From positions 1-34,245 of the IMG/VR virus record IMGVR_UViG_3300026519_000041: a DNA stretch of 34,245 bases. The stretch is one strand, 5' to 3'. This document shows, piece by piece, positions 1-34,245 of the stretch (its first letter is position 1; each line of letters begins with the position of its first letter). Below the pieces are notes generated by a model that was not told the DNA's origin, did no database searches, and saw only the letters and a program-made list of their open reading frames with translations. Made by a program: the position numbers and the translations under genes. The stretch comes from a virus.

Positions 1-633
1 CCTAGTACGGCACATGAGTGGATAAAAGATTTTGATAAAGAGTTGGACTTGTTTGAAGCGGCGAGGGCACTTAAAAGAAGTGATCACAAGAGTTATGTCA
101 AAAATCAAACCGAGCAAATCGAGCAAACTAAATCAAGCAAAACAATAACAAGTGTAGACGATGTAGACGATGTTTGGATAAGTGAAGTCGAGCAAATCGA
201 GCAAATGAAATCGAGCAAAGATATATTAATATATAATATTAATAATACGCTTCGCAAAAAAATTGCAGAAGACTTCTTTTTTATTTATAGAATCAATAAC
301 AGTAAATATACTGGTGAAAGAAAAAAAGCTATAGAAGCTTATATGTCTGTAGAAAATGCAACACCCAATCAATTACTCATAGCTTTACATGCATATAGTC
401 AAGATGAAGATAGAAGAGTAGGGGCTTACAAATTTATATCCGATATGGTTTATTTAGATTATATGAAAATTAGAATGCATATAAAAATAGATCAAGACTT
501 TGTAGATGGATTGTATGACAGTAAGACTAAGATATTTACAGATAATAAAGGAAATAAGTATTCTCTGACTTCTGAGAGAATAATAGAAAAAATTTCTAGT
601 GGTGAGTTAGAGATTATGAGAGAGGCTGTGTGA
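1..633 (+). CDS. 5'-partial protein, possibly replication-related
   Basis: The reading frame is open from base 1, so the gene begins outside the window; a TTG at 43 is not needed as a start. The visible C-terminal part is about 210 residues and begins PSTAHEWIKDFDKEL. I do not recognise a catalytic motif. Residues near the start carry two copies of an EQIEQxKSSK motif about 26 residues apart (bases about 112-220), which look like a recent internal duplication in a charged linker. The rest is helix-rich and acidic/basic mixed. In lambda-like gene order the segment between the repressor and terminase holds replication genes, so a replication role is inferred from position only. The stop overlaps the start of the next gene by four bases. 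Confidence 0.6.
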   Translation, partial: PSTAHEWIKDFDKELDLFEAARALKRSDHKSYVKNQTEQIEQTKSSKTITSVDDVDDVWISEVEQIEQMKSSKDILIYNINNTLRKKIAEDFFFIYRINNSKYTGERKKAIEAYMSVENATPNQLLIALHAYSQDEDRRVGAYKFISDMVYLDYMKIRMHIKIDQDFVDGLYDSKTKIFTDNKGNKYSLTSERIIEKISSGELEIMREAV

Positions 634-1355
634 TGCCAGAAGTACGGAGTATAAGAGAACTTGTCAAGGACATTGATGGGCTTAGAGATAGAGATATTCC
701 CTACATTGCTGTCACATATTTAAATAATTTATCTTTTGATACAAAGAAAGAGATAGATAAAGAGATAGAATCTAAACTTCATATAAAGAAAAAGAGGCTA
801 ACCACCTCTGTGAGAGTGAAGAAAGCATATAAGCGTAACCCTGTGAGTAAAATATTTATAGACGAAAGCTCTTGGCAGCACAAAACACTCAAACATCACT
901 TTTTTGGCGGAGACAGAGACAGAAAAGGATTAGAGAAAGCACTTATATACAATGGCTTTATGAGTAGTGATGAGATACTTACTCCTCCACCTGGGGTAAA
1001 CATAAGACCTAGTACTTATGTCAAGATGATAGCTCAACTAAGAGTCACCTACAAGAGTGGTTACAGTGGAAATGAAACAAAACGAAGTAAAAAAAGAAAA
1101 CGTAAAACAAAAGAGAGATACTTTGTTATAGGTACCTATGAAAGATCACACTTACATGCAGGTGTGTACGCACGTATGCCTGACCATGATAGACCAATAT
1201 CTATTTTAAGAATTGTAAAGAGACCAAAATACAAAAAAAGATTAGACAATTTTGAAGAGACCGTGCATAAGTTACAAGATACAAAATCATCTAAACATTT
1301 ACAAGATGCTATGGATTGGGTACTCAAAAAAAACAAAGATATGGGGTGGACATAG
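630..1355 (+). CDS. Minor tail protein Z-like (gpZ family)
   Basis: A 241-residue basic protein. Residues about 20-75 (IPYIAVTYLNNL, then KLHIKKKRLTTSVRVKKA and a run like NPVSKIFID) resemble in order the N-terminal half of lambda gpZ, where alanine/asparagine-rich helices are followed by a basic KxxxK segment and an NPxxxI strand. A central HHFFGGDRDRKGLEKAL segment is of a kind common in phage gpZ-like proteins, and the C-terminal RPISILRIVK strand matches the usual PIxxVKIP-like element. gpZ acts in tail completion and head-tail joining. Its normal slot between FII-like and U-like genes is empty here (9262/9255), which supports the call. The start overlaps the previous gene (ATGA-type). 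Recognition is by eye, so the family is probable, not certain. Confidence 0.55.
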   Translation: MMPEVRSIRELVKDIDGLRDRDIPYIAVTYLNNLSFDTKKEIDKEIESKLHIKKKRLTTSVRVKKAYKRNPVSKIFIDESSWQHKTLKHHFFGGDRDRKGLEKALIYNGFMSSDEILTPPPGVNIRPSTYVKMIAQLRVTYKSGYSGNETKRSKKRKRKTKERYFVIGTYERSHLHAGVYARMPDHDRPISILRIVKRPKYKKRLDNFEETVHKLQDTKSSKHLQDAMDWVLKKNKDMGWT

Positions 1356-1498
1356 TGAAAAAAATAAATAGGTTCTTCCAGCGATATATTCCCAATACGG
1401 GTAGTGTGAACCGCATTCTTCGCGAGGTTATAGGGTGTTCAATTAGGGTAACACTCTCTTTATTTAGAGTAACAGGTAACACTAGGCTTAGTAATTAA
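1355..1498 (+). CDS. Possible small protein, or non-coding packaging region
   Basis: A 47-residue frame begins with GTG overlapping the TAG of the preceding gene by one base, and ends just before the small terminase gene. The product is basic (KKINRFFQRYIPNTG) and unrecognised. The DNA contains repeated GTAACA words and a small inverted repeat that could instead mark a packaging recognition site, so translation is doubtful. An upstream TTG at 1316 would lengthen the frame but lies inside the previous gene. Confidence 0.3.
   Translation: MKKINRFFQRYIPNTGSVNRILREVIGCSIRVTLSLFRVTGNTRLSN
1447..1483. repeat. Short direct repeats upstream of terminase (cosB-like candidate)
   Basis: The 9-mer GGTAACACT occurs at 1447-1455 and 1475-1483, with a related AGTAACA at 1468-1474. 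ACTCT/AGAGT arms lie between the copies. The cluster sits 18 bases before the small terminase subunit, whose N-terminus looks like a helix-turn-helix. In lambda the gpNu1 wHTH binds repeated R sites near its own gene, so these repeats are candidate terminase-binding sites. This is inference from position. Confidence 0.35.
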
Positions 1499-1500
1499 TT

Positions 1501-2154
1501 ATGATGACTCAGGCTACTTTTTCAAGATTTATTGGGGTTAGCAGGAAGACTATTACAACCATGAAAAAAAATGGTGAGATTGTGTTTCTCGGGAATTTTG
1601 TTGATGAACATAAGAGTATTATTAAATTAAGAAGTCTCGGCAGGCTATTCGATGAAAATAGTAAATTAATTAAAACAATCCATAATAAAGAGGAAGATAA
1701 AATAAAAAAAGAAGAACCCACTATCTTTAGTAATGAGGTAATCCCTGAAAAAAATTTAAGCAATATCTCTGATGAGGATTATGCAGAAAGAAAAAAACTT
1801 ATGTTTGAAGCTGAGACTCTTCGTAAAGAGGTTGAAAGTAGAAAAATAAATAGTGATATAAATCATGATACTGAGATAAAGAAATTAGATCTTACCGAAG
1901 CTAGACTTATTAAGGAATACTGGCTCGGTGTATCACTTAGACAAAAAACAGAGTTAGCTGCTGAAGAATTAGTTTATAAAAAAGATGTTGATTCTGCGGA
2001 ATTTGCTTTGGGTAGAAAAATCAGAGAAAAGCTTAAATCTAGACCTAATCTGGCTTTTAAAATGGTAGGGAAGAATATAGAAGAGATTCAATATATTTTA
2101 GACGAAGATCAGGAAGATATTTTGAATCTTCTACTAAGCACTGATGTCTTATAA
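1501..2154 (+). CDS. Terminase small subunit (Nu1-like)
   Basis: A 217-residue protein. Residues about 2-25 (TQATFSRFIGVSRKTITTMKKNG) form a helix-turn-helix typical of Nu1-type DNA recognition domains. A charged helical middle follows, and the C-terminal half has the pattern TEARLIKEYWLGVSLRQKTELAAEELV followed by an arginine-rich helix, as in phage Nu1-like packaging proteins that contact the large subunit. It should recognise the packaging site and bring in the ATPase. It overlaps the large-subunit gene by 11 bases, giving translational coupling. The spacing before ATG has little Shine-Dalgarno character; a second ATG follows immediately, so the start may be one codon later. Confidence 0.8.
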   Translation: MMTQATFSRFIGVSRKTITTMKKNGEIVFLGNFVDEHKSIIKLRSLGRLFDENSKLIKTIHNKEEDKIKKEEPTIFSNEVIPEKNLSNISDEDYAERKKLMFEAETLRKEVESRKINSDINHDTEIKKLDLTEARLIKEYWLGVSLRQKTELAAEELVYKKDVDSAEFALGRKIREKLKSRPNLAFKMVGKNIEEIQYILDEDQEDILNLLLSTDVL

Positions 2155-4093
2155 ACACGCATATATTTTAATAAAAGATGCTTTTCAGAAAGGGCTTAAA
2201 CCTGACCCTAAAATGGATTTGTATGAGTATTCTAATACTTATAGGTATTTAGATTCTATTGGGTCCGTAGAATATGGAAAGTATGATATGGATAGGATCT
2301 CATGTTTGATACCCGTAGCCGAGCTACTGTCCCCCAATAGTAAGGTTCAAGAGATTTATTTGTGCAAGGGTGTACAAATAGGATCCACGGAACTTGCGAA
2401 TAATGCTTTAATGATGTATGCACATTTGTATGGAAGACCCGTTATGGGTATGTTGCCTACAAAAGATTTGACAACTAGACATGCGAAGAAGAAGTTTTGG
2501 AGCGGTATAAATGCCTCACCTGCATTAAGAGACTTTTTTTACCCCGTTAAAAATGGTATTGCAAATGTCTCGTCTACTCTAAGTATTAAATCATCAGGTG
2601 GCGAGATAGACTGGTTATGGTCAGAGAGCAAGAGTAATTATGCCTCTGGAACATACATGTTTATTGTCGCGAGTGATATAGATAGGTATCCTGATGATGT
2701 AGAAGGAGAGGGTGACCCCATAGGACTATTGTTAAAGCGATTGACTACCGCTGGACGGAAAAAAAAGTTCTTTGCCGAATCTAGTCCTACAAAAAAGGGA
2801 AAATCTAAGATATATGCAGAAGTATTAAATGGACAACAACACAGACTTTATATGCATTGTCCTCATTGTGATGATATGATTTGTTTTACAAAAGATGGGT
2901 TTGTCTATGAGTATGACAAGGAATACTACAAACTTACTAGTGATGTGAAATATGGGTGTAAGAACTGTGGAGGTCTTGTTGAGGATTGGCAAAAGCATGA
3001 GATGGCACAGCCAAATAAAGGGGCCAAGCTTATGCCAACTAACCCTACTTTTGACAATGATTTGAGGGCAACTATTTTTATGCCTTCATATTACTCCCCT
3101 TTTGTCACCTGGAACGAACTATTTATTGAATATTTGACCGCACTTTACGATGTTGAAAAAAAAGGTAAACACTTGAAGATGAAGGTTTGGACTAACACTA
3201 TTGATGCTTCCGAATATGATGATGGGAGTGGAGAAAAAGAGATTGATATGTCGGTGCAAGAGCTTCTAGATAAGCGTGAAGAGTATATAAAAATACCCGA
3301 TGACATTGTTATGTTATCTGCAGGTGTTGATACGCAGAATAATAGATTTGAGGTTACATTGCTGGGGTGGAAAAATAATCGTGAAAAGTATGTGATAGGG
3401 CACTATGTGGTGGGTGGTGACCCTAAATTTAAGGAGACACAAGAAGTTTTAGACACTTTACTTTTTGAACAAACTTTTGAAAGGGAAGATGGTCAACATA
3501 TGAAGATAGTCTGTTCTGCTATTGATACTGGCGGTGGGCGTACAGATATTATTTATGAATATTGTAGATCCAGAAAAAATAAACCTCTATACGCGATTAA
3601 AGGGGGTAAAGATATAGAGCGTGAACTTGTAAAAGAGTCTAGCGTAGTCAAAACAAAATCAAATAGAAATGTTGAACTTTATGTGTTGGGGGTAAATAGT
3701 GGGAAAGATGATGTGATTTCTGATGTGATCGATTTAGACAGCAGATATTTACATTTTCCACATAATGTGAAAAAGTACGCAAAAGGATCAGTAAAAGTAG
3801 AAAAAAATGAGGTAGCACTTGATATGAGTGATGAGCAGTATTTTACTCAATTGATAGTGGAGTCAATAAATGAAAACGGAAGATGGGTAAATAAACAGCA
3901 ACTGCCAAATGAGGCAGTGGATTGTCTTGTGTATGCAAATGCAGCGTATAAGATATATAGAAATGTTCTCAAAAGGAACAAAATTATGATTTTAGATCTT
4001 GATAGTTTGGCTGAGAGAGGTAAAAAGCTTGGGATGGTAGGTGGTGAAAAACCTCTAAAAAGACGTAGAAGAATGATAAATAAAGGAATATAA
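2144..4093 (+). CDS. Terminase large subunit, GpA family
   Basis: A 649-residue packaging ATPase/nuclease of the lambda gpA type, close to the family's usual length. The N-terminal motor has a variant Walker A at residues 74-83 (CKGVQIGSTE) and a hydrophobic strand ending in acidic residues at about 172-186 (MFIVASDIDRYPDD), typical of the GpA Walker B. Two CxxC pairs (C239/C242 and C272/C275) form the metal-binding insert seen in GpA proteins. The nuclease domain carries acidic residues D396 (SAGVDTQNN) and D461 (AIDTGGGRTD), and ends with NEAVDCLVYANAAY. The protein cuts concatemers and pumps DNA into proheads. Start ATG overlaps the small-subunit gene; the C-terminus is strongly basic (KRRRRM). 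Confidence 0.95.
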   Translation: MSYKHAYILIKDAFQKGLKPDPKMDLYEYSNTYRYLDSIGSVEYGKYDMDRISCLIPVAELLSPNSKVQEIYLCKGVQIGSTELANNALMMYAHLYGRPVMGMLPTKDLTTRHAKKKFWSGINASPALRDFFYPVKNGIANVSSTLSIKSSGGEIDWLWSESKSNYASGTYMFIVASDIDRYPDDVEGEGDPIGLLLKRLTTAGRKKKFFAESSPTKKGKSKIYAEVLNGQQHRLYMHCPHCDDMICFTKDGFVYEYDKEYYKLTSDVKYGCKNCGGLVEDWQKHEMAQPNKGAKLMPTNPTFDNDLRATIFMPSYYSPFVTWNELFIEYLTALYDVEKKGKHLKMKVWTNTIDASEYDDGSGEKEIDMSVQELLDKREEYIKIPDDIVMLSAGVDTQNNRFEVTLLGWKNNREKYVIGHYVVGGDPKFKETQEVLDTLLFEQTFEREDGQHMKIVCSAIDTGGGRTDIIYEYCRSRKNKPLYAIKGGKDIERELVKESSVVKTKSNRNVELYVLGVNSGKDDVISDVIDLDSRYLHFPHNVKKYAKGSVKVEKNEVALDMSDEQYFTQLIVESINENGRWVNKQQLPNEAVDCLVYANAAYKIYRNVLKRNKIMILDLDSLAERGKKLGMVGGEKPLKRRRRMINKGI

Positions 4094-4324
4094 ATGGGTG
4101 TAAAAAATTTTTGGAACTGCAAAGCTGCACCTATACGAAAAAAAATAACACTTGAAAATAGAAGTCGTCAAGTTGTTGCATGGATTGAAGAAACACAGGG
4201 AGTAAGCACCGAATGTGCGATGAACATGATATTGAAAAGCCCATTGCTTTTAGCTGAAACGATAAAAGAACTAGAAGACTATTATCCTGACTTCAAAGAA
4301 GATATTTTACTCCCTATACCATAA
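4094..4324 (+). CDS. Hypothetical small protein after terminase
   Basis: A 76-residue protein whose ATG follows the terminase stop directly, with GGAATA as a ribosome site inside the end of the upstream gene. Residues 15-40 (RKKITLENRSRQVVAWIEETQGV) and the following helix suggest an all-helical fold. No family recognised. It is the last gene before the terminator at 4331-4364 and so closes the packaging operon; a packaging accessory role is possible but only by position. Confidence 0.6.
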   Translation: MGVKNFWNCKAAPIRKKITLENRSRQVVAWIEETQGVSTECAMNMILKSPLLLAETIKELEDYYPDFKEDILLPIP

Positions 4325-4330
4325 TTTTAA

Positions 4331-4364
4331 AAAAAAAGATAGGCAAGTTTTCTGCCTATTTTAA
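4331..4364 (+). terminator. Rho-independent terminator after packaging genes
   Basis: A perfect 7-bp stem ATAGGCA (4339-4345) / TGCCTAT (4353-4359) with a 7-base loop is flanked by an A-run upstream and TTTT downstream. The A/T flanks extend the pairing, so it could work in both directions. It separates the terminase genes from the head genes. A possible extended -10 (TGTCATACT, 4378-4386) follows and may restart transcription for the head operon. Confidence 0.7.
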
Positions 4365-4411
4365 AAACTGAAAAATTGTCATACTACACAAAATAAACTT
4401 TTGGAGTACCT

Positions 4412-4645
4412 ATGGCTTATGATTTGGCAACAGCTCAGACGATGTATGATGAATATATCAAAGCTGAAAAGGCTGCTCTTAAAAATCAATCTTATACCAT
4501 AGCCGACAAAAAACTACAACGTGCAGACCTTCTAGAGATACGAAAGGGTCGTGACTACTGGAAAAAACAACTTGACATTGCAGACCCCACGAACCCACGT
4601 AAAAGCGGCATAAATGTAAAAACGGTGAAGTACAACTATGCCTAA
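4412..4645 (+). CDS. gpW-like head-tail joining protein (DUF6148 type)
   Basis: A 77-residue protein with the pattern of small gpW/DUF6148 proteins: an N-terminal helix (YDLATAQTMYDEYIKAEKAAL), a central QSYTIADKKLQRADLLEIRKGRDYWKKQL hairpin and helix, and a short basic tail. In lambda, gpW sits between the packaging ATPase and the portal, and fills the portal channel before tail attachment; the position here is the same. GGAG eight bases before the ATG is a good ribosome site. The end overlaps the portal start by eight bases. Confidence 0.8.
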   Translation: MAYDLATAQTMYDEYIKAEKAALKNQSYTIADKKLQRADLLEIRKGRDYWKKQLDIADPTNPRKSGINVKTVKYNYA

Positions 4646-6179
4646 AATACCTTTTAAATTAAATACTTTAGATAAAGCCATTAGCGTATTTGCACCACAA
4701 AAGGCACTAAAAAGAGCGTATGCCAGACATACTATGAGTCTTTTAGGCGGTGGGTACAATGGAGCATCCAAAAAACGTACTTTTGGCAAAGGTTGGAACA
4801 GTACGGATGGAGATGCAGATACTACAGACTTAAAAGACCTTCCTACTCTTAGAAATAGAAGCCGTGACCTGTACAGAAATGCACCCATTGCTCATGGCGT
4901 ATTAGATACCTCTGCTACAAATGTAGTAGGTGCAGGACTCATGCAGTCATGTGATATTGATGAAGATGCCTTAGGCATTAGCGAAAAAGAGGCAGAGACA
5001 TGGGAGACCAACACACAAAGAGAGTTTAAACTTTGGGCTGAGTCACACGACTGTGACGCCTCCCGCACTTCAAATTTTTATGAACTGCAGTACATTGCCT
5101 ATTTGACAATGCTCGTTGGTGGAGACATTTTAGCACTATTCCCCTACATCAAAAGAGATGATAACCCTTATGGCTTGACCGTAAAACTTTTAGAAGGTGA
5201 TCACCTTTGCAACCCAAAAGATGCAAAAGACACGACACACATCGCAGGTGGCATACAAGTTGATAAACATGGAGCACCACATATTTATCACATTTTAAAA
5301 AGTCACCCTGGTAGTGCTGCTAAGAAGAAAGAGTGGATAAAAGTCAGAGCCTATGGCATACATGGTCGTAGAAACATTATACACATGTATAAAAAAACAA
5401 GACCAGGGCAAAAAAGAGGCATCCCAGAACTTGCTCCTATTGTAGAAAGTTTAAAACAGCTTACCAACTACACAGAAGCAGAACTTACTGCTGCGGTGGT
5501 GTCTGGTATGTTTACTGTGTTTATCAAGCAAGAAAACGGAGACATGGGCGACGGCATCGTTGAAAATGGGGAAGTTCAAGAAGACTATGAATATGCATTA
5601 GGAAATGGTGCCATAGTAGGTCTTGCCCCTGGAGAAAGCATAGACAGCGTAAATCCTGGTAGACCTAACGCGAATTTTGCACCGTTTGAAGAAGCCATCA
5701 TTAGACACATCGGTGCGTCGCTACAAATACCCTACGAGATGATACTTAAACATTTTACATCAAGCTACTCAGCTTCACGTGCTGCGATGAACGAAGCATG
5801 GAAATACTTCAAGGTTAAGCGTGCTTCTATGGTAGATAACTTTTGTGACCCTATCTATGCTCTATGGCTAGATGAAGCAGTTTCAATAGGTCGTATAGAT
5901 GCAGCAGGTTATTTTGACAACCCTCTTGTACGTAAAGCATGGAGAGGGTCAGTATGGAATGGTCCAGTACCAGGACAACTAAACGAGGTGCAAGAGACAA
6001 AAGCAGCCGAAAAGAGAATAGAGTTAAATCTCTCCAACACTGAGCGTGAAGCAAGGCAAATAAACGGTACTGACCATCGCACAAACATAAAGAAAAACAG
6101 CCGTACCAAAAAGATGGTAGAGAAATATCTCCCTGAAGATGATATAGAAAATAAAAACAAAGGAAACAAGAATGCCTAA
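4638..6179 (+). CDS. Portal protein, lambda gpB family
   Basis: A 513-residue protein, close to lambda gpB (533). Recognisable family elements include LRNRSRDLYRNAPIAHGVLDT near residue 75, the NVVGAGL segment at about 95, the GDILALFPY strand near 170, and the later GIPELAPIVESLKQL and SYSASRAAMNEAWKYFK segments that form the stem and wing of Phage_portal_2 proteins. Twelve subunits should form the ring through which DNA enters and to which the tail joins. The lysine-rich C-terminus is probably flexible. Start overlaps the gpW-like gene, and the stop overlaps the protease start. Confidence 0.93.
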   Translation: MPKIPFKLNTLDKAISVFAPQKALKRAYARHTMSLLGGGYNGASKKRTFGKGWNSTDGDADTTDLKDLPTLRNRSRDLYRNAPIAHGVLDTSATNVVGAGLMQSCDIDEDALGISEKEAETWETNTQREFKLWAESHDCDASRTSNFYELQYIAYLTMLVGGDILALFPYIKRDDNPYGLTVKLLEGDHLCNPKDAKDTTHIAGGIQVDKHGAPHIYHILKSHPGSAAKKKEWIKVRAYGIHGRRNIIHMYKKTRPGQKRGIPELAPIVESLKQLTNYTEAELTAAVVSGMFTVFIKQENGDMGDGIVENGEVQEDYEYALGNGAIVGLAPGESIDSVNPGRPNANFAPFEEAIIRHIGASLQIPYEMILKHFTSSYSASRAAMNEAWKYFKVKRASMVDNFCDPIYALWLDEAVSIGRIDAAGYFDNPLVRKAWRGSVWNGPVPGQLNEVQETKAAEKRIELNLSNTEREARQINGTDHRTNIKKNSRTKKMVEKYLPEDDIENKNKGNKNA

Positions 6180-7143
6180 ATGTAGAGTGGGAGGAACATG
6201 CTATATAGAGTCAAAAGGTATCGACCTTGAAAACAAAAGAGTGCCTGTCATTCTCTCAAATGAAAGCGATGTATTGCGTCATAGTTGGAACGATGGCATT
6301 TACTATTTAAAGCTTGTACATACTGATGAGAGCATCGACCTAGAACGTGCTGACATACTCTCTTTGTTTATAAATCACAACACCCATGAACTTCCTATAG
6401 GTAGATTTGAAAATGTACGCATAGAAGACAGCAAACTGAAAGCAGAAGCCATTTTTGATGAAGATGATGAAGTATCTATGAAAATCTTTAAAAAGCTTTC
6501 AAAAGGGTTTTTACAGTCATTTTCTGTGGGGATTGACATTGATAAGAAGGTGCTTACTAAAGAAGTAGACGGAATCAAATATTATGATGTTACAAAATGG
6601 TCTATAGATGAAGCAAGCGTGGTTGGCATCCCTGCTATCCCTACTGCAAAAGTGGGCTTAGAACATGAAGTGGTAGTTATACCAACTGCGGACAGCGACA
6701 AACTAGCAAAATTAAACCAAAGGACTGAAATGGATTTCAATAAAGAAAATTTTGAAACATTAGAACAAATCGTTTCTGACCTCAAGGCTGAACTTGCAAA
6801 AGAGAAGCTACAGGCAGATGATGGTGTACAGGCAGCAGTAAAAGCAGAGGCAGAGAGACTAAAAAGTATAGTAGTGTCTGTTGGTGTTGAGGCATTAAGT
6901 ATTGAGAGTGTTGCAGAGGCTGTTTTCACAGCAGGAGCTACGCTTACAGATGCAGAAGCATCCATGTTTAGACATGAAAAGGCACAAAAACAGAAAATGG
7001 CTAAAGCCATCAAAAAAGATGGCGAAGATTTGGCTAAAAAAGTAGAACATATTGATGGTGAGGGTGGAGACGATGAAGAACTTACTCATGCACAAAAAGC
7101 ACATGCTATGGCTATGGCAAAAACAAAAAGAGGAGAAAAATAA
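6172..7143 (+). CDS. HK97-family (U35) prohead protease fused to scaffold
   Basis: 323 residues. The first about 165 form a U35-type protease: the catalytic His is H69 in FINHNTHELPIGR, the nucleophile Ser is S116 or S118 in GFLQSFSVGI, and the typical closing strand WSIDEASVVGIPAIPTAKVGL follows. Residues about 175-323 are acidic, alanine/lysine-rich and coiled, as in a built-in scaffolding domain (compare lambda gpC/Nu3, though lambda uses a different protease fold). The protein should shape and then mature the prohead. An internal start near M187 could yield scaffold alone; this is not proven. It lies between portal and decoration genes, with its stop overlapping the latter. Confidence 0.88.
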   Translation: MPKCRVGGTCYIESKGIDLENKRVPVILSNESDVLRHSWNDGIYYLKLVHTDESIDLERADILSLFINHNTHELPIGRFENVRIEDSKLKAEAIFDEDDEVSMKIFKKLSKGFLQSFSVGIDIDKKVLTKEVDGIKYYDVTKWSIDEASVVGIPAIPTAKVGLEHEVVVIPTADSDKLAKLNQRTEMDFNKENFETLEQIVSDLKAELAKEKLQADDGVQAAVKAEAERLKSIVVSVGVEALSIESVAEAVFTAGATLTDAEASMFRHEKAQKQKMAKAIKKDGEDLAKKVEHIDGEGGDDEELTHAQKAHAMAMAKTKRGEK

Positions 7144-7481
7144 TGGCACAACCAGTGAATACAGAGAGCTATGACGGAAACAGTATCGTCCTTAGTGAAT
7201 GGAAAGTGGACGGTAATGGAGTACTAGTAACAGGTACTTACACAAAAGGTGCAGTACTTGGTAAAAATAGAGGAGGGAACTTCGAGTTAACTGCTGATGC
7301 AACTAAAGCAGAAGCTATTTTACTTGCAGATACAGTTGTTACTGATGCTACTGCAAATGCTCCTATAGTGATGGGTGGCGAAGTAGCTGAAGAAGACTTA
7401 AACTATGGGGGAGTACTTACAGCAGATGATGTAAGAGACTCACTTCGAGTTAAAAACATTTATTTGAAAAAGAGAGGTTAA
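7143..7481 (+). CDS. Head decoration protein D
   Basis: A 112-residue protein of the lambda gpD family. The middle contains the family pattern of a beta-rich GVLVTGTYTKGAVLGKN followed by FELTADATKAEAILLADTVVTDA, and ends with a DLNYGGV segment. Trimers should cap three-fold axes of the expanded capsid. Its ATG overlaps the stop of the protease-scaffold gene by one base, and AGGAG lies eight bases upstream. Directly followed by the major capsid gene, as in lambda. Confidence 0.88.
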   Translation: MAQPVNTESYDGNSIVLSEWKVDGNGVLVTGTYTKGAVLGKNRGGNFELTADATKAEAILLADTVVTDATANAPIVMGGEVAEEDLNYGGVLTADDVRDSLRVKNIYLKKRG

Positions 7482-7483
7482 TT

Positions 7484-8530
7484 ATGCCATTAGGACTAGG
7501 AAGTAGAGAACTAACACAACAAACAAACAGAGTATATACGCCTGCTGGGCTTATTACTGCCCTCTTTTTTGCTGATAACAAATTTTCAGAGACAAAGTAT
7601 GTCGATGTCGTAGTGACAAAGGGTGGTAGAAAGCTTGCACCGTATGTTTCTCCTAAGGTAGCTGGTAAAGTGATGCGTAAAGAGGGTGGCAAAGTAAATA
7701 CTTATGAACCACCTATGCTAAAGCCTAAGTTTGTTACAGATGCTGACAGCATTTTAGATCAACAGTCAGTGTTTTTTGGTGATGGTATGGATGCATCTGA
7801 GAGAGCAGTAGAGCAACTTCTTAAAGATGAAGAAGAAATTAAAGCGTCTATCAGCAGAACAAAAGAAGCACAGGCTGTAAGTCTTGTGACTACGGGTAAG
7901 TTTACTGCAAAAGGTGAAGGTACAGAAGAAGAGTTTGACTATGGTATGGATTCTAACAACATCGAAGTCTTAACAGGTATTGCACTTTGGACAGATGCAA
8001 ACTCTAATCCTTTAAAAGCGTTAGGCGATTGGCGTACCGATGTCTTTAAGGCAACAGGTAAAAACCCTAACGCGGTAGTCATGGGTGTAGATGTTTCAGA
8101 AGCATTTACTTCAAATGATGCAGTCATTAAAGCTTTTGACACTAGAAGCATCAATATGGGTGAACTTAGACCAGCTCCTATGCTAGATGAACAGGGCAAT
8201 GAAATCGCAGGCGTGACATACATCGGACGCATCACCAAGCTTGGTATGGATGTGTACTCATATGTAGACTTTGTAGAAGATGAAGATGAAGTAGTGCAAG
8301 AAGTGTTCCCTGCTGATAAACTCGTCATGGGTCGCACAAACGCAGGTGGTCACTTTGCACATGGTGCTATTACTGATAAAAAAGAGTTAGGTACAGAAGT
8401 ATTTGTAGGTGAAGTTTTTGTCAAATCATGGCAAGAAAATGACCCAGATGATGAGTTTATCATGGGTAAATCCCGTCCACTTGCTATCCCTTCAGATATT
8501 GACTCGTTCAAGTGTGTAAAGGCGGTTTAA
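7484..8530 (+). CDS. Major capsid protein E
   Basis: 348 residues, close to lambda gpE (341), with the HK97 fold expected for Phage_cap_E. Supporting segments are the N-terminal FFADNKFSETKYVDVVVTKG, the APYVSPKVAGKVMRKEGGKVNTYEPPMLKPK stretch, the long helix SERAVEQLLKDEEEIKASISRTKE, the ALGDWRTDVFKATGKNPNAVVMG strand-helix, and the YVDFVEDEDEVVQEVFPADKLVMG segment near the C-terminus. AGAGAGG ahead of the ATG is a strong ribosome site, as expected for the most abundant virion protein. Confidence 0.93.
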   Translation: MPLGLGSRELTQQTNRVYTPAGLITALFFADNKFSETKYVDVVVTKGGRKLAPYVSPKVAGKVMRKEGGKVNTYEPPMLKPKFVTDADSILDQQSVFFGDGMDASERAVEQLLKDEEEIKASISRTKEAQAVSLVTTGKFTAKGEGTEEEFDYGMDSNNIEVLTGIALWTDANSNPLKALGDWRTDVFKATGKNPNAVVMGVDVSEAFTSNDAVIKAFDTRSINMGELRPAPMLDEQGNEIAGVTYIGRITKLGMDVYSYVDFVEDEDEVVQEVFPADKLVMGRTNAGGHFAHGAITDKKELGTEVFVGEVFVKSWQENDPDDEFIMGKSRPLAIPSDIDSFKCVKAV

Positions 8531-8531
8531 G

Positions 8532-8981
8532 ATGTTTAAAATGCATTGTAAGTTTACCACAGATAAAGGCACCTTGGATGGTGGCTCTGTGGTAGATAAA
8601 AAAACCTTAAAAAAACACTTTTCACAAGATGACATAGATGGCTACATGGAAGAGGGGTTAATCTCTGAAATAAAGATGCCAGAAACAACTGCTGTTAAAA
8701 AAGACAGTGATGATGACATGACACTTGAAGAGATGCTGGAAGCTCCAAAGGGTTCTTTGAAGTCGGCACAGTTAAATGCTGTGTGTGATAGCTATGGACT
8801 TGAGACCGAGGGCAATATGCCTGAGCGTGTTAAGCGCATTGAAGCATTTGAGTCACTCTTGGATGCAGACTTATCTGAGCTAGATGAAGAAGAGCTTGAC
8901 CAAGTGGCTATTTACTATGGTGTGGACACTGAGCTTGATGAGATAGTGAAAATTCAAGCTATTGAAGAGGCTAGTGCGTAA
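8532..8981 (+). CDS. Head protein in the gpFI position, SAP-like domain
   Basis: A 149-residue acidic protein. It starts one base after the capsid stop, so it is probably coupled to it. Residues about 60-110 (MLEAPKGSLKSAQLNAVCDSYGLETEGNMPERVKRI) resemble a SAP/HeH-like helix-extended-loop-helix that often binds DNA; the N-terminal 45 residues resemble small head proteins with a VVDKKTLKKHF motif. In gene order it matches lambda gpFI, a packaging helper that interacts with terminase and prohead. Function is inferred from position. Confidence 0.6.
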   Translation: MFKMHCKFTTDKGTLDGGSVVDKKTLKKHFSQDDIDGYMEEGLISEIKMPETTAVKKDSDDDMTLEEMLEAPKGSLKSAQLNAVCDSYGLETEGNMPERVKRIEAFESLLDADLSELDEEELDQVAIYYGVDTELDEIVKIQAIEEASA

Positions 8982-9262
8982 TGACTATGGACTTGCTAGA
9001 TGATTTTAACTGTGCCTACGATGACTTCGGAGTAGATGCGGTTATAAACGATGCTTCTAGTCCAGTCAGAATGATGTTTGACTCTGGCATAGAAGAATAT
9101 GACACGAAGATTATACCTATGCGTATACGTGTATCAGACGCTATTACTAGCGATGACAAGGTTGTGATGCAAGGTAAAACTTTTGCAGTGCTACGGGTAA
9201 CTCCATACGGAGACCAGAACGAAGAAAATACAGTAATGCTTAGTAGGAAAAAAAGTGACTAG
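8981..9262 (+). CDS. Head-tail joining protein FII-like
   Basis: 93 residues: an N-terminal helix (LLDDFNCAYDDFGVDAVIND), then beta strands PVRMMFDSG, KIIPMRIRVSDAI and a DKVVMQGKTFAVLRVTP hairpin, the layout of gpFII-type connectors (tail attachment proteins) that sit between portal complex and tail terminator. ATG overlaps the upstream stop (TAATG). The end overlaps the next gene by eight bases. Confidence 0.7.
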   Translation: MTMDLLDDFNCAYDDFGVDAVINDASSPVRMMFDSGIEEYDTKIIPMRIRVSDAITSDDKVVMQGKTFAVLRVTPYGDQNEENTVMLSRKKSD

Positions 9263-9581
9263 ACGCACACAAGAAACTGCGAAACAGGACATAGTAGACA
9301 TCATTTCTAGTGCTGAACCCAAGGTTAAGACTAGAGATATCGAGATTATAGAATGGAAGGCTGCTGGAAGTGGTACCGTCTTGCATGTAGCTGTGAGGAT
9401 AGATGACTCTACAGATACCATGAGTGACAATCTGTTGGTGGGGTTAGAAAACCACAACAACCAAGACTGTGAGCATACTACATTTTTGGAAGCAAAAAGA
9501 GACTGGGGTAAGGAAGGCATGGACACTATTGTCCTGTTTTTTAAAGCTTCATTAAATATGAAAGAAGAAGGAGAAATATAA
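9255..9581 (+). CDS. Tail terminator (gpU-position) protein
   Basis: A 108-residue protein beginning with GTG inside the end of the FII-like gene (overlap eight bases, GGAAAAAAA upstream). Strands IEIIEWKAAGSGTVLHVAVRID and TIVLFFKASLNM flank a helical segment. It occupies the place of lambda gpU, the ring that ends tail-tube growth and joins the head. Lambda has gpZ before gpU; here gpZ-like protein is at 630-1355. No strong sequence match can be claimed, so the call is mainly positional. Its stop overlaps the tail-tube start. Confidence 0.5.
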   Translation: MTRRTQETAKQDIVDIISSAEPKVKTRDIEIIEWKAAGSGTVLHVAVRIDDSTDTMSDNLLVGLENHNNQDCEHTTFLEAKRDWGKEGMDTIVLFFKASLNMKEEGEI

Positions 9582-10045
9582 TGGCAAAGACAGGTAAAAC
9601 TACGTATGCAGGTACGGTATTGGAGTTTCAAAAGAAAGGTGCTACCGCCGCATGGGGTAAGGTGCTTTGTGCTACTGATGCATTAGAAATTGATTGGGGA
9701 GATAAAAAAGAAGCAAAAGATATTTGTTTGGAAGCTCTTCCAGGGGAAAAGAACTTTGACGAACCTGAGTACTCTTCTCAGGATTTAGATTACTATTGGA
9801 CGCAACAGGGAACAAACACTGCTGATTCTGTAATCAAAACAGCATTTGATACAGATGTAGATGATGACCAAATCGTGGAAGTGCGTACTACAATGAAAAA
9901 TGAAACAATTGAAGTGGTAGGAACTACTTATGTAGTGCCGTACAAAGTCATCGGGTACAAACATATGGGTGAGACAGACGGAAAGTGGAAAACAAAAGTG
10001 AAGTTACATCAAGTTGGTGCTCCAGTAGAAGCTGTAGCAGCGTAA
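9581..10045 (+). CDS. Major tail tube protein (gpV-like)
   Basis: 154 residues with a tail-tube fold pattern: an N-terminal strand TTYAGTVLEFQKKG, the acidic LEIDWGDKKEAKDICLEALPG loop, a central polymerisation loop region around DEPEYSSQDLDYYWTQQG, and C-terminal strands TYVVPYKVIGYKHMGE and KTKVKLHQVG. Hexamers stack into the tail tube around the tape measure. AAGGAGAAATATA before ATG is a strong ribosome site, fitting high expression. It lacks the extra C-terminal Ig domain of lambda gpV. Confidence 0.82.
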   Translation: MAKTGKTTYAGTVLEFQKKGATAAWGKVLCATDALEIDWGDKKEAKDICLEALPGEKNFDEPEYSSQDLDYYWTQQGTNTADSVIKTAFDTDVDDDQIVEVRTTMKNETIEVVGTTYVVPYKVIGYKHMGETDGKWKTKVKLHQVGAPVEAVAA

Positions 10046-10055
10046 AGGAAATAAT

Positions 10056-10439
10056 ATGGCAGATGCAGTAGTAGGGAAAGAAGATTTCTTAAACAAATTT
10101 GTACATGAGACTAAAGTGGTCCATGTAGAGGCATGGGATGTCGATGTCGAGATCAGGAAGATGTCGGTCAAAGAGAAGAACACAATTGATGCTGTTGTTT
10201 ATGGGGATGTAGACTTAGTAGAAGGGGCTGTAGCAAAATATAAGATGAGTGAGCAAGGGACGCAAAATGCAAAAGTTGTGTCCATCATTTTGGTATCTCC
10301 AAAAATGAAGCAAGAGGAGTTAGAGGCACTGTCTTCTGACGCTCAAGACGGCATTGCAGAACTTGTAAAAATATATGGGGAGTGGACTAGCCCAAAAAAG
10401 TTGAGTACGAAAACAAAGAGTACGTCAAAAGAAAAGTAG
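10056..10439 (+). CDS. Tail assembly chaperone G-like (zero frame)
   Basis: 127 residues. Small acidic chaperone between the tube and tape-measure genes, the invariant position of the G/G-T pair in long-tailed phages. It should bind the tape measure and recruit tube subunits. A canonical A AAA AAG heptamer at 10394-10400, near the end of the gene, lets some ribosomes shift back one base and enter the downstream frame. Unshifted ribosomes read 12 more lysine/threonine/serine-rich codons and stop at 10437-10439. AAGGAAATAAT precedes the ATG. Confidence 0.85.
   Translation: MADAVVGKEDFLNKFVHETKVVHVEAWDVDVEIRKMSVKEKNTIDAVVYGDVDLVEGAVAKYKMSEQGTQNAKVVSIILVSPKMKQEELEALSSDAQDGIAELVKIYGEWTSPKKLSTKTKSTSKEK
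10394..10400 (+). promoter_or_regulatory. Programmed -1 frameshift site (A AAA AAG)
   Basis: The seven bases AAAAAAG are in the correct zero-frame phasing (A AAA AAG, after CC), the most efficient bacterial slippery heptamer, also used in dnaX. The -1 frame is open from 10391, immediately after a TAG at 10388-10390, to 10705, so the slip lies within the first codons of the open overlap. This fits the lambda G/G-T mechanism. Confidence 0.85.
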
Positions 10440-10705
10440 CACACAAACTCGGGTATAGAAGTGTCTTTGAGATGGAGTCGTTATTGCCATCAGATGAGTA
10501 TGAGGGGTGGGTATCTTATTTTATAGATATGCCCTCCTCAAATGAGATACAAAGAGCAATGATGATGCAACAGATGTATTATGGTAATGGGGGTAAGGAA
10601 ATAGATGTTAACGCATTTATGATACATCCTCTAAGTAGTGTAGATGAGCGAAGAGATGTGTCAACTATGACAGCAGAAGAAATGCATGAAATATATGGAG
10701 TGTAG
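10400..10705 (+). CDS. T domain of G-T tail assembly chaperone (-1 frame)
   Basis: After the slip at 10394-10400 translation continues as VEYENKEYVKRKVAHKLGYRS and then SVFEMESLLPSDEYEGWVSYFIDMP, giving a G-T fusion of about 216 residues (115 zero-frame plus 101 shifted). The 24 codons before the ATG at 10472 are plainly coding, so this ATG is probably not the real start. The T domain has the usual conserved W/YF/P pattern (EGWVSYFIDMPS) and should contact tail-tube subunits while the G part binds the tape measure. An automatic caller would give a separate 77-residue ORF at 10472. Confidence 0.8.
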   Translation, partial: VEYENKEYVKRKVAHKLGYRSVFEMESLLPSDEYEGWVSYFIDMPSSNEIQRAMMMQQMYYGNGGKEIDVNAFMIHPLSSVDERRDVSTMTAEEMHEIYGV

Positions 10706-10706
10706 T

Positions 10707-11054
10707 ATGAAAGAAGACATCAAAATAAATATAAGCCCTACTTTTCTTAATGCAGTGAGGGCTGTTGATTTCTCTGCTATTTCTCTACCAGATTTTACCA
10801 CACTAGAGAAAAATAAAGTCGACAAAGATACAGAAGATGTGGTTTTAGATATAGAGCTGGATGGTGAAATAAAGTCTTACCGTTTAGGGCTAAATGTATC
10901 TGAGCCTATACCTGATGATGTTTCTAAAATAGATTTATGGTTTTCTAAAAATATAGAAGATAAAGATGATTTACTAAATATGGTTCACGAGTTTGACTTG
11001 AATTTATATGATATTTTTAAAAATATAGATTTTACTGAGGTTCATAATGGCTAA
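10707..11054 (+). CDS. Hypothetical tail protein before tape measure
   Basis: 115 residues from ATG 10707, one base after the G-T stop and eight bases after GGAG. An ATG at 10686 in the same frame lies inside the upstream gene and is less likely. The N-terminal SPTFLNAVRAVDFSAISLPDF helix is followed by acidic strand/helix DTEDVVLDIELDGEIKSYRLGLNV, and the C-terminus is acidic. No family recognised. Its end overlaps the tape measure start by eight bases, so it is probably made with it. Confidence 0.65.
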   Translation: MKEDIKINISPTFLNAVRAVDFSAISLPDFTTLEKNKVDKDTEDVVLDIELDGEIKSYRLGLNVSEPIPDDVSKIDLWFSKNIEDKDDLLNMVHEFDLNLYDIFKNIDFTEVHNG

Positions 11055-14000
11055 AAGTTTAAGCATAAATCTAAAAGTAAATGCAAATACAGGCAAAATT
11101 ACTCAAGTATCTGATGCCTTTGTGAAAATGGATAAACGTGTAAAAAGTGCACAACGAAGCATGTCACAGGTTAAGCAAAGCTTTGTAGGTTTTGCAGCAA
11201 CAGCGGTGAGTGGATTAGGGTTAAATAAGCTTAAAGAAATGTCAGATGAATACAAGAAATTAAACTCACAAGTGGGACTAGTAACTGATGGGTTGGCAGA
11301 ACAAATAGTGGTACGAAGAGAACTTTTGGCATTGTCGAATGATGCTAGGGTGGGGTTGAGTGGTACAACTATATTGTACGCTAAACTAAGAAGGTCTACT
11401 AAGGATTTAGGTTATTCGCAAAAAGAAATTCTATCTGCAACAGCAACGATATCTAAGTCGCTTACAATAAGTGGAGCAACAGCACAGGAGTCGCAATCTG
11501 CCATCTTACAACTAGGGCAAGGTCTAGCAAGTGGGATACTTAGAGGGCAAGAGTTAAATTCAGTCATGGAACAGACTCCACGTCTTGCAAAACTTATAGC
11601 AGACGGGATGGGGATAAGTCTTGGGGAGCTTAGAAAAGTAGCGGCAGAAGGAAAAATAACATCTAAAGTTGTACTCGATGCAGTGCAGTCTCAAGCGGGG
11701 ACTATCAATAAAGAGTTTGGAACGATGGCTACAACTATCTCCCAAGCCAATACGGTATTTGGCAATACTTTTTTAACATTGGTAGGCAGGATTGATGAAG
11801 CGACGGGGGCCAGCAACTCCATGACTGAAAGTATAAATATTGGTGCAAAATTTATAGCAAATAATACAGATTTAATTGTACAAGGTTTTTTAGGTATTAA
11901 ACTAGTATTTCAAGTTATTAAACAAGACTTTTTCCAATTAGTAGTCTGGATAGATGAGGGCATTCAGAGTGTCGGTCAAGGATGGAATATTTTAACGGCT
12001 GGCATGCAGAACGCTTGGAAAGTCTCAGCAGACGCTATCGGTAAGATTTATTATGATGTGGTTAATTATGTATTAGAACTTGTTAGCTCTACGGTGAATA
12101 GTGTATCTTCTGCACTGGGTGGGGCATTTGAGTTTGTAGGCATAGATAATCCATTTGGGGACATCAATCTATCTATAGGAGAGTACACATCATCTGTCAA
12201 AGAAGCACAGATAGAGACATTTAAACTGTCAGGCACGGACTGGGCTAAGTCAAACCTTAATGATAGTGCAAAAGCTACATTAGAAACATATAATAAGTTA
12301 AAAAATGGGATTTCAGATGCGACAAATACTGCGGTAGTTGGTTTGAATAAGGCAGGGGAAGTCACTAAAAAAATAATTAAGCCTACTGAAGAACTAACTA
12401 AAAAAGCTAAATCAGCAGGTAAAGCACAAAAGGCTGCAAGTAAAGCAGCTACTGATGCCTTGGAAAAGCAGAGAAAAGCACAAAAAGAGCTACATCTTGA
12501 GTACCTAGAACTTACTGGTCAGGTGTCTTTGGTGGAAGCACTTAAGCTTCAAGAGACGGTGGAAAAGTTTAAGGAAGCTGGCTTTTCAGCAGAGAAGTTA
12601 CTTCAAATAAAAAGTGCGATAGCAGAAAAATCTAAAGAAGAATTTGACAAGAAGTTTTCGCTTGAAGCTCCTACTATTGTTGCGGAGGTGTTTAACCCCT
12701 ACCTTAATCTTATCGAGTCTCAAAAAGAATATATGAGAAATATAAGAGAAGCAGGTGGTGACCAATATAAAATAGACAAAATCAACAGCAAGCAGCTTAG
12801 CTTGAAGCTTAAGGGGTATGCTGGGTTAGTGAATGGAGCTAAAGGGTTCTTTGAAGAAAATTCTAAGGGATATAAGGCTTTACACACCGCAGAGAAAGTA
12901 CTCCAAGCGTTTGAATTTGCTTGGTTTATTAAAAAGGCTATATTGGGCAAAGCAGAGTTAGTAGGTACTATAGCGAATGCGGCTACAGGAGCTACAGCAG
13001 TAGTGGCAGCAGAAACAACAAAAGCCACAGCCGCAGGAATAACAGCAGTCGCGACACAAGCTCAGGGCGAGCCATATAGTGCATGGGCTAGAATGGCAGC
13101 GATGGCAGCTACTATTGCTGCACTTGGTATAGCTGTATCTGGTGGGTCTGTATCGGAAAGTAATATAGAAGCGGTCAAAGGTAGAACAGAGTTTGACGAT
13201 GGAAGCTTGGGAACAATACGTGATGCGATTAGAGATGTAGATAATCCTTTGCTCCCTTTTACTAAGAAAATCAGCGAGGGCATACAGAGCATCGATGCGA
13301 ACATCCTAGGATTTGCTAAACAAGTTGGTCAGTCTGCAGGACTAAATTTGACGGGGACAAACTTTAAAGAGACTAATAGTGGTGGGTATTTTTCAAGTAG
13401 GGAAACTTCACTTATAGATAGTAATTTAAATTTAGGAAGTCTCTCTTTTGATGGTGATGTGGAAGCTAAGATAAATCAATATATTTTGACAAAGAAAAAG
13501 TCTTTATTTGGGTTAATTTCTAAAGAGAAAATTACTAAAATGTCTCAATCTGCGGGGGCTGAATTTAATGAGTACTTGTCAAATATTATGTCTGGGGGGA
13601 AAGATATCATCACTAGCTCTGCTGATGCGTTAGGATATGATGTTAGAGAAAAGATAAAGCAATATGAGACGTCTATAGGAGAGATAAGTTTCAAAGGATT
13701 AGATGAAGCGGGTATTCAAGAGCGTTTAGATGGTGTGTTTTCTGAGGTCTTTTCAGGAGCTATAGGCTCACTTGGTGGCATAAATACTTTAGTTGAAAAA
13801 TACGCACAAGGTGGGGAAGAAAATCTTGCTACTTTAGTCAGAATATCTACAGAGTACGAGCAGACTTCTACGAAGCTTTCAAGTATAGGTATGAACTTTT
13901 CTGACACATACAAAGGGATGGTAGATGTCCCTCTGTCAATGATAGACAGAGCTATGAACGCCATGAGTTCTTATTTTGGACACAGTACGATTGTAGCTTC

Positions 14001-14742
14001 TCAAGTAGCAGACTTTTATACAGCACAAGAAAAAGTGTTAGATATCATAAAGTTCTCAGGTGGACAGCAAGCGTTTGATGATAATTATGGCACTTTTTTA
14101 GAAGAGTTTTATAATGATTCTGAAAAGCTTAAATTTCAGACTACAAAAATGACAAATAGTTTTGCACAACTCGGCGTAACTATGCCTAAGACCAACGAGC
14201 AATTTAGGCAACTTATTGAAAGTTCTTCTACTTTTAGTACCGAAGCTGGAGCGAAGACATATGCAGAGCTACTCTCCCTTTCAGATGGTTTTGCCAACAT
14301 GACTAAATCAGCAATAGAACTAAAAGATGCAGAACTCGACAGAATTAAGTCATTAGAAAATGCAGAACTCAACAGAATTAAGTCACTTAATAATATATCA
14401 ACGAGTCTGATTAAAGACTTAGTCTCGTTAAATACTGGGAACTTAAGCTATTTAAATTCAGTTGATAAGTTAGCTTATGCAAGAAAAGCAAGAGATAGTG
14501 GCTTTGGTTCAGCACAAACCGTAGCTCAACTCTCCATTAAGTCAAGTGCAAATGTCTACGACTATAAAAAAGACTTTTTCAAATTAGAAGAAGAACGAAG
14601 GGAAGAAGCGAAAAAAGCAAGAGAAGAAATACTAAAAAAAGAGGAAATAGAAGAACAAAGGCACGAGGAACGGATGGAAATTGAAAGAGAAAATGGCGTT
14701 CTGCTACAGCAGACATTAGATCAGTTGTCGAGGATAGCCTAA
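11047..14742 (+). CDS. Tail tape measure protein
   Basis: 1231 residues, the longest gene here, directly after the chaperones. Residues about 70-230 carry the tape-measure N-terminal domain (YKKLNSQVGLVTD, then ILQLGQGLASGILRGQELNSVMEQTPRLAKLIADGMG). Coiled coils occupy about 445-560; an alanine-rich hydrophobic stretch at about 620-700 could insert into the host membrane at DNA entry. Near the C-terminus an 11-residue unit is tandemly repeated (AELDRIKSLE/AELNRIKSLN), followed by a charged EERREEAKKAREE coil. Tail length should scale with this protein. Its stop overlaps the next start as TAATG. Confidence 0.93.
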   Translation: MAKSLSINLKVNANTGKITQVSDAFVKMDKRVKSAQRSMSQVKQSFVGFAATAVSGLGLNKLKEMSDEYKKLNSQVGLVTDGLAEQIVVRRELLALSNDARVGLSGTTILYAKLRRSTKDLGYSQKEILSATATISKSLTISGATAQESQSAILQLGQGLASGILRGQELNSVMEQTPRLAKLIADGMGISLGELRKVAAEGKITSKVVLDAVQSQAGTINKEFGTMATTISQANTVFGNTFLTLVGRIDEATGASNSMTESINIGAKFIANNTDLIVQGFLGIKLVFQVIKQDFFQLVVWIDEGIQSVGQGWNILTAGMQNAWKVSADAIGKIYYDVVNYVLELVSSTVNSVSSALGGAFEFVGIDNPFGDINLSIGEYTSSVKEAQIETFKLSGTDWAKSNLNDSAKATLETYNKLKNGISDATNTAVVGLNKAGEVTKKIIKPTEELTKKAKSAGKAQKAASKAATDALEKQRKAQKELHLEYLELTGQVSLVEALKLQETVEKFKEAGFSAEKLLQIKSAIAEKSKEEFDKKFSLEAPTIVAEVFNPYLNLIESQKEYMRNIREAGGDQYKIDKINSKQLSLKLKGYAGLVNGAKGFFEENSKGYKALHTAEKVLQAFEFAWFIKKAILGKAELVGTIANAATGATAVVAAETTKATAAGITAVATQAQGEPYSAWARMAAMAATIAALGIAVSGGSVSESNIEAVKGRTEFDDGSLGTIRDAIRDVDNPLLPFTKKISEGIQSIDANILGFAKQVGQSAGLNLTGTNFKETNSGGYFSSRETSLIDSNLNLGSLSFDGDVEAKINQYILTKKKSLFGLISKEKITKMSQSAGAEFNEYLSNIMSGGKDIITSSADALGYDVREKIKQYETSIGEISFKGLDEAGIQERLDGVFSEVFSGAIGSLGGINTLVEKYAQGGEENLATLVRISTEYEQTSTKLSSIGMNFSDTYKGMVDVPLSMIDRAMNAMSSYFGHSTIVASQVADFYTAQEKVLDIIKFSGGQQAFDDNYGTFLEEFYNDSEKLKFQTTKMTNSFAQLGVTMPKTNEQFRQLIESSSTFSTEAGAKTYAELLSLSDGFANMTKSAIELKDAELDRIKSLENAELNRIKSLNNISTSLIKDLVSLNTGNLSYLNSVDKLAYARKARDSGFGSAQTVAQLSIKSSANVYDYKKDFFKLEEERREEAKKAREEILKKEEIEEQRHEERMEIERENGVLLQQTLDQLSRIA
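14326..14391 (+). repeat. 33-bp tandem repeat in tape measure gene
   Basis: Two adjacent near-identical 33-base units share ATGCAGAACTC and ACAGAATTAAGTCA and encode DAELDRIKSLE and NAELNRIKSLN. Duplication of coiled-coil units is a known way for tail length to change. Confidence 0.85.
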
Positions 14743-15941
14743 TGCGAATATATGAAGAAGTGCCAGATGCTTTAGAGTTTTTGAGGAGCAATATTATAGA
14801 CCCACTACCTACACTTGATGAGAGACAGTTGTATAGCGTAGGGGATGAAGTAATAAAAGGTAATGATGTGCTTCTGTGCGTAAGGCAGGTAGATAATGAA
14901 GCCCCAAATTTTGTACGTGATAGTTGTAGTGCAAGTTCAATAGGGGTGGTGTATGACGCTTTTTCTCTACTTAGGCTAAGTGCCAACCCAACAACTGTCG
15001 GGTATCAATACACTTGTGGAGACCATGATATACAAACATTTGTTGAGAGCATCACTGACCATGGAGCATACAAGGGTTATCGTATTCGTAAGACAATTAT
15101 ACGAAATGGGATTGCAGAAGACCCAGAGATATATGCTCTTGACGTATACCCCTCACCTAAAGAGTGTCCAGCAGGAAAAAACTATATACAAGACAATATC
15201 GTGTATCGCAAGAGTAGAGAATTTGGGAGAAGATCAGAGTTTGAAGTTCTAAGACCTATTTTACCACTTATGCTAATTGATAAAGAGTCCAACACCATGG
15301 TAAGTGGGGATGGGATTCATGTTAGTTTTGCAATTAAAAAAGATGTTCGTTTTTTTACCTTAAGTAGATTACAAACAGAAAGAGTAAATGTTTGGATAAA
15401 AGATAGAGCGGGTGCAAGTACTAATCACTACACTACCCAATATGTCCCTGAATCTCATATAATTAATGAGCCTATTACAGAGATAATTGAAATACCTGAT
15501 AACATAACGACACTTGATAAAGTTTTAGAGATACGACTAGATGGGAAGTCTTCTCTTGTGGGGATAACCGCAAACAACCCACCTGAAGCATTTAATATGC
15601 TAGAAAAAGACTACAAGATGCAACCTATAGACTTAGGCAGTATAGAAATTGATGAATTTGGCAGGAGAGAGCCAAGGACTAGACCAATTATAAGGAAGAT
15701 AAACTGTGTGTTTCCTGTATCTGGTATAGAAGAAACCAGTAAAATGACACTCTTTTTCATGAACAACGTAAATAAATATATGACTATAGATCCTTTTCAT
15801 TATTATACAGGAAACACAAAAGGGTTGTTATCAGACGTGTGTAGAGCAGAGTTGGTTACGGGTATAAGAAAACTCTATTATGAAGATGGACTATTTGAAG
15901 GCGACTCTTCTCATGCAGTTGAATTTAGGGAAGTATTATGA
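14742..15941 (+). CDS. Tail-tip protein of unknown family
   Basis: 399 residues. It starts at the stop of the tape measure gene (TAATG) and ends overlapping the next gene by four bases, so it belongs to the tail-tip block. Residues about 30-48 (YSVGDEVIKGNDVLLCVRQ) resemble a small carbohydrate-binding type strand motif; the middle is beta-rich with HITEIIEIPDNI-like strands; residues about 300-340 (GSIEIDEFGRREPRTRPIIRKINCVFPV) and the end are rich in strands. No match to lambda gpM/L/K/I/J is visible. It is probably part of the distal tail or baseplate. Function unassigned. Confidence 0.6.
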   Translation: MRIYEEVPDALEFLRSNIIDPLPTLDERQLYSVGDEVIKGNDVLLCVRQVDNEAPNFVRDSCSASSIGVVYDAFSLLRLSANPTTVGYQYTCGDHDIQTFVESITDHGAYKGYRIRKTIIRNGIAEDPEIYALDVYPSPKECPAGKNYIQDNIVYRKSREFGRRSEFEVLRPILPLMLIDKESNTMVSGDGIHVSFAIKKDVRFFTLSRLQTERVNVWIKDRAGASTNHYTTQYVPESHIINEPITEIIEIPDNITTLDKVLEIRLDGKSSLVGITANNPPEAFNMLEKDYKMQPIDLGSIEIDEFGRREPRTRPIIRKINCVFPVSGIEETSKMTLFFMNNVNKYMTIDPFHYYTGNTKGLLSDVCRAELVTGIRKLYYEDGLFEGDSSHAVEFREVL

Positions 15942-16795
15942 TTTGTCCTGACTCTGCCCCTATGTTTTCAATCGGATGTTCTGGCATCTTTTTGACCTCT
16001 GCTGGGTTTAAAACCTCGACAAGGAAGATAGAAAAATGCGTCAACGGGGTAAATCTTGCAATTGGGAATGAGAAATGCTTAGTTTCTATGAGTATAAAAA
16101 ACCCAGCTTCCTTAAACAAGATTAACCTATTTTTTGAGGAATGGCTAAATAATTGGCAAAAACCATTCATGATAAACATCCCTCATTTGGGAGTAAAGTC
16201 ATTATTTTTAGTAAAAATCATGAATGGCCAAATAGACTATGAAACAGATTCAAGTCAGTGGAAAACCACATTGAAGTTGTCTATATTATCTGAAGTTTCA
16301 CAACAAGGAGAGGCTTACCATGTGAGGTGTAGAGGACGACTTAGCCTGATTACTATAAGTAAAACATTCCATCTTACTAATCCCACCATCACACTGATTG
16401 GTGATAGCTATATAACACTAGAGCAACATTTGCAGTATGTAGAGCTTGGAGCTACAGCTCTTAGTGGAACGGGTGAAGACTTAACAGCAAGCATACAAAC
16501 AGAAGCCAATCTTAATATGCTTGATGTGGGGGAGTATAAAATAAAATATAGTGTAACAGACGAAATAGGAAATACACTTACTGTGTATCGAACTATTAAT
16601 ATTATTCAGTCACAAAACCCAGTCATAGGGCATACAGATAGAATTTTATATGTAGTTCCTGCAGTGATACAAGAGCCAACAATAGCGGTTGAAGCAATAG
16701 AGATATATGTTGTTCCTGCGATATCGAAGTCTTTGGTCACTGATGACTCAACTACCATTGTTGATGACAACAATACAACTATAAAAAAGGATTAA
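15938..16795 (+). CDS. Tail-tip protein with one DUF5011 Ig-like domain
   Basis: 285 residues. The first about 120 (INLFFEEWLNNWQKPFMINIPHLGVKSLFLVKIMNG, WKTTLKLSILSE) look like a small distal-tail/minor-tail beta domain, loosely like lambda gpM. Residues about 145-225 form a DUF5011-type Ig-like domain with its hallmark pattern TITLIGDSYITLEQHLQYVE, GATAL, then VGEYKIKYSVTDEIGNT. The C-terminus has two YVVPA motifs and an acidic asparagine/threonine-rich end. Ig modules on tails often bind cell-surface glycans; this is family knowledge, not shown here. Confidence 0.65.
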   Translation: MICPDSAPMFSIGCSGIFLTSAGFKTSTRKIEKCVNGVNLAIGNEKCLVSMSIKNPASLNKINLFFEEWLNNWQKPFMINIPHLGVKSLFLVKIMNGQIDYETDSSQWKTTLKLSILSEVSQQGEAYHVRCRGRLSLITISKTFHLTNPTITLIGDSYITLEQHLQYVELGATALSGTGEDLTASIQTEANLNMLDVGEYKIKYSVTDEIGNTLTVYRTINIIQSQNPVIGHTDRILYVVPAVIQEPTIAVEAIEIYVVPAISKSLVTDDSTTIVDDNNTTIKKD

Positions 16796-16799
16796 AAAA

Positions 16800-18224
16800 A
16801 TGCCAACAAATTTAACAGATGTCTTGAATGGTGAAGATAAACCTACTATAGAAGCAATAGCGAAATCAGCTATAGTTCAAGAAAAGGCGGTCAAGTCAGA
16901 CATTGAAAGTAAAACTCCCAATAAATGGGTAGGAGCAGAGTTGCTGGGTGGTGTGATTCGCGATATTAAACCATCCACACAGCCACGAATTGCCCCGTCA
17001 TTGCAGACAAAAATACTGAAAGAAGCGGTAGTGCTTGGAAAAAAGGCTTGGTATGTAATCTCCCCATCATACATATGTGAAGTTGTCACAGGGAATGTAG
17101 CAGACCCGTCACTTCCTAGTAGTTCCATGAATGGCAGTTGGGATATGTGGAGAACTGGAATCATAAGGAAGGTATCAAGGGCAGCAGTTTTTAAGAAACC
17201 TGAGGTAAGTGGCACTTGGACAGATTATAAGAGTACTGGCATGTTTGATGGGATTGACATGTTGTCATTTTCGTATAAAAGAACAACTGTGGCTGGGTCT
17301 ATTGCTACTTTTACCGATATAAAAATAGACGAAACTGGCATTTGTAAAATAGCATTTTTAGCAACAACTACGTCTAACTCTTCCCAAGAAGTAAAAGTAA
17401 ATGGGGTAACCGCTGGGGTGTTTGACTTATCTTCCCCAACAGGTGGACTGTATATAAAAGTCATAGATGTACCGTGTGGAAATGGAATTAAGACTATCAC
17501 AATTGAGAATGTCTCAGGTATCTTCTATTTATTGGGAGCAAATTATTGTCAACTATCAGATGCTAAAGATAGTCTGGATGTCGATGACTGTTATGTATTT
17601 ACGTCTAATTATGGGTATACCAGTAATCGAGGAGCACATGATTATGCGTTTAAAAGTAGAACAAATAATCTGTGGGGTGGTTCCTACCATGGTGGACAAA
17701 CAAGTCTAGCAGAACCTTTTGCGACAGACGGTAAGGGCAAGACTATGCTAAATACTGATACGGGGATGGTATTGGCAAAAGGCCTTGTTATCCACCAAAA
17801 AACACGCATTACCTGGAATGCTAATGAGAGTTTTGATATAGATGAAATACGTAAATTTGGAGATGTAGAGATATTTGAGAAGGTTGTGGGGGTTGGTTTT
17901 CTACAGGCACACACAATGCATTTTGGGATGACGGGTACATCTCCTTATTTTGACACTATTTTTGGGAATAAATATATAAAAGACATGCCTGACGGACTAG
18001 AGATTATAGGAAAAACAAACGACACGATACAGATAGCAGAAGAGGTGGGGAGGATGTTGGTAGCAGAGTGGAGTGAACCAGAGATTTATGAGTGTCTGCC
18101 TTATGATGGCAATACTGTCTCTGCTGTAACCGGTGCTTACAATAAGGTATATCAAGCACCGATACGGAATACAAATGTTGCTGTAAGTAGATTTTCTTAT
18201 AGCTTTAATCGAAAATTCATGTAA
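16800..18224 (+). CDS. Tail-tip/fibre protein of unknown family
   Basis: 474 residues, starting five bases after the previous gene. The N-terminal 60 residues are helical. Residues about 120-250 contain a beta-sandwich-like region (GTWTDYKSTGMFDGIDMLSFSY, GICKIAFLATTTSNSSQEVKVNGV) resembling a carbohydrate-binding fold. The C-terminal half has many aromatic and glycine residues around NLWGGSYHGGQTSLAEPF and a motif HTMHFGMTG. I do not recognise the family. Position next to Ig- and BspA-repeat proteins suggests a receptor-binding or adaptor protein of the tail. Confidence 0.6.
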   Translation: MPTNLTDVLNGEDKPTIEAIAKSAIVQEKAVKSDIESKTPNKWVGAELLGGVIRDIKPSTQPRIAPSLQTKILKEAVVLGKKAWYVISPSYICEVVTGNVADPSLPSSSMNGSWDMWRTGIIRKVSRAAVFKKPEVSGTWTDYKSTGMFDGIDMLSFSYKRTTVAGSIATFTDIKIDETGICKIAFLATTTSNSSQEVKVNGVTAGVFDLSSPTGGLYIKVIDVPCGNGIKTITIENVSGIFYLLGANYCQLSDAKDSLDVDDCYVFTSNYGYTSNRGAHDYAFKSRTNNLWGGSYHGGQTSLAEPFATDGKGKTMLNTDTGMVLAKGLVIHQKTRITWNANESFDIDEIRKFGDVEIFEKVVGVGFLQAHTMHFGMTGTSPYFDTIFGNKYIKDMPDGLEIIGKTNDTIQIAEEVGRMLVAEWSEPEIYECLPYDGNTVSAVTGAYNKVYQAPIRNTNVAVSRFSYSFNRKFM

Positions 18225-18262
18225 TGATGATAGTAATAATAATAATAATAGGAATAATTATG
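18224..18262 (+). repeat. ATA trinucleotide microsatellite at a gene start
   Basis: A run of TAATAATAATAATAATA lies between an ATG at 18224/18227 and an in-frame ATG at 18260 with AGGA upstream. Because the unit is three bases, length changes keep frame but alter spacing, or the number of isoleucines if the first ATG is used. Confidence 0.7.
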
Positions 18263-20647
18263 GCAAGTATATACGTATTGAGCACAGACACAATAAATTC
18301 GAAACAAGGTGCAACAGCAGATGACGTACAAGATGGTAATCTGACAGATGATATAGTGGCAACACCTGCTACTGTAGATACTGATATAGGCACAAACAAT
18401 GTAGTGCTAACTGTTACAGATAGCGATGGGAACACAACAACAGTTAGCAATACTGTGACGAAGATAGATTATACAACTATAGAGCAGACTAGAGAAACTC
18501 TAATGCAGATAATTGAAGATTGGGCGAATGACCCTAGTGAATTGAACACTCAAAAAATTGTCCATGCGAATGTTGGTAAGATAGGTGATTTTAATAATTT
18601 TTTCAATTATCACATATACCCAGAAACAGTTTGGCAGAGGATTAGAAACTTCAATGAAGACATTAGTGGCTGGGATGTTTCATCAGGAGTAAATTTTGAA
18701 GGCATGTTCAGATATACTGACCTATTTAATCAAGACATTAGTGGCTGGGATGTTTCATCAGGTAAATCTTTTACCGTCATGTTCTTGAATGCTAATGGGT
18801 TTAATCAAGACATTAGTGGTTGGGATGTTTCTAATTCAATAAGCTCTATTGATTTTAGTAAGTCTTCTGCACTAGAAGATGCTCACAATCCTTTTTATGA
18901 ATATGTTGACACGGAAGCCCCAGTTATCACAATGCAGGGGTTACAGAGAATAGATATGGTTAAGGGGGTTGAATATGTAGATGCAGGAGCGACAGCAACT
19001 GATACGGACAATGGAAACTTGACAAATCTGATTACTGTTTCAAACTCTGTAAACAGTAATATCCCTGGGGAATATAGAATAGACTACGAGGTCAGTGATG
19101 CTTCAGGGAATACTGCTACTTTAACTAGAGTGGTAAGAGTATGGGATTACCCACGGTATGATCTTACAGAAGATACGTGGAGGAGTAACCAAAAAGACTA
19201 TATTATGGATAGTGCAAACCATGTTATGGCATTAACAATATTGGTCACCTCTCCTTTTATGGGAGAAGTTGTTTATGTAGGTGACGGTACCGAACCTGCT
19301 GGAACTACATGGACGGAGAACGCCGTGGATTACCCTAAAGATGGGACACTAGACTTAAGTAATACGGATGGGAAAGGCTCAAAGGAGATTAGAACGTATC
19401 TTATAGAAAAGGATGGTTTTTGGGAGAGAACAGTTATCTACAAGATAGGAGAAGAGATGTTATCGGTGCAGCATACGCAAAAAGCAGGGAATGTGTGTGA
19501 TTTGCTCATTCAGTCTTCTGCCAACCCTGCTGTTACGCGTACTGACTTTCCTTATACTCCCACGGGGCAGATGTGGGTTATTGGGAAAACGCCACCACCG
19601 TATATTATGGCGATCATCTCTGACACTGCACCAGTAATATTGCTAAATGGAACACAAGAAGTGCTCACTACTGTAGGAGCAGTATATGTAGACGCAGGGG
19701 CTACTGCAAACGATTTGGAGAGTGGAGACTTGACATCTAGTATAACTACAACAAATTCAGTAGATACAGCGACAGCAGGAACATATGCAGTCCACTACAA
19801 TGTCTCTGATGCACAAGGAAATCAAGCAGTTACAAAGGGTAGAACAGTCAGAGTACTTGAAAATGTGTTGGCATTTCAAAATGTATTTGCCAACAACACG
19901 GTAACTTTCGCAAACAATGAAACACATATCGTTGCAGATACGAGCAACACATATACATATATGAGAGTATCAAACGCAGGCGAAAACGGAAGTTTGACAA
20001 GAGATTTTCAGATAGGAGATAAAGTGCTTATCACTATGAAAGCTAGGGCTTCTGACTCTAGCAGTTACTTGTTTGCCCCTTTAGGTCTAGGATTAACGTT
20101 TGATGCTATTGCCTTTGATGCTGATAATGTGTGGAAAGACTTTATAGTAGAAGCAGAGGTTATGTCGGGGTATACAAATCTGGCTTTTATAGGGTTTAAA
20201 CTGAATAATGTTGCGGACACAATAGATGTGAAAGAGATAGGGGTATACACAGAGTCTCTCACAGCACAATCTACTGCGTTAACTAAGAGTCAACTTGTAC
20301 AGAGGATTGCAGATTGGGCTATAGATCCAACAGTAGAGAATGCGTCACTTATAGAGAATGCGAACACTGGTAGCATCACAAATATGAACAGGCTCTTAGC
20401 TATGTACACAGATACATATGCACAATACAACTTTACACCCGAGCAAATATATACATTTCGAACATTCAATATAGATATTACTGGTTGGGATACAAACAGT
20501 GTTGTGGATATGGACTTTATGCTTTATGGGTTGATCGGGTTGGAAAATCAGGACCTCAGTGCATGGGATGTATCGAATGTCACTACACATGCTAACTTCA
20601 ATACAGATGTAGGGGCGAATGTCACTCTACCAAATTTTACTAACTAA
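18260..20647 (+). CDS. Tail fibre with DUF5011 and BspA-type repeat modules
   Basis: 795 residues from ATG 18260 (AGGA at -10); the alternative ATG at 18224 adds an isoleucine-rich leader from a microsatellite. Modules in order: a partial DUF5011 Ig domain (ADDVQDGNLTDDI), BspA/DUF285-like repeats with three FNxDISGWDVS units exactly 25 codons apart, a full DUF5011 domain, a beta linker region with WTENAVDYPKDGTLDLS, another DUF5011 domain (GATANDLESGDLTSSI, AGTYAVHYNVSDAQGN), a carbohydrate-binding-like domain, and a second divergent BspA module (FNIDITGWDTNS, QDLSAWDVSN). BspA repeats are known from surface adhesins. It is probably a host-binding fibre, assembled by module shuffling. No intramolecular chaperone domain seen. 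Confidence 0.75.
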   Translation: MASIYVLSTDTINSKQGATADDVQDGNLTDDIVATPATVDTDIGTNNVVLTVTDSDGNTTTVSNTVTKIDYTTIEQTRETLMQIIEDWANDPSELNTQKIVHANVGKIGDFNNFFNYHIYPETVWQRIRNFNEDISGWDVSSGVNFEGMFRYTDLFNQDISGWDVSSGKSFTVMFLNANGFNQDISGWDVSNSISSIDFSKSSALEDAHNPFYEYVDTEAPVITMQGLQRIDMVKGVEYVDAGATATDTDNGNLTNLITVSNSVNSNIPGEYRIDYEVSDASGNTATLTRVVRVWDYPRYDLTEDTWRSNQKDYIMDSANHVMALTILVTSPFMGEVVYVGDGTEPAGTTWTENAVDYPKDGTLDLSNTDGKGSKEIRTYLIEKDGFWERTVIYKIGEEMLSVQHTQKAGNVCDLLIQSSANPAVTRTDFPYTPTGQMWVIGKTPPPYIMAIISDTAPVILLNGTQEVLTTVGAVYVDAGATANDLESGDLTSSITTTNSVDTATAGTYAVHYNVSDAQGNQAVTKGRTVRVLENVLAFQNVFANNTVTFANNETHIVADTSNTYTYMRVSNAGENGSLTRDFQIGDKVLITMKARASDSSSYLFAPLGLGLTFDAIAFDADNVWKDFIVEAEVMSGYTNLAFIGFKLNNVADTIDVKEIGVYTESLTAQSTALTKSQLVQRIADWAIDPTVENASLIENANTGSITNMNRLLAMYTDTYAQYNFTPEQIYTFRTFNIDITGWDTNSVVDMDFMLYGLIGLENQDLSAWDVSNVTTHANFNTDVGANVTLPNFTN
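18659..18837 (+). repeat. Three 75-bp-spaced BspA repeat units
   Basis: Words beginning GACATTAGTGGCTGGGATGT occur at 18659, 18734 and, with one change, 18809, each 75 bases apart. The first two copies are identical over 29 bases, so the duplication is recent and could recombine. Confidence 0.9.
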
Positions 20648-20656
20648 GGAAAAAGA

Positions 20657-22321
20657 ATGAGTACTTTATATAAGAGTGGCTATGGAATTTCAGAAACAGA
20701 AGCAATAGAGATATTGAGTCAAGGAGACTCGTCCTCTGGTGACCCAGTAGGAGGGCAGGGATATCTTTTTGTAGACTCTGCACAAATACCAGACAGTAGA
20801 TTTTTAGCGTTGGTCAGGTCTGATAGGTCTTTAGACAAGAATGTATGGAGCACAAATCGTGTGGTAGCCCGTAATGCAAAAGTTACTGGACATGATAGTA
20901 TCGTGTTGGGTTTGCCTTTTAGTATAAGTGTAAATTCATCAAGTGGAGGAGCAACAAGAAATTTTATAACTAAAAGACAGTCTTTACCGCTCCCTCCAGG
21001 GTTCGTATATATGAGTTCCCCTACTAGCACTACAGATGTAACCACAAGAGGGGTGCACGGAAACAACACGGATGTCACAGGTGCTTTGAGAGCATTGGCA
21101 ACAGATACTACGGTTAAAGACTGGTATTTCCCTGATGGAGATTACAAATTACAGACTATTGTTATACCTGCTCATGTAAGGACTATTACGGGTAGTGGGA
21201 ACGCACGTATTGAAAACATCAGCAGTGACTGGCGTGGTGTGATACATATAGATTCAAACTATTCAAATAGAAGTAATATACTTGTGGAAGGGCTTAGGTT
21301 TGTGAGGTCTAATAGAGGTAATAGTAGCACATGGTCAAGCGGGTATTTGACTATGGATGGTCAAGATATTCAAAATATGCATGTTAGAAACTGTGAGTTT
21401 ACAAATAATAATAGTGCCATAAAAACAGATGGTATGAACATCACTGGCTCAAACAGAGTGCCTAGTGCTAATGGTGTTTATAATATATATTTGTACAACA
21501 ATAAATACCATAAGTTCGCATCTGGTGCAGGACTCGAAGTGGGGTATGGATATGGGGGGATAGACCCACTCAATGTTGGTGCTGGAATGAATGACATTTA
21601 CATCTTCAATAGTGAGTTTATAAACTGTGGCTGGTGTGGTGTATCTCTATCGCAACAGCAGCGTGGGACTTTCATTTTTAATAATAAATTTATAACAGAC
21701 AACGCACACGCATCATCAACAAAATCATGGGCTGTGGAGTTCAACCAGACTAACGGTGCGAGTTTCTTTAATAACGACATAGAATGTAGCAAAAGTGTAA
21801 TAATAGCTTCTTTCGAGGGTTATGGATGGCATTCTCCTGCTAGGATAGACGACAATATCACAGGTAACTTTAATCTGTTTTTTAGAAACAAAGTGACTGC
21901 CCCTACTTCTTATTTGGCGATACTTTCTACGACAATAGCGATGATGGACAATTACATTGAGGCTAAGTTACTTTCCACCGAAGGAGAGTTTGGGAGCATT
22001 AATGGGAATACTTTCATTTCTGATAAAAACAAACCGGTTGCTCTGTATGGTTTAGGTGATTTTGTGTACAAAGGAAAGCACGACTACGATTACGGTACTT
22101 ATGTAGCAAAAAGAGGTAATCTCTCAGAAATAAAAAACAGAGGGATATTTAGAGACAACACCATATACGCACTAAACGGGGCCAATCAAAATATAGGAAC
22201 ATCTGACAGCACACAGACGATAGCTAACAATACGATATTGACCACTCCTCCTCCTCCTGTGCCAGAGAGGATAGGAGCATTGCATCCTGAGAAAATAGGG
22301 ATAGGGAAATTCTATGCTTAA
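20657..22321 (+). CDS. Right-handed beta-helix tailspike-like protein
   Basis: 554 residues, AAGGA ahead of the ATG. Residues about 150-500 have the pattern of a parallel beta-helix: short alternating strands ending in asparagine turns, such as NILVEGLRFVRSNRG, NMHVRNCEFTNNNSAI, NIYLYNNKYHKF, NDIYIFNSEFINC, GTFIFNNKFIT and GASFFNNDIE. Pectate-lyase-like helices of this type form phage tailspikes that bind or cleave surface polysaccharide. Candidate acidic active-site residues cannot be fixed by eye. The C-terminal PPPPVPERIGALHPEK tail is odd. Last gene of the tail block, overlapping the lysis block by eight bases. Confidence 0.8.
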   Translation: MSTLYKSGYGISETEAIEILSQGDSSSGDPVGGQGYLFVDSAQIPDSRFLALVRSDRSLDKNVWSTNRVVARNAKVTGHDSIVLGLPFSISVNSSSGGATRNFITKRQSLPLPPGFVYMSSPTSTTDVTTRGVHGNNTDVTGALRALATDTTVKDWYFPDGDYKLQTIVIPAHVRTITGSGNARIENISSDWRGVIHIDSNYSNRSNILVEGLRFVRSNRGNSSTWSSGYLTMDGQDIQNMHVRNCEFTNNNSAIKTDGMNITGSNRVPSANGVYNIYLYNNKYHKFASGAGLEVGYGYGGIDPLNVGAGMNDIYIFNSEFINCGWCGVSLSQQQRGTFIFNNKFITDNAHASSTKSWAVEFNQTNGASFFNNDIECSKSVIIASFEGYGWHSPARIDDNITGNFNLFFRNKVTAPTSYLAILSTTIAMMDNYIEAKLLSTEGEFGSINGNTFISDKNKPVALYGLGDFVYKGKHDYDYGTYVAKRGNLSEIKNRGIFRDNTIYALNGANQNIGTSDSTQTIANNTILTTPPPPVPERIGALHPEKIGIGKFYA

Positions 22322-22577
22322 GTTTATAAAAAAGATGAAGTTGTGGGGGTGGCTGAGTATTGTCATTGCCGTGCTTTTAGGGCGAATAAACGTGCAATCT
22401 AGGAGGCTTAAAAAGTCTAAAAAGGACACAAGAAGAGTAGAAGACGCTCTTGTGTCCTCTAAATATAAGCATCAGGCAAATGTAAAAAATAAACTAAATG
22501 AAGAAGCATACAAGCAAGCCAAGGAGGAGTTAAACAATGAAGTATTTACTGATGTTTCTAAGCCTTATGATGCTTAA
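22314..22577 (+). CDS. Inner-membrane spanin subunit (Rz-like)
   Basis: 87 residues: one N-terminal transmembrane segment (residues 10-24, LWGWLSIVIAVLLGR) then a long charged helix with coiled-coil character (LKKSKKDTRRVEDALVSS to LNEEAYKQAKEEL). This is the design of an i-spanin. Its last 41 bases overlap, in another frame, the start of a small lipoprotein gene, the typical Rz/Rz1 arrangement. The pair should join inner and outer membranes at the last step of lysis of a Gram-negative host. Confidence 0.72.
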   Translation: MLKFIKKMKLWGWLSIVIAVLLGRINVQSRRLKKSKKDTRRVEDALVSSKYKHQANVKNKLNEEAYKQAKEELNNEVFTDVSKPYDA

Positions 22578-22788
22578 TGCCTGTACACGAACTGTATATA
22601 TAGAACCTATGAAAATTAAGACTTTCTATTTGGACGATTGTAAGATCTTCAGGATAGTTCCTAATGCTAATGGGTCACTAAGTAAAGACAACCATCTGAA
22701 ATTAAGAAAGTCAATGATTTGTCATAGAGATAGACATATATTTTATAAAAAACAATTAGAAGTGATAAAGGGTGAAGATGATAACTGA
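22537..22788 (+). CDS. Outer-membrane spanin lipoprotein (Rz1-like)
   Basis: 83 residues with a lipoprotein signal peptide: MKYLLMFLSLMMLNAC, lipobox LNAC with Cys16. The mature part is short and basic, with two further cysteines (C35 and C62), fitting an o-spanin, although it lacks the proline richness of lambda Rz1. It overlaps the i-spanin gene out of frame, and AAGGAGG before ATG is a strong ribosome site inside that gene. The end overlaps the holin start. Confidence 0.7.
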   Translation: MKYLLMFLSLMMLNACTRTVYIEPMKIKTFYLDDCKIFRIVPNANGSLSKDNHLKLRKSMICHRDRHIFYKKQLEVIKGEDDN

Positions 22789-23176
22789 GAGCGTGGTAGT
22801 TTCTGGAGCAAAGGCAGGTGCTATAACAACACTTATAGCACTTATTGGCACAGATGTAAACTTAGTCATGGCTGGGACTGTAGGTGTGTTGGGTGGCATA
22901 GGTCATGTTATTAAAGAATTTGTACTGGAGGATTTTAAAAAAACCCCGATATTATCATTTTTAAATATGTTGGTTTCCGTTATGGTATCTATGAGCTTAG
23001 TAGGACTCATCTTCTATTTAGGCATAGAATCATTCAATATTTATGTTAAAGATATGGGTACTTATGTTTGGATATTTATCGCTTTTTTGATGGGGATAAA
23101 CCAAAAGAGGAGTTTGGCATTTTTAATAGGTGTAACAAATGCTGCGATGGAATACATGAAAGGCAAAATGAAATGA
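22778..23176 (+). CDS. Putative holin
   Basis: 132 residues from ATG 22778; a GTG two codons earlier (22772) would add two residues and might allow a dual start. Three hydrophobic stretches are visible at about 10-40, 58-86 and 95-122, split by short charged turns (KEFVLEDFKKT; NQKRS). Position between spanins and amidase fits a holin that opens the inner membrane for the endolysin, which has no signal peptide. Holins vary greatly, so the call rests on topology and neighbours. Confidence 0.65.
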   Translation: MITESVVVSGAKAGAITTLIALIGTDVNLVMAGTVGVLGGIGHVIKEFVLEDFKKTPILSFLNMLVSVMVSMSLVGLIFYLGIESFNIYVKDMGTYVWIFIAFLMGINQKRSLAFLIGVTNAAMEYMKGKMK

Positions 23177-23265
23177 ATATATTTAAAATCGCTTTTATGT
23201 GCGTAGAGGTGGCTATTGCTGCGGCGGTGGTCTGGACTTTTTTTTATTATAAAGGATATATATGA
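23173..23265 (+). CDS. 30-residue membrane protein in lysis cassette
   Basis: An ATG overlaps the stop of the holin gene (ATGA) and the gene's own stop overlaps the amidase ATG (ATGA), so it is locked between them by coupling. The product, MNIFKIAFMCVEVAIAAAVV to the end at KGYI, is a single membrane helix with a short tail. It may be an antiholin, pinholin-like helper or just a coupling element. No homologue recognised. Confidence 0.6.
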   Translation: MNIFKIAFMCVEVAIAAAVVWTFFYYKGYI

Positions 23266-23987
23266 ACCATTCACATTTTAAGCTTATAGAACACGAGACT
23301 AACTCGAACCTAAGGGCAACAGTTGATGCAGGGGTCATTACCGAAATAGAGTGGATGTTAGACAAAGGTCTTGATGTCCATGAATTAGAGGGGCATCATG
23401 CTACGGTGGTCAGTAAGAATACTAATGAAAAACATAGAGGATATGTCATGAAAATAGCATTGGTCATAGGACATAGAAAGAGTAGCCAAGGAGCGTATGG
23501 TAGTGAGGGACTTAGCGAATATGCCTTTTACAAAGAATTTCTCTCAGAACTTCCCCCGTATCTGTCGGATAATCACTCGATAAAAATATTTGAAAGAAAA
23601 GACAAAGGTAGAGGGTATTCTGGGCGTATGCGTGAGTTACATCAGAGTATAGACGCGTGGGGTGCTAAGATTAGTATATCTTTCCATTTTAACGCATCTT
23701 CACGACAAGGAGTGAACGGTCATGAGGTACTATATTGCTCACAAAAAGGTAGAAAGTTAGCCCTAAAACTTGACAAAAAACTAGACCAGTACCTAGACAA
23801 TAGAGACAGAAAAATAAAAAAGAGAAATAAAAGACAACGGGGTGGTGGTTTTTTATGTAGAGGGAGGTCGGTTAGTATCTTAATAGAGCCCTTCTTTGCA
23901 TCTCATCAGTATCTATTTATCGAGGGAGGAGAGGAGAGAGATAACCTATTGTCTGCTGTCTCTGAATTTATTAATGAACTTGATTGA
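23262..23987 (+). CDS. N-acetylmuramoyl-L-alanine amidase (endolysin)
   Basis: 241 residues. The C-terminal 179 residues form an Amidase_3-type zinc amidase: H71 (ALVIGHRKSSQGAYG), E86 (GLSEYAF), H142 (SISFHFNAS) are the expected zinc ligands and E209 (SILIEPFF) the catalytic glutamate. It cleaves the amide bond between muramic acid and peptide. An extra N-terminal 62 residues of unknown fold precede M63 (23448), where MKIALVIGH would be the classical start with GGA upstream; both starts may be used. No signal peptide, so export needs the holin. Last rightward late gene. Confidence 0.88.
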   Translation: MNHSHFKLIEHETNSNLRATVDAGVITEIEWMLDKGLDVHELEGHHATVVSKNTNEKHRGYVMKIALVIGHRKSSQGAYGSEGLSEYAFYKEFLSELPPYLSDNHSIKIFERKDKGRGYSGRMRELHQSIDAWGAKISISFHFNASSRQGVNGHEVLYCSQKGRKLALKLDKKLDQYLDNRDRKIKKRNKRQRGGGFLCRGRSVSILIEPFFASHQYLFIEGGEERDNLLSAVSEFINELD

Positions 23988-24010
23988 AGAAACTAAAACA
24001 AAAAATAGGT

Positions 24011-24082
24011 CTGTGGTTTTAAGCAACTATGTAAACCCATGATGTAGTGAGGTGGAAGCCCTTACGCATAAACCAATTTTTT
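24011..24082 (+). terminator. Structured late-operon terminator
   Basis: Just after the lysis genes, TGGTTT (24014-24019) can pair with AAACCA (24070-24075), followed by TTTTTT (24077-24082). Inside lies a second hairpin GTGAGG (24047-24052) / CCTTAC (24060-24065) closing a TGGAAGC loop. The outer stem plus T-run fits a terminator; the inner structure is more than a simple terminator needs. Confidence 0.45.
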
Positions 24083-24121
24083 AAATACATATTCTTACTC
24101 CTTTAAGAACAAGACATTTAA

Positions 24122-24143
24122 AACCCATTGTTGCTGATGGGTT
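24122..24143 (-). terminator. Hairpin terminator for leftward HTH gene
   Basis: Perfect 7-bp arms AACCCAT (24122-24128) and ATGGGTT (24137-24143) with an 8-base loop. Read leftward the stem is followed by TTAAAT, giving TTTT counting the stem end. It lies 30 bases past the stop of the leftward gene at 24173, so the two terminators here face each other. Confidence 0.5.
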
Positions 24144-24172
24144 GCTTAGTTAGAGATATACATAAATGACTT

Positions 24173-24430
24173 CTAGAATTTCAAATACTTTCTTAACAAA
24201 TATAAATCTATATAATCGTCTAATTTCTTTAAGCTTTTTTGGCAATTATCTTTCTTTATCTTTGCATCAAGTTTATAAAGAGTGTCTTTGTTTATATCCA
24301 ATAACTTAGCAATATCTGTACGCTTGATGTGGCTACTGTTTTCTTTTTCATTTTTTATGCTCTCTAAAGAATGCAGATTGTCTACAGTCTCTCCACTCCC
24401 CTCAATGATGGCGTAGTTTTTCCAACCCAT
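24173..24430 (-). CDS. Small helix-turn-helix protein, possible regulator
   Basis: 85 residues. Residues about 35-58 (IKRTDIAKLLDINKDTLYKLDAKI) read as a helix-turn-helix with the turn at LDINKDT. The rest is charged and helical. It faces away from the accessory genes at 24684 and shares with them a 250-base AT-rich control region holding palindromes, so local control of those genes is a reasonable inference. The frame stays open for over 100 bases upstream of the ATG without another common start codon, so the true start is uncertain. Confidence 0.6.
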   Translation of the reverse strand: MGWKNYAIIEGSGETVDNLHSLESIKNEKENSSHIKRTDIAKLLDINKDTLYKLDAKIKKDNCQKSLKKLDDYIDLYLLRKYLKF

Positions 24431-24517
24431 TTCAATAATAGATTTGCCCTCTATAGTTTTTCCTATTACTTTTTTTTTATACAGTTTAAATCCTTTATTC
24501 TTAAATATGCTATATTG

Positions 24518-24575
24518 TATAGAAATTTTACTTCTTTATGAATGTATTTAATAAAGAATATAGAAAATTTCTATA
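24518..24575. promoter_or_regulatory. Operator-like palindromes in divergent control region
   Basis: A perfect 17-bp palindrome TATAGAAAATTTCTATA lies at 24559-24575, and a matching half-site TATAGAAATTTTA at 24518-24530, 41 bases apart (about four helical turns). Such spacing is typical of paired repressor sites. The neighbouring HTH protein at 24173-24430 is the natural candidate to bind. Confidence 0.45.
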
Positions 24576-24602
24576 TATTTTGTTATATTTAAAGTTAATT
24601 TG

Positions 24603-24611
24603 TGCTATACT
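24603..24611 (+). promoter_or_regulatory. Extended -10 promoter for accessory genes
   Basis: TGCTATACT (24603-24611) is an extended -10 hexamer; Campylobacterota sigma-70 promoters often lack a -35 box. It lies about 70 bases before the membrane-protein gene at 24684. A second similar motif TGCTATATT at 24508-24516 could be another start or part of the operator region. Confidence 0.5.
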
Positions 24612-24683
24612 GCCAACATAACAGCTTAAAAGAGTTTAATTTATTAAAAATTAAGAAGTTCTATTAGCCAAGGAGATAAAATA

Positions 24684-24923
24684 ATGCAACCAGTTTACTA
24701 TTTCCCCATGGGAGTACTCGTAGTGTCTATTTTAATATTGATGTATGTTGACTATATTCTTAAGAGAGATTTTATGAAGATACACATGAAAGAGACAGGG
24801 TGCAAGGGGTCCTTTAGGGTAGGTCATAATCTAGGGTTTTGTGGGGCTATGCTAGGTAGACAAAAATATAATACGCCTCACTATTGCTATAGGTGCAAGT
24901 CGTGGTTTAATAAAAAGGATTAA
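24684..24923 (+). CDS. Small membrane protein with CxxC, accessory gene
   Basis: 79 residues with one membrane helix at about 8-27 (FPMGVLVVSILILMYVDYIL), then a soluble basic part with cysteines at 40, 53, 68 and 71; the last pair, YCYRCKSWF, looks like half of a small metal site. CCAAGGAGATAAAATA before the ATG is a strong ribosome site. First gene of a two-gene unit with the lipoprotein that follows after three bases, both likely transcribed from the promoter at 24603. Not recognised as a structural protein; candidate lysogenic-conversion gene. Confidence 0.65.
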   Translation: MQPVYYFPMGVLVVSILILMYVDYILKRDFMKIHMKETGCKGSFRVGHNLGFCGAMLGRQKYNTPHYCYRCKSWFNKKD

Positions 24924-24926
24924 GAT

Positions 24927-26003
24927 ATGAGAAAAATATATATGGTTGCAATAATATTATTTATAGTTGGGTGTGGTAATGGAACTCCTATAGCTACAAG
25001 CAGTACAGATGAAGTGACAGGAGAAGACAATGGTCTTGAATTATTTTTACAGAATCAAGAGCAGTATGAAGTGGCAGAAGACCAAGGTAGTGACTTAGCT
25101 GATGTCGCTCAGGAGCACAACCAAACGGCTCAAGTAGAGACACTTGAGCATAATATTACCAAAGTGGAAGAGGTTATACACACTCAAGATTCTGTGGTAG
25201 AACAAAATAGCACAACAATTGATAATCCTACAGCAGATGATAGTGTTGTGTTTATAGAGCATAACACTCCTACGGTTGTTGTAGATACTATGGAAAATGA
25301 TTTAAATGTGACAACGGTTACCACTAATGATGTGGTACTGCAGGAAGATAACAACACTATTGATGAACCAAATATAGTTACTGTTGAGGAGGAGGTAGAA
25401 ACAGAAGATTTGAATGTCTCCTCTGCGGCGGATGACAATAACACTATTGTTAAAGAGACGAACACCACCACTATTGAAGATACAAACAGTACAAAGTTAA
25501 GAGTTAGGCATTTACAAATTACTGAACAGTATCATTGGAACACGTTTAACTTTGTGAAGCGGTTCGAGGAGATGATGCAGAGGGACAGAAATATTCTTAC
25601 TGATGGACTCAAAGAAAGAAATTTTAGAAAACTATCCTCTAGTGAGGTAAGGGCAAAAATACGCATATTTAGGGATACTCACTCTTTTAGATGGGTTTCG
25701 GATATGGACAATTATCAAGTCAGAGACTACTATACGATCTTGCAAGAAGGTAATAATTTTACTGGCGATTGTGAAGACTGGGCGTTTACTTTTATGAATT
25801 ACTTATTGAGCATAGGAGCAGACCCGAAAGACTTATATTATACTATTGGTATATGGGAAAAACAAGTACATGCGTGGCTAGAGATAGACACCACAGAGGG
25901 TAGAACCTTGATAAATTACTATACTATTACTCAAGGTGAAGAACAGTACAAAGTGGCTTCTGAGACGTTCAAAACTATGGTCGTGGTTAAGTATGTGGAG
26001 TAG
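24927..26003 (+). CDS. Lipoprotein with BTLCP transglutaminase-like cysteine protease domain
   Basis: 358 residues. The signal peptide MRKIYMVAIILFIVGC ends in a lipobox with Cys16. Residues about 30-190 are a low-complexity acidic Asn/Thr/Val linker rich in DNNT and NTTT words, long enough to cross the periplasm. Residues about 195-358 form a bacterial transglutaminase-like cysteine proteinase (DUF920/peptidase C93): W256, then DNYQVRDYY, the nucleophile C282 in GDCEDWA, H315 in VHAWLEID and D321. LapG, the best-known member, cleaves large surface adhesins in the periplasm. Here the gene sits between endolysin and attP with its own promoter, the position of a moron gene expressed in the lysogen. 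Substrate unknown. Confidence 0.8.
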   Translation: MRKIYMVAIILFIVGCGNGTPIATSSTDEVTGEDNGLELFLQNQEQYEVAEDQGSDLADVAQEHNQTAQVETLEHNITKVEEVIHTQDSVVEQNSTTIDNPTADDSVVFIEHNTPTVVVDTMENDLNVTTVTTNDVVLQEDNNTIDEPNIVTVEEEVETEDLNVSSAADDNNTIVKETNTTTIEDTNSTKLRVRHLQITEQYHWNTFNFVKRFEEMMQRDRNILTDGLKERNFRKLSSSEVRAKIRIFRDTHSFRWVSDMDNYQVRDYYTILQEGNNFTGDCEDWAFTFMNYLLSIGADPKDLYYTIGIWEKQVHAWLEIDTTEGRTLINYYTITQGEEQYKVASETFKTMVVVKYVE

Positions 26004-26245
26004 GCTGTACTAATATTGTACTAAAATAATTAGTGTGGTGTATTATTTGACGTATATATGGGGGTAGAAGGGGATAATGGTACCGCAGGTCGGATTTAGG
26101 ACTATAAGTATAGCTTGAACTATTAAAGACTATGCAAAGTACTGCAAATAAAGGGTTTAAGGGGTACAATTTGTTTGCATAATTCTTGAATTTATAGTAA
26201 GAACTATGCAAATACTACTATAGGACTGTACCAATGCTGTACCAA
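26004..26245. other. Phage attachment site attP with arm-type repeats
   Basis: This 240-base stretch runs to the start of the integrase gene. TGTACyAA pairs with an exact 11-bp period flank it: 26006/26017 on the left and 26227/26238 on the right, the latter overlapping the integrase start codon. Between them, AAGAnTATGCAAA-type sites occur at 26125-26138, 26199-26212 and, inverted, at 26174-26187. At 26078-26097 the sequence TGGTACCGCAGGTCGGATTT read leftward looks like the last 20 bases of a tRNA (T-arm end, acceptor strand, CCA), the usual identity core for tyrosine integrases. No full tRNA is present. Confidence 0.65.
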
Positions 26246-27310
26246 TCTAATAAATTTCAAGGGGTTTTTCATAGCCCTTTATTAAATGGCGATAAGACAT
26301 ACTATATCAAATATTATGTTGATGGGAAGCAGTATAAGAAAAAAATAGGTAGACATTCGGAAGGGGTGCGGGAGGCGTTTTGTTTTAGGCTTAGAAGTGA
26401 GCAGATAAACAATACACGATATGACATATCAAACAAAGTCAATATTACAATAGATGAACTTGCAGAAGAATATCATGCTACCAAGACAATAAACAAAACA
26501 CATAAAGAGATGATGAGTAGATACGCTTATGCAATTAAGCCATTTTTTAAAAACAAACTTGTCTGTAAAATTACCGAAAATGATATTTTTAAACTACAGT
26601 CAAAGCTAATAAAGACTAGTACGAAAAGAGATGCTATTGTAACTATGGCTTCTTCTACAGTAAACTATTATATTACTCAAATATCTTCGATGTTGAGATT
26701 TGCAGTGTCGAGAGGGTACGTGAATAGAAATGTGGCCATGAACATTCGGTCACTCAAAGAAGACAATGGAAGAGATAGATACTTAGAGCCTAGTGAGGTA
26801 GATGAGCTTGTGGCTACGATAGACCATGATGTAGACCTCCTACTATTCGTTGAACTAAGTATGAGTACAGGTGGACGCATGACCGCGGTCATGAACATAG
26901 TTAAAAAAGATGTGAATTTACAAAACAAAACAGTAATGATAGAAGATGAAAAAGGGGGAGGGTACTATACTGCATTTTTAAATAGTGTAGTATTAAAACT
27001 TCTTAAAGAGGCAGTAGTGGGGTTGGCGAAGAATGATAGGCTATTTGTGTCAAATAATAGACGTATGCAAAGGCAGTTAAAAAATGTTTTAGACGGGATG
27101 TTTAATGAAGGGCTAGCGATACATGATAGACGCAATAGGGTTGTGATACACACTCTTAGGCATACTTTTGCTAGTCTTCTAGCTATTAATGGCACTCCAA
27201 TTTTTACAATACAAAAGCTATTGAATCATAAAGATATAAAGCAGACAATGCGGTATGCGAAGTTGAGTCCAGATAGTGGGCGTGATAATGTTGAGGGGAT
27301 AAGAGGCTAA
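26234..27310 (+). CDS. int: Tyrosine recombinase / phage integrase
   Basis: 358 residues. The N-terminal part has an arm-binding-like strand region (YYIKYYVDGKQYKKKIGRHSEG), residues about 70-170 form the SAM-like core-binding domain, and the catalytic domain has R215 (STGGRMTAV), probable K240 in the EDEKGGG hairpin, H306 and R309 (HTLRHTFAS), H332 (LLNHKDI) and nucleophile Y341 (MRYAKL). All catalytic residues are present. It should catalyse integration and excision at the adjacent attP. Repeats of the arm type overlap its start codon, so its own product or Xis could repress it. Ends overlapping the leftward Xis-like gene. Confidence 0.93.
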   Translation: MLYQSNKFQGVFHSPLLNGDKTYYIKYYVDGKQYKKKIGRHSEGVREAFCFRLRSEQINNTRYDISNKVNITIDELAEEYHATKTINKTHKEMMSRYAYAIKPFFKNKLVCKITENDIFKLQSKLIKTSTKRDAIVTMASSTVNYYITQISSMLRFAVSRGYVNRNVAMNIRSLKEDNGRDRYLEPSEVDELVATIDHDVDLLLFVELSMSTGGRMTAVMNIVKKDVNLQNKTVMIEDEKGGGYYTAFLNSVVLKLLKEAVVGLAKNDRLFVSNNRRMQRQLKNVLDGMFNEGLAIHDRRNRVVIHTLRHTFASLLAINGTPIFTIQKLLNHKDIKQTMRYAKLSPDSGRDNVEGIRG

Positions 27311-27543
27311 TACGTTTTTACTAGCCCTGTTGTCAAAAAGTCGGCTACTGCTGAAATGGGGAACACTTTTTTACCGCCAAATTCTTTGTAATGTGGTATG
27401 CCTTCTACTTGTTTTAATCTTCTGAAATATGTATCAGAAGATATGCCTAGCTCTTCCTGTAGTTGCTTTGGGCTTAAAGAGCGGCCATATTTGTTGGCTA
27501 ATCTAATAGCTTCCAGTTCTTTGTTTTCGGGTTTTTCACTCAT
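27307..27543 (-). CDS. Excisionase-like small DNA-binding protein
   Basis: 78 residues, convergent with and overlapping the integrase end by four bases. Residues about 22-48 (SLSPKQLQEELGISSDTYFRRLKQV) form a helix-turn-helix, followed by a strand pair (HYKEFGGKKVFPISAVADFL) that gives the winged HTH_17/MerR-like layout of excisionases. GAGGAG precedes the ATG. As the gene nearest to int in the early operon, a role in directing Int toward excision is likely. It may instead be a small regulator. Confidence 0.65.
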   Translation of the reverse strand: MSEKPENKELEAIRLANKYGRSLSPKQLQEELGISSDTYFRRLKQVEGIPHYKEFGGKKVFPISAVADFLTTGLVKTY

Positions 27544-27545
27544 AG

Positions 27546-27809
27546 TTACATCTCCTCTATGGTTATTTTATATTTTTTAGTAAGTGGAAGCCCCGACAAA
27601 TAATCAGATATGTTTACACTGTCTTTATTGTCTAGTATCATTACTCTTTTGAACTTCTTTTTTTTACTTTTTAGGCTGTTTTTCTTAGTTGTAGAGACAA
27701 AGGGTCTTCTGTTGGGGGGTAATTCACCTTCTGTTCTAAGCATTCCTACGAGAGCACTAGCTTCTACCCACTCTTTGATGATAGCTGCTTTAGTAATAAC
27801 TGTTGTCTA
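27546..27809 (-). CDS. Hypothetical basic protein, start uncertain
   Basis: The certain part runs from ATG 27743 to 27546 (65 residues, lysine-rich KKNSLKSKKKKFKRVM). The same frame is open and reads like protein for 21 more codons upstream (VITKAAIIKEWVEASALVG) up to the TAG of the next gene at 27807-27809, but holds no normal start codon. A well-placed ATG at 27814, with GAGGAA upstream, is in another frame and hits a stop after 16 codons. Either one base has been lost or gained near 27790, or translation starts at 27743, or TAG is read through. Product not recognised. Confidence 0.5.
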
Positions 27810-28070
27810 GTCATTATATATTTCCTCTTCAAATAATATACAGCCATATTTATCTTCTACAAAATCGGTACAAAGGGGGCTATCGACACAAAGGGGGCTA
27901 TCGACACAGATACATACATTGCAGTCTCTTACGTAATAGATACAGTTGTGGCACAATCTTCTTTCTTTTTCATCAAGGATAACATCTATCCACTCTCTAT
28001 TGATATTTGTAGCCATTGCGTGACTTAGGATTTCCATCATCACTATATGTTTTGCTTCATCTCTTGTCAT
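27807..28070 (-). CDS. Cysteine-rich hypothetical protein
   Basis: 87 residues. The N-terminal helix carries DEAKHIVMMEILSHAMA; the second half has eight cysteines (CHNCIYY, CNVCICVDS, CVDS, CTDF, GCILF), suggesting a zinc-binding module. A perfect 18-bp tandem duplication (27871-27906) repeats the six residues CVDSPL, altering cysteine spacing. GGAGGAG before the ATG is a strong site and the start overlaps the upstream stop. No family recognised. Confidence 0.6.
   Translation of the reverse strand: MTRDEAKHIVMMEILSHAMATNINREWIDVILDEKERRLCHNCIYYVRDCNVCICVDSPLCVDSPLCTDFVEDKYGCILFEEEIYND
27871..27906. repeat. Perfect 18-bp tandem duplication
   Basis: The unit CAAAGGGGGCTATCGACA occurs twice head to tail (27871-27888, 27889-27906) inside the cysteine-rich gene. 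Identity of both copies suggests a recent slippage event; change in copy number would keep frame. Confidence 0.95.
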
Positions 28071-28258
28071 TTTTTAATCTCCTCCAGCTTTAGTTTTGCA
28101 GTCGTGTGTTTTACTTCCCCCCGTATCCTAGACTTGATAAAAACTGTGGGGTACTCTGCTACTCTCAGCTTGATATTTAAGGAAAGAATGCCTTGACATT
28201 CTAGGTTCAGTATTTCTAAAATAGCTTTATTGACTTCTGTTGGGTTAGGGGTGCTCAT
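28067..28258 (-). CDS. Hypothetical early protein
   Basis: 63 residues from ATG 28258, which has GGAGACAG upstream; an upstream in-frame ATG at 28294 lies within the preceding gene and is less likely. The start MSTPNPTEVNKAILEILNL leads into strands LSLNIKLRVAEYPTVFIKS and a lysine-rich end. It overlaps its neighbours on both sides (14 bases upstream, 4 downstream). Not recognised. Confidence 0.55.
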   Translation of the reverse strand: MSTPNPTEVNKAILEILNLECQGILSLNIKLRVAEYPTVFIKSRIRGEVKHTTAKLKLEEIKK

Positions 28259-28466
28259 GATTCTGTCTCCTATTAAAAACCCTACGCACAACATACATCC
28301 TCACATAAGACGCTACAAAGAATACAATAGACGAGATGGTCGCTTGGGTAGGTGTTGGGTTAATTCCCATGAGTGGGAACGCAAAATATACTAAGCACCA
28401 GCCGATGGCGATGCCTAGTATTTGGTTGGTTATGACTTCGTAGTGGGTGTGTTTTTTTGATTGCAC
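28245..28466 (-). CDS. Small membrane protein, DUF7220-like
   Basis: 73 residues starting with GTG that shares a base with the TAG of the upstream gene. Two membrane helices (about 13-32 ITNQILGIAIGWCLVYFAFP and 40-58) are followed by VRMYVVRRVFN. The pattern HYEVITNQILG, FPLMGI, FVASYVRMYVVRRVFN is characteristic of a widespread small phage protein family (DUF7220). Its role in phage biology is unknown. Confidence 0.65.
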   Translation of the reverse strand: MQSKKHTHYEVITNQILGIAIGWCLVYFAFPLMGINPTPTQATISSIVFFVASYVRMYVVRRVFNRRQNHEHP

Positions 28467-28666
28467 TATACTGTGCCTTTCTTTTCTAATGGCTTTACTA
28501 ATGTGTAAATGTCTTTGAAATAGTCAAGAGATACTTTTTGATGACTGGTAATAGCCTGTTGGTCTTGTACCTCCAATAATATTTCCACACGTTTGGCAGA
28601 GTGATTGCAGTAGCGTTGGTTTAGTATGATCGGTGTGTTTTTGGACATGTGTTCTTGACACTTCAT
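28466..28666 (-). CDS. Hypothetical early protein
   Basis: 66 residues from ATG 28666 with GAGG about nine bases upstream; a TTG at 28672 and ATG at 28648 are alternatives. Polar protein with HSAKRVEILLEVQDQQ and SLDYFKDIYTLVKPLEKKGTV helices. Another frame across the same bases also reads plausibly but has no start. No family recognised. Confidence 0.45.
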   Translation of the reverse strand: MKCQEHMSKNTPIILNQRYCNHSAKRVEILLEVQDQQAITSHQKVSLDYFKDIYTLVKPLEKKGTV

Positions 28667-28735
28667 ATCCAAATGCCTCTAAGCGTGTAGATGTTGGTAA
28701 TGAGCAGCCCTGGTGTTTTTCTTCGGAATATTTTT

Positions 28736-28984
28736 TTAACTCTTTTGTAAAACATCTTCATAAGCTCTCCTTGCTTCTTGTGTTGTGCAGCGTTCTGCTG
28801 AGGCTAGGTAGTTCCAGACTCGTACTTCGTCTTTTGCACAGAGGTGTATTTTGGCTGAAATTTCTGCGTTTGAGACACTTCGTAAATCAATCTGTCCGTA
28901 GCTCTTGTTCAGGTGATAATGCCCATGCTTTAGTTTAAAGGTGACACCAGGTAATTGTGGTGGGTTTTTCATGTGATTTGTCAT
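28736..28984 (-). CDS. Hypothetical early protein
   Basis: 82 residues. ATG 28984 overlaps the stop of the small gene before it (ATGA), fixing the start despite a poor ribosome site. Strand-rich first half (GVTFKLKHGHYHLNKSYGQIDL) and a helical second half (AERCTTQEARRAYEDVLQKS). Not recognised. About 70 bases between it and the next gene hold only a 33-codon frame that I do not trust. Confidence 0.5.
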   Translation of the reverse strand: MTNHMKNPPQLPGVTFKLKHGHYHLNKSYGQIDLRSVSNAEISAKIHLCAKDEVRVWNYLASAERCTTQEARRAYEDVLQKS

Positions 28985-29100
28985 GATGTAGTGCTTTGTG
29001 TGGCTTTTCTAGCCTTGAGTAGTCTAGCAAAGTCTGCTGCAGTCTTGCATCCTAGTTGGATGGCGTGGGTTATGAGGGTTTTGTTTTTACTGTAGTTCAT
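28981..29100 (-). CDS. 39-residue protein locked between two genes
   Basis: An ORF too short for usual cutoffs. Its ATG overlaps the stop of the 206-residue gene (ATGA at 29100-29097) and its TGA overlaps the ATG of the following gene (28984-28981). The product (MNYSKNKTLITHAIQLGCKT, then AADFARLLKARKATQSTTS) is a basic helical peptide with a possible short HTH-like pair. Double ATGA coupling strongly supports translation. Confidence 0.65.
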   Translation of the reverse strand: MNYSKNKTLITHAIQLGCKTAADFARLLKARKATQSTTS

Positions 29101-29717
29101 TTTGATTTTCTCGTCATGTGGTCTTCAATCATGTCTATTCTTTCTTCATTCTTCATAAGTAAGTCATAAATTTCATCGAGTTTAGGTCTTAAATCTACAG
29201 ATATACCACTGTTTTTATTTTCTTGATTTGACAGATATACATCTTCTAATACCTCCTCATATACAGATGCTGACTTCTCAGGAAGACTTTTGCACATATC
29301 GTCCTTCATTAGAGATTTAGTTTTTATATTTCTTGATGCAAACAAATTGCTTATTCTGAGGTCTAATCTGTTCCCATTTTTCCATAGTATCTCTTGACTG
29401 TCAATGACTTCTCTAAAGTAAAAAGTCCAAATCGCACTGCGTAACCCTATATCTGTTATATTTTTATAAGAAGCTCTAATATCATTATGACTTCGATAGT
29501 GTATATCTATACCAATTTCTTTAAAAAATGAAAGCACAACAGCGTCTAAAATAATTGTCATGCTCACATGTTGAGATACTTTTTTTACCACTACTGAAAG
29601 ATCCATACGTTTATAGTGTGGAATGTCATTCCCGTTTGCAGACATATATGACAGCTTATTGCTATCAAGGGCTCTATTCTTTATTATTGCGGATACTTTT
29701 ATTTCTTTACTTTTCAT
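29097..29717 (-). CDS. Hypothetical protein with degenerate HNH-like segment
   Basis: 206 residues. A central region (DAVVLSFFKEIGIDIHYRSHNDIRAS, then SQEILWKNGNRLDLRISNLFASR) echoes the second half of HNH/AP2-type folds (normally HxNGNxxDNRxxNL), but the catalytic histidines are not in place, so nuclease activity is doubtful. The C-terminal 40 residues form a coiled helix (LRPKLDEIYDLLMKNEERIDMI). It overlaps both neighbours by ATGA. Possibly a DNA-binding protein. Confidence 0.5.
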   Translation of the reverse strand: MKSKEIKVSAIIKNRALDSNKLSYMSANGNDIPHYKRMDLSVVVKKVSQHVSMTIILDAVVLSFFKEIGIDIHYRSHNDIRASYKNITDIGLRSAIWTFYFREVIDSQEILWKNGNRLDLRISNLFASRNIKTKSLMKDDMCKSLPEKSASVYEEVLEDVYLSNQENKNSGISVDLRPKLDEIYDLLMKNEERIDMIEDHMTRKSK

Positions 29718-29932
29718 ACTTTTTCTCCTAGTTTTTTATTAGTAATAGCCTTGAGTGGTTTTGAGCCTAGCTTGCCGTCTAGTGCTAACTGGTCAAGAAT
29801 GTTTGACTCATAGAGTGGGCGTTCTGTGGTGAGGTCTATGCCATTTGCTTTGCGTATGACTGTTCTGTAGTTGTGTAGCGTGGCTACTGATATGTTGTAC
29901 CTTTCGGTCGTTTCTTGTGTGTCTAGTGTCAT
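29714..29932 (-). CDS. Small MerR/HTH-like protein
   Basis: 72 residues. The first half (TTERYNISVATLHNYRTVIRKANGI) reads as a helix-turn-helix with recognition helix VATLHNYRTVIR, as in MerR-type or small phage DNA-binding proteins; the end is basic (KAITNKKLGEKV). AAAGGACAAAA before the ATG matches the ribosome-site style of this operon. Likely a DNA-binding accessory; target unknown. Confidence 0.55.
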   Translation of the reverse strand: MTLDTQETTERYNISVATLHNYRTVIRKANGIDLTTERPLYESNILDQLALDGKLGSKPLKAITNKKLGEKV

Positions 29933-29941
29933 TTTTGTCCT

Positions 29942-30496
29942 TTAAAATAGTGTGTCATGTCGTTTTTCTTTTTGTTTCGCTTTCTCGATCTGTTTAAATA
30001 TCATCTCTAAGATGTTTACGCTCATGCTGTTCCCTGCTTGCTTGTACATCTGAGAGTCTGATACTACTTGTAAAAAGTCGTCTGGGAAGTCTTGCAACCG
30101 TAAACACTCTCTAGGTGTGAGCTTGCGTACCCCCCACCAAGCACCATTTAGAAAAAGTGTGCCTTGGTTACATGCTGTATCTAGCGTTTGGGCTACTTGT
30201 TTGCCTACTCTGCCTATGCGTGTTTTAGAGTTAGGCATAGATAGATTTATGCTGTCCTTGTCTACGGCTTTTTCGTAGCCACATTTTGTTGCAGATGGGA
30301 CCATGACATAGTTGTCTTTTTGCACCGTGGTAAGTGTGTTTAAAGTGCCACTCTCATTTACTTCTAAACGTTGAGACACTTCCTCTCCCACGGTACGTGA
30401 GCTTGGATTATCTACATTTCTGCCACGGCTTGCGGCTATACATGCGTCAGGGCAAATCCCTGTGAGTATCTTCGGTTCTTGATGGCCACCTTGCAT
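29942..30496 (-). CDS. Methyltransferase C-terminal part (motifs IX-X)
   Basis: 184 codons from an internal ATG; the coding frame in fact extends to about 30520. It contains a target-region repeat (TMQGGHQEPKI, RTVGEEVSQRLEV), motif IX RKLTPRECLRLQDFPDDF and motif X QAGNSMSVNI, which complete the AdoMet fold of a C5 methyltransferase. Same frame as the catalytic part. Unlikely to be made alone; included because it is clearly coding. Confidence 0.75.
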   Translation of the reverse strand: MQGGHQEPKILTGICPDACIAASRGRNVDNPSSRTVGEEVSQRLEVNESGTLNTLTTVQKDNYVMVPSATKCGYEKAVDKDSINLSMPNSKTRIGRVGKQVAQTLDTACNQGTLFLNGAWWGVRKLTPRECLRLQDFPDDFLQVVSDSQMYKQAGNSMSVNILEMIFKQIEKAKQKEKRHDTLF

Positions 30497-30508
30497 TGTG
30501 GTAAGAGC

Positions 30509-30523
30509 GGGGGATACCCCCCC
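30509..30523 (-). repeat. Second G tract (seven Gs) with adjoining inverted C run
   Basis: On the coding strand GGGGGGG (30523-30517), then TAT and CCCCC (to 30509). Eight Gs would restore frame. The G and C runs are complementary around TAT and can form a hairpin, which may promote slippage. Confidence 0.75.
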
Positions 30524-30772
30524 GTTTTGTAGACGCGTTTGAGTTGGTCTGCACCCTTCATCTGTAACCGTCCTGCTATCTTGATACCCTCACCTTTGTT
30601 TGTAGTGAGGGTAGGGCTTACATATTTTTCATCAAAGACAACGCCGTTCATGCCGTTGCCACTTGGGTTTACATTGAGTAGTGGAGATGGGCTAGGGATA
30701 GCCCTTAATAAGAAGTTGTCCGTTGGTCTGTTCCCTACTTTTGTGCTTAGACACACTGCGGTACCCACCCCC
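30517..30772 (-). pseudogene. Target-recognition region in shifted frame
   Basis: Between the two G tracts the coding frame is that of the ORF 30804-30436. It reads GTAVCLSTKVGNRPTDNFLL, then GVVFDEKYVSPTLTTNKGEG and KGADQLKRVYKTGG, exactly the phrases expected between motifs VIII and IX (SPTLTT repeats). After 30517 this frame becomes nonsense while the other frame gives VSPALTTMQGGHQEPKI. Confidence 0.75.
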
Positions 30773-31459
30773 ATTTGCAGGGGTAAATTTAAAGCCATTG
30801 CCACGCTCTAAATGTTTGGAACTATGAGAGGCAAAGCCTTTAAGTAGTTTGTGACTTAGGTAGTATTTTTCTGAGACTTCATCTTCTAAGACATCCTTTA
30901 GTCGTTTTTTTAAATCAATACGTGGTGCAAAATTAAAATGATGATACATATCTGCATCTAAAAAGCCTACGAGATAAAGTCTTTCTCTGTTTTGTGGTAC
31001 TCCGTAGTGTTTTGTGTTCAATACATCGTGGTGGCAGTGATAGCCTATGTCTCTCAAAGCTTGTATAAACTCTTTGATAGTGTGTCCATGGTCTATGCTT
31101 AGCATCCCTTTTACATTTTCATAGATGATGATAGGAGGTTTGCACTCGTTTATTACTCTAATATATTGGTATATAAGCTGTCCTCGTTCATCTTCTGTGC
31201 CCTCACGCATTCCTGCGATACTAAAAGCCTGACATGGACTACCTCCTACAAGTACATCTACTTTGCCCTTGTATTGTGTTGCATCTAGGTCATTTACATC
31301 TTCATGAAAATGTTTTGAGTCTATGGCATGGTTTGCGATGTAGCTTTCTCTGGCAAATTTATCCCATTCGCAAGCGAAAATAGTCTGCACATCGTCATAA
31401 ACACGGTTTGCACCTTGTTCGGGTGCTCCTATGCCGCTAAAAAGTGTGGCTAAACGCAT
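30692..31459 (-). CDS. Methyltransferase catalytic part (motifs I-VIII)
   Basis: 255 residues as it stands. Motif I LFSGIGAPEQG (6-16) binds AdoMet; motif IV GGSPCQAFS holds the catalytic C76; ENV at 114-116 is motif VI; QNRERLYLVGF (156-166) is motif VIII. These mark a Dcm-type DNA cytosine-C5 methyltransferase. After about residue 231 (KFTPANGGG) the frame is wrong and 24 unrelated residues follow before the stop. Without target-recognition region and motifs IX-X it should be inactive unless frame is restored. A phage methyltransferase would protect its DNA from host restriction or alter host expression. Confidence 0.85.
   Translation of the reverse strand: MRLATLFSGIGAPEQGANRVYDDVQTIFACEWDKFARESYIANHAIDSKHFHEDVNDLDATQYKGKVDVLVGGSPCQAFSIAGMREGTEDERGQLIYQYIRVINECKPPIIIYENVKGMLSIDHGHTIKEFIQALRDIGYHCHHDVLNTKHYGVPQNRERLYLVGFLDADMYHHFNFAPRIDLKKRLKDVLEDEVSEKYYLSHKLLKGFASHSSKHLERGNGFKFTPANGGGYRSVSKHKSREQTNGQLLIKGYP
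30764..30772 (-). repeat. First G tract (GGGGGTGGG) at frameshift
   Basis: On the coding strand five Gs, one T and three Gs. The frame upstream is correct for the catalytic part and the frame downstream is correct for the target region only if one base is removed here. Confidence 0.7.
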
Positions 31460-31469
31460 GGTGTCTCCT

Positions 31470-31721
31470 TTAGTTAAAATCGTCTATATCTCCGTGTACT
31501 ACCATGAGGGCTTCACGGTTTGCCATTTTGGCTAGTTGTAGGTCGCAGGCTTCCAGTAAGAAGTGTTTTACTTTGTCGGGTGCGGCGGACATGTGGATGT
31601 TTGCTTTCCACTCTTCTAGTTTGTCTACTTCATAGAGCGAATCTATGATGTGTAGGTTTTTTATGAGTCTGTCTTTTCCTTTTTGTATGTCTTGTTTTTG
31701 TTTGCTCGGTGGGGGTGTCAT
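31470..31721 (-). CDS. Hypothetical early protein
   Basis: 83 residues from ATG 31721, with AAAGGA nine bases upstream; ATG 31730 is adjacent to that site and so less likely. Proline-rich start MTPPPSKQKQDIQKGKDRL followed by helices DSLYEVDKLEEWKANIHM and KVKHFLLEACDLQLAKMA. Sits directly before the methyltransferase gene, ten bases away. No family recognised. Confidence 0.55.
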   Translation of the reverse strand: MTPPPSKQKQDIQKGKDRLIKNLHIIDSLYEVDKLEEWKANIHMSAAPDKVKHFLLEACDLQLAKMANREALMVVHGDIDDFN

Positions 31722-31778
31722 GGGCAGCATCCTTTTGTATATAGTGTTAAAAGTTATTTGTCTTGTTAGACATTTTTT

Positions 31779-31991
31779 TTATGTATTTTGTTGCAACACT
31801 AGAGCTACATATTTATTTCTAGTTTCAGCATCTTTTAAAAGTTTTGGCTTATGAACCAACATAGCCAGATGCATAGTTTTGAAATCTTCGTCGGTTAAAG
31901 ATGAAGAGATAATCTTTAAGTTTTTTATGATTTTCTTTCTCTCACTATCGGTTTTCTCTTCTAGTAAACTGAAAATAGTGTGCTTCTCCAT
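31779..31991 (-). CDS. Hypothetical early protein
   Basis: 70 residues, all-helical and charged (FSLLEEKTDSERKKIIKNLKI, DEDFKTMHLAMLVHKPKLLKD). AAAGGACAACC before ATG is nearly the same as the leader at 33499. The gene follows a long hairpin (32018-32082) and a TATAAAAT box (32005-32012) in the leftward direction, so it may have its own promoter. Not recognised. Confidence 0.6.
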   Translation of the reverse strand: MEKHTIFSLLEEKTDSERKKIIKNLKIISSSLTDEDFKTMHLAMLVHKPKLLKDAETRNKYVALVLQQNT

Positions 31992-32017
31992 GGTTGTCCT
32001 TTTTATATTTTATACCG

Positions 32018-32082
32018 TCACACCAAAGCACAAAAGAGTGGTATAGGTGACTTGTTGATGAAACTTTTGTACTTTGGTGTGA
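32018..32082. repeat. 19-bp inverted repeat before leftward gene
   Basis: Arms TCACACCAAAGCACAAAAG (32018-32036) and CTTTTGTACTTTGGTGTGA (32064-32082) match at 18 of 19 positions around a 27-base loop. A second pairing, TATACC (32011-32016) with GGTATA (32040-32045), would compete with it. Leftward, the repeat is followed by TATAAAAT and the gene at 31991. It may be a regulatory RNA leader, an operator or a terminator-like structure. Confidence 0.75.
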
Positions 32083-32101
32083 GGGGGTGAGTTTTTGGCT
32101 G

Positions 32102-32123
32102 TCTCCGACATGAGTGTCGGAGA
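32102..32123. terminator. Strong hairpin after DUF2303 gene
   Basis: Perfect 9-bp arms TCTCCGACA and TGTCGGAGA with a TGAG loop, seven bases past the stop of the leftward gene. There is no T-run on the leftward side, while TTTTAT follows rightward, so it is a stable hairpin possibly protecting or ending the transcript rather than a clear intrinsic terminator. Confidence 0.5.
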
Positions 32124-32129
32124 GATGTT

Positions 32130-32906
32130 TTATATCATATAGCTAGAAACGCCGTCGCATCCTTTAGAAACCTGTGATGTAATCTCTCTGACTGCTTCGT
32201 CTATAGTTTGTTCTAGCTTGTAGCAGACTAGGTTGGCTTCAAATCCACTGTCTCCGCCTTGTAAAAATAATTCTACTTTAAACTCACTCTCAAGCATTAG
32301 GTCATTTTTTAATATCGGCATCTTAAACGTGATGAAGCGTGGGATGGTTAGCTCTGAATTGCCTGCTTTTACCTCTGTGTCTAAAACAAAGGCTTGTGCC
32401 GTGTTTCTCATGATGGAGTTAATATTTTTGGTGGCCTGCAAGTTTTCTGCTATCTCGATGATGTCCATGTCGTCTACTGGCTTGTCATCAAAGGCGATGA
32501 TATATGGTTCCATGCGTTTTAGTATGCGTATGAATTGTTTTTGTGAGAGGTTGTTTTCTGTGTGGTTGTGAAATTCTGCAAAATCTCTTGTCTGTTCCAA
32601 AAACATAGCTACGAATGAGTCTCCATGATTTGCCACTTCTGCGGTGGAGTAGTTGAAAATTGCTTTTATGCTATGTTGGTCATAAAATAACTTTGTTGCG
32701 TCTGTCTTGTACTCGTTTATGAAGTCTATGAAGTCATACTTGTTTACAATGGTTTGTTCTATCACGTTTCGTGATATGGGTAGCTCAAAGAACTTTTGAT
32801 TGTGTTCTGTGGGCTTTATTGACCGATAATTTTCGTGCTGTAAAATGTTTCCATTTAGATCTGTTTCAGTAGGCTTTTGGAAAAGCTCTATAATTTTTTC
32901 TATCAT
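32130..32906 (-). CDS. DUF2303 (YfdQ-like) family protein
   Basis: 258 residues, about the family's length. Family features: an SIKAIFNYSTAEVANHGDSFVAMFLEQ strand-helix, the FAEFHNHTENNL motif, the PRFITFKMPIL and KVELFLQGG strands near the C-terminus. DUF2303 proteins are common in early operons of temperate phages near recombination or replication genes; their function is not known. GGAACATAA precedes the ATG. It follows two small genes from the operon start. Confidence 0.75.
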   Translation of the reverse strand: MIEKIIELFQKPTETDLNGNILQHENYRSIKPTEHNQKFFELPISRNVIEQTIVNKYDFIDFINEYKTDATKLFYDQHSIKAIFNYSTAEVANHGDSFVAMFLEQTRDFAEFHNHTENNLSQKQFIRILKRMEPYIIAFDDKPVDDMDIIEIAENLQATKNINSIMRNTAQAFVLDTEVKAGNSELTIPRFITFKMPILKNDLMLESEFKVELFLQGGDSGFEANLVCYKLEQTIDEAVREITSQVSKGCDGVSSYMI

Positions 32907-33179
32907 TTATGTTCCTTTTTGTGATATGCAATCCATGATTGCACATTCTTTAAATCCGTCATATATACCAGTGAGTAGACCGACTAAGTAGCTTCGGTAT
33001 TCAATGTTCATACCGTTTATAAATGAGCCAACATCTTTTTCTAAAAGATGTCTAAACTCAGATATGCTGTTTCTAAGAGCAGCTAGACCAAGACCTTCGC
33101 TTCTGTTGAATGCCATATTTACAATTTGTATATCTACAACTAGAAGTTCAGATATAAATGTTTGATTTATGATTTTCAT
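32907..33179 (-). CDS. Hypothetical early protein
   Basis: 90 residues starting inside the stop of the previous gene (ATGA). Helical, with FISELLVVDIQIVNMAF and the run GLGLAALRNSISEFRHLLEK; no membrane segment or known motif. Followed directly by the DUF2303 gene. Not recognised. Confidence 0.6.
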   Translation of the reverse strand: MKIINQTFISELLVVDIQIVNMAFNRSEGLGLAALRNSISEFRHLLEKDVGSFINGMNIEYRSYLVGLLTGIYDGFKECAIMDCISQKGT

Positions 33180-33499
33180 CTCATCGGGGGTAGCATCTGT
33201 TGGTCGGGTTTACTTCTCCCTATTTGGTAATCTTTCATTGCATCGAAGAAAAATGAGCTTGATGGTTTTGGTTTCGGTATTTTTACTATACATTCTCCTG
33301 TAAGTCCTACCATTTCATCGCTTTGTTTAGAGATGTCTAGCTTGATGGTTATGGTTGATTTTTTACCTTCTATGGCTGTAGCTTTTACTGCGTCTTGCAT
33401 GCCTACCGCTATCTGCTCAGCTAGCGAGCCTTTGCCTATGGCTTTAAGAGCCTCTATCATTGATTCAACATGACCTGGGAAGATATGATTTATTTCCAT
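33176..33499 (-). CDS. Phage early protein usually beside DUF2303
   Basis: 107 residues, the first gene of the leftward operon. An N-terminal helix (HVESMIEALKAIGKGSLAEQI) leads to strands KKSTITIKLDISKQSDEM and GECIVKIPKPKPSSSFFF, ending DQQMLPPM. The strand-then-KIPKP-then-phenylalanine pattern is one I associate with small proteins encoded next to DUF2303 in other phages; function unknown. AAAGGAGACAACC before ATG is a strong site. The leader from the control region is over 150 bases long. Confidence 0.65.
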   Translation of the reverse strand: MEINHIFPGHVESMIEALKAIGKGSLAEQIAVGMQDAVKATAIEGKKSTITIKLDISKQSDEMVGLTGECIVKIPKPKPSSSFFFDAMKDYQIGRSKPDQQMLPPMR

Positions 33500-33712
33500 G
33501 GTTGTCTCCTTTTTAAGTTTTTTGTAAATTTGCTAAGCAAACTTAGTGAAAAACTCTCTACAAGCACACCGAAGTATGCTTGATGGAAAGTTTTAGCTAT
33601 TTGGTGGCTACCCCTTTGTTTAGAACCTTCCATGGGTTAACATGTCTAGGTCATTTATGACGCACACGGTCAACAGCTCTCGCCAAAGGTTAGAAGAAGC
33701 ACGTCCTAACCT
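33500..33712. promoter_or_regulatory. Early control region with palindromes
   Basis: No gene. It contains TTTGCTAAGCAAA (33529-33541, perfect palindrome), GTCATTTATGAC (33650-33661, 5-bp arms), and CAAAGGTTAG / CTAACCTTTG (33684-33693 and 33706-33715, 10-bp arms, 12-base loop). TTGACC on the leftward strand (33673-33668) might be a -35 box for the early operon, but no good -10 follows at the right distance. Candidate operators for the repressor and a Cro-like protein. Confidence 0.5.
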
Positions 33713-33741
33713 TTGTCTAATTGGCTACATTTGGTTATAAT
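33713..33741 (+). promoter_or_regulatory. Sigma-70 promoter toward the repressor
   Basis: TTGTCT (33713-33718) and a perfect TATAAT (33736-33741) are separated by 17 bases. The expected start is near 33748, about 70 bases before the repressor ATG. It overlaps both the 10-bp tandem repeats and the right arm of the inverted repeat, so regulated use is likely. Confidence 0.65.
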
Positions 33742-33762
33742 TGATTACAAATGGTTACAAAT
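33723..33762. repeat. Four tandem 10-bp repeats over the repressor promoter
   Basis: GGCTACATTT, GGTTATAATT, GATTACAAAT and GGTTACAAAT follow one another without gaps; the consensus is about GGTTACAAAT. A 10-bp period puts each unit on the same face of the helix, as for a cooperatively binding regulator or replication iterons. Confidence 0.65.
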
Positions 33763-33818
33763 AGATAATGACATATTACCATCAAATGAATGTATTTGTC
33801 AAGTAAATTGAGGGAATT

Positions 33819-34245
33819 ATGAAAGAAAATGAAAAAATACATGATGTAGTCAAGATTTTTGAACGTATAAAAGGAATTTTGAAAGTAGGTAAATACAGTC
33901 AAGTTTTTGAAAAATTAGATATTAAAAGACCCACTTTTGACACATGGAAGCAAAGAAATAAGGTTCCAGAAGCCAAGCTTTATGCTATATCTAATAAGCT
34001 TGGGGTTGATAAGGAGTGGCTTGAATTTGGAGAGGGGGAGATGCTAAAAACAGATACCTCTATGCCTGGTATGGTTAATGAGGCGTCTGTAGCTTATGGG
34101 TCCAGGGGTGGCAAGGAGCTGGTAAACATACCCTACCATGCTTCGGTGTATGCCAGTGCGGGGGGTGGGTCTGATGCTACGAGCATGGTAGAGAGTAGCC
34201 CAGTGACCTTTAGCCGTGGGTTTCTTAACTCTTTTTTGGGCATCT
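33819..34245 (+). CDS. CI-type phage repressor, 3'-partial
   Basis: 142 codons visible, then the window ends. Residues about 1-75 form a phage CI repressor DNA-binding domain (FERIKGILKVGKYSQVFEKL, RPTFDTWKQRNKVPEAKLYAI, LGVDKEWLEFGEGEML). A linker leads to VNIPYHASVYASAGGGS, where Ala-Gly at about 110-111 matches the self-cleavage site of LexA/CI proteins of the S24 family; the catalytic Ser and Lys lie beyond the edge. RecA-stimulated cleavage on DNA damage would induce the phage. GAGGGAAT precedes the ATG. Divergent from the leftward early operon. Confidence 0.88.
   Translation, partial: MKENEKIHDVVKIFERIKGILKVGKYSQVFEKLDIKRPTFDTWKQRNKVPEAKLYAISNKLGVDKEWLEFGEGEMLKTDTSMPGMVNEASVAYGSRGGKELVNIPYHASVYASAGGGSDATSMVESSPVTFSRGFLNSFLGI

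Follow-up and report, generated by a model that had tools for sequence, protein, structure and literature searches.

A predicted lipoprotein with a LapG-like BTLCP domain and a sequon-rich acidic tether as a candidate lysogenic-conversion factor of a probable Campylobacterota phage

The virus record IMGVR_UViG_3300026519_000041 (34,245 bp; analysed whole and called the window below) encodes a 358-residue predicted lipoprotein (24927..26003, + strand) in which a C-terminal LapG-like BTLCP domain follows a lipobox and a long acidic tether with nine D/E-x-N-x-S/T sequons. Taken as a whole, the explanation that we favour, a tethered, PglB-glycosylated envelope protease acting as a lysogenic-conversion factor, has in our judgement an even chance of being right. 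Its anatomical part is very probably correct, and the envelope-trimming role is finely balanced. In its most specific form, the prophage would exploit host PglB to produce a lipid-tethered BTLCP protease, armoured with glycans, for remodelling the lysogen surface by adhesin shedding or receptor removal; this form is tentative and falls somewhat short of an even chance.

The window contains terminase, portal, capsid and tail genes. Against 50,697 phage records, both the terminase (34% identity) and the portal protein (49% identity) find their best match in Sulfurimonas phage SNW-1. The nearest matches of the tyrosine integrase (26234..27310, +; PF00589, 4.8e-24) are integrases of Helicobacter prophages and Sulfurimonas phages, with the Helicobacter prophages closest and SNW-1 on the same match list. 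On the strength of these matches the host is most likely a member of the Campylobacterota, and the phage most likely a temperate one that infects relatives of Sulfurimonas and Helicobacter. Judged by sequence, terminase, portal and integrase each independently indicate this lineage, in which PglB occurs. Elsewhere in the window, a dcm-type cytosine methyltransferase is split over two frames (29942-31459, −). One of the frame changes coincides with a tract of seven G (30517-30523), the only G/C run of at least 7 found there. Since phase variation through poly-G tracts is a typical trait of the Campylobacterota, the methyltransferase may be phase-variable. A tail-region protein (18224-20647, +) combines DUF285 (BspA-like) with three bacterial surface Ig-like repeats and is likely, from this domain content, to be a receptor-binding or surface-sticking fibre.

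Along the window, the lysis group is followed by a gap with a converging ORF, a two-gene unit, a short intergenic stretch and the integrase, downstream of which most genes lie on the minus strand. The final gene of the late/lysis operon encodes an Amidase_3 endolysin (23262..23987, +; PF01520, 1.8e-16; phrog_435), for which a scan found no related loci. The two-gene unit starts about 700 bp past its end, and the converging 85-aa ORF in between (24173..24430, −) could be assigned to no convincing family. This gap and the converging ORF rule out the BTLCP gene as a member of the late operon, and the initial annotation had rightly placed it outside. The gene is the second of the tight unit. The first (24684..24923, +) is co-directional, its stop lying 3 bp ahead of the BTLCP start codon, and encodes a 79-aa protein with a single transmembrane segment and a Cys-rich tail. 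This orphan has no Pfam, PHROG or NCBIfam match and no convincing phage relative, and is a possible partner or regulator of the BTLCP protein. A promoter of its own had also been proposed for the gene. A scan for consensus sigma-70 promoters found no site above chance, and the hint of a promoter that persists is a possible extended -10 element picked out by eye (TGC-TATACT; 24603..24611, +), itself not above chance in the scan.

The 230-bp gap between the BTLCP gene and the integrase holds two pairs of repeats, TGTACYAATRYTGTACYAA at 26006 and 26227 and ACTATGCAAA at 26129 and 26203, which by window shuffles and TRF mark a putative attP region (26004..26246, +); each pair is matched in 1 of 100 window shuffles. 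There are no tRNA genes in the window, which rules out a tRNA-type att site. Because the attP-like region adjoins the BTLCP gene, the gene would border one end of the prophage once integrated. A survey of related phages, called for at the outset, found no BTLCP match in five records, some of them fragments: SNW-1 and the integrase-related L002, L003, L005 and L008. The gene thus has the features of a moron gene, namely a separate unit outside the late operon, a site near att and int, and absence from relatives. By position and by this absence, it is most likely an accessory lysogenic-conversion gene, as had been suggested.

The N-terminus of the protein, read from the translation, consists of an n-region (MRKIY), a hydrophobic core and the lipobox F-I-V-G-C16 (residues 1-16; 24927..24974, +), from which we infer lipidation at C16; the lipid anchor first put forward is borne out to this extent. 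The acidic tether (residues 19-192; 24981..25502, +) carries a net charge of about -37 to -39 and falls on the disordered side of a charge-hydropathy plot. In AlphaFold2 models, residues 94-204 have pLDDT < 50 and residues 36-94 form a low-confidence helix. The linker is acidic, as originally described, and is about 175 rather than 160 residues long.

Nine D/E-x-N-x-S/T sequons, absent from the initial annotation, are distributed along the tether (N65, 76, 94, 127, 142, 163, 171, 179 and 187; 25113..25493, +). PglB, the Campylobacter-type oligosaccharyltransferase, uses this motif as its acceptor. Only 0.85 sequons are expected, and none of 50,000 composition-preserving shuffles reaches nine. 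All nine N-x-S/T sites of residues 19-192 have an acid at -2, which the PglB enzymes of C. jejuni and H. pullorum require (PMC6025236, PMC4894442). Reverse, shifted and near-miss control motifs occur at chance level, and codons vary between the sequon sites. In a set of 1,355 proteins drawn from the window and the collected loci, this protein is the only strong outlier (9 sequons vs 0.76 expected), the next protein having 3 vs 0.5. The motif is therefore present beyond chance in a flexible region, as would be expected of a PglB substrate. Together, the sequons and the phage lineage make N-glycosylation of the tether likely. With a tether packed with sites that the host would glycosylate, the prophage product is probably a tethered protease that bears a sugar coat and trims something in the host envelope. 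A literature search of limited coverage found no phage-encoded PglB substrate.

The sequon excess could also be a side effect of an octad repeat of the low-complexity or beta-helix type, in which case the protease reading may still hold. We consider this unlikely. The last four sequons do form a sub-array with a period of 8 residues (163/171/179/187; 25407..25502, +), and a scan of viral contigs found octad D-x-N-x-T repeats in non-exported, spike-like phage proteins, a resemblance that would count against glycosylation. However, with the octad array removed, five sequons are left vs 0.54 expected (P = 0.0001). The control motifs, as noted, occur at chance level. The array is not beta in the AlphaFold2 model, and the phage lineage independently indicates bacteria that bear PglB. 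A simple tandem repeat was rejected as the source of the sequons, since TRF finds no tandem repeat within the BTLCP gene, though weak DNA repeats link some units.

The folded end of the protein is a BTLCP (Peptidase_C93) domain (residues 193-358; 25503..26000, +). PF06035 scores 27.0 bits for residues 190-358, right at the Pfam cut-off of 27, and 24.2 bits, under the cut-off, with the full-length protein; it is matched by all 48 aligned sequences. The 'peptidase' family phrog_12671 is matched at 4.6e-8. A single-sequence search of the PDB returned nothing relevant, and a profile search led to LapG. The AlphaFold2 model of the domain has a mean pLDDT of 80 and a core of about 90. Structural matching with Foldseek and VIA-align placed LapG best in both, with Z scores of 10.2 for P. 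fluorescens LapG (4u65) and 9.9 for L. pneumophila LapG (4fgo); the next fold relatives score 7.5. The assignment as a LapG-like BTLCP domain, made from the translation alone, is thus upheld by family, PHROG and fold.

The catalytic Cys lies in the motif G280-D-C282-E-D (25764..25778, +), which includes the calcium-site acids and is kept across the aligned relatives except in one copy that lacks the Cys. The catalytic His, H315 (25869..25871, +), is invariant in the alignments. Both residues stand in the Cys-His-Asp triad originally named (C282, H315, D321), but D321 is not the third catalytic residue. It ends the strand opened by H315 and falls in an alignment column that is not conserved; this column and the place of D321 in the model rule it out. 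N330 (25914..25916, +) occupies the column of the conserved Asp in 'LDN' and closes the strand next to the H315 strand in the AlphaFold2 model. A second alignment (A2) put the Asp column at T335 instead; we prefer N330, which is favoured by the local alignment and by where the strands end in the model. On the model, then, the third catalytic residue is N330, with Asn for Asp, giving Cys-His-Asn. The Caulobacter protein HvyA, a periplasmic BTLCP, is functional as a D241N variant, i.e. with Cys-His-Asn (PMC4241560). This makes activity of the window protein plausible by analogy.

HvyA also offers another view of the substrate. It prevents capsulation and governs sensitivity to phage phiCr30 (PMC4241560), and the sequence relatives of the window domain include Caulobacter phage peptidases. 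The protein might accordingly be a regulator that alters phage access by acting on a component of capsule or exopolysaccharide export instead of on an adhesin. HvyA, however, is a soluble protein from a capsule locus, no polysaccharide-related feature was recognised in the window, and homology of the domain does not determine the substrate, so that we regard this variant as doubtful.

The tethered protease has no close relatives in viral contigs, as judged from single-protein scans with the full protein and with the domain, and motif scans of the contigs for GDCEDWA(F) gave remote or chance matches only. It is remote from the other phage BTLCPs, with identity over short stretches reaching about 40% at most, and in the tree the domain sits on a branch too long (3.02) to be placed. 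With such divergence, the substrate may differ from that of LapG. Phage BTLCPs are otherwise widespread. In phiCbK-type Caulobacter phages the gene forms an isolated unit. In several contigs the domain is part of tail-region proteins that measure roughly 500-1,200 residues, stand-alone proteins of 120-140 aa lie amid holin-like and late genes (L070, L084, L085), and L087 has a lipoprotein form. With many of them in tail proteins or near lysis genes, the family has roles beyond surface trimming. None of the phage BTLCPs checked shares the sequon-rich tether, and among those examined we found no other with this lipid anchor and tether.

Several of these loci have features of their own. Contig L064 (239,960 bp) has six BTLCP genes clustered at 4622-10747, several with lipoprotein-like signals and one with Asp for the catalytic Cys. 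In L057, L058, L062, L063, L065, L067, L072 and L079, the domain is embedded in large proteins, several of them in tail regions and several with a start resembling MGxATIxxxGxGxYxIxLxKEPGKS, which raises a possible virion-associated use of the fold. In two Caulobacter phages (L012, 3731-4685; L013, 2773-3722), the BTLCP gene shares its unit with a conserved soluble ORF of 67-68 aa, and the unit runs opposite to neighbouring genes. In a river-virus survey, BTLCP is the most frequently identified auxiliary gene (PMC11283719). The initial remark that no phage system of this kind is established therefore holds for function, our literature search having found no demonstrated function for any phage BTLCP, but not for the occurrence of such proteins in phages.

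The BTLCPs near lysis genes suggest a further role, that of a lysis or cell-wall accessory: an outer-membrane-tethered amidase or endopeptidase that aids release or entry. The 120-140-aa proteins amid holin-like and late genes and the fusions to tail-region proteins fit such a role, and the superfamily fold includes the phage pseudomurein lysins PeiP and PeiW (Z 7.5 and 6.6). Yet a lysis cassette, comprising a spanin-like protein and the Amidase_3 endolysin, is already present in the window. The BTLCP gene lies outside this cassette and encodes a lipobox, and the sequons imply that its product regularly resides in the periplasm; we hold this role to be quite improbable. Very unlikely, finally, is a catalytically idle surface lipoprotein that excludes superinfection by binding or by its glycan-coated tether, with the domain as a binding module, since the protein retains the Cys, the His and every calcium-site acid, and HvyA works with an Asn, for all that the Asn itself, the high divergence and the L064 tandem copy without Cys might suggest it.

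In the tethered-protease reading that we prefer, the BTLCP protein would be exported by Sec and then lipidated at C16, the lipid fixing it to a membrane so that it faces the periplasm or the surface. Host PglB would N-glycosylate the 175-residue acidic tether at up to nine sites, and the glycans would stiffen the linker and shield it from the proteases to which it would otherwise be prone. The folded domain, a predicted calcium-dependent Cys-His-Asn protease, would cut one or a few host envelope proteins, such as an adhesin, a receptor or a component that serves to display surface polysaccharide. The surface of the lysogen would thereby change to the benefit of the prophage.

A lipoprotein BTLCP beside a putative attP, with the anatomy of a proven adhesin protease, provides a concrete and testable case of a phage BTLCP. 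The sequon array suggests an evolutionary history in the periplasm of Campylobacterota hosts. To our knowledge, it would be the first sign of a phage protein adapted to the N-glycosylation machinery of these bacteria. If the reading is correct, the protein is a phage-encoded bacterial N-glycoprotein, and prophage carriage, protein glycosylation and attachment are linked in the Campylobacterota.

Among known systems, LapG of P. fluorescens and Legionella (4u65, 4fgo) cuts a giant adhesin at [T/A/P]AAG under the control of LapD. The only such motif in the window is in the tape measure protein. LapG and the window protein have in common the BTLCP fold (Z about 10), the Cys-His pair and the GDCED motif with its calcium-site acids. 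LapG is a soluble periplasmic protein with a cleaved Sec signal, a Cys-His-Asp triad and LapD as partner, whereas the window protein is phage-borne and has a lipobox at C16, the 175-residue tether and Asn330 as third residue. HvyA shares the BTLCP domain and the tolerated Asn, and differs in being soluble, encoded in a capsule locus and cell-cycle controlled.

The phiCbK-type 'peptidase' (for example CcrKarma gp042 and CcrBL10 gp041) is likewise a phage BTLCP in an isolated small transcription unit, with an N-terminal membrane segment and a third residue that is not Asp. It is about 250 aa long, belongs to giant phages, and lacks the lipobox, the long acidic tether and the sequon array. The river-virus BTLCPs are also phage-encoded, and a role in surface modification or biofilms is suggested for them; the passages of that survey used for comparison describe no anchor or tether (PMC11283719).

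The closest architectural parallel is DvhG of Desulfovibrio vulgaris, a membrane-bound adhesin protease with a disordered linker of about 180 residues that, when bare, is probably lost to stray proteolytic cuts (PMC13090378). DvhG is anchored by a transmembrane helix in place of a lipid, has Cys-His-Asp, and is encoded in a chromosomal operon with its adhesin and a c-di-GMP switch; no sequon array is reported for it in the passages compared, and no DvhD-like regulator was recognised in the window. Common to both proteins are the membrane anchor, the disordered linker of about 180 residues (19-192 here) and the BTLCP core (193-358 here), and this shared architecture favours the tethered-protease reading. 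The sequons, in turn, ally the window protein with the PglB N-glycoproteins of Campylobacter and Helicobacter (PMC6025236, PMC4894442), which carry D/E-x-N-x-S/T in exported Campylobacterota proteins as here; the examples compared are host proteins with few sites, and the window protein is phage-encoded and has nine.
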